33,617 bases of DNA, taken from Armatimonadota bacterium. Lineage in GTDB: Bacteria > Armatimonadota > JAAZEB01. Location of the stretch: assembly GCA_012512505.1 (NCBI GenBank), contig JAAZEB010000263.1, forward strand, positions 1 to 33,617. The letters run 5' to 3'. This document shows, piece after piece, positions 1 through 33,617 of this stretch. The notes below the pieces were generated by a model. The model had not been told where the DNA came from, searched no databases, and worked only from the letters and a program-made list of their open reading frames with translations. Positions within the stretch are counted from its first letter, which is position 1. Every line of letters begins with the position of its first letter. The position numbers and the translations under genes are program-made.

Positions 1-205
1 ACTCGTGGAACTGCCGGATTCGCTCTGCCTGGTGGCCGAGGTGCCACAGCGTGAGCCCGAGCGAGTAGCGTGCCCCCAACGGTTCGTCCACCACCGGCGC
101 CGGCTGGCTCTGGGGCGCCGCCAGGCCACTAGCCGTCGCCAGCAGCAGCCCCAGCGTGCCCGCCCAGAACCGCATCCGTGCCGCGTCGATGCCCGCTCTC
201 CCCAT
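1..205 (-). CDS. Secreted protein, 5' end only (cut by window edge)
   Basis: An open frame of 68 codons runs from an ATG at 205 off the left edge. It starts with a signal peptide: a short basic segment, then a hydrophobic core (FWAGTLGLLLATASGLAA), then a likely cleavage site near AA/PQ at residues 30-32. A purine-rich Shine-Dalgarno (AGGAGAGG) lies 7 nt upstream of the ATG, which supports this start; the ATG at residue 11 is a weaker alternative. The visible mature part (about 36 residues) has no recognisable domain. The gene diverges from the hydrolase at 409, so the two share a 203-bp promoter region, and its context suggests a role in extracellular carbohydrate processing. That role is inference only. 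Confidence 0.7.
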   Translation of the reverse strand, partial: MGRAGIDAARMRFWAGTLGLLLATASGLAAPQSQPAPVVDEPLGARYSLGLTLWHLGHQAERIRQFHE

Positions 206-408
206 CAGTCGACCTCTCCTCTCCTTGCACCGGGCCGGATCTGCCCGGCTAAGGCGCTGTTCCACGCCGGCCAGGTGACAACCTGCCGTCCGGTCGGGCT
301 CGGGAGCCTGCCACCGGACCCCTGGCTCGTGCCGCAGGAGGAACTCGGGCGCGACCGCGGGAACATCCCATTGTTGATGCTGCCGGTTGTTCCTTGGGAG
401 AGCCTGCG

Positions 409-2778
409 ATGGTCCGAGTTTTCCTCTTCATTCCTCTGGTTTTGTTGCTCTGCGGCGGCCCAGCCGAGGCCGCGCTCCGCGATGGGCTCTATCTCTACGC
501 CGGGTTTGAGCACGGCGCCGCGCCAGACTACGCCATCGGCGCCGAGGAGCCGGGCGTGCCCGGGCCGCACCGGCTGGGGCCGGGCCGCCATGGGCAATGC
601 CTTGTGGTGGACAACAGCGGGCAGGCACAGCCGGCCGGCTTCCTGACCCAGACCAACCTCGACAACGATCAGGGCACCCTCTCCTTCTTCTTCTGCCCCG
701 ATTGGGACTGGACCGACCAGACGATCCCCCTGCGCTTCCTCAGCACCATGCCCGGCATCGACGGCGGCAACGGCTGGCTCATCCTCCGCAACCAGCACAA
801 CCACCTTGCCTTCTGCACCGGCTACCTGGATGCCACCGGCTGGCACTGGGAGTGGAGCCCCACCGCGCCCGTGCCCGCCCACTGGAAGCCGGGCGAGTGG
901 CATCACCTGGCGGTCACCTGGGATGGCCGCGGCGGCAGCTTCACCCGCGTCCTCTATCTGGATGGCCAGGAGTGCGGTCGGGTGACGCAGCAGGGGGTCA
1001 CCGCGGCGGTGAAGTCCGACCGGGCGGTGCTCACTTTCGGCAGCGAGAGCGCGCCCGGCCGTTACGACGAGGTGGCGCTTTGGGGCCGGGTGCTGACGGC
1101 GGCGGAGATCGCCCGGCTGGCCAGTGGGGAGGCCGTTGACGAGGTGCGGCAGGCGGCGCGCGAGCTGCAGGCGCGCAAGCCGGTGGACCGCTTTGCCGCG
1201 GCAACCGTTGCCTTCGACGAGGCGGATGGCGCCTACGGGGAGAAGGCGACGGTGCGCGCGCGCCTCTCCTGGTCGCTAAAGCCGGAGGTGGCGCCCGTCT
1301 CCGCCTGGTGGTGGTGGGTGGAGGACCTCTATGGCCGGCCGGGCAAGGTCACGCGTGTGGCATGCCCGGCGCCGACGCGCGCCGTGAACGAGGTGCCCCT
1401 GGCGATCCACCCGGATGGCCGGCTGGGGGCGTTTCGGATCGTCGTGGCGGTAGACGCCCGCCGGCAGGTGCGCCGCGACGCCGGCAGCTTCGCGCGTCTC
1501 CCGGAGCGGATCGGCCAGCAGCCCTGCCGGGAAGACTCCTTCTTCGGCGCGCACCTGTGGTGGGAGCAGCCGGAGTTCCACTGCCGCCTCGGCCGTAAGA
1601 TCGGCGTGCGCTGGGTGCGCTTCCACGATACCTGCAACGGCACCTGGTGGGCGCATGCCGAGCCGCAGCCGGGGCAGTGGGTCTGGTTCGATGAGTACGT
1701 GGACCGCTACGCCCGGCACGGCTTCCAGATGCTGGGCACCCTCAGCTTCACCCCCAACTGGGCGGCCGGCCACCCCGAGAACACCACCCTGTTCGCCTTC
1801 CGCCACCTGCCGCCCACCAACCTGGAGGCGTTCGCCAACTACGTGCGTCGGGTTGTTGGCCACTACAAAGACCGTATCCACTACTGGGAGGTCTGGAACG
1901 AACCGCAGCACGGCGGCTTCTGGGCGGGCACCGCCGAGGAGTATGGCGAGCTGCTGAAGGTGGCCTATCGCGCCGCCAAGGAGGTCGATCCCACCTGCAC
2001 GATCGTCGGTGGCGGCGGCCTCAACTTCGCCGACCTGGCCTGGGTAGACCGGATGCTTAGCACCGGCTGCCTTTCATCGATGGACCGGCTGAGCATCCAC
2101 TACTACTACGACGAGGTGCGCCCCAGGCGCCCGGAGGACCAGACGATCCTCCAGCGCGCCCGGGAGATGATGGCGAAGCACGGCCGGCAGGTGCCGATCT
2201 GGAACACCGAGCACGCCGTCTACAGCGCCAGCCTGCTGCGCGAGCTGCAGCGGGGCCTGGGCCAGGAGCTGCAGCGCCACCTTCCGCGCGCCGCCTGCGC
2301 CGATCTGATCAAGGCGCTGGTAGTGAACCAGGCGCAAGGGATCGAGCGGTTCTTCTACTACGCCATGCGGCGCAACGAGAGCTGGGCCGCCCGCGCCGCC
2401 AACCCGTTCAACCAGAACCTGATTGACGCCGGCAACACCGTTCACCCGCTGGGGGTGGCCTACGCCACCGCCGTGGATCACCTGGACGGGGCCCGCTTCG
2501 TCGCCCAGGCCGCGACGGACGATTCCCTTGGCGCCTACGTCTTTTCCCGCCCCGGCGGCGCGGTGGCGGTGCTGTGGCGCCGCGACGACCGGGCGCGGCC
2601 GCCGCTGCGACTGCGCCTGCCAGCCGGGGCCTCCGCCCGCGGCTTCGACATGATGAACAACGCTCGCGCCCTGGCCGGCAAGGCGCCGGTGGCCCTGCGC
2701 CTCGGCACCGAGCCGCTCTTCCTGGAGGTAGACCGCTGCCCGGCGGCCGCGCTGCAGCGGGCGCTGGAGGCACGGTAG
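409..2778 (+). CDS. Secreted LamG-like / GH39-like glycoside hydrolase
   Basis: This is a 789-aa exported protein, probably a clan GH-A glycoside hydrolase. A signal peptide (FLFIPLVLLLCGGPAEA, residues 4-20) is followed by a LamG/concanavalin-A-like jelly roll (about 25-235). A beta-rich linker leads to a TIM-barrel-like region (about 375-700) and a short C-terminal beta domain. The barrel carries a WNEP motif (acid/base Glu about 498) after a WEVWNEP strand. A second Glu in IWNTEH (about 601) fits the nucleophile. Both are placed as in GH39-type enzymes; the substrate is unknown. I chose the ATG at 409 because GGGAG lies about 8 nt upstream; an in-frame TTG at 394 is the alternative. The gene is convergent with an acetyl esterase, which fits degradation of acetylated plant polysaccharide. 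It could belong to a neighbouring unclassified GH family. Confidence 0.85.
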   Translation: MVRVFLFIPLVLLLCGGPAEAALRDGLYLYAGFEHGAAPDYAIGAEEPGVPGPHRLGPGRHGQCLVVDNSGQAQPAGFLTQTNLDNDQGTLSFFFCPDWDWTDQTIPLRFLSTMPGIDGGNGWLILRNQHNHLAFCTGYLDATGWHWEWSPTAPVPAHWKPGEWHHLAVTWDGRGGSFTRVLYLDGQECGRVTQQGVTAAVKSDRAVLTFGSESAPGRYDEVALWGRVLTAAEIARLASGEAVDEVRQAARELQARKPVDRFAAATVAFDEADGAYGEKATVRARLSWSLKPEVAPVSAWWWWVEDLYGRPGKVTRVACPAPTRAVNEVPLAIHPDGRLGAFRIVVAVDARRQVRRDAGSFARLPERIGQQPCREDSFFGAHLWWEQPEFHCRLGRKIGVRWVRFHDTCNGTWWAHAEPQPGQWVWFDEYVDRYARHGFQMLGTLSFTPNWAAGHPENTTLFAFRHLPPTNLEAFANYVRRVVGHYKDRIHYWEVWNEPQHGGFWAGTAEEYGELLKVAYRAAKEVDPTCTIVGGGGLNFADLAWVDRMLSTGCLSSMDRLSIHYYYDEVRPRRPEDQTILQRAREMMAKHGRQVPIWNTEHAVYSASLLRELQRGLGQELQRHLPRAACADLIKALVVNQAQGIERFFYYAMRRNESWAARAANPFNQNLIDAGNTVHPLGVAYATAVDHLDGARFVAQAATDDSLGAYVFSRPGGAVAVLWRRDDRARPPLRLRLPAGASARGFDMMNNARALAGKAPVALRLGTEPLFLEVDRCPAAALQRALEAR

Positions 2779-2780
2779 CG

Positions 2781-2815
2781 CCGGCGCGGGCGGGTGTTTC
2801 TGGCGCCCGCGCCGG
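2781..2815. terminator. Perfect 12-bp hairpin between convergent genes
   Basis: The arms 2781-2792 (CCGGCGCGGGCG) and 2804-2815 are perfectly complementary around an 11-nt loop. The hairpin begins 3 nt after the hydrolase stop and ends 9 nt before the stop of the convergent esterase gene. It could therefore act in both directions. There is no T-tract on either side, so it is not a canonical Rho-independent terminator; it may block transcription or protect 3' ends. Confidence 0.55.
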
Positions 2816-2824
2816 GCAGGGAGG

Positions 2825-3784
2825 CTACAGGCCGGCCATGAAGTCGAAGATGCGGTCGTTGGCGCCGGGCAGGCCCTCGTGGCCGTAGTCAGGGTAGACC
2901 AGCAGCCGCTTCTCGGAGCGGATCTTGTTGTAGGCGGCGAACTGGGTGGAGGGCGGGCAGATGGTGTCCATCAGGCCGACGGGCATGAGCACTTCTGCCC
3001 GGATGCGGTGTGCCAGGTGCTGGCAATCCACGTAGCCTAGGCGGGTGAAGACCTCTGTCTCGCGCTCGTGCAGCGGGTCGAACAGGCGGAAGTAGGTGCG
3101 CAGCTCCTCGTAGGCGGCGGCAGCCAGGTCCATCTCCCACACGCGCAGGTAGTCGCACAGGAAGGGGAAGACCGGCGCGGCGCGCTGGATGCGTGGCTCC
3201 AGGGCGGCACAGGCCAGCGTCAGGCCGCCGCCTTGCGAGCCGCCGGTCGCGCCCACCCGGTCGGCATCTACCTCCGGCATCGCCATCACGATGCGGGCAA
3301 GCTGGGCGCAGCCCAGATAGATCTGGCGCAGCAGCAGCTTCTCCGGCGCGTCGTCGAGGCCGCGAATGATGTGCCCGTGCAGGGTGTTTCCCTTCACGCC
3401 CCCCACGTCCTCCGAGAGCCCGCCCTGGCCGCGCACGTCCAGGGCCGCCACGGAGTAGCCCTGGCCCACCCAGGAAAGCTTATCCATCCAATCGCCACTA
3501 TTGCCGGAGTAGCCATGGAAGAGGAGCACGGCCGGGTGCGGCTCCGGGGCACGCTTTGGGCGCAGGTACTTCGCGTGTACCCGGGCGCCTCCCACGCCGG
3601 TGAAGTAGAGGTGGAAACACTCGGCGAAGGACGCCTGCAGCGGGTGGGGCACCAGCTCCACCTGCGGGTCGAGCGCCTGCATCTCGGCCAGCGCCCGATC
3701 CCAATACGCCTCCATGTCCGGCGGGCAGGGGTTGCGCCCCTGGTACTCCAGCAACTGCGCCAACGGCATGTCAATCAGCGGCAT
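2825..3784 (-). CDS. Acetyl xylan esterase / cephalosporin-C deacetylase family (AXE1)
   Basis: This 319-aa alpha/beta hydrolase matches the AXE1 family over its full length. Family members remove acetyl groups from xylan, xylo-oligosaccharides or other esters. The oxyanion region is FHGYSG (90-95). The nucleophile lies in GGSQGG (Ser183). The acidic residue is in GLMDTICPP (Asp273) and the catalytic His in YPDYGHE (His302). There is no signal peptide, so it is probably cytoplasmic and acts on imported acetylated oligosaccharides. AAGGAG lies 6 nt before the ATG. It starts 20 nt after the stop of the DUF4434 gene, so the two are very likely co-transcribed. The exact substrate cannot be read from the sequence. 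Confidence 0.92.
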   Translation of the reverse strand: MPLIDMPLAQLLEYQGRNPCPPDMEAYWDRALAEMQALDPQVELVPHPLQASFAECFHLYFTGVGGARVHAKYLRPKRAPEPHPAVLLFHGYSGNSGDWMDKLSWVGQGYSVAALDVRGQGGLSEDVGGVKGNTLHGHIIRGLDDAPEKLLLRQIYLGCAQLARIVMAMPEVDADRVGATGGSQGGGLTLACAALEPRIQRAAPVFPFLCDYLRVWEMDLAAAAYEELRTYFRLFDPLHERETEVFTRLGYVDCQHLAHRIRAEVLMPVGLMDTICPPSTQFAAYNKIRSEKRLLVYPDYGHEGLPGANDRIFDFMAGL

Positions 3785-3804
3785 TCGTCACTCCTTGTCC
3801 TCAT

Positions 3805-4842
3805 TCACACGCTGCGGGCGTACGCTTCGTAGTCGCGGTACCACTGCCGGGCGACCTCGCCCAGCTCCGGCCGGCAAAACTCGCGGTAGCCCCAGGTCAC
3901 GATCTCCTCGCTGAACTCCGCGGCCAGCTCCAGCTTCTCGCGCAGGCGGTCGAGCGGCACCGGGCGCCAGGGCAGGCCCTTCGCCAGCGAGTGGTGGATG
4001 CGGCCGTAGCGCTTCACGAACTCCTCTTTGCTCGGGCAGAGGTACTCCGCCGTTTCCACGTTGCCCCAGAAGCGAGCGCCGGCCCTCCGGCAAGCCCGCG
4101 ACATGGCGCGGAAGAAGGGGCGCCGCATCGCGTTCGTCACGTAGGAGAAGTGCTCGCCGCTGTCCTGGAGCATGACGATGTCGAAGCGGCTGCGCTGGAT
4201 CAGCGCGGCCCAGTAGTCCTCATACTCTTCCGGCTCGTTGAAGCGGAAATCGCCGAACACGCGGTCGCGGTCCAGGATGAAGAAGGGCGACACGGTCACC
4301 GGCAGGTCGGCCGCCTCCTTGCAGGCGGCCACCAGGGCGGGGTAGAGCTGGTGGATGTAGGCGTGCATGGGCGAGTCCGGCCAGGTCATGTAGATCTCGT
4401 GCGGCACGTACCAGGCAAAAAACGCCGGGTGCCCGCGGAAGTGCTCGCCAATCTGCCGGATGGAGGGCTGGCAGACGCGCAGCTCCTTCGCCAGGTCGGG
4501 AGGGGAGTACCAGGTACCGCTGGAGCCGGTATCGAGGATCACCCGCACCTTGCGCCGGGCACACAGGTCCATCAGCTCGTGGAACCGCGCGGTGGCCTGC
4601 TCGTTCTGCAGGGAGGATGGTGTGCCGACCAGCCAGAGGAGGTCGAACCCCAGTCGGGCCTGTTGGTCCAGCTCGTCGCGCCAGCCGGCGAGGCCCCACC
4701 GGGCGTTCTGGGCCGGGTCGAACCACCAGAGCGACCCGGCGATCTTCGGCCGGCAGCGACGGCGCGGGGCCGCCGAGCCCGCCGCGGCGCCCCCAACTGC
4801 GGCCGCCAGGCAGGTTGAGAGGAACTCGCGTCGTGACACCAT
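3805..4842 (-). CDS. DUF4434-like Tat-exported putative glycoside hydrolase
   Basis: This 345-aa protein begins with a twin-arginine signal (SRREFLSTCLAAAVGG, residues 3-18) and is probably exported folded. The mature part resembles the DUF4434 family, thought to be TIM-barrel glycoside-hydrolase-like. Supporting segments are the opening GSLWWFDP, an FDLLWLVGTPS strand, VILDTGSSGTWY, and a long region rich in Trp, Tyr and His. The frame is open further upstream to 4914, but the extra 24 residues look like leader DNA, and the Tat motif fixes the ATG at 4842. The Shine-Dalgarno is only moderate (GGGAAG). It is the first gene of a two-gene operon with the acetyl esterase. Catalytic residues and substrate are not known to me. 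Confidence 0.75.
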   Translation of the reverse strand: MVSRREFLSTCLAAAVGGAAAGSAAPRRRCRPKIAGSLWWFDPAQNARWGLAGWRDELDQQARLGFDLLWLVGTPSSLQNEQATARFHELMDLCARRKVRVILDTGSSGTWYSPPDLAKELRVCQPSIRQIGEHFRGHPAFFAWYVPHEIYMTWPDSPMHAYIHQLYPALVAACKEAADLPVTVSPFFILDRDRVFGDFRFNEPEEYEDYWAALIQRSRFDIVMLQDSGEHFSYVTNAMRRPFFRAMSRACRRAGARFWGNVETAEYLCPSKEEFVKRYGRIHHSLAKGLPWRPVPLDRLREKLELAAEFSEEIVTWGYREFCRPELGEVARQWYRDYEAYARSV

Positions 4843-4979
4843 CCTGTTTGCTTCCCTGCAGCAGCGTGCCCGGCACATTACCTGGGTGCAACCGACCGCT
4901 ACCGGATCCTCCACCAGTCACTTCGCGTCTGGCAGGGGCGCATCCTGTAATCCTACAACGACAGATCGCGGTGGCTCCG

Positions 4980-5054
4980 GTAGGGGCGAAGCATCTGCAC
5001 AGCAAACAGTGAGCGAACGCAGTATGCTCAGCCGTGCAGATGCTTCGCCCCTAC
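4980..5054. repeat. Inverted-repeat element with 21-bp perfect arms
   Basis: The arms 4980-5000 and 5034-5054 are perfect reverse complements and contain GTAGGGGCGAAGCATCTGC. They surround a 33-nt spacer. A second, imperfect complementary pair interleaves with the first: 5005-5019 (AACAG, TGA, then GCGAACG) and 5064-5074 (CGTTCGCTGTT). The order is X-A-X'-A'. Interspersed palindromes with a TAGGGGCGAA core occur in many bacterial genomes, and this looks like one, or a MITE-like element. I see only one copy in this window. It sits between two - strand genes and could also weaken read-through from 4842 upstream sequence; there is no T-tract. Confidence 0.7.
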
Positions 5055-5124
5055 GGGGTATGTCGTTCGCTGTTCTGGCTGCTTTGGCGGCCTGACCGCG
5101 CATCATGCGGCCCATGCTCCCCGG

Positions 5125-6753
5125 CTACGGCGGACTGCTCCACCTGGCCGTCTGGCTTCGGAGCTGTCCCTGCAGGGGGCCGAAGATGCCCTGCCCCCAG
5201 GAGATATGCCCCTTTGGCAGGCCGGCGGTCAGCTTTGGGTCGAGTGCCGTCTCGCCTAGCAGCCTGCCATCCTGGAAGACGGCCATTCGGTTCCGTTCCA
5301 GGACGAAGCGGAGGCGAGTTGGGCCGTCCGTGCGCCGGATGGTCACCGCCAGGTTGCCAGGCAGCCGCAGGCGGTGGACCGCCCCGTACTGCGCGTACAC
5401 CTCGTCGGTGAGGAAGCCCAGGCGGGCATCGCGCTGCCACGGGCCTTTGGCCGACGTCGCGAGGATGAGGCCATCCTCCCTGGGGATCATGCCGGTGACG
5501 CGCTGCCCCCAGTCGTTATGGACGAGGCTGGTGCCGTTGGCGGCGTTGTAGTCGATGATCTCCTGCTCGTAAGGGTGGGCCACCCTGTCCGTCAGCGGCG
5601 GGTGGCGGAAGAGGCGGCCCATTGCGATCCAGCGGTTGGCGTCACGGTCGTAGCGCCACAACTCGCCCCAGGGCCACACACCGACGAAGAGCTCCCCCCG
5701 GTAGATGGTTGTAGTCTGGGCCTCGCGCACGCTGGCCGACACGCCCGGCGGCACCGGGGGCCAGCCCTCCAGGGGGCGTACCTGGCGGCCGTCGTACTCG
5801 TAGAGGGTGCCCGAGGGGTAGTGCGCCATCAGCAGCCGGTCGTAGTAGTTCAGCATCGAGTAGATCTGGTAGCTCACTCGGTCGTCCGGCGCCCTCAGGA
5901 TGCGCCATTCAGTGCCGGCGAAGGCGTACAGGCCCCCGAGGTTCGAGCAGGTGAGCACCTCCCGGCCCAGTTGCCCGAGCGAGAACGTGGTCTCCCGGGC
6001 ATACTTGAGGGTGAGCACGCTCGCCCGCGCCAGATCTGCCGCGGCCTCGTCCCCTGGCGTCCAGGGCACAGCCAGGAGCCTGCCGCGCTCAGGCTCCGTG
6101 TGGTAGAAGACCAGGTGTCCGTTCGCGTAGTAGAGGTGATGGTAGGCGCCCTCCTCCGGGGGCGGCACGACGACCTTGCCCTCATAGCGGATGGTGCTCT
6201 GCGCCAGCTCCAGCAGGCCCTTGCCCACGCGCATCCGAACGTCGCCGAGCCGGATCCGCTCGCGGTCGAAGCTCGCATCGACTTCCCACCGGTCGCCCTG
6301 CCAGCGCCGGACCGCCAGGTCGTGGACGTAGCCCCAGGCGTAGAGCGCTCCGTCGAGGTCGAATAGGTAGGCGCCGGCGTCTTCGCTCGGCCTGGGAAGG
6401 GGCTCGATGCTGAACTGGTCGCCGCCCTCCCCGGGCCGAAAGTAGAACTGGAGGGTGTGCCGGTCGGTGCGGAAGAGGGTGTTGTAGACCCCGACGAACC
6501 CGGCGCCGAGGAAGGCGCGCCCCTGGGAATCCCGCGCCTCGAAGAGGGAGCCGAGGTTCTGCCCCCGGTCTTTCCCGAAGTCCACGCTCACCGAGATCGA
6601 AGCAAGGGGCGCGCGGGATCGCGAAGTAGTCGGCGCGGCGTCGACACGTTCCATGGCTGCTCGTCCTCCCGGCACAAGCGCGCAGGCAAAGATGCCAGCC
6701 ACGGCGGCGAGTCGCGCGCGTCGTGCGCCGAGGCGTGTCGCTGGGCCCAACAT
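5125..6753 (-). CDS. Secreted protein of unknown function, possibly beta-propeller
   Basis: This 542-aa protein has a signal peptide (basic start to about residue 14, hydrophobic core to about residue 31). I do not recognise a family. The mature part alternates short beta-like strands with repeated aromatic-rich turns, such as GVYNTLFRTDRHTL, YYDRLLMAHYPSGTLYEYDG and LFVGVWPWGELWRYD. This suggests a beta-propeller of the kind that binds or reads carbohydrate. The C-terminal part (about 460-520) resembles a jelly-roll ending (MAVFQDGRLLGE), like that in secreted glycan-binding proteins. The frame opens 20 codons earlier, but GGGAGGT lies 7 nt before the ATG at 6753, which decides the start. 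It lies between the hydrolase operon and dnaE. No catalytic motif is evident. Confidence 0.7.
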   Translation of the reverse strand: MLGPATRLGARRARLAAVAGIFACALVPGGRAAMERVDAAPTTSRSRAPLASISVSVDFGKDRGQNLGSLFEARDSQGRAFLGAGFVGVYNTLFRTDRHTLQFYFRPGEGGDQFSIEPLPRPSEDAGAYLFDLDGALYAWGYVHDLAVRRWQGDRWEVDASFDRERIRLGDVRMRVGKGLLELAQSTIRYEGKVVVPPPEEGAYHHLYYANGHLVFYHTEPERGRLLAVPWTPGDEAAADLARASVLTLKYARETTFSLGQLGREVLTCSNLGGLYAFAGTEWRILRAPDDRVSYQIYSMLNYYDRLLMAHYPSGTLYEYDGRQVRPLEGWPPVPPGVSASVREAQTTTIYRGELFVGVWPWGELWRYDRDANRWIAMGRLFRHPPLTDRVAHPYEQEIIDYNAANGTSLVHNDWGQRVTGMIPREDGLILATSAKGPWQRDARLGFLTDEVYAQYGAVHRLRLPGNLAVTIRRTDGPTRLRFVLERNRMAVFQDGRLLGETALDPKLTAGLPKGHISWGQGIFGPLQGQLRSQTARWSSPP

Positions 6754-6950
6754 TCCCTGCACCTCCCGGGGGCAGAAGGTGCCCCGCGGTGCGCAGTTCG
6801 GCAGGCCGGGCAAGTGGTCCTGGCTTCACCAGGCTCTCGCCGCCTCACCAACCGCGCACTGCGCCGGGCGCCGCCGTGCCCCCAGAAGCCTTCTGCCCCC
6901 GCGCCTCAGCACTCCTGGGCGGACGCGCGCCCCGGCCACGTGAGGTATGG

Positions 6951-9900
6951 CTAGGCGCCGAGAAGGGTGTCGGGGCCGAGCAGCTCCTCAACGCGCCGCC
7001 GGAGCTCTGGGGCGGCCTCAATCCCGATGTCGCTGCACTCAATCGCGTAGCGGTCGCCGGGCGCGGCCTCCACGTGCAGGAGCAGACGGCGATCCCCGGG
7101 GTGCGCCAGCACCACCGCCTGCAGCTCGTTCAGGATACGGGCACGCATCGCGGCGTAGGGAACGCGGATGATGACCGGCTCCCCCTGCGGAGTGGCCGGG
7201 CCCTCTTCCTCGGACGCGGTCGCTCTCCCAAAGGAGGCGCCATTGCCGTTCCCGTTGCGGTAGCCGTTGCCGTTGCGGCGGCCGTTCTCGTGGCCGTTGC
7301 CGTTGGCCACGGCCTCCCCCTTGGTCGGCTTCGTCACCGGCCGCACGCTTTCGGCGATGATCTCCACCTGTCGGCGTGCCGGCTGATCATCCTCCGACGC
7401 CTCGTCCTGGCCGTTGTCCTTGGAGCTGACTTTGCCCTCGACGATCACCACCGCGTCTTGCTGCATCAGCGAGCCGTGTTCCTGGAAGACGCTGGGCCAT
7501 AGGATCACCTCCACGGTGCCCAGCCAGTCCTCCAGCGTGGCGACCATCATCGGGTCGCCCTTGCGCGTGGTGATGCGGCGGGCGCGCGCTACCATCCCGC
7601 CGACACGCACGATCTCCTTGTCGTCGCGTTCGGCGACATCCTGGGTGGTCAGCACCTTGGCGCGTTCGAGGGCCGGGCGGTACTCCATCACCGGGTGGCC
7701 GTTCAGGTAGAGGCCGAGCAGCTCCTTCTCGCCGGCGAGCAACTCTTCTTTCGGCAGCTCTGGGATCTCAGGCAGGGGCTCCTCGTGGGCCGATGCCTCC
7801 TCGGCCGGACCCCCGAGCAGGTCCAGCATCGAGTACTGGCCGACCTCCTTCTCCTTGCGGGTGCGCAGCCCGGCGGCAATCGCCTGGTCGACGACCGCCA
7901 GGAGCTGGCTCCGCCGCGCCCCCAGGCAGTCGAGCGCCCCGGACTTGATGAGGCACTCGAGGGTGGCGCGGTTCAGCGTGCCGCTGTCGCCCAGGCGGGC
8001 GCAGAAGTCGAAGAGAGAGCGATAGGGGCCGTTGGCGCGCTCGGCGATGATCTGCTCGATCGCGTGGTGGCTGACGTTCTTGATCGCGGCCAGCCCGAAC
8101 CGGATTGCGAGGGTGGCCGCCGGCGCCTCCCCCGTGCCTTGGGCCTTGGCCCCATCGCCGGCGTAGGGGACCACCGTGAAGTCGGCCTGGCTCTCGTTCA
8201 CGTCCGGGGGCAGCACCGGGATCCCTTGCCGACGCGACTCCTCCACGTAGGTGACCACCTTGTCCTTGTTCTCCATGAAGGCGGTGAGGAGCGCGGCGTG
8301 GTACTGCACCGGGTAGTTGCACTTCAGCCAGGCGGTCTGGTACATGAGGAGGGCATAAGCGGCGGAGTGGCTGTTGTGGACGACCATGTCGTTGGCCACG
8401 AAGTTGTGGGTGTCGTCCACCGTCAGGTCATAGGTTGCCTCCCGGCCGGCCGGTTCGATGGCAACGACCTCGTCCCAGTACACGTCCGAGTGGGCTAGGC
8501 GCGCCAGCGGCTCCGAGTGGAGGTAGTCGGCGATCCGCGCGAAGGTCTCCCGACGGTAGCCTTTCTTCTTCGCCGGGCTCACGCGCCAGAAGTTGCGTTC
8601 GCTGATGCCCATCGATCGGGCCATCCCCTTGAGGCTACCGGAGGCGTGCGCACCAATCTCCTGTCGCAGCAGGCCGAAGGCGGCGTAGGGGATCAAGTCG
8701 CAAGTGCCCCGGGCGACGGTGTCGGGAGGATTGCCGCAGAGGAACGGGTGGCTCTGCCTGAGGCGCTCGGCGTCGCGGGCTCGTGGGCCTACCAGGTGGG
8801 GTGCTAGGTACTGGAGGAAGGCACGCAGGTTCGGGTAGCCGCAGACGTGGACGGTGAACCCCTTCCGGCTTCCGCCGCGGTAAGCGAAGCGCTTCTCGTG
8901 GAGGGTCGACTGGATCCCCAGGCGGAGCAGGAGGTGCTGAACCTGGCGCGCCAGCGTCTCGGATGACGTTGCGTAGTAAGACAGCCTGTTCCGGGCATCG
9001 ATGCACCCGTCTCCCACCCACAGCTTGGCGAGGAGGAAGGCCAGGTCGTCCTTGCACAGCGAGAACACCTCCTCGGGGAGGCGCTTCTGAACCGACGTCT
9101 TCCCCAGCAACCCCATTCGGCCGAGGAACTCCCTGGCGGCATTCGGTCTGCCGGGCTGCCGGTTTCGGCTGGCCGCGTGCACCTCATACTTGCCCCGACG
9201 CTCCGTGACGACAGCGCGTGTGCCCTCGAACTGCTCGAGAGACGACACGTAGTCCTCTAGTTCCTCACGGTCGCTGGTGTAGTAGTAGAAGGTGGTGGGA
9301 TGGCAGGTGTTCCCCTCGGCGGTCACGTAGGCGAGCACCGCGAGTTCGTGGCGGGGCATGTGGCCGTTGAGGTCCAGCGGCAGGCAGCGCGGCAAGGCGA
9401 TCCGGTCGCCCGCAGACAACTCGCCCAGCGGCCGCCAGCCATCGATGGTGAGGAACGGGTGATTGGCAGTGGCCTTGATCTGCCGGCCAGTGCGAGTGCG
9501 GAGGAGGAAAACCTCCTTCACCCCGTTCTCGTGGATCCCCGATACCTGGCCGGGGCGCAGCTTGAAGTCATGCCCCAGCGTCAGGATCTCGCCGCACTCG
9601 CCTTGAGCGTGGAGCTTGTCAAGAGGAACGAGCCGGCCGTCGGCCATCAGGATGAGGGTGTCACCGGTCAGGCACTTGTTGAAGCCGTACTTGGCGAAGT
9701 TGGCCATCAACTCGTAGATCTGGTCGGCCGTCTTCTCGGGAACGCCCCGCTCCTTGGCCCCGGCAATGAAGAGCGGGCGGTTCTTGTCCATCACCGCCTG
9801 CTGCTTCTTGCTCATCGCCTTCATGAGCGTTTCGGCCTGCACCGCGTCGAAGCCGCCCATCACCATGGCGATCCGCATCACCTGCTCCTGGTAGAGGAGG

Positions 9901-11909
9901 ATGCCGTAGGTGTCCTTGAGGACCGGCTCGAGCATCGGGTGCGGATACTCCACCTTGGCGCGGCCATGGCGGCGGGCCACGAAGTCTTGCACCATGCCGC
10001 TCTGGAGCGGGCCGGGGCGATAGAGCGCCAGGAGGGGGGCCACGTCTTTGAACTCGCGCGGCTTCAGGTCGCGTAGCAGCCCGCGCATCCCGGAGCTTTC
10101 CACCTGGAAGACGCCCATGGCGTCGCCGTTCCCGAGCATCTGGTAGGTGCGCTCGTCGTCCAGCGGGATCTCTGCCAGGGTCAGCTTTCGCCCGGTGGTC
10201 TGCTCGATCAGGCGCAGCGCCGTGTCCACCACGGTAAGGTAAGACAGCCCGAGGAAGTCCATCTTCAACAGGCCGACCTGCTCGACGACGCGGAAGTCGT
10301 ACTGGGTGGTGGGGATGGGCGAGTCGCCGGTGCGCTGCAGAGGCACCACGCCGGTCAGCGGTTCCTTGGAGATCACCACGCCGGCGGCGTGGGTGGAGGC
10401 GTGGCGCGCCAGGCCCTCAATCCCCTTGGCGGTGTCGCAGAGGCGCCGCACCTGGTCATCGTTGGTGTACTCCGCCTTCGGCTCGGGGATCGTTTCGATG
10501 AAGTGCTCCAGGGGCGGCGAGTTGGGGATGGTCGGGATCAGCTTGCAGACGCGGTCCACCACGCTGCGGGGCACCTGCAGGGCGCGGCCGGCATCGCGGA
10601 TGGCGGCCTTGGCGCCGAGGGTACCGAAGGTGATGATCTGCGCCACCCGGTCGGCCCCGTACTTCTCCACGACGTACTGCAGCACCTCATCGCGGCGGGT
10701 ATCGGCGAAATCAACGTCAATGTCCGGGAACTTCTTGCCGTCAATGCGCAGGAAGCGCTCGAACATCAGGTCGTTGTCAATCGGATCGATGCTGGAAATG
10801 CCCAGCAAGTAGGTGACCAGGCAGCCGGCGGCGGAGCCTCGGGCCTGGGCCAGAATGCCGCGTCCGCGCGCGAAATGCACGAAATCGTTGACGATCAGGA
10901 AGTAGGCGGAGAAGCCCTTGGACTGGATCACGTCCAGCTCGAAGCGCAGGCGGGCTTCCAGTTCCGGGGTGACCACGGGGTACTTGCGGGGCAGTGCCTC
11001 ACGGCACAGCTTCTCCAGGTAGCTCTCGTAGGTATAGCCGGCCGGCACGCCATAGTGGGGAAGGAGTGTCTGGAAGTTGAGGGTGACGTTGCAGCGCTCG
11101 GCAATCTCGACGGTGTTGCGCAGCGCCTCGGGGTGGTCGGCGAAGAGGGCGTACATCTCGGCGACGTCCTTGAAGTAGAACTCGGGCGTGCCGAAGCGCA
11201 TCCGCTTCTCGTCATCGACGGTGGTGTTCGTCTGGATGCAGAGGAGCACGTCGTGCGCCTCGGCATCCTGCTTGCGGAAGTAGTGCAGGTCGTTGGTGGC
11301 GATGAGAGGCAGGTTCAGTTCGCGGGAGAGTTGCAGCAGTGCCTTGTTCACCGGCTTCTGCTCGGGGAGGCCGTGGTCTTGCAGCTCCAGGTAGAAGCGG
11401 CCGGGGAAGACCTCGGAGTACCAGCCGGCGCGGTCGCGTGCCTTCTGCAGGTCGCCAGCGAGCAGAAAGGAGGGTATCTCGCCGCCCAGGCAGGCGCTGG
11501 CGGCGATCAGACCCTCGTTGTGCTGCGCCAGCAGGTCGCGGTCCACGCGCGGCTTGTAGTAGAACCCCTCCAGGGATGCGGCGCTGACCAGCTTCAGCAG
11601 GTTCTGGTAGCCGGTGACGTTCTCGGCGAGCAGCAGCAGGTGGTACTGCTCCCGGTCCTGGACGGCGTCGCGGTCAAACCGGGTGCGGGGCGCCACGTAG
11701 ACCTCGCAGCCGAGGATCGGCTTGATGCCGGCCTTCTGGCACTCGGTATAGAAGTCGATGACGCCATACATGACGCCGTGGTCGGTGATCGCCACGGCCG
11801 GCATCTCCAACTCCTTGGCGCGCTTCACCAGGTCTTTCACCCGGCAGGCGCCGTCCAACAGAGAGTACTCCGTGTGGTTATGCAGGTGAACGAAGTCACC
11901 ACCCGCCAT
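6951..11909 (-). CDS. dnaE: DNA polymerase III alpha subunit with inserted intein
   Basis: This 1652-aa precursor yields a DnaE of about 1218 aa after loss of a 434-aa intein. It is the replicative polymerase subunit. The PHP domain opens with HLHNHTEYSLLDG (residues 8-20). The polymerase core has FPDIDVDFAD with catalytic Asp396 and Asp398. It continues through the GLARHASTHAAGVV and LLYQEQVM segments to the intein at residue 746. An OB-fold near RVGGMVARARRITTRKGDP follows. A low-complexity Asn-Gly linker (about residues 1533-1556) then leads to a short C-terminal domain. The start is ATG 11909, immediately before the PHP motif; the frame stays open 55 codons further without conserved sequence. 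The AAAGG upstream is a weak Shine-Dalgarno. A TGGTATAAT promoter lies about 210 nt upstream. Without splicing, the intein would split the conserved FNK-SHSAAYA motif. Confidence 0.97.
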   Translation of the reverse strand: MAGGDFVHLHNHTEYSLLDGACRVKDLVKRAKELEMPAVAITDHGVMYGVIDFYTECQKAGIKPILGCEVYVAPRTRFDRDAVQDREQYHLLLLAENVTGYQNLLKLVSAASLEGFYYKPRVDRDLLAQHNEGLIAASACLGGEIPSFLLAGDLQKARDRAGWYSEVFPGRFYLELQDHGLPEQKPVNKALLQLSRELNLPLIATNDLHYFRKQDAEAHDVLLCIQTNTTVDDEKRMRFGTPEFYFKDVAEMYALFADHPEALRNTVEIAERCNVTLNFQTLLPHYGVPAGYTYESYLEKLCREALPRKYPVVTPELEARLRFELDVIQSKGFSAYFLIVNDFVHFARGRGILAQARGSAAGCLVTYLLGISSIDPIDNDLMFERFLRIDGKKFPDIDVDFADTRRDEVLQYVVEKYGADRVAQIITFGTLGAKAAIRDAGRALQVPRSVVDRVCKLIPTIPNSPPLEHFIETIPEPKAEYTNDDQVRRLCDTAKGIEGLARHASTHAAGVVISKEPLTGVVPLQRTGDSPIPTTQYDFRVVEQVGLLKMDFLGLSYLTVVDTALRLIEQTTGRKLTLAEIPLDDERTYQMLGNGDAMGVFQVESSGMRGLLRDLKPREFKDVAPLLALYRPGPLQSGMVQDFVARRHGRAKVEYPHPMLEPVLKDTYGILLYQEQVMRIAMVMGGFDAVQAETLMKAMSKKQQAVMDKNRPLFIAGAKERGVPEKTADQIYELMANFAKYGFNKCLTGDTLILMADGRLVPLDKLHAQGECGEILTLGHDFKLRPGQVSGIHENGVKEVFLLRTRTGRQIKATANHPFLTIDGWRPLGELSAGDRIALPRCLPLDLNGHMPRHELAVLAYVTAEGNTCHPTTFYYYTSDREELEDYVSSLEQFEGTRAVVTERRGKYEVHAASRNRQPGRPNAAREFLGRMGLLGKTSVQKRLPEEVFSLCKDDLAFLLAKLWVGDGCIDARNRLSYYATSSETLARQVQHLLLRLGIQSTLHEKRFAYRGGSRKGFTVHVCGYPNLRAFLQYLAPHLVGPRARDAERLRQSHPFLCGNPPDTVARGTCDLIPYAAFGLLRQEIGAHASGSLKGMARSMGISERNFWRVSPAKKKGYRRETFARIADYLHSEPLARLAHSDVYWDEVVAIEPAGREATYDLTVDDTHNFVANDMVVHNSHSAAYALLMYQTAWLKCNYPVQYHAALLTAFMENKDKVVTYVEESRRQGIPVLPPDVNESQADFTVVPYAGDGAKAQGTGEAPAATLAIRFGLAAIKNVSHHAIEQIIAERANGPYRSLFDFCARLGDSGTLNRATLECLIKSGALDCLGARRSQLLAVVDQAIAAGLRTRKEKEVGQYSMLDLLGGPAEEASAHEEPLPEIPELPKEELLAGEKELLGLYLNGHPVMEYRPALERAKVLTTQDVAERDDKEIVRVGGMVARARRITTRKGDPMMVATLEDWLGTVEVILWPSVFQEHGSLMQQDAVVIVEGKVSSKDNGQDEASEDDQPARRQVEIIAESVRPVTKPTKGEAVANGNGHENGRRNGNGYRNGNGNGASFGRATASEEEGPATPQGEPVIIRVPYAAMRARILNELQAVVLAHPGDRRLLLHVEAAPGDRYAIECSDIGIEAAPELRRRVEELLGPDTLLGA
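7232..7312 (-). repeat. Asn-Gly-coding hexamer tract in dnaE
   Basis: A run of imperfect 6-bp units (AACGGC/AACGGN on the - strand) encodes repeated Asn-Gly pairs broken by HE, RR and YR. It makes a flexible linker between the OB-fold and the C-terminal domain of DnaE. Such tracts change length easily by slippage. Confidence 0.8.
8373..9674 (-). other. Intein in DnaE, with LAGLIDADG homing endonuclease
   Basis: The 434-residue intein occupies DnaE precursor residues 746-1179. The N-terminal splicing block is CLTGDTLILMADGR, beginning with Cys1. Block B is TANHPFLTIDGW, with the TxxH pattern. Block F is YDLTVDDTHNFVAND. Block G ends MVVHN, followed by extein Ser (SHSAAYA). All residues needed for canonical splicing (Cys1, block-B His, penultimate His, terminal Asn, +1 Ser) are present. 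The central part carries two dodecapeptide-type motifs, LAYVTAEGN and LAKLWVGDGCI. The second retains the acidic GDG; the first has E in place of the usual D, so the endonuclease may be active or partly decayed. The insertion point is three residues downstream of the site used by cyanobacterial split DnaE inteins. Confidence 0.95.
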
Positions 11910-12116
11910 CAGTGCAGAACCTTTCGCTGCAATAGTTCCCCCGCGTTGGGCCTCTCCCTCTCGCCCGCGGGGGGCAAAACGGGGCAGCCGGTCGCCTGGG
12001 TCGCAAGCAGGTGGCCCAGGCCGCGCACCGCGGGCGGAGAAGCCGACCGCGCGCGGTGGGGCGCCCAAAAACATTATGTTGGGGTGCGCCGGCAGCGCGC
12101 GCCCTATATATTGGGC

Positions 12117-12125
12117 ATTATACCA
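12117..12125 (-). promoter_or_regulatory. Extended -10 promoter for dnaE
   Basis: On the - strand the sequence reads TGGTATAAT, a consensus -10 hexamer preceded by the TGN extension. No good -35 hexamer lies 16-18 nt upstream (TAGGCG at 17), which is usual for extended -10 promoters. Transcription would start near 12110 and give dnaE a leader of about 200 nt. The surrounding AT-rich patch (12105-12122) stands out in otherwise GC-rich DNA. Confidence 0.55.
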
Positions 12126-12236
12126 CCCGTCTCTCGGACCGCCTAGACGAACGGATGTTAGGGGAGCAGCCGGGCGCGGTGGGTGCCGGGGGATGCTGAA
12201 GGGAGGGTGCCTGGTAACGCCGCGCCCGCGGGGGAG

Positions 12237-12272
12237 AAAAACTGCAGGGGGCGGCGCCGTGCGCCGCCCCCT
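12237..12272 (-). terminator. Rho-independent terminator of the RRM gene
   Basis: A perfect 12-bp GC-rich stem (arms 12246-12257 and 12261-12272, 3-nt loop) is followed on the - strand by GCAG and then five T residues (12241-12237). It lies 30 nt after the stop codon of the RRM protein gene. This is a canonical intrinsic terminator, and it separates that gene from the dnaE promoter just downstream. Confidence 0.85.
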
Positions 12273-12301
12273 CGGATGCTGTTGCCGGCGAAACGGCAGG
12301 C

Positions 12302-12682
12302 TTACCAGCGGTCGCGATCGCGACCACCACGGCCGCCGCGGCCACCACCGCCACGGCCACCGCCGCCGCCAAAGCCACCGCCGCCAAAGCCGCCACCACC
12401 AAAGCCACCGCCGAAGCCGCCGCCGCCGCGCGGCGCGCGCTCGCGGGCTTCGTTGACGGAGATCACACGCCCGTCAAACTCGGTACCGTTCAGTTGCTCG
12501 ATCGCCGTGTCGGCGTCGGCGTCGTTCTCCATCTCCACGAAACCGAAGCCGCGGCTCCGACCCGTGTCCCGATCCGTGATCACATCCGCATCGACCACGG
12601 GTCCGATCTGCTCGAACAGGTCGCGCAGCTCCGAGGAAGTCGTGCCGTAGGACAGCCCGCCTACGTAGATCCGCTTTGCCAC
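12302..12682 (-). CDS. Glycine-rich RRM RNA-binding protein
   Basis: This 126-aa protein is one RNA-recognition motif plus a glycine-rich tail, the usual architecture of small bacterial/cyanobacterial Rbp-type proteins, which are often cold-induced. RNP2 is IYVGGL (residues 5-10) and RNP1 is RGFGFVEM (44-51). The tail (about 86-126) consists of GGGFGGG units and ends RGGRDRDRW. The start codon is GTG, supported by AGGAG 6 nt upstream. The gene is a single-gene transcription unit: a sigma70-type promoter lies at 12825-12853, a leader of roughly 136 nt follows, and an intrinsic terminator lies 30 nt after the stop. The long leader would allow temperature- or autoregulation, but no specific element is identified. 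It probably acts as an RNA chaperone in the cytoplasm. Confidence 0.93.
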   Translation of the reverse strand: MAKRIYVGGLSYGTTSSELRDLFEQIGPVVDADVITDRDTGRSRGFGFVEMENDADADTAIEQLNGTEFDGRVISVNEARERAPRGGGGFGGGFGGGGFGGGGFGGGGGRGGGGRGGRGGRDRDRW

Positions 12683-12824
12683 CTATGGCTCCTCTCCCAC
12701 CTTCTCATAGAGTATCGTGCATCTCCAGAAGCCGCCGCTCGGGATCGGAACCACAGCCCCCTGCGAACTCAACGCTTCTCCCCCCGGCCGCTCGAAGGTG
12801 GATAGCGGCCGTGCACACGCGGCC

Positions 12825-12853
12825 ATTATACCCGGTTCCGCCGTTCTCGACAA
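12825..12853 (-). promoter_or_regulatory. Sigma70-type promoter for the RRM gene
   Basis: The - strand carries TTGTCG (12853-12848), a 17-nt spacer, and a perfect TATAAT (12830-12825). The predicted start is near 12818, giving a leader of about 136 nt before the GTG start codon. This is the best-matching promoter I can see in the window. Confidence 0.75.
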
Positions 12854-12991
12854 GTAGTGACCGCCATGTAAAGGCGCGGAATCGATGGGGAGTGGGCATT
12901 CCGGCGGGCCGGGGCCGAGGCGCTGTCGGCGAACTTCCGCAGCCACTATGCTTCGGGCCGCGGGTGCCCCCGGTACCCGGCGCAGTGCCCC

Positions 12992-13017
12992 CCGCTCTGG
13001 GCCGCGCTCCAGAGCGG
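12992..13017 (-). terminator. Possible terminator hairpin after polA
   Basis: A perfect 9-bp stem (CCGCTCTGG, 12992-13000, with 13009-13017) and an 8-nt loop lie 38 nt after the polA stop codon. No T-tract follows on the - strand, so intrinsic termination is uncertain. The rest of the 372-nt gap between polA and the RRM gene holds that gene's promoter and leader; I see nothing else in it. Confidence 0.4.
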
Positions 13018-13054
13018 CGCGCACCCACGTGCCCCCCGATCCCAAGCAATGGGT

Positions 13055-15811
13055 TTACTTGGCGGACATCCAGTCGGGGCCGGTGCCGGCATCGGCCTTG
13101 ATGGGCACCCGCAGGGTCATTGCCCGCTCCATCTCCTCGCGCACGAGGGTGGCGAGTTGGTGCTGTTCGGCGGCCGGCGCCTCCAGCACCAGCTCGTCGT
13201 GGATCTGCAGCAGCAGCTTCAGCGGCAGGTGCTCGCGCTCGATGCGGCGCTGCAGGTTCACCATCGCCACCTTGATCAGGTCAGCCGCGCTGCCCTGCAC
13301 CACCGAGTTGATTGCCAGACGCTCGCCCAGGCTGCGCTGGTTGGCGTTGGGCGAGCGCAGCTCAGGGATGGCCCGCCGCCGCCCCAGGAGCGTGGTGACG
13401 TAGCCGTGGTCCACGGCGTGCTGAACGCACTGCGCCAGGAAGCGGTCGATGCCGGGAAAGCGGCGCTTGTAGTCGGCGATGAGCTGGGCGGCGGCGGCCA
13501 CGTCGAGGCCCTCAATCCGGCGGGCGAGGCCGAACGGCGTGACGCCATAGATGATGCCGAAGTTGATCGTCTTCGCCTGGTTGCGCTGCTCGCGGGTCAC
13601 TTGATCGGCCGGTGTGCCGAAGACCTGCGCGGCCACGGCGGCGTGGATATCGAGGTCGCGGGCGAAGGCGTCGAGGAGCGCGGCGTCCTCGCTCAGGTGG
13701 GCCAGCAAGCGCAGCTCGATCTGGGAGTAATCGGCGGAGATGAGCACCTGGCCGGGAGGCGCCACAAACGCCTTGCGGATCTGGCGGCCGATCTCGGTGC
13801 GCACCGGGATGTTCTGCAGGTTGGGGCCCTGGGAGGCCAGCCGGCCGGTGGCGGTAACGAGTTGATGGAAGGTGGTGTGGATCCGACCGGTGCGGGGGTC
13901 GATGGCATCGCGCAGGTTGCCCAGGTAGGTGCCGATCAGCTTGGCGAGTTGGCGGTATTCGATGAGCAGCCGCGGCACGCTGGTGCGGGGATCGCGGCGG
14001 TCCTCCAGCGCCGCCAGCCGCTCCAGCACCTCGATGTCGGTGGAGCGGCCGGTCTTGGTGCGCTTGCTCGAGGGAAAGCCGAGGCGGTCGAAAAGAACCG
14101 TGGCCAACTGCTTAGGGGAGTCGAGGTGGAACTCGCACTCGCAGAGAGCGTAGATCTCGCGGCGCAGTTCGGCCACCCGGCCCTCCAGCACTGCTCCCTG
14201 GCGCTGCAGCTCCTCCGGGTCGCAGCAGATGCCGTTGGCCTCCATCTCGGCGAGGACCACGGCGAGGGGGGCCTCCACGTCGCGCAAGAGCGTGCCCATC
14301 CCCACCGCGTCGAGCCGGGGGAGAAGCGCCTGGGCCAGGCGCAGGGCGATATCCGCATCCTCAGCGGCGTAGGGAACCACCGCGGCCAGGGGCACCGTGT
14401 CGATGGCTGCCTGCTCTGGCCCCTCCCCGATCAGGTCGGTGAGCGGGATCATCCGGTGGCCGAGCACGTCCAGGGCCAGGTCCTCCAGCTTGTGGCTGGG
14501 GCGCTCCGGGGCGAGCAGGGTGCTGGCGAGCATCGTGTCGCAGATGGCGCCGCCGAGCCGCACGCCGTAGCGCCGCAGCACGCCCGCGTCGAACTTCAGG
14601 TTGTGGCCGCACTTGGGCACGCGGGCATCTTCCAGCACCGGCCCCAGCACGGCCAGCACCGCCGCGGTATCGAGGTGACGCTCTGGCTCCGGCGAGCGCG
14701 TCGGCACGTAAACGCCCTGGCCCGGCTGCCAGGAGAAGCTGAGCCCGCACAGCGCCGCGTCGCGCTCCAGCCCGGTTGTCTCGGTATCGAGGCTCAACAG
14801 CGGCTGGGCGCGAAGCATGGCGGCCAGCGCCTCCAGCTCGGCCAGGGTGGTGATCGCCCGATACTCCACGGGCCCGGTGACGGCCACGGGCACCCCGGCG
14901 ACCGGCAGGGACGAGCCGTTGGCCGCATCGGGCCGGCCCTGGGAGAGGCGCCGCACCTCTTCGCGGAAGCGGTTGAAGCCGAGTTCATCAAAAAGGGAGA
15001 ACACCTGCTCGGCTGGGAGGGGGCGCACGCGCGCCGTCTCCAGGGCGAACGGCACGTCGGCGTCACGCTTGAGGGTGACGAGCGTGCGCGCGAGGGGCAG
15101 CGTTTCCCGTGCCTGGAGCAAGTTCTCGCGGCGCTTGCCGGGGATCTGGTCGATGGCGGCGTAGATCCCCTCCAGGGAGCCGAACCGCTGGAGGAGCTGC
15201 GCGGCGGTCTTGGGGCCGATCCCTGGCACCCCGGGAATGTTGTCCACGCTGTCACCGGTCAGCGCCAGCAGATCCACCACCTGCTCCGGGGCGATCCCTT
15301 TGGTCTCCCGCAGTGCCGCCACGTCGAGGGTGGTCTCCGTGTGGATGTCGAAGAGCGCCACGCGCTCGCAGAGGAGCTGCTCCAGGTCCTTGTCTTTGGA
15401 GACGAGGCGGATCTGCACGTCGGCGTGGGCAGGGTCGTCCAGCACGCGTTGGGTGAGGGTCGCGATCACATCATCGGCCTCCACGCCTGGGCAAGAGATC
15501 ACCGGGATGCCGAAGCGTTGCACCAGTTCGAGGACGCGTGGGATCTGCGCGCAAAGGTCGTCGGGGGCGGGAGCGCGGTTGGCCTTGTAGTCGGGGTACA
15601 GCTCCTCGCGGAACGTTTTGCCCGGGGCATCGACCACCACCGCGAGATAGTCCGGCCGCTGCTGGGAGAGCAGCTTGAGGAGCATGGCGGTGAAGCCGAA
15701 CACGGCGTGCGTGGGCTCGCCGGTCACCGGGCTATGCATCCCGCCACGGATGGCATAGTAGGCGCGGAAGATCTGTGCGTGTCCGTCGATGAGGTAAAGC
15801 GTTTCGGGCAT
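13055..15811 (-). CDS. polA: DNA polymerase I, three-domain
   Basis: This 918-aa protein is full-length Pol I, used in Okazaki-fragment processing and repair. The 5' nuclease domain (1-290) has LIDGHAQIFRAYYA, the DYKANR motif (74-79), GVEADDVI and VPGIGPKTA. The 3'-5' proofreading domain (about 315-500) keeps its catalytic acids: LDTETTG (Asp342, Glu344), NLKFDAG (Asp408) and YAAEDAD (Tyr481, Asp485). Proofreading should therefore be active, unlike in many Pol I enzymes that lost these residues. The polymerase domain has DYSQIELR (motif A), KTINFGIIYG (motif B) and QIHDELVLE (motif C). AGAGGA lies 5 nt before the ATG. The gene is divergent from the enolase-superfamily gene at 16091 across 279 bp. 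Confidence 0.98.
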   Translation of the reverse strand: MPETLYLIDGHAQIFRAYYAIRGGMHSPVTGEPTHAVFGFTAMLLKLLSQQRPDYLAVVVDAPGKTFREELYPDYKANRAPAPDDLCAQIPRVLELVQRFGIPVISCPGVEADDVIATLTQRVLDDPAHADVQIRLVSKDKDLEQLLCERVALFDIHTETTLDVAALRETKGIAPEQVVDLLALTGDSVDNIPGVPGIGPKTAAQLLQRFGSLEGIYAAIDQIPGKRRENLLQARETLPLARTLVTLKRDADVPFALETARVRPLPAEQVFSLFDELGFNRFREEVRRLSQGRPDAANGSSLPVAGVPVAVTGPVEYRAITTLAELEALAAMLRAQPLLSLDTETTGLERDAALCGLSFSWQPGQGVYVPTRSPEPERHLDTAAVLAVLGPVLEDARVPKCGHNLKFDAGVLRRYGVRLGGAICDTMLASTLLAPERPSHKLEDLALDVLGHRMIPLTDLIGEGPEQAAIDTVPLAAVVPYAAEDADIALRLAQALLPRLDAVGMGTLLRDVEAPLAVVLAEMEANGICCDPEELQRQGAVLEGRVAELRREIYALCECEFHLDSPKQLATVLFDRLGFPSSKRTKTGRSTDIEVLERLAALEDRRDPRTSVPRLLIEYRQLAKLIGTYLGNLRDAIDPRTGRIHTTFHQLVTATGRLASQGPNLQNIPVRTEIGRQIRKAFVAPPGQVLISADYSQIELRLLAHLSEDAALLDAFARDLDIHAAVAAQVFGTPADQVTREQRNQAKTINFGIIYGVTPFGLARRIEGLDVAAAAQLIADYKRRFPGIDRFLAQCVQHAVDHGYVTTLLGRRRAIPELRSPNANQRSLGERLAINSVVQGSAADLIKVAMVNLQRRIEREHLPLKLLLQIHDELVLEAPAAEQHQLATLVREEMERAMTLRVPIKADAGTGPDWMSAK

Positions 15812-16007
15812 GAGTTTCCTCTGAATTCAGGATGGGCGGCCGATGGATCAGGGTTCCCGCCTCGGCCAGGCGATCCCTGCCGCCAGGCCGGGAGGGAAAG
15901 CGTTCCGGGGCGGCGAACAGCCTCGCAGCACCGCCCGCATTCATCGCGCGTGCGCTGCCGGCACGTCGCCCGGCGCATGCGTCGTCCGGGTGCGCGTGTC
16001 GCCCGGG

Positions 16008-16050
16008 CCATCCTTTACGGCCATTCAGAACGCCATTCTTCACGGCCATC
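16008..16050. repeat. Two 18-bp direct repeats in a divergent promoter region
   Basis: CCATCCTTTACGGCCATT (16008-16025) and CCATTCTTCACGGCCATC (16033-16050) match at 15 of 18 positions and are spaced 25 bp start to start. They lie 41 bp before the start of the enolase-superfamily gene. The placement would suit an operator for a sugar-responsive regulator, but no regulator gene is adjacent. I see no clear -10/-35 pair in this 279-bp region. Confidence 0.35.
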
Positions 16051-16090
16051 CGGGCCATCGTGGGCGATGCCATCCCAGAGGGAAACAGCA

Positions 16091-17494
16091 ATGACCAGCA
16101 AACCGACCGATATCCAGCCGATTCACGCGACGCTGTACTTCCTGCCCGTGGCTATGCGGGTGCCGCTGAAGTTCGGCGCGGAGACGCTGACCCAGGCCAC
16201 CTGCGCGCGCGTGCGCCTGCAGGTGCAAGACCGCGCCGGCCGAACGGCCGAAGGCTGGGGCGAAACCCCCCTCAGCGTCGCTTGGGTGTGGCCGAGCACC
16301 CTCTCTTTTGACGCCCGCGAGAGCGCCCTGCAGGCGTTCTGCACGGTGCTGGCGCGCGCCTGGGCCGGCTTCACGGCGGCCGGCCACCCGCTGGAGGTGG
16401 GGCACACCTTCCAGGAGAGCGTGCTGCCGAAGCTGCTGGAGGAGTTCAACCAGCAGCGCGAGGGGGCCGAGCCGATGCCCTGGCTGGCCGCGCTCGTCTG
16501 CTGCTCCGCCTTCGATATCGCCTTGCACGACGCCTACGGCGCGCTGCTGGGCCGCCCGATCTACGACACCTACACCGCCGAGTTCATGAACGCCGACCTC
16601 GCCCATTACCTCCGGCCGGCCGAGGGGATGCCGGTCTGCTTTGCCGGTCGTTACCCCGCCGATTACCTGGTGTTCCCACGCCCAAGCCGGCTGCCCGCCT
16701 GGCACCTGGTGGGCGGCAAAGACTGGATCGATCCCGCCGAGTGCGACGGCACGGAGCCAGAGGATGGCTACCCGGTGCTGCTGCGCGACTGGATCCGGCG
16801 CGACGGCCTGAAGTGCCTGAAGGTGAAGCTGCGCGGCAACGATGCCGCCTGGGACTACGACCGCCTGGTGCGCATCGGCCAGATCGCCATCGAGGAAGGC
16901 GTCGACTGGCTTACCGCCGACTTCAACTGCACCGTCACCGATCCCGCCTACGTCAACGAGATCCTCGACCGCCTGGTGTGGGAGAACCCGCGCATCTACG
17001 GGATGATCCTCTATGTGGAGCAGCCATTCCCCTACGACCTGGAGATGCACCAGATCCACGTCCACAGCGTCTCCGCGCGCAAGCCGCTCTTCATGGATGA
17101 GAGCGCGCACGATTGGCACCTGGTGAAACTGGGTCACTCTCTCGGATGGAGTGGCGTGGCGCTGAAGACGTGCAAGACGCAGACGGGCGCGCTCCTCAGC
17201 CTCTGCTGGGCGAAGGCGCACGGCATGACGTTGATGGTGCAAGACCTGACCAACCCGATGCTGGCGCAGATCCCCCACTGCCTGCTGGCTGCCCACGCCG
17301 GCACCATCATGGGCGTGGAGACCAACGCGATGCAGTTCTACCCCGATGCCTCGCTGCCGGAGGCGGCCGTTCACCCGGGCCTCTACACCCGCCGCCAGGG
17401 CTGCGTCGATCTTTCCACGCTCGCCGGCCCCGGCTTCGGCTACCGCCTGGGCGACATCCGCCGTGAACTGCCCGCGCCGGTGGGGGAATGGTAA
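16091..17494 (+). CDS. Mandelate racemase / muconate lactonizing enzyme-like (enolase superfamily)
   Basis: This 467-aa enolase-superfamily enzyme abstracts a proton next to a carboxylate; most relatives dehydrate or racemise sugar acids. The N-terminal capping domain covers about residues 8-160. The barrel shows KCLKVKL (Lys244/Lys246), TADFN (metal ligand Asp277), YVEQPF (Glu310), FMDES (Asp336/Glu337) and ALKTCKTQTG (Lys359). The two Lys positions suit catalytic bases of an MLE-type enzyme. It is longer than the usual 350-400 aa because of roughly 60 extra residues between cap and barrel (about 168-235), rich in aromatic residues. GAGGGAAA precedes the ATG. It is followed 97 nt later by a dehydrogenase gene, so a two-step sugar or sugar-acid pathway is likely. 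Exact substrate unknown. Confidence 0.9.
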   Translation: MTSKPTDIQPIHATLYFLPVAMRVPLKFGAETLTQATCARVRLQVQDRAGRTAEGWGETPLSVAWVWPSTLSFDARESALQAFCTVLARAWAGFTAAGHPLEVGHTFQESVLPKLLEEFNQQREGAEPMPWLAALVCCSAFDIALHDAYGALLGRPIYDTYTAEFMNADLAHYLRPAEGMPVCFAGRYPADYLVFPRPSRLPAWHLVGGKDWIDPAECDGTEPEDGYPVLLRDWIRRDGLKCLKVKLRGNDAAWDYDRLVRIGQIAIEEGVDWLTADFNCTVTDPAYVNEILDRLVWENPRIYGMILYVEQPFPYDLEMHQIHVHSVSARKPLFMDESAHDWHLVKLGHSLGWSGVALKTCKTQTGALLSLCWAKAHGMTLMVQDLTNPMLAQIPHCLLAAHAGTIMGVETNAMQFYPDASLPEAAVHPGLYTRRQGCVDLSTLAGPGFGYRLGDIRRELPAPVGEW

Positions 17495-17591
17495 GGGACG
17501 ATCAACGAACCACTGCGCCCGCTCCGCGACAGGCGCCGGGCGCGCCACTGTGGTCTTCAGCCACGCTTGCGGCTTGTTTCGGAGGGGTGCG

Positions 17592-18611
17592 ATGAAGAAG
17601 GCTGTGATGCTGGGCGGGGGTCGGGCCGGGGTCGTCACGGTGCCCGATCCCTGCCCGAAAGAGGACTGGGCGCTCGTCAAGGTGCACGTGGCGCCGATGT
17701 GTGCCGAGTACAAGGCGTATCAGGCCGGTGACGCCGGCGATGGCTTCGGCCACGAGGCAGCCGGCGAAGTGGTGGCCGTGGCCCAGCCCTGCGGCGTGTC
17801 GGTGGGCGACCGCGTGGTGGTGATGCCCCTTTACCCGTGTGGCCGATGCCCGCTCTGCCGTGCCGGCGAGTACATCCACTGCGAGCACCCTTACGACTTC
17901 GCGGCGTTCACCGGCGCGCCGGACGGCTGGGCGACGATGGCGCAGTACGTGCTGAAGCCGGCCTGGCTGCTGCCGAAGATCCCGGACGACCTCAGCTACG
18001 AGCACGCGGCGATGGCCTGCTGCGGCCTTGGCCCCACCTTCGGCGCTTGCGACCGGATGGCTGTCAGCACTTTCGATACGGTGCTGATCACCGGGATGGG
18101 GCCGGTGGGTTTGGGCGGGGTCATCAACGCCCGCTACCGTGGCGCCCGCGTTCTGGCGGTGGAGGCGCATCCCTGGCGTGCCGAGCGCGCCCGGCGGCTG
18201 GGGGCGGAGGCGGTGATCGACCCGCGCCGGGAGGATGCCCTGCGGCAAATCCTGGACCTCACCGGCGGCGTGGGGGTGGACAAGGCGATCGACTGTGCCG
18301 GGGTGCCGGCGGCCCATCGCCTCTGCATTGACGCCACCCGCCGCCAGGGGCAGGTGGCCTTCGTCGGCGAGTGCCTGGAGCAAACCCCGGTGCGCGTCAG
18401 CCCAGACCTGATCCGCAAGGGCCTGACGCTGCACGGCGTCTGGCACTACAACCTGGCGCGCGTGCCGGCGATCATGCAGGTGATCCGCGCCTCCCGCGCC
18501 GCGCTCGACCTCCTGATCAGCCACACGTTTCCCCTCGACCGGGTGGAGGACGCCTGGAGGCTGCAGGCTTCTGGCGAGTGTGCCAAGGTGCTGCTCAAGC
18601 CCTGGGAGTAG
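17592..18611 (+). CDS. Zinc-dependent alcohol/sugar dehydrogenase (MDR family)
   Basis: This 339-aa medium-chain dehydrogenase oxidises a secondary alcohol or polyol with NAD(P). The catalytic zinc site uses Cys37 (APMCAEY) and His54-Glu55 (GFGHEAAGE). The structural zinc site is CGRCPLCRAGEYIHC (Cys83, 86, 89, 97). The Rossmann fold has GMGPVGLGG, and an acidic residue follows at VLAVEAH, which favours NAD. It resembles sorbitol/threonine-type dehydrogenases. GGAGGGG lies close to the ATG; the frame is open upstream but overlaps the preceding gene region without conserved sequence. It is probably co-transcribed with the enolase-superfamily gene. Its stop is only 9 nt from the stop of the convergent peptidase/nucleotidyltransferase gene, leaving no room for a terminator. 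Confidence 0.93.
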   Translation: MKKAVMLGGGRAGVVTVPDPCPKEDWALVKVHVAPMCAEYKAYQAGDAGDGFGHEAAGEVVAVAQPCGVSVGDRVVVMPLYPCGRCPLCRAGEYIHCEHPYDFAAFTGAPDGWATMAQYVLKPAWLLPKIPDDLSYEHAAMACCGLGPTFGACDRMAVSTFDTVLITGMGPVGLGGVINARYRGARVLAVEAHPWRAERARRLGAEAVIDPRREDALRQILDLTGGVGVDKAIDCAGVPAAHRLCIDATRRQGQVAFVGECLEQTPVRVSPDLIRKGLTLHGVWHYNLARVPAIMQVIRASRAALDLLISHTFPLDRVEDAWRLQASGECAKVLLKPWE

Positions 18612-18620
18612 GCTCTCCGT

Positions 18621-20363
18621 TCAGGCAGCCTTGCGCGTGCCGATCACCCGGCGAAGGTCGCCGACGGCGCGGCGGAGACGAGCCGGGCGGAACAGGAAGG
18701 CCAGGTACCGCCAGGGGGAGCCGCGCAGCGGACGGATTGTCGCGATCGCCGTCGGGCCGGGTAGGAAGGTTTGCTGGATGCGGCGTAGCCGCCAGCGGAA
18801 GGGCAGGAAGGGGAATTGGCGCCCGAGAACTGCCAGGCGGTTTCCCACGAGGCCAGGACGGGGGATCGGGCTGCCCGTGCCTGCCCGGCGTCGCTCGAGC
18901 GTGGGGGCATCGGGGCAGAGCGCGGCGATCACCGTTTCCGGCACCGGCGCCTGAAGATACTCCCGCACCCACCACAGCGTGTGCCCCACCACGAGGCTTG
19001 CCCTGGCCGCCCGTGCGCGCGCGATCACCAGGTCCCAGTCCACCGCGTGCTGCTTCGTCAGCTCCGCCACGTCGCAGAAGCCATGCAGGCTCAGCGCGCC
19101 GTGCTGGAAGAAGTGCAGGGCCAGGTAGACCAGGTTGTCCTCCACCGCCAGGATGTGCGCGGGCGCGCCGGCAATCGTCACCTGCCGCGACCGTTGCCAC
19201 ATCGCGGCAACATCGAGCTGGAACGGGCGGTGCGGCCCGGCGAGGCACCAGTGGGCCTCAACCGGACTGGCCGCCTGGGGATGCGTGAAGCTCAAGTGGT
19301 GACCAACGCGCTCCTGCGGTGCGCGCGTGGCTGGATCGGCTTGGCGGGGGCTGTAGCCCAGGCTGGTGAGCAGCGCCTCGACGCGGGGGAGCTGCCCCGG
19401 AGGCGCCAGCACGTCCAGATCCGACATCGGGCGCAGGCCAAAGCTCCCGTAGACCAGCTCGGCGAGCGCGGCACCCTTCAGGACAACCAGCGGCTGGCCG
19501 GCTTCGGCCGCTGCCATCAGCAGAGAGCGCAGTTGGCCGCGCAACCGGAGGCCACGCAGGGCGGCGGCGTGGGCAAAGCGCTGAAGAACGGCTCGCTGCG
19601 GCTCCGGCACGGCCTGCCTGAGACCCTGCTCCTGGAGGTGGTGGTACAACAGCGGTCCAAGGCCCTGGTCACACGCGACCCGGAGAACGGCGGACCAGTC
19701 GACCCGCCCGGTGACGAGGGCGGCAAACGCCTCCCGCTCGTCCGCCGGGAGCCGAACCCGCGCGGCCAGCAGCAGCAGGCGGGCCTCGGCGGTAAGCTCC
19801 GGCCGGGCAGCGGAGACAGGGTGGCAGCCTGCCCAGAGGCGGAGGAAGGCGCGCAGAGGGAGAGCGGCCGCTATTCTCCCGGCCCGGCGCAGAACCCGAG
19901 CCGGGATGCGTTTGCTTCGCCGCAGGCCGCGGGGCGCCAGCCGCCCCAAGGCACCGTAGAACAGTGACTGCCAGCGTGAGAGCACGGCTGCCCCCACGGC
20001 CAGCCAGGCGGAGCCGCGGCCGTCCAGCCGCACGACGCGACCGCCACGGTGGATGGCGACAACCCTGGCGATCACCTGGTTGGAGAGGATCGGGGCATCA
20101 CAGGCGCGAGCGCGGTCGCCCTTCGTGATCAGTTGGCGCGGGGCATCCGGGCGGCCCCGATGCATTGCCACGATGCGGTGGGCGATGCTGACGCCGCCAG
20201 CCCGGAACACCACCACGTCGCCGAGGCGCAGCGCGCGCGGGAGCAGCTCCACTTCGAGGCGATCCCCCGGCTGGAGCAGGGGCATCATGCTGCCGCCGGT
20301 GACCGGAAGCGTGGCGGCGGGCTCTGCCCCGGTGTCCGGCGCGGGGGGTGCCTGCAACTCCAT
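18621..20363 (-). CDS. Fusion: S24/S26 peptidase + NTP_transf_5 nucleotidyltransferase
   Basis: This 580-aa protein joins two domains. Residues 18-105 are an S24/S26 (SipW-like) peptidase: GGSMMPLLQPGD gives nucleophile Ser25, SIAHRIV gives His62 in place of the usual Lys, and LITKGD (78-83) with Asp89 follows. There is no N-terminal membrane anchor. Residues about 190-560 look like the NTP_transf_5 family: VLKGAALAELVYG (294-306) and RPMSDLDVL (311-319), with metal-binding-type Asp315 and Asp317. A basic linker (about 140-165) separates them. Both domains are often encoded as separate neighbours near PqqD and HprK-like genes. The frame opens to 20561, but that part overlaps the pseudopilin gene; ATG 20363 leaves a 37-nt gap. 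The Shine-Dalgarno is weak. Possible roles are leader removal plus nucleotidyl transfer to the peptide; this is inference. Confidence 0.82.
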   Translation of the reverse strand: MELQAPPAPDTGAEPAATLPVTGGSMMPLLQPGDRLEVELLPRALRLGDVVVFRAGGVSIAHRIVAMHRGRPDAPRQLITKGDRARACDAPILSNQVIARVVAIHRGGRVVRLDGRGSAWLAVGAAVLSRWQSLFYGALGRLAPRGLRRSKRIPARVLRRAGRIAAALPLRAFLRLWAGCHPVSAARPELTAEARLLLLAARVRLPADEREAFAALVTGRVDWSAVLRVACDQGLGPLLYHHLQEQGLRQAVPEPQRAVLQRFAHAAALRGLRLRGQLRSLLMAAAEAGQPLVVLKGAALAELVYGSFGLRPMSDLDVLAPPGQLPRVEALLTSLGYSPRQADPATRAPQERVGHHLSFTHPQAASPVEAHWCLAGPHRPFQLDVAAMWQRSRQVTIAGAPAHILAVEDNLVYLALHFFQHGALSLHGFCDVAELTKQHAVDWDLVIARARAARASLVVGHTLWWVREYLQAPVPETVIAALCPDAPTLERRRAGTGSPIPRPGLVGNRLAVLGRQFPFLPFRWRLRRIQQTFLPGPTAIATIRPLRGSPWRYLAFLFRPARLRRAVGDLRRVIGTRKAA

Positions 20364-20400
20364 CGTCTGTCGTGTTGCCTTTCTGAACCCGGCGTCTGCC

Positions 20401-21066
20401 TCAGTAGATGCGAACGTGCGTTGCGGTGTAGTAGCCGTCGGCCCGCACCGTCCGCACGTGCCCGTCGGCGAAGAGCAGGTTGGCATTCCGACGGTGCCAG
20501 GCAGCGGCATCCACAAACACGTTGATCTCGGCTGGTCGCGGCAGCGACGGCACCGAGACATGACTGAGCGCCAGCTCCGTGCGGTAGATGTAGCTGGTGC
20601 CGAAGCTCTCGAACACCGAGGTGCAGTTGGGCGTATAGCGCCACCCGATGTCGCCGGGGCAGTGCCACACGCGCGGCTCGCCGGACAGGTAAGGGAGCAG
20701 CACCTGGTCGATGTTGGTGTTGGTCGGGTGTGCCGCGATCAGGCGCAGCACCTGCTCGTGGTACGACTCACCGGTCCACGGGTTGTAAGCGTTGCGCCAC
20801 TGGTTAGGGTTCAGGCGGTCAGTGGGATCCAGCCCATAGGGAAAGAGGCAGTCGTAGTCCTCGTGGTAGAGCTGGATCGCCTGCCCAAGCTGGCGCAGGT
20901 TGGAGGTGCAGGTGGCCTGCCGGGCGCTGTGCCGGGCGGAGGCCAGCACCGGCAGCAGCATCGCCGCCAGTAGGCTGAGGATGGCCACCACCACCAGCAG
21001 CTCGATCAGTGTAAACCCTGCTCGGCCGCTGCCACTCCCCTTGGCCCAGCCAGTCCGTGCCCTCAT
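20401..21066 (-). CDS. Type IV pseudopilin-like protein with H-X9-DG motif
   Basis: This 221-aa protein starts with a prepilin leader and a GFTLIELLVVVAILSLLAAM segment (residues 17-36), cleaved before Phe by prepilin peptidase. Near the C-terminus is HRRNANLLFADG, an exact H-X9-DG motif. This is the DUF1559-type architecture abundant in Planctomycetes, Armatimonadota and Lentisphaerae, where many paralogs per genome are usual. The globular part has conserved-looking QLGQAIQLYHEDYD, and a WHCPGD segment typical of the family. The start at ATG 21066 is set by the prepilin motif; GGAG lies 14 nt upstream. It follows the small peptide gene by 74 nt on the same strand. The paralogs' functions are mostly unknown; it probably sits in the inner membrane facing outward. 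Confidence 0.92.
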   Translation of the reverse strand: MRARTGWAKGSGSGRAGFTLIELLVVVAILSLLAAMLLPVLASARHSARQATCTSNLRQLGQAIQLYHEDYDCLFPYGLDPTDRLNPNQWRNAYNPWTGESYHEQVLRLIAAHPTNTNIDQVLLPYLSGEPRVWHCPGDIGWRYTPNCTSVFESFGTSYIYRTELALSHVSVPSLPRPAEINVFVDAAAWHRRNANLLFADGHVRTVRADGYYTATHVRIY

Positions 21067-21140
21067 CTCCCCATGCGGATCTCCGCCCGGCACACCCGGC
21101 GCCGCCTGCCCTATGGCCGGCAGCGCCGCAACCGCCGCGG

Positions 21141-21341
21141 CTAGAGTTGCTCTAGCATCTCCAGAACATCCGTGTCCATCGTGTCGAAGCTGAACCCTGT
21201 CCAGCACGCCCGGACCGGCCCCAGCCGCTGCAGCAGTTCTTCCTCCGAGTAGAGGATGACCTGCGGTGGGGTATAAGGCAACCGTTCCTCCACCGGCTCC
21301 GCCGTGGGGGTATTGGCACTGGGGTGTCTGTTGTCTGTCAT
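21141..21341 (-). CDS. Candidate RiPP precursor peptide (66 aa)
   Basis: This is a 66-residue peptide with a strong Shine-Dalgarno (AAGGAG, 7 nt before the ATG), so translation is likely. Residues 1-20 are polar and probably unstructured. Then comes YTPPQVILYSEEELLQRLGP (23-42), which has the look of a RiPP recognition sequence: a Pro-containing beta strand that could add to a PqqD-like fold, followed by an acidic helix. The C-terminal part, RACWTGFSFDTMDTDVLEML, has a single Cys (46), aromatic residues and several Asp/Thr. There is no GG cleavage motif and no signal peptide. It lies 54 nt after the C25 peptidase gene and upstream of the pseudopilin and peptidase/nucleotidyltransferase genes. 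That it is the substrate of the radical SAM enzyme about 6.5 kb upstream in the same run of genes is inference. Confidence 0.7.
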   Translation of the reverse strand: MTDNRHPSANTPTAEPVEERLPYTPPQVILYSEEELLQRLGPVRACWTGFSFDTMDTDVLEMLEQL

Positions 21342-21395
21342 CAGGATGCTCCTTCCTCAGCACACGAATGGCCCGCGAAGGGGCGTGACTTCTGT

Positions 21396-23642
21396 TCATT
21401 CCGATTGGGTGCCCGGCTGGCTGGCGTTGCCCGCGGCGGCGGGCCAGCGCAGGCGAAGCGCGGGATCGCCCAGCAAGACGTAGGTCTCTACTGGATCCCA
21501 GCGCTCCCAGCTCCGTGAGGTGATGAAGACCCGCCGCGCCTCGCGGAAGGCGACGCCGATCGGGGTTTCCCGGTGCTCCAGCAGGTAGGGCACCAGTTCC
21601 CGCGCTAGGTCGAGCCCGCCCATCCGCGATGGCGAGATGCAGGCAATGGCCCCACCCTGGGCCGAGAGCAGCAGGCTTTCGGCCAGGCAGTGTGTGCCCG
21701 GGGTGTCTGGCCGGTCGAACCACCCGGTGAAGCAGGTGATATCGATGCACAGCGGCGGCAGGGCAGACGCCGGTGCCTTCTGCAGGTCGCGCGCTTCCAG
21801 CACCTTTTGCCCCGCCCAGTAGCGGTCGCCGCCGTGCCCATGGTAGACCAGCAGAACACCCCCCTCCTTCAAAAAGCGCTGCACCCGGGGGGTGAACGTT
21901 TGGCGAACCAATCGCGTGCGCTCGTTATTGGGCAGCTTGGGGTCTACCGTCCGCAGCGCCAGGACTTCTGCTTCCACCTGCGCCTGGCGGCACTGCTCGG
22001 CCAGGCGTTCGATGCTGCGCTCGAAAAGACCCACCGTCGTGTTGTTGGTCTCGTGGTCGGCCACCAGGAGGGCACGCGCCGGGCCCGCCGGGGGTTCGCC
22101 CTGCTCGTAGCGCAGGATCTTGGCGACCACGGCGGCCGTCTCCTCCGGGGTGCGCACCGGCAGCCGTCCCACCGCCAGCTCTGGCTGGTGGTCGTCATCC
22201 ACGCAGCCGAAGTACCAGTCGGTCGCCGGGGGGATGTTGCCCGAGACCGGCGCCAGGTAGGAGGGCACCAGGTTGGGCACGCCCGTCTTCCGATAGTCGC
22301 GGTAATCGTAGTTGGCGTCGCCCACCAGCAGCAGGAAGCCGGGCGCCGGCTTTTGCCACCGCTGGGAGGCATAGCGCACGAAGGTCCGGATGGCCGCCGG
22401 GGTAAACACCCCCTCGCCGAACTCGTCGTAGATCTCGCTGACGGGGGCCACGTAGACGCGCATCCCCTGCTGACGGCGCCACTCCAGCAGCGGCTGCAGT
22501 GCCGGGATCAGCGCGTCCGCCGCAACCACCAGGTAATCGGCCCCCAGCGCGGGGTCGCGCAGCCCGGAAGGCTCGTCTTTCCGCACCCAGAGGGGGGAGT
22601 ATGGTTCGCGGCTGGCCAGGATGCGGCGTCCGGCCCCGGGCGCGAGCAGGGTCAGCGCCTGCTGCCGTGTCACCCCTGTCAGGCGCACTGGCGCGAGCGG
22701 CTGGCTGACATCCAGCAGGATCGGCTGGGGTCCGAGGCCGGCGATGGCGTAGGTCGCCTGCCGGTTTGCCCCTTTTGGGGTGCGGAGTTCGAGCTGGCTT
22801 CCGGTCAGCGTCAGTTGACGCGGGTAGGTGAGCTCCACCCAGTCCAGGAAGACCTGGTCTACCTCGCCGGCAGCGGTGTCTCCCGGGCACTCAATGGCAA
22901 GGGTGTTCTGCCCCGCCCGGATCGCACCCGCCGGGAGGTCTGCGGTGATGCGGTGCTCTACCTGGCCGTCCCAGGTGGCGTCCTCCAGCAGCCGTCCATT
23001 CCAGAACACACGGGTGTGGTGGTCTGGGTTGGCGGTGAAGGAGAGCGTGTTGCCAAACAGCGAGACCACCAAGCGGCCGGCCGCGTTGGCGGCGGGCTGC
23101 GGTGGTGTGATGGTGAACTCCTGGCGCTGCTTGGCGGGGACCAGGCGCCAGAACCAGTGTGGCACCTTTTCCGGTTGGGCGGCATAGAACAGCTTGCCGT
23201 AGGTGCGGTTCTCCTCGAAGCGGACGGTGGTCGACACGGCGCGCGCCGCACGGCCGTTCCCTTTGGGGGGAGCGGCCGTGCGAGAGGCAATGCGCCGACC
23301 TGGCGGACCCCCGTAGGCCAGCCAGTAGACGTTTGTGTCGGTGTACTCGGTATCCAGGCCCTCGCCATAGAAGAGGAGCGCGTCGCCAGGATCAAAGCGT
23401 CCGTCGGCCGCTCCCGTCACCAGGAGGGCCACCGGACGCCCGCCGCAGCCAGCGCGGATCGTGCGCGGGTTGACCTTCGCCAGCGGCAGGCCCGCCGCCG
23501 CCAGCTCGGCGCCCGTTACCCGGTAAAGCCCGGTGCGGTTCACCCCGATCTTCCAGTGGCCGTCGGCGTGCGCGCCGGCCGCGGACAGCAGCAGCCCTAC
23601 TGCTCCGACGATCCATCCGGTTCGCGTTGCCATTCTGGTCAC
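21396..23642 (-). CDS. Secreted C25 (gingipain-like) cysteine peptidase
   Basis: This 748-aa exported protein has a signal peptide (GWIVGAVGLLLSAAGAHA, about residues 9-26). A beta-rich N-terminal region includes a carbohydrate-binding-like sandwich (about 140-270). The caspase-like C25 peptidase domain covers about 365-740. The catalytic pair is His603 in VYHGHGGDRYW and Cys637 in CIDITCFTGW; their 34-residue spacing matches gingipains. The end, VLLGDPALRLRW, is typical of the family. There is no type IX secretion C-terminal domain, so export is probably by Sec alone. I chose GTG 23642 because AGGAG lies 5 nt upstream; ATG 23633 is the alternative. The gene lies directly upstream of the precursor-like peptide and could process that or surface proteins. 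Confidence 0.9.
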   Translation of the reverse strand: MTRMATRTGWIVGAVGLLLSAAGAHADGHWKIGVNRTGLYRVTGAELAAAGLPLAKVNPRTIRAGCGGRPVALLVTGAADGRFDPGDALLFYGEGLDTEYTDTNVYWLAYGGPPGRRIASRTAAPPKGNGRAARAVSTTVRFEENRTYGKLFYAAQPEKVPHWFWRLVPAKQRQEFTITPPQPAANAAGRLVVSLFGNTLSFTANPDHHTRVFWNGRLLEDATWDGQVEHRITADLPAGAIRAGQNTLAIECPGDTAAGEVDQVFLDWVELTYPRQLTLTGSQLELRTPKGANRQATYAIAGLGPQPILLDVSQPLAPVRLTGVTRQQALTLLAPGAGRRILASREPYSPLWVRKDEPSGLRDPALGADYLVVAADALIPALQPLLEWRRQQGMRVYVAPVSEIYDEFGEGVFTPAAIRTFVRYASQRWQKPAPGFLLLVGDANYDYRDYRKTGVPNLVPSYLAPVSGNIPPATDWYFGCVDDDHQPELAVGRLPVRTPEETAAVVAKILRYEQGEPPAGPARALLVADHETNNTTVGLFERSIERLAEQCRQAQVEAEVLALRTVDPKLPNNERTRLVRQTFTPRVQRFLKEGGVLLVYHGHGGDRYWAGQKVLEARDLQKAPASALPPLCIDITCFTGWFDRPDTPGTHCLAESLLLSAQGGAIACISPSRMGGLDLARELVPYLLEHRETPIGVAFREARRVFITSRSWERWDPVETYVLLGDPALRLRWPAAAGNASQPGTQSE

Positions 23643-23647
23643 GTCTA

Positions 23648-23995
23648 CTCCTGCTTCCTGGTTGCTTGGGTTACTTCCCGCGTTTCCCCCGGGAACTGGC
23701 GGCCGGTGCCGAGACAGAGACCGGCGCCAGGCGCTGCACCCGGCCCGAGGTGTGCCGCACTTCCAGGCAGTAATACTGCCCTGCCCGGCCCCGCGCGCCG
23801 CCGTCCACAAAGCGGCAGGTACGCGACCCGGGGGGAATCAGCCGGGGGGTGACCCGGGTGAACGGACCCTCCAGGCGGGCCGCGCGCAGCACATGGTAGC
23901 CGGCGACATCGCTGCCTTCCTCGGGCGTCCACTCGACGGTTACCTTGCCGGAGGGCGCCCGGGTGGCACGCAGACGCCCCACCGCGGCCGCCAGG
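23648..23995. repeat. Direct repeat, copy 1 (348 bp)
   Basis: This segment aligns without gaps to 25382-25729 (offset 1734 bp). I count about 15 mismatches over 348 positions. It covers the last 108 codons of one IPT/FN3 gene plus the following spacer. The upstream parts of the two genes are far more divergent. Confidence 0.93.
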
Positions 23996-24957
23996 GGTTC
24001 CCCAACGGCGAAGGCGTTCTTCAGTTCGCCCGAGTCATTCGTGCCCGGGTAATCGACGACGATGTTGTAGATGCCCTCCGTTTTGCCTAGGAGGTCAAAC
24101 GTGCCGGTGATCTGGGTGTTGTCCGGCGACACGGTGACGTTGGTGGCAGTGATCTTGGAAGACTCGTCCCCCTCCAGATACATGTGCAGGGTTGCGCCCT
24201 CGTAGAAGTGGGCGCCGGTCACGGTGACATCCTGCGGTCCGGTGTTCGGGGCGGCCTGGGGAACCACTTTCTCGATCTGAGGCCGGAACACCAAGCGTAC
24301 GACCGGTTGCAGGTTGGTTCCCTCTGGCCCGGGCCAGCCCCCGCCTTCCTCCATGACAGTGGCATAGAGGGTCCGCTCCGTGCCCAGGCCTGAGGCCGCG
24401 CAGGTGGCTGCGGGTGTGCTAGTGGTGTTGTTCTCCAAGGCGAACCCGATCAGCAGGTTTCTCACACCATCATACGTGAACGGCGTGGTGAAGTCGAAGC
24501 GGAGCCAGCCCGTTTGGCTCACGGATATATTCCCTGAGTAGACCAGCGGCCATGGATCCCCTGTATCATCATCTGGCCAGATGGGCACATTCATCTCCGT
24601 ATGGTCCATCTGTATCTCAAACTGCCCGCTCAATGGCGCCGGGAGTTCGGTCACGTTCAGCTCCAGGGCGACGATCTCGCCCCCCCTGCCGATCTCATTC
24701 TGGAGATAGACAGACAGGGTGCGGGCTGCGGAAACCGCCGTGTTGAGGGGGTACTCCCAAGTTGTCGGGGTACCGCTTTCGCCGATCACCTTCCCTTGCG
24801 CGGCGGCGGGGCGAGTGCCAGCGCAGAGGAGGGCGCCCAGGGCCAGGAGCAGGATCCCGGTCAGGCGGCGGCCAGGCGCGCGGCGCGCCACGGGAGCGCA
24901 CCGGAGGAATGCGCGTCCGGCGGGCCGGACGCAACCTTGTGGCAGGAACAGGTGCAT
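23671..24957 (-). CDS. Secreted IPT/TIG + FN3 domain protein (copy A)
   Basis: This 428-aa exported protein has a long basic N-terminal region with a hydrophobic core (GILLLALGALLCAG, 34-47) and a likely cleavage site near AAAQ (51-54). A jelly-roll-like domain follows (about 58-225, with GWLRFDFTTPFTYDG). An IPT/TIG immunoglobulin-like domain covers about 228-318, and an FN3-like domain about 323-415, ending in a basic tail (SSRGKRGK). Such proteins usually mediate surface binding or adhesion. AAGGAGGT lies 7 nt before ATG 24957, which fixes the start. It is a paralog of the gene at 25405, with which it shares its ribosome site, first residues (MHLFL) and an almost identical C-terminal block (321-428). 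The C25 peptidase gene follows after 28 nt. Confidence 0.85.
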   Translation of the reverse strand: MHLFLPQGCVRPAGRAFLRCAPVARRAPGRRLTGILLLALGALLCAGTRPAAAQGKVIGESGTPTTWEYPLNTAVSAARTLSVYLQNEIGRGGEIVALELNVTELPAPLSGQFEIQMDHTEMNVPIWPDDDTGDPWPLVYSGNISVSQTGWLRFDFTTPFTYDGVRNLLIGFALENNTTSTPAATCAASGLGTERTLYATVMEEGGGWPGPEGTNLQPVVRLVFRPQIEKVVPQAAPNTGPQDVTVTGAHFYEGATLHMYLEGDESSKITATNVTVSPDNTQITGTFDLLGKTEGIYNIVVDYPGTNDSGELKNAFAVGEPLAAAVGRLRATRAPSGKVTVEWTPEEGSDVAGYHVLRAARLEGPFTRVTPRLIPPGSRTCRFVDGGARGRAGQYYCLEVRHTSGRVQRLAPVSVSAPAASSRGKRGK

Positions 24958-25039
24958 CGGTGGAACCTCCTTCTTCACTCGCCACTGCCGGCAGAGCGCA
25001 AGCGCCGCGCGCCGGCAGCGGCCGGTACCATTGCGGTGC

Positions 25040-25390
25040 CCGGCAGGTAGACCCGGCCTTCGAGGGTGGCCGGGCTCCTTCCCACCCGGCTGGCCCCCGC
25101 CGGGAGCATCGCGCGGACGCGGTGCCTCCCCCGGCCGTTCCTGGTAGCGTCCTTCCACTGCCAACCGTTGGCGAGCCCGCGGGGATGGTGATCCAGGCTC
25201 GCGGCAAAGGGGAGTGTGCTGCCGCGAAGCAAGACCACCGGGCGGTCGGCCGTGTTGGCGACTAGCTTCGGCAACAAGCGAGCGGACTCCTCGCGCTCCT
25301 TGTGCATGCACCAATAACAGAATCGACCGGGTCTCCGTTCCGGTTGGGTGCCGCCGCGGGTCGCGGACCGGGTTACGCCTGCTCCTGCTT
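25040..25390 (-). pseudogene. Decayed remnant of a second C25 peptidase gene
   Basis: The 447-nt space between the two IPT/FN3 genes holds a relic of the C25 gene. Just after the stop at 25405, the sequence matches the C25 start region, including the AGGAG site, but the GTG start is GTA (25374-25376) and the ATG position reads TCC. After a deletion of roughly 170 codons, a second segment (about 25074-25259) encodes ANTADRPVVLLRGSTLPF, DHH, DAT and LPAGA. It aligns to C25 residues about 185-245 (ANAAGRLVVSLFGNTLSF, DHH, DAT, LPAGA). The catalytic domain is absent. A 149-codon open frame (24975-25424) crosses the relic but is not expected to be translated as such. Confidence 0.8.
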
Positions 25391-25729
25391 CCTGGTTGCT
25401 TGGGCTACTTTCTGCGTTTCCCACGGGAACTGGCGGCCGGTGCCGAGACAGAGACCGGCGCCAGACGCTGCACCCGGCCCGAGGTGTGCCGCACCTCCAG
25501 GCAGTAGTACTGCCCCGCCCGGCCCCGCGCGCCGCCGTCCACTAAGCGGCAGGTACGCGACCCGGGGGGAATCAGCCGGGGGGTGACCCGGGGGAACGGA
25601 CCCTCCAGGCGGGCCGCGCGCAGCACATGGTAGCCGGCGACATCGCTGCCTTCCTCGGGCGTCCACTCGACGGTCACCTTGCCGGAGGGCGCCCGGGTGG
25701 CACGTAGGCGCCCCACTGCGGCCGCCAGA
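25382..25729. repeat. Direct repeat, copy 2 (348 bp)
   Basis: Partner of the segment at 23648-23995, aligned without gaps. Weaker similarity continues past its low-coordinate end into the decayed C25 start. This shows that the original duplication covered both the IPT/FN3 and the C25 gene. Confidence 0.93.
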
Positions 25730-26706
25730 GGCACGCCCCCGTCCTCCACAACGAGCCGACCGGGTTGCTCATCCGAAAGGCCGTCCGGATTGGTGATGAG
25801 CACCCCGTAGAATCCCAGCGGTGCTCCGGTGAGGTTGAAGGTGCCGGTGATCTGGTGATCTTCCGTCACGGAGACGTTGGTGGCGGTGATCCGGCCCTCC
25901 GGCCGCGTCAGCTTCAGGGTGGCGCCCGCGTGGATGTGGGTGCCGGATACCGTAATCGTCGCCGGCGCGTCGTTCTTCACGGTGGCTGGGCTGGCGCCAC
26001 CCACGTGAGGCCCGACTAGCAGCCGCACGTTCGGTCGTTCATCAGCGGGACCAGGCGCTGGGAGGGGGTTCCCTGACACCACGACTTGGGACGTGAGGGA
26101 GCGTGTCTCTTCTGTTGTTGATGGAAGGGACGACCGGCACAGACCAGCGAGCACGCGCTGCAGGCTGGAGAGACTGAACTCCACCAGCAGGTTGCGGGTG
26201 CCGTCGTAGGCAAACGGCTCATCGAACACGAATCGGCGCCAGCCTGTCGTGCCGGCTGGCTCACTCTCTCGGTAGTAGACTTGCACCCAATCCCCATCCA
26301 TCCAGGGGCGCGGCTTCCCCCCTCCCGGGTCAGGTGGAACGATAGATTGCTCGGTATGCGCCATTCGGATCGTCCAGTGATCGAGCGCTCGGGATGGCGC
26401 CCGGGACACATCCAGGTCCAGGGCGAGGATGCTCCCGCGAGTGCCGACCTCTGTCGCCAGGTAGATGGTCTGGCAGCGAGCCGCGAACGCTTGGGTGTTG
26501 AGGGGGAAAGCCCATGGCGACTCGCCGGTACCAATCGACTGCTCGTGGGCGCTGGCGGGTGGGGCGCCGGCGCCGAGGAGGGTGAGCAAGGCCAGGGGCA
26601 GTGCCCCGGCATGCCGGTAGTCTGGCGCGCGGCGTGCGTGGTGGGCACACCGGCGGAGGGCGCGTCCGGCAAGCCGGACGCGGGCGGGCAGCAGGAACAG
26701 GTGCAT
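25405..26706 (-). CDS. Secreted IPT/TIG + FN3 domain protein (copy B)
   Basis: This 433-aa paralog of the protein at 23671 has the same order: basic N-terminal region, hydrophobic signal core (ALPLALLTLLGAGAPPASA), jelly-roll-like domain (GWRRFVFDEPFAYDG), IPT/TIG domain (TVKNDAPATITVSGTH onward) and FN3-like C-terminal domain with a basic tail (SSRGKRRK). GGGAGG precedes the ATG. Jelly-roll and IPT parts are clearly divergent from copy A, while the last 108 residues differ at only three positions. It lies 75 nt downstream of the HprK-like gene on the same strand. Divergent outer domains on a common base would suit different binding targets; that is inference. Confidence 0.85.
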   Translation of the reverse strand: MHLFLLPARVRLAGRALRRCAHHARRAPDYRHAGALPLALLTLLGAGAPPASAHEQSIGTGESPWAFPLNTQAFAARCQTIYLATEVGTRGSILALDLDVSRAPSRALDHWTIRMAHTEQSIVPPDPGGGKPRPWMDGDWVQVYYRESEPAGTTGWRRFVFDEPFAYDGTRNLLVEFSLSSLQRVLAGLCRSSLPSTTEETRSLTSQVVVSGNPLPAPGPADERPNVRLLVGPHVGGASPATVKNDAPATITVSGTHIHAGATLKLTRPEGRITATNVSVTEDHQITGTFNLTGAPLGFYGVLITNPDGLSDEQPGRLVVEDGGVPLAAAVGRLRATRAPSGKVTVEWTPEEGSDVAGYHVLRAARLEGPFPRVTPRLIPPGSRTCRLVDGGARGRAGQYYCLEVRHTSGRVQRLAPVSVSAPAASSRGKRRK

Positions 26707-26781
26707 CGGTGGAACCTCCCTCGTTCGTCACCGGTGTCCGAGGATGACGAATGCGGCGCGTTGGCACCGGCCGGCACTGTC

Positions 26782-27867
26782 TCAGTACTCGGAAGGCAGG
26801 GTGGTGCCGCGGCCGCGGCAAAGCGAGTCCACCAGCGCGACGGTAGCGGCCAGTGGCCCGGGCCGCAGGCTTATGGGCACCGTGTCCTGCAGAACTGCTC
26901 CTAGCTCCTTGAGAAAGGGGAATAACCCCCCTTGCGGGGTGTTGCCGCCGGGCCGGTTCAGGGCGGCGGCGGCGAGCGACAGCCAGGCGGCCGACGGCGC
27001 TATTGCCTCGGCGCGTGGCGGCGCCTCAAAGCTGGGCCGCGCGGTCGGCGCAGTGTCGGTGCCCAGCAGCAAGACGTTCTCCTGCTGGCACGCCTGCGCC
27101 CAACGCCGCAGCGGCCCAGGTGAGAGAACTCGCTCCCAGGAGAGCGTCACGAATCCCTCGCTGGCGGCTACCCGAGCCCCGGCCAACTCGGGGTCGGTGG
27201 CGAGCCTCCGCGTGAGGGCCGGGGTCAGGTGGCTCACGGCCACGCGGCTCGGCTCGGTCTGTGCACTGGTCGGCAAGATGAACACGTGCCGAATCGGCAC
27301 CTTCAAGTGCGCGATCTCCGGCTGCCAGCAGAAGCGCGTCTCCTCCCCCGCGAGCGACCAGGGCTGAGACCGCTCCCGCAGCTCCGGCAGCAGGCACAGC
27401 GTCTGTGGGCGGATGAGCACCCCCCGGGGGAACGACTCCAGGAGGCCGGTGGTCCGGTCGATCGCGGCCACCTCATCCGACAGCCACTGGTAGCCCTGTC
27501 GCGAGAGGGCCAGCGCCAGGGTAGTCTTGCCGGCGCCGCTCTCGCCCACGATCAGCACGCCGCCATGCGGGCCGGCCAACGCCGCCGCGTGCAGCAGCCA
27601 GTGGGTGCTGACGCGAGTCACGATCTCGGTGAAGATCAACTCCTCCGCCAGCGTCTCTCCTGCCCCCGGCGCGGCCAGTTGGCGGGTGCTGCCGCAGCTG
27701 ATGGCGCGCACGCCCGCCGCCGCCGAGACCTGCAGCCGCAGCGGTGCCGCGGCCGATACCGGCACCAGCGCCGGCCGGTAAAGATACGCGAGCGCCTCCC
27801 ACAGCCGGTCGCTGTCGCACTCAACCACCGCCTCGGAATCGAGAAATCGCAGACCAAGGGAGGGCAC
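26782..27867 (-). CDS. HprK-like P-loop kinase of a PqqD/radical SAM cluster
   Basis: This 361-aa protein resembles the HPr-kinase C-terminal (HprK-related) family. The Walker A motif is GESGAGKTT (108-116) after LLHAAAL, and LSDEVAAID (129-137) follows as in HprK/P. The N-terminal 80 residues are divergent and do not look like the classical HprK N-domain. Such HprK-related proteins sit next to PqqD-like and NTP_transf_5 genes in HPr-rel-A-type systems and are related to kinases that phosphorylate RiPP precursors. Its substrate here is unknown; the 66-aa peptide is a candidate. GTG 27867 starts 4 nt after the radical SAM gene stop, with GGGAG about 10 nt upstream, so the two are translationally linked. 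The frame stays open to 28044, but this overlaps the radical SAM gene. Confidence 0.82.
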   Translation of the reverse strand: MPSLGLRFLDSEAVVECDSDRLWEALAYLYRPALVPVSAAAPLRLQVSAAAGVRAISCGSTRQLAAPGAGETLAEELIFTEIVTRVSTHWLLHAAALAGPHGGVLIVGESGAGKTTLALALSRQGYQWLSDEVAAIDRTTGLLESFPRGVLIRPQTLCLLPELRERSQPWSLAGEETRFCWQPEIAHLKVPIRHVFILPTSAQTEPSRVAVSHLTPALTRRLATDPELAGARVAASEGFVTLSWERVLSPGPLRRWAQACQQENVLLLGTDTAPTARPSFEAPPRAEAIAPSAAWLSLAAAALNRPGGNTPQGGLFPFLKELGAVLQDTVPISLRPGPLAATVALVDSLCRGRGTTLPSEY

Positions 27868-27871
27868 GGCG

Positions 27872-29242
27872 TCAGGACTCCCTCGCCACCGGCGACGCCT
27901 GCCGGCGCTCCTCGGCCCAGCCGAACAACGTCTGCGCGTAGTACTCCCGGCGGACGGCGCAGAGGTCATCGTGCTGCCACCAGTCTGCCTGGTGCAGCCA
28001 GGCCAGGCCGGGGCAGGACGCGCGACAGTAGCGGCGCCACTCACAGGCCCGGCATTCGGCGATGCGCTCTACTCGGGCGGGCACCAGCGCCCGCAGTTGC
28101 CGGGCCGCCGGCGAGGCGAGCGCCGCCGCCAACCCCTCGGCCTCCGTGTTGCCGAGGCGGTAGCGGGCATCCGCCAACAGGATGCAGGGGTAAACGCTGC
28201 CATCCACATCGATGAGCGCGCACTCCCCGGCTTCCAGCGGGCAGGTGGTCTCCCGGGGATCGCCACAGCCCGCCACGACGATCCGCTCGTGGTGCGCGCG
28301 CAGCAGCGGGCGCAGGGCGCGCACCAGGGCCACGCGCTCCTCGGCGAAAGTTGAGAGTTGCTCCCAGTTTCCGACCGCGCAGCCGCGGGGCGCCAGCCAG
28401 ATCAGGTAGAGGCGGCCGACCCCGAGGGTGAACGCCTGCTGGGCCAGCGTGCTGATATGCGCCAGGTTGTGGCGGTTGACGCAGGTGCTCCACGTCATGC
28501 GCGGCACAACGCCGCGATCCAGCAGGCGCTGGATTCCCGCCATCGTTCGGGCGTAGGCGCCCGGCCCCCTCAAGGCGTCGTGGGTCTCCGCGTCTGGTCC
28601 ATCCAGGCTCACCTGAACATGCACCCCGGCGTCGGCGAGGAAGTCGGCCGCTTCCTCACTGACCAGGGTGCCGTTGGTCACCACCGTCACCTCAAACCGC
28701 GCGGTGGCCGCGCTCACGATCGAGCGCCACTGCGGGTGGGTGAGGATCTCGCCGCCCGTCAGGACGACCGACACGGCCCCCGCGGCCTGACACTGGTCGA
28801 GGCGTGCCTGGAGGACGGGGAAGGGAACCGGCCGCCCTTGCAGCACCCCTTCGGAGGCGGGCGACTGGAAGCAGTGCCGGCAGGTGAGGTTGCAGCCGGC
28901 GGTGGTGTGAAGGGTGACGCGCAGCCGGACGGCGGTCTCCTCGCGCGGGCGGCACTCCGGCGCGGGGGTGGGCCGCTCGTCCAGCAGCAAGCCGGCCCGC
29001 TGCAGTTGCTGGAGGTAGCGGGAGACATCTTGCTCCGCGCGCTGCACCGTCACGGCATAGCGCCGGGCCAGGTCGCGCGCCAGATCACGCCAGCTCACCT
29101 CCCCGGTGCAGCTTTGGGCCAGGCGGCAGCCGAGCGCATCGACCACGCACCAGGTGCCCCGGGCCGGGCTGAGGAGCAGAAAGAGGTCTCCCTGCTGCTG
29201 GATGGTGGTATCAGGCAGCAAGCGCGGGTGTTCAGGGAGCAT
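27872..29242 (-). CDS. Radical SAM/SPASM peptide maturase with N-terminal PqqD-like domain
   Basis: This 456-aa protein begins with a PqqD-like winged-helix domain (about 1-90, ending LLLDE), used in RiPP systems to bind leader peptides. The radical SAM domain has CNLTCRHC (Cys117, 121, 124) for the 4Fe-4S cluster, LTGGE (161-165) and VSLDG. The C-terminal SPASM region binds auxiliary clusters through Cys334, 341, 353, 397, 400, 406, 410 and 428 (CALIDVDGSVYPC, CRACEWRRYCRASC). This architecture is typical of enzymes such as PqqE and sactionine or ranthipeptide synthases. GGAGGAGG lies 8 nt before ATG 29242. It overlaps the end of the small PqqD gene by 11 nt, which implies translational coupling. 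The modification made is unknown. Confidence 0.92.
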   Translation of the reverse strand: MLPEHPRLLPDTTIQQQGDLFLLLSPARGTWCVVDALGCRLAQSCTGEVSWRDLARDLARRYAVTVQRAEQDVSRYLQQLQRAGLLLDERPTPAPECRPREETAVRLRVTLHTTAGCNLTCRHCFQSPASEGVLQGRPVPFPVLQARLDQCQAAGAVSVVLTGGEILTHPQWRSIVSAATARFEVTVVTNGTLVSEEAADFLADAGVHVQVSLDGPDAETHDALRGPGAYARTMAGIQRLLDRGVVPRMTWSTCVNRHNLAHISTLAQQAFTLGVGRLYLIWLAPRGCAVGNWEQLSTFAEERVALVRALRPLLRAHHERIVVAGCGDPRETTCPLEAGECALIDVDGSVYPCILLADARYRLGNTEAEGLAAALASPAARQLRALVPARVERIAECRACEWRRYCRASCPGLAWLHQADWWQHDDLCAVRREYYAQTLFGWAEERRQASPVARES

Positions 29243-29564
29243 TGGGGGGCCCTCCTCCAGGGCCGCCATCAACCAGGAGACCGGCCGCGTGGAGGCTGGC
29301 GACCGTTGCGGCCACCTGCGCCTCGATGTGCGGCTCCGCCGCGGTGTCGAAGCGGGCGCGCACGGCGGCGCTGATGTCGGCCACGCTCCGCGTGCCATCG
29401 CACTGCTGCCAGATGAAGTGGGCCGTGCGATTGAGGACCCCTACCTGACCGCTGGTCTGGTGGTAAAGGAGAACTTCGTGGCCGAGTGACTGTTCCTGGA
29501 CGGTGGATTCCCGCAGGGGAAGGGATGGCGAAGTTGGGTTCTTGGGCATCGGCGTCATGTCCAT
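29232..29564 (-). CDS. Stand-alone PqqD-like RiPP recognition protein
   Basis: This protein of about 110 aa is PqqD-like over residues 30-97: HEVLLYHQTSGQVGVLNRTA, then FIWQQCDGTRSVADISAAV and a helix ending AAGLLVDG. Such proteins bind precursor leader peptides and present them to the maturase. The first 20 residues are Pro/Met-rich and look disordered; the last ten are Gly/Pro-rich. The start is unclear: ATG 29564, 29558 and 29549 and GTG 29576 are all possible, and none has a good Shine-Dalgarno. It is the first gene of the 11-kb - strand block, and the next gene begins inside its last codons. It resembles the PqqD_rel_X type of HPr-rel-A systems. Confidence 0.82.
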   Translation of the reverse strand: MDMTPMPKNPTSPSLPLRESTVQEQSLGHEVLLYHQTSGQVGVLNRTAHFIWQQCDGTRSVADISAAVRARFDTAAEPHIEAQVAATVASLHAAGLLVDGGPGGGPPNAP

Positions 29565-30024
29565 CGTTGCGAACACAAGGCGTTAGCAGACAGACGCGAC
29601 CTTTGGTAGGTAGGCCGCGGGAAACATCCCACGCGCGAGGCAGGAGACCATTGTGCCTCAGCACTGCGCCTGGGTGCACCTGGCCGGGGGATGCCTCTAG
29701 CTCCTGCCGCCGCCGCGTGTTGGCAGCAACCGCCAACGTCTCACCCACCCACTTCGCGGTAAGCTTCCGACTCTCCTGTGGCTGCCTCTGTGAATTTGCT
29801 GCCTTGATGGCGAGGTTTTGCCTTGGGGCGCGGGAGTGCGCCCTGCAGAAGGCAGGCCGGGACGGAGAACGGCCCCTACGCAGCCGGGTGCGGTGAGCGT
29901 GAAGGCGCCCCTCCGTTCGCGCTTGCCAGTGGCCCGCCGTACTTCCATTCCTGAGCATTCATCCCCGTTTGCAGGGGCTTCACCGGGGCGAGGAGTGCCG
30001 AGCCGTTGGCGCGAAAGGGGAGCC
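29565..30024. other. Divergent intergenic region of the RiPP-like cluster
   Basis: These 460 nt separate the first gene of the - strand block from a + strand hydrolase. I find no convincing -10/-35 pair on either strand and no coding sequence with a ribosome site. Weak structures are present: GTTGGC/GCCAAC around 29718-29737 and GGGCGC/GCGCCC around 29826-29843. The promoters for both directions should lie here. Confidence 0.5.
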
Positions 30025-32244
30025 ATGTTTCAAAACACTGCGACACGCGCGGCGCTGGCCGCCGTCATCACCTGCTTGCTGGGCATCGTGGGGCCTACCG
30101 GCGCCCAGGACGACCCGGAGGTTGTCCTCGGGCCGTTCGAGGAAGTGGCCGTCGTCGAGGACTTCCCCGCCGACCGGCAGGCGCACTGGAAACCGAGCGC
30201 CGGGAGCAACGTGGTTTACGCCGTCGAGGCCGGATGCGAGCTGCCGGGGGTGGCCGCCACCCTGCTGCGGCTGCACCCCCGCCAGCAAAACCGCTCCGAT
30301 TCCGAGCCGAGCCACAACTGGTTTCAGATCGCCCGCGACGATCTCCCGGCGGGGGCGGTGCCGGCGGGCATTGATGGCTTTCGCTTCCTGCTGGCCTCCC
30401 ATGCCGAGGCGCAGTGGTGGATCCAGGTGAACCTCACCACCCGCGACGGCCAGACCTTCTCCACGCTGCTGGCCGACCACAGCTTCCCGGCCGGCCGCAT
30501 CGTCGAGTACACCGTGCCACTGGCCGAGTTCCGCTCGGAGCAGCAGGAGAGCCTGACGGCGGAGCGGGCGCGCGGCCTCCGCGGCATCGCCTTCACCCTG
30601 AGCACGCCGGGCACCGCGCTTTATATCGACCGCGTCTCCGTCTACCGGCAGGCCCGGCTCTCCGCCTGGCTCGACCTCACTACCTCCCGCCCGCAAACCA
30701 ACCTCTTCCAGCGCACCGACCCGGTGGCGCTCACCTTCCGCGTGGGGGGCACGCCTCCGGCCGCGGCCCGCGGCTTCCGCGTCGAAGTGCGCGACTTCTG
30801 GGCGAAGGTGGTCCAGCGCCATACCGTGCGCCTGACCAACGCGCGTGAGTACACCCTGGACGCCACCCCCAAGACGCACGGCTACTACGAAGTGCGCGCC
30901 TTCTGGACCGACGCGGCCGGGAAGGACCTGCAGCCGCACTCGTGCCTGCGCGCCGAGGGAACCGTTCCGGCCGGAACCGGCACCTTCTCGGTGGTGCCGG
31001 GCACGGTGGCGGAGAACGTGGCCCGGTTCAAGCGTCTTGGCGCCCGCGCCTTCTTCGGCCTCCATGGTGACTTCCTCGGCCTGGCCGACCACGTGGGCCT
31101 CGCCTGGCGGTTCGACTACCTCGGCTGGCGCTGGATCGAGCCCGAGCGACCCGACCGCTCGGCTGGCCCGGCGACCTGGGCGCGTGACCTGGTGAAGAAC
31201 GCCCCGGAGCCAGACTACCGCTTCCACATCCTGCCGTTTCGCGGCAACCTGCGCAGCGAGATCCCCGCCTGGGCGTTGCGGCAAGGCGACGAAGCGCCCC
31301 CCTTCGCCGACTGGGAAGATTACCTGGCGATGCTGCGCGACTACGTGCGGGCGGAGAAACAGCTTTACCCCCACATGAAGCCACGCCTCTACGGCGGCGC
31401 CTGGGAAGTGAACCTGAACATGCCGCCCTACGCGAGCCAGCCGCCGGAGTTCACTCCTGCCCAGGTGGTGGAGCTTTTCCGGCGCACCCGCGCCGTGGTG
31501 AAGGCGGAGGATCCCGACGGGTGGGTGCTGGGTCCCTGCCCCTCGGTGATCGACCTGGAATGGTTCGAGCGGCTGTTCCAGGCCGGGGTGCTGCGCTACC
31601 TGGATGGCATCGAGACCCACGGCTACTGCGAGCGCGTCTTTACCCCGGAGGAGAACGACTTCCCCGGCAAGCTGGCGCGGCTGCGGGCGCTGATGCGGCG
31701 CTATGGCGGCCGGGTGCTGCCGATCTACTGCACCGAGGCGGGCCACCCCGGCATCCTCGGCGCCCAGATCACCCACCACTCCCAGGCGCAGCGGATGGTC
31801 CGCACCGCCATCATCCTGAAGGGCGAGGGCGTGCGCGTCTTCCTCCCCTTCTACGGCATTGACTACGCCCGCGCGGGCTACTGGGGCTTCTGCTTCAACA
31901 AAGAGGTGGATCCCCCGGCCGGCCCGTGGTCCACGAAGCGCATCAGCCCCAAGCCGATGGTGAACGCCGTCGCCGCCTGCGTGCGGCTGCTGGAGGGTGC
32001 CGCCCCCAAAGCGCGCTTGCGCACCCTGGGAGACGACGTGTGGGCCTACACCTTCACCCGCGATGGCACCACTATCACCGCCGTGTGGACCCCTGGCAAA
32101 GCCAGGACGGTGCGGCTTCCGGTTGGCAAGGCGCCCTCGGTGGAAGTGGTGAACCTGATCGGCCACTCGCGCCGGGTGAAGGCCAGCGGCGGCGCCATCC
32201 GCCTGCCGATTGACGGCTCGCCGCAGTACGTCTGCTACCGGTAG
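30025..32244 (+). CDS. Secreted clan GH-A-like glycoside hydrolase
   Basis: This 739-aa exported protein has a signal peptide (AALAAVITCLLGIVGPTGA, about 9-27). A carbohydrate-binding-like beta sandwich follows (about 35-215, with FLLASHAEAQWWIQVNL), then an Ig-like segment (about 220-320), a TIM-barrel-like domain (about 325-640) and a C-terminal beta domain. YGGAWEVN (Glu461) and IYCTEAG (Glu571) are placed like the acid/base and nucleophile of GH39/GH-A enzymes, but the usual NEP is replaced by AWE. The overall plan parallels the hydrolase at 409, without LamG. GGGGAG lies just before the ATG. Open sequence to 29818 precedes the signal peptide and is not coding. Substrate unknown; not confidently assigned to a GH family. 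Confidence 0.8.
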   Translation: MFQNTATRAALAAVITCLLGIVGPTGAQDDPEVVLGPFEEVAVVEDFPADRQAHWKPSAGSNVVYAVEAGCELPGVAATLLRLHPRQQNRSDSEPSHNWFQIARDDLPAGAVPAGIDGFRFLLASHAEAQWWIQVNLTTRDGQTFSTLLADHSFPAGRIVEYTVPLAEFRSEQQESLTAERARGLRGIAFTLSTPGTALYIDRVSVYRQARLSAWLDLTTSRPQTNLFQRTDPVALTFRVGGTPPAAARGFRVEVRDFWAKVVQRHTVRLTNAREYTLDATPKTHGYYEVRAFWTDAAGKDLQPHSCLRAEGTVPAGTGTFSVVPGTVAENVARFKRLGARAFFGLHGDFLGLADHVGLAWRFDYLGWRWIEPERPDRSAGPATWARDLVKNAPEPDYRFHILPFRGNLRSEIPAWALRQGDEAPPFADWEDYLAMLRDYVRAEKQLYPHMKPRLYGGAWEVNLNMPPYASQPPEFTPAQVVELFRRTRAVVKAEDPDGWVLGPCPSVIDLEWFERLFQAGVLRYLDGIETHGYCERVFTPEENDFPGKLARLRALMRRYGGRVLPIYCTEAGHPGILGAQITHHSQAQRMVRTAIILKGEGVRVFLPFYGIDYARAGYWGFCFNKEVDPPAGPWSTKRISPKPMVNAVAACVRLLEGAAPKARLRTLGDDVWAYTFTRDGTTITAVWTPGKARTVRLPVGKAPSVEVVNLIGHSRRVKASGGAIRLPIDGSPQYVCYR

Positions 32245-32251
32245 TCGGTCA

Positions 32252-32307
32252 CTCTGCTTCTGAGCAGAGCAGTCAGGCAGAACGGGGCGACCGGGCGCGC
32301 CGCCCCG
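32252..32307. terminator. Two small hairpins between convergent genes
   Basis: CTCTGC/GCAGAG (32252-32257 with 32264-32269) and CGGGGCG/CGCCCCG (32283-32289 with 32301-32307) lie in the 83-nt gap between the hydrolase stop and the DUF2961 gene stop. Neither has a T-tract, so they are only weak terminator candidates. Confidence 0.35.
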
Positions 32308-32327
32308 CTCGGTGCGGTGGCTGCCGG

Positions 32328-33410
32328 TCAGATCACTTCTAGGTAGTCCTTGTCCGGCAAGGGCGGGAAGGGCGCCGTCGGCAGCGTCTGGTACCAGTAG
32401 GCCACGGAGGCGATGTCGTCTTGCAGCGGCAGGTAGCGGCCGCCGCTGCGCCACCCGAGAGCCTGGATCGTCACCCGCAGGTCTTGCTCGAAGCGGATCG
32501 GGTCCATGATGTGCCAGCGGTAGAGCCCAAAGCGCTGCTGCGACTGGTAGAGGCCATCCGGGCGGATCACCTGTGGCAGGCCGGAGTAGGGCGTGGTGAA
32601 CTCGCGGTAGCCCCCGTTCTCCTTGCCTACGTCGAAGTTGTAGGAGCCGCAGAAATAATCCTCGGTGCCGGTGCCGCAGATGGTGGGGAAGTCGCGGTCG
32701 CCATCCAGGTAGAACTTGATCTCGCCCTCGCCCCACCAGCCGGTGTTGTTCACGCCCCAGGCCAGGTAAGTGCCCACGTACTGCCCCTGGCCGCGCACGC
32801 CATCGAGAATAGAGTACACCTCTTTATAGGGGAGCGGATTGGTGCGGCGGAACTGCGCGTGGAAGTAAGCGCAATCGTCGGGCACCTCGGTGAGCGTGTA
32901 GTCCACCTGGTAGTAGAGCGTCATCGGTTCCGTCGCGATGTTAGTCATCGTCATGCGGCAGCGCTTGCGGAACGGCATCTCCCAATAGCAGTTGAAGGCG
33001 CTGCCGGGGTTGACACACACTGCCAGTGAGGAGATCTGGGCGTACTTCCCCCAGCCGCAGGCAAAGAAATCGCCAACAGGGCACTCCACGGAGGGTACTT
33101 CCTGGTCATCCCAGTAAAGGCGCAGGATGCTGAAGCGCCAGGGGCCGGTGGGGGTGAGCCAGATGTGCTGGATGGCACCGGGGCCGGTGATGTCCGCCAT
33201 GGTGAAGGTCTCGCCCGGCTCGATGCGCACCGAGGGGGAGACCTTCCAGCCCTGCCCCAGTTCCCGGGCGCAGGCGGCGCCGGTGCCCTCGGTGGCCCGG
33301 CCGCCCTGGCCCTTCTCCCCACTGAAGTTCTCCGGGCTGATCGAGCGCGTCTTCGCGCGGGACAGCCGCGACAGGTTGCCCAGGTTCATGCCAAGTCCAT
33401 TGAACGCCAT
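32328..33410 (-). CDS. DUF2961 / GH172-family protein
   Basis: This 360-aa protein matches DUF2961, now partly classified as GH172, whose characterised members act on alpha-D-fructofuranosides or alpha-D-arabinofuranosides. Diagnostic segments are the opening GLGMNLGNLSRLSRAKTRSI, the ITGPGAIQHIWLTP strand, LYWDDQEVPSVECPVGDFF, and GTGTEDYFCGSYNF in the middle. The family forms double jelly rolls that assemble into oligomers. There is no signal peptide, so it is probably cytoplasmic. GAGGAGG lies 5 nt before ATG 33410; the longer open frame to 33515 adds only low-complexity sequence. It follows another - strand gene by 138 nt and is convergent with the hydrolase, which supports a furanoside-degrading role. 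The specific substrate is unknown. Confidence 0.93.
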   Translation of the reverse strand: MAFNGLGMNLGNLSRLSRAKTRSISPENFSGEKGQGGRATEGTGAACARELGQGWKVSPSVRIEPGETFTMADITGPGAIQHIWLTPTGPWRFSILRLYWDDQEVPSVECPVGDFFACGWGKYAQISSLAVCVNPGSAFNCYWEMPFRKRCRMTMTNIATEPMTLYYQVDYTLTEVPDDCAYFHAQFRRTNPLPYKEVYSILDGVRGQGQYVGTYLAWGVNNTGWWGEGEIKFYLDGDRDFPTICGTGTEDYFCGSYNFDVGKENGGYREFTTPYSGLPQVIRPDGLYQSQQRFGLYRWHIMDPIRFEQDLRVTIQALGWRSGGRYLPLQDDIASVAYWYQTLPTAPFPPLPDKDYLEVI

Positions 33411-33548
33411 GTGTGCCTCCTCAAACGGACGCAGAGGGGACGCGCCCCCTCCACCCGGCCGCGAAGGGCCGCGAACGCCCGGACCGGCCGCCAGAAGGGC
33501 ATCATTCCGGTCCATCAGCGCGCCCCCATGTACTCTTCGGCCGTGCTG

Positions 33549-33617
33549 CTAACGCACGTCCCACGCGAACAGGTGTGCCTGCTCGGCACCCCAAGTCTGC
33601 TCCGGCACGAAGCGCAG
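33549..33617 (-). CDS. 3' end of an unknown gene (cut by window edge)
   Basis: Reading in from the right edge on the - strand, 22 codons lead to a TAG at 33549-33551, ending EQTWGAEQAHLFAWDVR. The composition is protein-like. The position, 138 nt upstream of the DUF2961 gene on the same strand, suits an operon partner. Too little is visible to name it, and it could be a chance open frame. Confidence 0.45.
   Translation of the reverse strand: MRFVPEQTWGAEQAHLFAWDVR

Follow-up and report, generated by a model that had tools for sequence, protein, structure and literature searches.

A conserved cassette in at least three bacterial phyla combines RiPP-type peptide maturation genes with a PorU-like C25 peptidase and, usually, FN3-tailed exported proteins

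A nine-gene block in the window (the whole 33,617-nucleotide stretch of Armatimonadota DNA that was analysed) is a real conserved unit found in bacteria of at least three phyla. As judged from sequence, it combines genes for a peptide family whose leader has the pattern YxxPxV...LGP with those for PqqD (RRE), an HprK-like kinase and a PorU-like C25 peptidase, in most cases with S26 and NTP_transf_5 too; among the partners, the C25 protease is constant and the FN3-tailed exported proteins usually are as well. We somewhat favour the explanation that this is a conserved maturation cassette in which C25 processes FN3-tailed surface proteins in a step coupled to RiPP-type peptide maturation.

All nine genes lie on the minus strand between 29576 and 18621 and form an operon-like block (Table 1). 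The intergenic gaps in block order were -38, 4, 75, 447, 28, 54, 74 and 37 nt, the sole break being the 447-nt gap between IPT1 and IPT2. Every gene named by the initial annotation was found on this strand and in the order given there, although a second PqqD domain, at the N-terminus of the radical SAM enzyme, had been missed. The domain previously called "S24/S26" resembled signal peptidase I of the archaeal/SipW type (TIGR02228, E 3e-11, under the cut-off). A scan of the window for RNA families gave no match, and a search of the open-access literature found no description of this gene combination.

Table 1. Genes of the block in the window, in block order.
Feature	Position	Strand	Evidence
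PqqD/RRE protein, 114 aa	29232..29576	-	Pfam PqqD 2.7e-15; alternative ATG 29564
Radical SAM/SPASM enzyme with N-terminal PqqD domain	27872..29269	-	Pfam Radical_SAM 4.5e-22, PqqD 1.2e-9, SPASM 1.3e-8
HprK-like kinase, GTG start	26782..27867	-	HprK_rel_A 4e-13, Hpr_kinase_C 3e-5
Secreted protein IPT1, FN3-type C-terminal domain, basic tail ..SSRGKRRK	25405..26706	-	Tail profile E 3e-22; paralog IPT2 in profile
Secreted protein IPT2, IPT1 paralog, tail ..SSRGKRGK	23671..24957	-	Tail profile E 1e-23; own tail in profile
Secreted C25 peptidase, PorU type	21396..23642	-	Pfam C25 8e-73; NCBIfam best match T9SS_sortase, 258 bits
66-aa precursor-like peptide, leader YTPPQVILYSEEELLQRLGPVRAC	21141..21341	-	Homologs in other families and phyla; coding signature in leader
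DUF1559-type pseudopilin, prepilin N-terminus	20401..21066	-	Pfam N_methyl and SBP_bac_10
S26-type signal-peptidase-like domain fused to NTP_transf_5	18621..20363	-	NTP_transf_5 1.4e-57; sigpep_I_arch 3e-11

The check proposed beforehand, for co-occurrence of these genes and a conserved small peptide, was positive. Two further families of the phylum to which the window belongs had the same gene set in near-identical order (three families in total), and Aminicenantia shared a core consisting of peptide, radical SAM, HprK and C25. In Candidatus Aminicenantes locus L142 the order was peptide-radical SAM-HprK-C25-PqqD; S26, NTP_transf_5 and the pilin were missing there, and no FN3-tail gene was adjacent. 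Locus L150 encoded an FN3-tail protein, NTP_transf_5, peptide, radical SAM, HprK and C25. Planctomycetota carried peptide, HprK, C25 and S26, often with NTP_transf_5 and PqqD and mostly without radical SAM, and FN3-tail proteins accompanied the first four at L174, L175, L176, L178, L180 and L196. The radical SAM/SPASM enzyme is an optional member of the cassette, absent from the examined loci of most Planctomycetota cassettes. Because the cassette recurs elsewhere, we rejected the reading that it is a local accident. Close orthologs of the pseudopilin (59–63%) were found in only three of 291 genomes, all of which have the cassette; a dedicated pseudopilin would take part in the window's version of the system.

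The gene for the 66-aa peptide has AAGGAG ahead of its ATG, and base changes relative to the two nearest homologs were most frequent at the third codon position (5/4/10 and 4/4/10 for positions one to three). Its leader pattern is conserved across phyla and resembles the lasso peptide motif YxxPxL, which is recognised by RRE/PqqD domains (PMC10368454). As is general for RiPP pathways, a precursor-like peptide with a conserved leader was found beside an RRE and modifying genes (PqqD/radical SAM/HprK), in agreement with the initial annotation's proposal of one functional unit in which RiPP-type maturation genes (RRE/PqqD, radical SAM, HprK-like kinase, NTP_transf_5) stand by a small peptide and exported components. 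Cysteine in the core tracked the radical SAM enzyme, occurring at 6 of 6 loci with this enzyme vs 1 of 6 cassettes without it. No signal peptide or hydrophobic signal segment was found in the window peptide. Leader cleavage by S26 under the -3/-1 rule (V-R-A↓C, A-R-A↓C, A-V-G↓C, A-Q-A↓C, A-L-A↓C) would fit the Cys-bearing peptides, an idea that is weak because the peptides are without a hydrophobic signal segment. Weak peptide matches in genomes G246, G017 and G287 looked spurious from their gene context and were set aside.

With respect to the modifying enzymes, orthologs of the PqqD protein were identified at 47% (L022) and 40% (L014) identity, and the radical SAM and SPASM Cys columns were invariant in five homologs; among the matches listed, a radical SAM query against genome contigs returned distant enzymes only. 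The predicted structure of the HprK-like kinase (pLDDT 85) matched the PEPCK/HprK fold, and GKT of the P-loop, SD and a distal Arg were conserved in 10 homologs. In G035 and G226, S26 and NTP_transf_5 are encoded by two ORFs, cf. the fusion in the window. HprK homologs phosphorylate lasso peptides, and a nucleotidyltransferase has been linked to hexose addition (PMC8498205).

Of known proteins, the type IX sortase PorU is the one that the C25 peptidase of the cassette most resembles. The window protein matched PorU (6za2, E 4e-21) and has both the catalytic His (YHGHG) and Cys (DITC); the GHG and C motifs were present in 14 of the 15 C25 peptidases compared, the window's included, G599 being unmatched by the motif search. 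The T9SS_sortase/PorU cut-off of 420 bits was missed by the window protein (258.3) and by the other cassettes tested (275–322). PorU has been proposed to act like a sortase, cleaving C-terminal domains and adding an anchor, and an Arg downstream of its catalytic Cys, absent from gingipains, has been discussed in connection with this sortase role (PMC4560394). Only the C25 peptidases of the window, G226, G035 and G265 had an Arg in an SPSR-type loop, the alignment of which to the PorU Arg is insecure. No peptide was found beside the C25 relatives in G251, G021 and G250, and the G085 contig was too short to tell.

A single FN3-type C-terminal domain, for which neither Pfam nor NCBIfam has a model, is common to the exported partners, and the 3' ends of IPT1 and IPT2 were identical at 313 of 331 nt. 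Its FN3 fold is a generic one, many FN3-tail genes stand without a neighbouring peptide, and the window peptide comes after C25, not after an FN3-tail gene. Across loci, 17 of 25 peptide genes had a same-strand FN3-tail gene at most 400 bp upstream, the Planctomycetota loci being related and the counts not independent. Strong tail matches were obtained in 14 of 15 peptide genomes vs 3 of 51 control genomes with a profile built mostly from peptide genomes; without those, Fisher's P was 0.003 on 4 vs 51. In all three positive controls the tail was fused or adjacent to C25, and approximately 95 loci collected for reasons other than C25 gave no tail match. The FN3-tailed proteins seem to be pathway clients and not output apparatus. 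Of the earlier proposal of a RiPP with an exported output, the RiPP-type maturation genes stand, with the radical SAM enzyme now optional and these proteins recast as probable clients.

Under the coupled-maturation explanation, PqqD domains would bind the leader in the cytoplasm, the radical SAM enzyme, where present, would modify the Cys-bearing core and the kinase would phosphorylate the peptide; NTP_transf_5 may add a group to that phosphate, in the manner of its relatives that act on lasso peptides. Export and then trimming of the peptide would follow. Outside the cell, C25 would process the FN3-tailed proteins, with the modified peptide serving as tag, acceptor or partner in this step, and joining of peptide to protein is possible.

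The foremost alternative, which we regard as doubtful, is a free exported RiPP (an antibiotic, signal or cofactor) for which C25, or elsewhere S8, would be the maturation protease, the FN3-tailed proteins being co-regulated adhesins or enzymes. The maturation genes do match RiPP practice, C25 lies just ahead of the peptide gene in the window and G265, and S8 comes before it in G226 and G035. However, some peptide copies stand apart from the enzymes, each paired with an FN3-tail gene (L143, L181, L190, L191), several Planctomycetota genomes hold near-identical peptide copies with short cores, neither a transporter nor an immunity gene was found in the window block, and PorU, the nearest relative of C25, acts on proteins. 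Rather unlikely, in our estimation, is a sortase-type system with a ribosomally made, modified peptide as its anchor or tag, in which the PorU-like C25 would remove or open the FN3-type tail and join the protein to the kinase- (sometimes radical SAM-) modified peptide, with the pseudopilin forming part of a surface structure in the window lineage. A regulatory loop, in which the kinase phosphorylates the peptide or PqqD and controls expression or secretion of surface proteins, would suit the HprK/PEPCK fold, the P-loop and HPr kinase ancestry, but we consider it very improbable, as it leaves PqqD, radical SAM and NTP_transf_5 unexplained and the closest functional precedents for HprK homologs beside PqqD are peptide kinases. 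Chance abutment of a RiPP-type operon and an unrelated surface-protein operon, for which the IPT1-IPT2 gap and the genes missing at L142 might speak, is strongly disfavoured by the recurrence of the mixed order across families and phyla, with C25 by peptide-modifying genes, and by the confinement of the pilin ortholog to cassette genomes.

The proposed coupled-maturation cassette points to an unstudied route by which surface proteins may be finished or attached, and links two rarely connected fields, RiPP-type peptide modification and C25/PorU-type surface-protein processing outside Bacteroidota. Sets of HprK-related kinase, NTP_transf_5 and PqqD recur here in several phyla without an assigned product; the present cassette gives such sets a defined peptide, a protease and candidate clients, so that function becomes directly testable.

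Several known systems share parts of this gene set. SynChlorMet (NCBIfam ScmC-ScmF) is approached by locus L054 (WOR-3), which has PqqD, radical SAM/SPASM, HprK-like, S26 and NTP_transf_5 genes near a small Cys-bearing peptide, with scores near or above the cut-offs (above for the HprK-like ScmC); no C25 or FN3-tail gene was found there. ScmF was also the best match of the window radical SAM, but SynChlorMet has two radical SAM enzymes cf. one or none in the present cassette, and we rejected membership for the window (ScmF 108.7 bits vs 400, ScmD 34.9 vs 100, no ScmC match at E 0.1). The HPr-rel-A set (TIGR04352/TIGR04353 with NTP_transf_5), to which the initial annotation had likened the block, likewise has an HprK-related kinase, a PqqD relative and NTP_transf_5; this assignment failed, as both curated cut-offs were missed (HprK_rel_A 49 bits vs 200, PqqD_rel_X 28.2 vs 35) and radical SAM, C25, peptide and FN3-tail proteins are additional in the cassette. 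Phosphorylated or glycosylated lasso peptides (paeninodin, pseudomycoidin) share the RRE/PqqD, the YxxPx(L/V) leader, the HprK homolog and the nucleotidyltransferase (PMC8498205, PMC10368454), but a lasso pathway was rejected: no B2 protease or asparagine-synthetase-like ATP-dependent cyclase domain was found in the nine genes, and the cassette has a radical SAM or no cyclising enzyme. The type IX secretion system (T9SS), with PorU and its CTD proteins, has in common with the cassette a C25 catalytic domain, that of the cassette being closest to PorU, and client-like proteins that share a C-terminal beta-sandwich and look exported; membership was rejected on the C25 score (258 of 420 bits), and the cassette also differs in having an FN3 tail, not a described T9SS sorting domain, and in carrying peptide-modifying genes, which are not part of T9SS.

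The window is the whole of contig C172 in a 5.66-Mb draft genome, and its minus strand carries nine successive genes separated by -38, 4, 75, 447, 28, 54, 74 and 37 nt (see table). Domain searches identified PqqD, a PqqD-radical SAM-SPASM protein, a divergent HprK-like kinase, a C25 peptidase, a DUF1559 pseudopilin and an S26-like domain fused to NTP_transf_5, and returned no family match for the 66-aa peptide. These searches and the gene map bore out the one-strand cluster of PqqD, radical SAM/SPASM, HprK-like, C25 and peptidase-nucleotidyltransferase genes described in the initial annotation. The secreted-protein gene flanking the block had no relative at other cassette loci. The two IPT/FN3 proteins, IPT1 and IPT2, are paralogous; their genes match almost exactly at the 3' ends (313/331 nt) and differ elsewhere, a pattern that recent duplication or gene conversion would leave. 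Elsewhere in the window, the DnaE translation, read by eye, contained an intein-like insertion (CLTGDTLILMADG ... HNFVANDMVVHNS).

Coordinates of features in the window and at other loci
Feature	Location	Strand	Remarks
Nine-gene block	29576-18621	-	PqqD through S26-NTP_transf_5 fusion
HprK-like kinase	27867-26782	-	
IPT1	26706-25405	-	3' end, 25405-25735
IPT2	24957-23671	-	3' end, 23671-24001
C25 peptidase	23642-21396	-	
Precursor-like peptide	21341-21141	-	66 aa
Secreted protein, glycosidase-like look	29818-32244	+	No Pfam match; flanks block, divergent from it
Alcohol-dehydrogenase-like gene	17346-18611		Flanks block, convergent with it
DnaE (DNA polymerase III alpha)	6951-12074	-	
C25, PqqD, two FN3-tail genes (G005)	L182:4222-13376		
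Orphan peptide pair (G564)	L177:8738-11166		
ScmC-S26 fusion (WOR-3)	L054:13013-14815		

Among 291 genomes of the Armatimonadota, two others, from different families, encoded a close relative of the radical SAM enzyme, and both (G226 and G035) also had the block. In G226 (loci L022 and L024) this comprised PqqD, radical SAM, HprK, C25, an S8 protease with an FN3-type tail, peptide, pilin, S26 and NTP_transf_5, and gene order was the same in G035 (L014). Thus, the co-occurrence of radical SAM, HprK-like, S26 plus NTP_transf_5 and small peptide genes, proposed earlier as a check, was found in both genomes, and the block is a conserved unit. Close pseudopilin orthologs (59–63% identity) occurred only in the three cassette genomes when the top candidates per genome in this phylum were scored. 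In G265, C25 and a peptide homolog directly after it lay at the end of a contig, and this 85%-complete draft yielded no HprK. Another genome of the phylum, G005, had C25, PqqD and two FN3-tail genes with no peptide found, possibly a reduced or divergent cassette.

The cassette crosses phyla. A peptide profile recovered Ca. Aminicenantes CS4-C018 (peptide, PqqD-radical SAM, HprK, C25 and PqqD; L142), and a second member of its class, G425 (L150), had an FN3-tailed SBBP protein, NTP_transf_5, peptide, radical SAM, HprK and C25. In the Planctomycetota, the phylum of a Brocadiaceae genome, 9 of 216 genomes had the peptide at E 1e-4. The loci there (L174, L175, L176, L178, L180 and L196) combined peptide, HprK, C25, S26 and FN3-tail genes, often with NTP_transf_5 and PqqD, and radical SAM was generally absent from the stretches examined; L179 (G565) had an FN3-tail gene, two peptides and radical SAM, after which came other types of gene. 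Several near-identical peptide copies were interleaved with FN3-tailed surface genes at L175 (G525) and L176 (G598), and G565 had the largest set of FN3-tail matches seen (33, over many contigs).

Nucleotide differences among the peptide genes of the three nearest homologs fell mostly at third codon positions, which argues that the peptide is a translated gene. Across cassette loci its leader had the motif Y-x-x-P-x-[VIL]...[LIF]-G-[PTA]; in lasso peptides, recognition of YxxPxL by the PqqD-like B1 protein depends on the Tyr, Pro and Leu of the motif (PMC10368454). A core Cys was present at all six loci with peptide and radical SAM (window, G226, G035, G296, G425 and G565) but lacking in 5/6 cassettes without radical SAM in the stretch examined, the exception being G599 (Fisher p 0.015, the loci being partly related). 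Two orphan peptides in G564 (..LGPAHTHYGCRRNG), surrounded by ABC-type permease-like genes and a transposase-like ORF, had Cys with no radical SAM found nearby and were left out of this count.

The exported neighbours had one common C-terminal domain with a predicted FN3 fold (pLDDT 93), in many cases with a basic tail after it (..RGKRGK, ..KRQKRK or ..ARRRRR); the proteins tested gave no Pfam or NCBIfam match to this domain except a very weak fn3 in IPT2 (E 0.04). An FN3-tail gene lay ≤400 bp upstream on the same strand for 17 of 25 peptide genes, and some such pairs stood away from the enzymes (L143, L181, L190 and L191). Strong tail matches (E 1e-15 or better) occurred in 14/15 peptide genomes compared to 3/51 controls, and in 3/4 compared to 3/51 (p 0.003) without the genomes used in the tail profile; in the window genome IPT1 and IPT2 were the only ones. 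In two of the three controls the tail was part of a C25 protein (L183 and L184), in the third it lay next to a C25-PqqD pair (L182), and the only two tail matches at 100 other loci were in C25 proteins of loci chosen for C25. Thus, the FN3 tail and C25 belong together.

A motif search located the catalytic His and Cys in 14 of the 15 C25 sequences compared. The best NCBIfam match of all cassette C25s tested was the PorU sortase model, at 258–322 bits, below the curated cut-off of 420; PorU was also the nearest solved structure (E 4e-21). PorU has been proposed to act like a sortase, cleaving C-terminal domains and attaching an anchor through transpeptidation (PMC4560394). The HprK-like protein had a PEPCK/HprK-like fold (predicted model, pLDDT 85), with the P-loop lysine and SD motif kept in ten homologs. 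The HprK homologs of lasso pathways act as peptide kinases, and the addition of a hexose to the phosphate is associated with a nucleotidyltransferase (PMC8498205); on this precedent, we propose that the kinase and NTP_transf_5 may modify the peptide. The S26 domain was nearest to the archaeal/SipW signal peptidase type.

Overall, the best-supported reading is that the small peptide undergoes RiPP-type maturation and that this is coupled to the processing of FN3-tailed exported proteins by C25. Gene order and co-occurrence show the coupling of the maturation genes with the C25/FN3-tail set. To this extent the RiPP pathway with exported output suggested by the initial annotation is partly supported; we infer the chemistry and export route. 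In the most novel version of this reading, to which we give a low probability, the peptide would be joined to the FN3-tailed proteins.

The earlier likening to HPr-rel-A-type sets was not upheld, as the window genes missed the HPr-rel-A curated cut-offs; those for SynChlorMet were likewise missed. The peptide-modifying half has wider relatives, as indicated by two gene sets. WOR-3 locus L054, which met the SynChlorMet ScmC cut-off, had three PqqD-like genes, two radical SAMs, a Cys-rich peptide, ScmC, an ABC-transporter-like gene, S26 and NTP_transf_5, and Aerophobetes locus L083 had PqqD, radical SAM, HprK-like, S26 and NTP_transf_5. At L054, ScmC (HprK-like) was fused to an S26-like signal-peptidase domain. 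Compared to relatives of the L054 and L083 type, the window's branch is marked out by C25, the FN3 tail and the leader family.

Follow-up and report, generated by a model that had tools for sequence, protein, structure and literature searches.

The window analysed here is the whole 33,617-nt contig JAAZEB010000263.1 of an Armatimonadota bacterium. On its minus strand it carries a single open frame without interruption, encoding a protein in which a peptidase domain is followed by a nucleotidyltransferase (NTP) domain, and upstream of this frame lie the genes listed in Table 1. The gene order radical SAM, HprK-like kinase, C25 peptidase, small peptide, pilin-like protein, peptidase, NTP domain is common to three loci, the window and its two closest cluster relatives (L024 and L025). 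The kinase of the window scores far under the NCBIfam equivalog cut-offs and has the HprK-type P-loop region. The scanned window ORFs include no recognisable exporter, MsbA-like or other, and the contig ends where the window ends. Elsewhere in the window, a DNA polymerase III alpha gene with an intein (Intein_splicing and LAGLIDADG_3 matches) occupies 6951-12074 on the minus strand, and a 1481-aa frame at 13049-17494 on the plus strand has no Pfam match at E 0.001.

Table 1. Features of the fusion gene and its neighbourhood (positions in the window)
Feature	Position	Strand	Basis
Fusion protein, 580 aa	18621..20363	-	ORF, profile matches, AlphaFold2 model
PF14907 nucleotidyltransferase domain, about residues 190-490	18894..19796	-	Profile, model, conservation
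Linker, about residues 113-189: helix, then disorder (pLDDT <50 at 136-190)	19797..20027	-	AlphaFold2 model
SipW/archaeal signal-peptidase-like domain, about residues 10-112	20028..20336	-	Profile, conservation, fold
His62 codon	20178-20180	-	Predicted catalytic His
Ser25 codon	20289-20291	-	Predicted catalytic Ser
Pilin-like DUF1559 protein, between precursor and fusion; present in L024 and L025 too	20401..21066	-	Profiles
66-aa putative RiPP precursor, leader YTPPQV...LGPVRAC	21141..21341	-	ORF, homologue alignment
C25 (gingipain/PorU-like) peptidase; start codon uncertain	21396..23810	-	Profiles
Putative exported protein, weak TIG/fn3 matches	23671..25314	-	Profiles
Second putative exported protein, C-terminal part similar to the protein at 23671..25314	25405..26706	-	Profiles
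HprK-like kinase; start uncertain, frame overlaps radical-SAM gene	26782..28044	-	Profiles
PqqD (RRE) domain fused to radical-SAM/SPASM enzyme; PqqD at about 28985-29179	27872..29398	-	Profiles

An earlier note on this DNA had described the frame as a fusion of a Ser-His S24/S26 peptidase to an NTP_transf_5 domain, and the fusion of the two in one chain is real, as the uninterrupted frame, the domain matches and a two-domain model agree. The AlphaFold2 model (alignment of 99 rows; mean pLDDT 78) has two confident domains, both mostly at about 90 or higher, one with a signal-peptidase/LexA fold and the other with a nucleotidyltransferase fold, joined by a disordered linker. In a profile search of both halves, the C-terminal one was recognised far over the cut-off, PF14907 (NTP_transf_5) matching residues 221-470 with E 1.4e-57 and 195.5 bits against 31.2, while the peptidase half stayed below it in single profiles. 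Six residues of the NTP domain (Lys296, Gly297, Arg311, Asp315, Asp317 and Asp431) are each invariant in 75 of 75 aligned domains; Asp315 and Asp317 form the acidic pair of the SDLD motif, and the Lys-Gly pair and Asp431 are also intact. By Foldseek and VIA-align, residues 267-481 fall with nucleotidyltransferases of the ANT(2'')-Ia, LnuA and MenT types (8an5_A against the model of this half: Z 15.4, rmsd 3.3, 182 aligned).

The N-terminal half matched TIGR02228 (signal peptidase I, archaeal type; NCBIfam) with E 3.4e-11 and 43.3 bits against a cut-off of 51.85, and the Pfam S24 (E 0.0042) and S26 (E 0.012) matches were both weak and below cut-off. Since the profiles fall below threshold, the identity of this half is settled by its best sequence match among solved structures, SEC11A, by the signal-peptidase/LexA fold and by residue conservation. 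Residues 13-112 fall with signal peptidases and LexA in Foldseek and VIA-align (1b12_B against the model: Z 10.5, rmsd 2.1, 94 aligned). The label "S24" is loose, the domain being of the SipW/archaeal signal-peptidase branch. Alignment of 26 peptidase domains shows Ser25 in 25 of them and both His62 and Asp83 in all 26, so conservation and fold match together place a Ser-His catalytic pair in a signal-peptidase fold; like the SDLD pair, it is intact as the earlier note had stated. The one exception at Ser25 is the peptidase copy at L118 12221-12652, where Cys replaces the catalytic Ser. Asp89 is Asp in 12 of the 26 and aligns with an Asp of the SEC11A motif KGDNNAVDD, and either Asp83 or Asp89 may be the catalytic Asp. 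An N-terminal membrane anchor is a usual trait of archaeal or SipW-type signal peptidase I. The window protein had been said to lack one, and hydropathy bears this out: no membrane segment was found at the N-terminus, the highest 19-residue mean starting in residues 1-30 being 0.69.

Two genes upstream of the fusion, and preceded by AAGGAG, is a 66-aa ORF with homologues in L024 and L025 that share the leader YxPPxV..YS..ELL..GP.RAC and diverge in their tails. A conserved leader with a variable tail is the usual pattern of RiPP precursors, and this peptide is the likely substrate of the fusion. L135, a short contig lacking the other enzymes, has a more distant peptide of the window type after a C25 gene; a search of other loci with the leader pattern matched only the window, L024, L025 and L052 (the L024 contig). 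Four genomes with weak peptide-profile matches (E 0.0015-0.0044) were set aside, of which L049 was read and held nothing convincing. A second precursor family, Y.KP.[IV]...L..EEAVL..C, comprises 15 peptides from 13 loci, each of which also has the peptidase, and sits between the radical-SAM and kinase genes (for example L056 7683-7853, L085 7741-7905 and L103 7572-7742). Fourteen of the 15 end in Ser, mostly Gly-Ser, an ending partly built in by a profile seeded from 10 peptides and present in 3 of 5 cases in five fresh loci; L122 (E 0.019, without the Ser end) was excluded from the 15. NCBIfam models gave no match to nine precursors of this family. The window peptide has no Ser end, and at the aligned position following AC it carries Thr, the relatives Ser.

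How widely peptidase and NTP domain travel together was surveyed by scanning GTDB contigs with NTP-domain patterns, which gave 97 relatives, 80 of them kept. Twenty-six of these 80 loci also hold the peptidase, in about 14 phyla including archaea (Methanophagales and Methanoperedens), many loci being metagenome-assembled contigs that are incomplete or possibly misbinned. In the full set of non-duplicate NTP loci (L024 and L035 left out as copies of L052 and L113), the peptidase was found in 34 of 101, a figure biased by regions picked partly because both domains had already been seen, so that 26 of 80 is the fairer one. The peptidase was not seen in the other 67, and the NTP domain is thus not dependent on it. 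HprK-like kinase, PqqD, radical SAM and C25 genes were found in 30, 29, 25 and 7 of the 34 peptidase loci, against 34, 33, 12 and 2 of the 67 without peptidase; radical SAM is enriched in the former (Fisher p 6e-8). C25 (gingipain/PorU-like) peptidases recur near the cassettes, with L025, L052, L090, L094, L100, L118 and L135 as named cases. Among the best 20 TIGR02228 places listed in a phylum search, inspection by eye put 8 at no more than 5 kb from a PF14907 place that was also listed. Searching plasmids with the L056 peptidase yielded no match.

In 18 of the 34 peptidase loci both domains are encoded on one strand, with the peptidase gene upstream and no more than 1.5 kb from the NTP domain. 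The peptidase stands alone in 25 and is joined to a GNAT domain in 5, to the NTP domain in 2, to PqqD in 1 (L040) and to a ScmC/HprK-like protein in 1 (L066), the last two being fusions to other parts of the same pathway. Peptidase-GNAT acetyltransferase fusions (L030, L084, L085, L089, L103 and L141) suggest acetylation as an extra tailoring step. Eight further Armatimonadota regions, partly picked because earlier matches lay close together, held five sets of PqqD, radical SAM, peptide, kinase, peptidase and NTP genes, one of them with a peptidase-GNAT fusion (L141). The link between peptidase and nucleotidyltransferase that the earlier note drew from one fusion is thus supported more broadly, by adjacent genes, ATGA overlaps, two fusions and the 26 of 80 loci.

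Among published systems, the nearest is the pathway for linear polyphosphorylated peptide (LPP) RiPPs in Bacillota, with LppA, LppK, LppB, LppS, LppD and LppN (Popov et al. 2026, PMC13381572). According to that paper, LppS is a SipW-like leader peptidase that cleaves only with the RRE LppB present and loses cleavage with each of S29A, H68A and D93A, LppK phosphorylates Ser3 of LppA and does not accept Thr, and LppN is an NTP transferase whose deletion had no visible effect in a heterologous host. Its authors describe peptidase, RRE, kinase, NTP transferase and transporter as co-occurring and LPP as limited to Bacillota, so the pairing of peptidase and NTP transferase is not itself new, LppS and LppN being co-encoded in published LPP clusters. 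The window shares with LPP the SipW-like Ser-His(-Asp) peptidase, the HprK-like kinase, an RRE and an NTP transferase, and the YTPPQV start of its peptide agrees with the LPP leader YxxPxV. However, it differs from the full motif YxxPxVLxHQxIxFETxxS beyond that point, has the separate peptidase and NTP transferase of LPP in one chain, carries its PqqD/RRE on a radical-SAM/SPASM enzyme where the LPP one is discrete, shows no counterpart of the MsbA-like exporter among the ORFs scanned, adds a C25 peptidase, and comes from Armatimonadota rather than Bacillota. The term "radical SAM" has 0 occurrences in PMC13381572, which makes no mention of such an enzyme. Because the RRE is not discrete, the leader motif is partial, an exporter was not recognised and a radical SAM is added, we do not file the cluster as an LPP member. 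The most fitting reading of its protein, likened by description and family, is a single polypeptide combining LppS and LppN. LppS was modelled to contact LppB through an N-terminal helix (PMC13381572), which has no counterpart in the confident part of our model, so that RRE docking by the window protein probably differs.

Two other systems share parts of the cluster. The paeninodin and pseudomycoidin lasso peptides (PadeK/PsmK, PsmN) likewise combine an HprK-like kinase with an NTP transferase, but their leader peptidase is a transglutaminase-like B2 protein where that of the window is of the signal-peptidase type, and neither a macrolactam synthase (asparagine-synthase-like) nor a B2 peptidase had a Pfam match among the window ORFs scanned. 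In those peptides, as given in a review (PMC9266682), the C-terminal Ser is the kinase site and PsmN attaches hexoses to phospho-Ser. A paeninodin-like lasso cluster was present in L132, an unannotated 2.7 Mb replicon of Paenibacillus cellulosilyticus, with a PF14907 protein, an asparagine-synthase-like protein, a Ser-ending precursor, an HprK-like kinase, PqqD and a transglutaminase-like protein. The SynChlorMet cassette (ScmC, ScmD, ScmE, ScmF) has PqqD-like, HprK-like and radical-SAM/SPASM proteins in common with the window, and in L066 the same peptidase type is fused to a ScmC that scores above cut-off. Membership of the window in this class was rejected, as its radical SAM scores 108.2 against 400 for ScmF and 93.5 against 400 for ScmE and its kinase has no ScmC match.

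Taken together, we read the fusion, with a probability of about 0.68, as a bifunctional RiPP maturation enzyme, equivalent to LppS and LppN, in a radical-SAM, LPP-like cluster. In the proposed order of events, the PqqD/RRE domain on the radical-SAM protein would first bind the 66-aa precursor at its YxPPxV leader, after which the radical-SAM/SPASM enzyme would modify the core. The kinase would then phosphorylate a Ser/Thr of the core, the NTP domain would attach a nucleotidyl or sugar moiety to the new phosphate and the peptidase domain would remove the leader. The fusion would keep cleavage and tailoring side by side on a single peptide bound to the RRE. From the fusion we infer, as had been proposed, that both activities act on one substrate. 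Judged by homology, context and analogy to LPP and pseudomycoidin, the most probable of these steps is removal of the leader by the N-terminal domain; core phosphorylation is reasonably likely, and nucleotidyl or hexosyl transfer onto the phosphate by the C-terminal domain would be an even bet. Signal peptidases favour small residues at -1 and -3, which VRA/C and ARA/C fit, and our guess is that the leader may be cut between Ala45 and Cys46; the third residue of the core would then be Thr or Ser, matching S3 of LppA. Against this maturation reading stand the missing Ser end of the window peptide, the Thr after AC, given that LppK rejects Thr, the lack of effect of LppN in a heterologous host (both from PMC13381572), the exporter not recognised among the ORFs scanned, the absence of a confident LppS-like N-terminal helix and the 67 of 101 NTP loci in which no peptidase was seen.

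Alternatively, the peptidase could be a signal peptidase dedicated to its exported neighbours (the pilin-like, C25 or TIG proteins), in the way that SipW serves biofilm proteins, with the NTP domain modifying these neighbours or a glycan of the cell surface. In favour of this are the signal-peptidase fold and the position of the pilin-like gene, directly upstream in all three same-order clusters, but pilins use their own prepilin peptidase, the protein has no membrane anchor, the same peptidase is fused to PqqD in L040, and C25 was not seen in 27 of the 34 peptidase loci, whereas RRE, kinase and radical SAM were seen in most. We regard this alternative as unlikely.

The earlier note had named a sequencing frameshift between two separate genes as a case against the fusion. 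The halves are indeed separate neighbouring genes in L024 and L025, and in L025, as in L038 and L041, the coordinates show the peptidase stop overlapping the NTP start as ATGA, a 4-base overlap where a small indel could join them. However, the codon signature is continuous, with GC3 at 0.76-0.87 in all five segments of the frame, and the window codon that corresponds to the Met start of the free-standing NTP gene in L024 is not a start codon, the frame being open there. A survey for the same fusion also found a second case in L113 (Armatimonadetes bacterium UBA5419; same contig as L035), where a contig edge cuts the 3' end. In a quick tree of 101 NTP rows, the window protein groups with L052 and L025 (support 99) and L113 with L026 (98). 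Constraining the two fusions to a single group costs 62 log-likelihood units (AU test, p 4.2e-7, on 25 of the 101 rows and for a pair chosen after the tree had been seen). From the separate tree positions and the AU rejection, the peptidase-NTP fusion most likely arose twice independently, and an assembly or sequencing artefact in the window is very improbable. We reject, as scarcely credible, a self-cleaving regulator of the LexA/S24 type in place of a processing enzyme: LexA and signal-peptidase rows ranked equal when folds were compared, but LexA-type enzymes use Lys as second catalytic residue where all 26 aligned domains have His, profile scans of the fusion protein gave no DNA-binding domain, and the neighbourhood is RiPP-like.

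New findings here are the fusion itself, its radical-SAM context, the occurrence in phyla other than Bacillota and a precursor family mostly ending in Ser; neither the peptidase-NTP fusion nor a radical-SAM version of an LPP-like cluster was found in print in the open-access literature. Of greater interest than the fusion alone is the wider radical-SAM group, spread over many phyla. Tentatively, and at somewhat short of even odds, it would be a large and so far unnamed RiPP group across bacteria and archaea, with a radical-SAM/SPASM step, a kinase that places phosphate on Ser, often C-terminal, PF14907 transfer onto that phosphate and RRE-guided, signal-peptidase-like leader removal, the peptidase fusions (to NTP, RRE, kinase and acetyltransferase domains) forming a physical assembly line in which cleavage and tailoring are coupled. 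The window offers a protein with two activities, a published and characterised relative of its peptidase and a candidate substrate two genes upstream, and with the leader peptidase fused and that substrate nearby the chemistry of PF14907 becomes directly testable. The results suggest that RiPP pathways far outside Bacillota, archaea included, widely use leader peptidases of the signal-peptidase type, combined there with radical-SAM chemistry.

Follow-up and report, generated by a model that had tools for sequence, protein, structure and literature searches.

In a 33,617-nucleotide contig of an Armatimonadota bacterium (the whole stretch analysed here, hereafter the window), a short open reading frame lies among genes for a radical SAM enzyme, a kinase and leader-binding domains. 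Is it the substrate of these enzymes, and what kind of product would they make from it? The initial annotation had proposed a precursor peptide at 21141–21341; the ORF proved to be real, but on the minus strand, with its start at 21341 and its stop at 21141.

A short gene between a C25 peptidase and a pseudopilin

The ORF encodes a product of 66 residues (MTDNRHPSANTPTAEPVEERLPYTPPQVILYSEEELLQRLGPVRACWTGFSFDTMDTDVLEMLEQL) and occupies the gap between the stop of a C25 peptidase gene (21396) and the start of a pseudopilin gene (21066), all three being co-directional. A strong ribosome site had been claimed, and a Shine-Dalgarno sequence (AGGAAGGAG) is indeed present ~8 nt upstream of the ATG. 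The polar N-terminus, Pro-rich strand, acidic helix, Gly-Pro break (G41-P42) and lone cysteine (Cys46) were all as previously described. Among 136 mechanical ORFs of 45–120 aa in the window, the pattern [YW]xxPx[LVIAFY] was present in seven, and only in the 66-aa peptide was it accompanied by a ribosome site; the longer pattern YxxPxVxx[YH] was found in this peptide alone. The gene and its neighbours are listed below in the direction of transcription.

29232–29576, minus strand: discrete PqqD-like protein (RRE); PF05402, 2.7e-15; 47% to the G226 copy
27872–29242, minus strand: PqqD fused to radical SAM and SPASM; PF04055, 5.4e-22; PF05402, 1.5e-9; PF13186, 1.6e-8
26782–27969, minus strand: HprK-like kinase, start approximate; TIGR04352, 5.5e-13, below the curated cut-off
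25405–26706, minus strand: secreted protein with shared C-terminal domain, copy B; from the window ORF and cluster comparison
23671–24996, minus strand: secreted TIG/fn3-type protein, copy A, sharing this C-terminal domain; start position approximate
21396–23642, minus strand: C25 cysteine peptidase (PorU/gingipain type), start approximate; PF01364, 8e-73
21141–21341, minus strand: putative precursor peptide, 66 aa; from homologues and ribosome site
21204–21275, minus strand: leader recognition segment Y23–C46, YTPPQVILYSEEELLQRLGPVRAC; conserved block, 17/24 identical to G035 and G226
21144–21206, minus strand: proposed core from the invariant Cys46, CWTGFSFDTMDTDVLEMLEQL, core start predicted; variable tail, single Cys at fixed spacing
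20401–21066, minus strand: dedicated DUF1559 / H-X9-DG pseudopilin; 62% and 59% to the other two cluster copies
18621–20384, minus strand: fusion of an archaeal-type signal peptidase I domain with NTP_transf_5, approximate start; TIGR02228, 3.9e-11 (below cut-off); PF14907, 1.8e-57

Related clusters and the anatomy of the peptide

Homologues were sought in 291 Armatimonadota genomes, the one phylum searched in depth. Two peptides scored well (G226, E = 5.6e-17; G035, E = 2.9e-8), and a divergent one was present in G265. The former two stand in complete clusters (loci L011 and L056, respectively) with the same gene set as the window in near-identical order, and the three clusters come from genomes of three different families. 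In the window the order, from ~29.6 to 18.6 kb and all on the minus strand, is PqqD-like protein, PqqD–radical SAM–SPASM enzyme, HprK-like kinase, two secreted proteins, C25 peptidase, peptide and DUF1559 pseudopilin, after which the cluster ends in archaeal-type signal peptidase and NTP_transf_5. In G226 and G035 it is PqqD, PqqD–radical SAM, HprK, C25, an S8 protease with the shared C-terminal domain, peptide, pseudopilin, S26 and NTP_transf_5; the window, in contrast, has two non-protease carriers of that domain, placed before the C25 gene rather than after it. The divergent peptide of G265 lies at the end of a contig, next to a C25 peptidase, and a radical SAM enzyme of the cluster subfamily was not found in this 85% complete genome, where the cluster is cut by the contig end.

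Across the 291 genomes, the subfamilies of the radical SAM enzyme (E < 1e-130; next match 1e-37), the HprK-like kinase (E < 1e-170; next 7.6e-14) and the pseudopilin (E < 1e-120; next 1e-55) were each represented in exactly the three genomes with the complete cluster (G000, G035 and G226), three counts that are mutually dependent since the genes travel together. A profile scan of genome contigs with a narrow pattern matched contigs of G226 and G265 and no other phylum; an earlier contig scan with a single peptide as query had returned no matches. Weak profile matches (E 0.007–0.1) were dismissed as chance on translation, since no plausible short gene among them contained the motif, and matches at L009 and L010 turned out to be unrelated secreted proteins.

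Each pair among the window, G035 and G226 precursors shares 17 of 24 residues over Y23–C46, and pN/pS over the codons of this segment was 0.26–0.39, pointing to purifying selection on the leader (in codon comparisons with the G265 precursor, divergence was too high to tell selection). Past the cysteine, the window copy is identical to G035 and G226 at one of seven positions and then at none of 13; the corresponding figures for G035 versus G226 are 6/7 and 2/14. All four precursors carry exactly one Cys, 23 residues past the Tyr of YxPP (Y+23). Because the leader is conserved, the tail variable and the single Cys fixed, this is the anatomy of a RiPP precursor: a short ORF adjoining modifying enzymes, with a conserved leader and a variable core. 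Together with the shared cluster synteny, these features bear out the precursor idea of the initial annotation, which had also suggested looking for short ORFs like segment 23–46 near such enzymes elsewhere; such ORFs adjoin PqqD, HprK and radical SAM genes in two complete clusters and one partial cluster, and two looser relatives lie by other HprK/PqqD/S26 clusters.

In its own genome the peptide gene is present in one copy, and Pfam and NCBIfam scans of the peptide and its relatives gave no matches; with the shortness of the ORF, a single copy per genome and the lack of family matches are what could be said for a chance ORF or an unrelated small protein. Against this stand the homologues, which keep the synteny and the leader block, have ribosome sites and are under purifying selection. 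A chance ORF is effectively excluded, because the homologues occupy the corresponding place in like clusters. The ORF very probably supplies the unmodified peptide from which the neighbouring radical SAM enzyme, kinase, peptidase and two leader-binding domains would make a small product.

Modifying enzymes and comparison with known systems

The two PqqD-like domains and the HprK-like kinase named earlier as partners of the peptide were recovered; the archaeal-type signal peptidase and the nucleotidyltransferase had been missed, as had the parallel with LPPs, the linear polyphosphorylated peptides of Bacillota first described in 2026 (Popov et al. 2026, PMC13381572). In LPP systems the kinase transfers phosphate to Ser3 of the core, and leader removal is the work of the SpI-like LppS, aided by the RRE; LppK rejected S3T (PMC13381572). 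According to its authors, the set of RRE, HprK, signal peptidase and NTP transferase is restricted to Bacillota (PMC13381572). This paper alone was relevant in a literature search for radical SAM/HprK/signal-peptidase RiPPs.

In the Armatimonadota clusters, the P-loop and SDE motif of the HprK-like kinase are kept in all three copies, and the signal peptidase domain, whose best solved match is SEC11A, has its Ser, His and Asp conserved in five copies. The leader strand YTPPQV fits the motif [Y/W]xxPx[L/V/I/A/F/Y], leaders of which type are bound by PqqD-type RREs through beta-strand addition (PMC13381572; PadeB1, PMC5067487). AlphaFold models from two-row alignments were too poor to use (pLDDT 60 for PqqD and 41 for HprK); in Foldseek, the poor pLDDT-60 PqqD model ranked TbiB1–leader complexes first at a non-significant E of 0.17.

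We consider it fairly probable that the cluster makes an LPP-like RiPP with a radical SAM modification and that the peptide is its ribosomal precursor. This reading is favoured because three genomes, each from a different family, have the same gene set in almost the same order; because RRE, HprK, archaeal-type SpI and NTP transferase constitute the LPP core set; because a leader under purifying selection, followed by variable tails, carries the RRE-binding motif; because the SpI Ser, His and Asp are conserved; and because a similar short peptide occurs in two further HprK/S26/PqqD clusters of the phylum. All four components of that core set, including a discrete PqqD-type RRE, were found here, and the precursors resemble those of LPPs in size, YxxPxV leader, variable C-terminus and patchy distribution.

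Unlike LPP clusters, those described here belong to Armatimonadota, contain an extra PqqD–radical SAM/SPASM enzyme, encode an invariant Cys and have a pseudopilin as well as C25/S8 proteases in their operon. Several observations count against the LPP-like reading. The LPP leader pattern YxxPxVLxHQxIxFETxxS is matched only in YxxPxV, the Armatimonadota leader reading YSEEELLQRLGPxRAC with HQxIxFETxxS absent; no MsbA-like transporter was recognised, whether in the window (outside the cluster its ORFs were read, not all of them scanned with HMMs) or among the genes kept in order between clusters; and the LPP cut leaves Tyr at -16, whereas the cut proposed below would leave it at -23. Furthermore, the presumed phospho-acceptor is Thr in the window and out of line in G265, no radical SAM enzyme of the family was found in G265, and the HprK, S26 and radical SAM matches lie below NCBIfam equivalog cut-offs, so that assignment is at superfamily level only. 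On sequence grounds the system is LPP-like, yet we do not file it as LPP, since the transporter and most of the leader motif were not found; the cluster is better described as a putative new LPP-like RiPP variant, with predicted chemistry, cleavage site and role.

Under the LPP-like reading, the YxPPxV strand of the leader would dock by beta-strand addition, either on the stand-alone PqqD protein, on the PqqD domain of the radical SAM enzyme or on both, as motif and domain families suggest. The radical SAM/SPASM enzyme would then act on the core, Cys46 being the likeliest site or origin of the modification (a thioether, for instance), and the HprK-like kinase would phosphorylate a hydroxyl residue just past the Cys: core position 3 (Cys46 being 1) is S in two copies, T in the window and R in G265. 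Decoration of this phosphate may fall to the NTP_transf_5 domain. The archaeal-type signal peptidase would cut off the leader, perhaps at AxA/C46 (the slash marking the cut; V-R-A/C46 in the window); with a cut before Cys46, position -3 is V or A and position -1 is A or G in all four precursors. The LPP cut geometry (Tyr at -16) was rejected, as it falls on no conserved site in these precursors, and GPxRA/C was preferred as the predicted site. The product would finally leave the cell and meet the secreted C25/S8 proteases, the proteins with the shared C-terminal domain and the dedicated pseudopilin.

The radical SAM enzyme itself allows other readings. Its alignment shows CX3CX2C and the full SPASM cysteine pattern CX(9-15)GX4C...CX2CX5CX3C...C; its nearest solved structure is the sactisynthase SkfB, and the G226 copy scored best with the sactipeptide maturase StsB (132 bits); the mycofactocin maturase was also among the better radical SAM matches. 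The affinities to SkfB and StsB, the PqqD–radical SAM–SPASM architecture and the invariant single Cys would suit a sactipeptide- or ranthipeptide-type precursor with one Cys46 thioether, the kinase, NTP transferase and signal peptidase being minor or serving something else. The maturases of that group (StsB, SkfB, AlbA) do share the RRE–radical SAM–SPASM arrangement, SPASM cysteines included, and a core Cys. However, the present system has a single Cys and a kinase, NTP transferase and SpI, and its enzyme scores below the curated family cut-offs; kinase, S26 and NTP_transf_5 are kept in all three clusters, and HprK, S26 and PqqD clusters with similar peptides surround other enzymes. We regard this alternative as unlikely.

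A cofactor or redox carrier of the PQQ or mycofactocin kind, in which the peptide is mostly scaffold and a small Cys/aromatic piece survives, would account for the pairing of PqqD with a radical SAM/SPASM enzyme, the mycofactocin maturase match and the poorly conserved tail. The core of such a carrier should be conserved, yet the residues past the Cys differ between genomes, and the conserved cluster contains secreted proteases instead of a dedicated dehydrogenase partner; we hold this reading to be highly improbable.

Two further families were compared. The phosphorylated lasso peptides paeninodin and pseudomycoidin (PMC8498205, PMC5067487) share with the present system a PqqD-like B1, an HprK kinase, a nucleotidyltransferase and the [Y/W]xxPxL leader motif, but a radical SAM enzyme takes part here instead, and a lasso system was rejected because the cluster genes had no B2 protease or macrolactam cyclase match in Pfam/NCBIfam. 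As for the SynChlorMet (Scm) cassette, the PqqD-like protein is near ScmD (1.3e-8) and the radical SAM enzyme near ScmE/ScmF; the NCBIfam Scm models comprise two radical SAM enzymes (ScmE, ScmF), whereas one is present here, accompanied by SpI and NTP_transf_5. The cassette was likewise rejected, with ScmD at 34.9 bits against a cut-off of 100, ScmF at 108 against 400, and one radical SAM gene in the cluster.

Secreted neighbours and wider family

An ABC exporter was recognised neither in the syntenic part of the clusters nor elsewhere in the window, where ORFs beyond the cluster were read through and not every one scanned with HMMs. Of the cluster proteins compared, the pseudopilin shows the highest conservation. 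Copies A and B of the secreted protein have nearly identical fn3-like C-terminal domains ending in RGKR(G/R)K, and a homologous domain ends the S8 protease of the G226 and G035 clusters. Against the type IX sortase PorU model NF033707, the C25 peptidase scored 1.2e-76, below the curated cut-off and outside Bacteroidota.

The modified peptide could instead be a signal or ligand of a surface or secretion system with the C25 (PorU-like) peptidase, C-terminal domains and pseudopilin, no diffusible natural product being made. In support, C25, C-terminal-domain proteins and the dedicated pseudopilin adjoin the peptide in all complete copies, and the pseudopilin has the conservation noted above; nevertheless, genomes of this kind commonly encode C25, S8 and DUF1559 proteins, and what links the peptide to them is gene proximity. 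This seems to us very unlikely. A bolder form of the LPP-like RiPP reading is a new Armatimonadota RiPP class in which radical SAM chemistry at an N-terminal Cys (AxA/C cut) and HprK/NTP-transferase phosphate chemistry would be combined with C25/S8/pseudopilin-coupled maturation or display in place of an ABC exporter; we offer it tentatively, as possible but doubtful. The conserved pseudopilin and secreted proteases in the exporter's place pose an unusual question about the release or use of the product.

Short peptides whose leaders have this same shape were also found in HprK/S26/PqqD clusters of G257 (KWSKPVVKSYKEKELLAKLAAKAQ), adjoining a radical SAM/SPASM gene and a PMT-type glycosyltransferase, and of G076 (YEKPAISSYTEAELLESM), adjoining a P450 and an acyltransferase-domain gene. 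Two putative precursors beside such clusters, one with a radical SAM gene and one with a P450 gene, are located as follows.

L074, 9675–9815, minus strand: putative precursor
L077, 12747–12878, minus strand: putative precursor

Because these clusters carry like-leader peptides beside different enzymes, the RRE–kinase–signal-peptidase set appears to serve as a platform for several different primary enzymes (radical SAM here and in G257, P450 in G076). The set of RRE, HprK, signal peptidase and NTP transferase is hereby extended beyond Bacillota to another phylum, the little-known Armatimonadota. With precursor, leader motif and fixed Cys now named, the chemistry is open to direct co-expression testing.

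A few separate observations were made along the way. L065 encodes, at 12930–13160 on the plus strand, a putative precursor with an YEPPRVLDLGELGEQ leader and two Cys-containing PGNSP repeats, with PqqD and two radical SAM genes nearby (Scm-like). G282 has a YEPPRV precursor near a two-radical-SAM cluster, and L066, a locus with two radical SAM genes and a PqqD gene, holds a short ORF beginning MTYEKPVLISLDDISGPDIGPGGCGMG at 3556–3723 on the minus strand. Elsewhere in the window, the DnaE (DNA polymerase III alpha) ORF at 6951–12074, minus strand, contains an apparent in-frame intein (NK/CLTGDTLILMADG ... NFVANDMVVHN/SHSAAYALL, slashes marking its ends).
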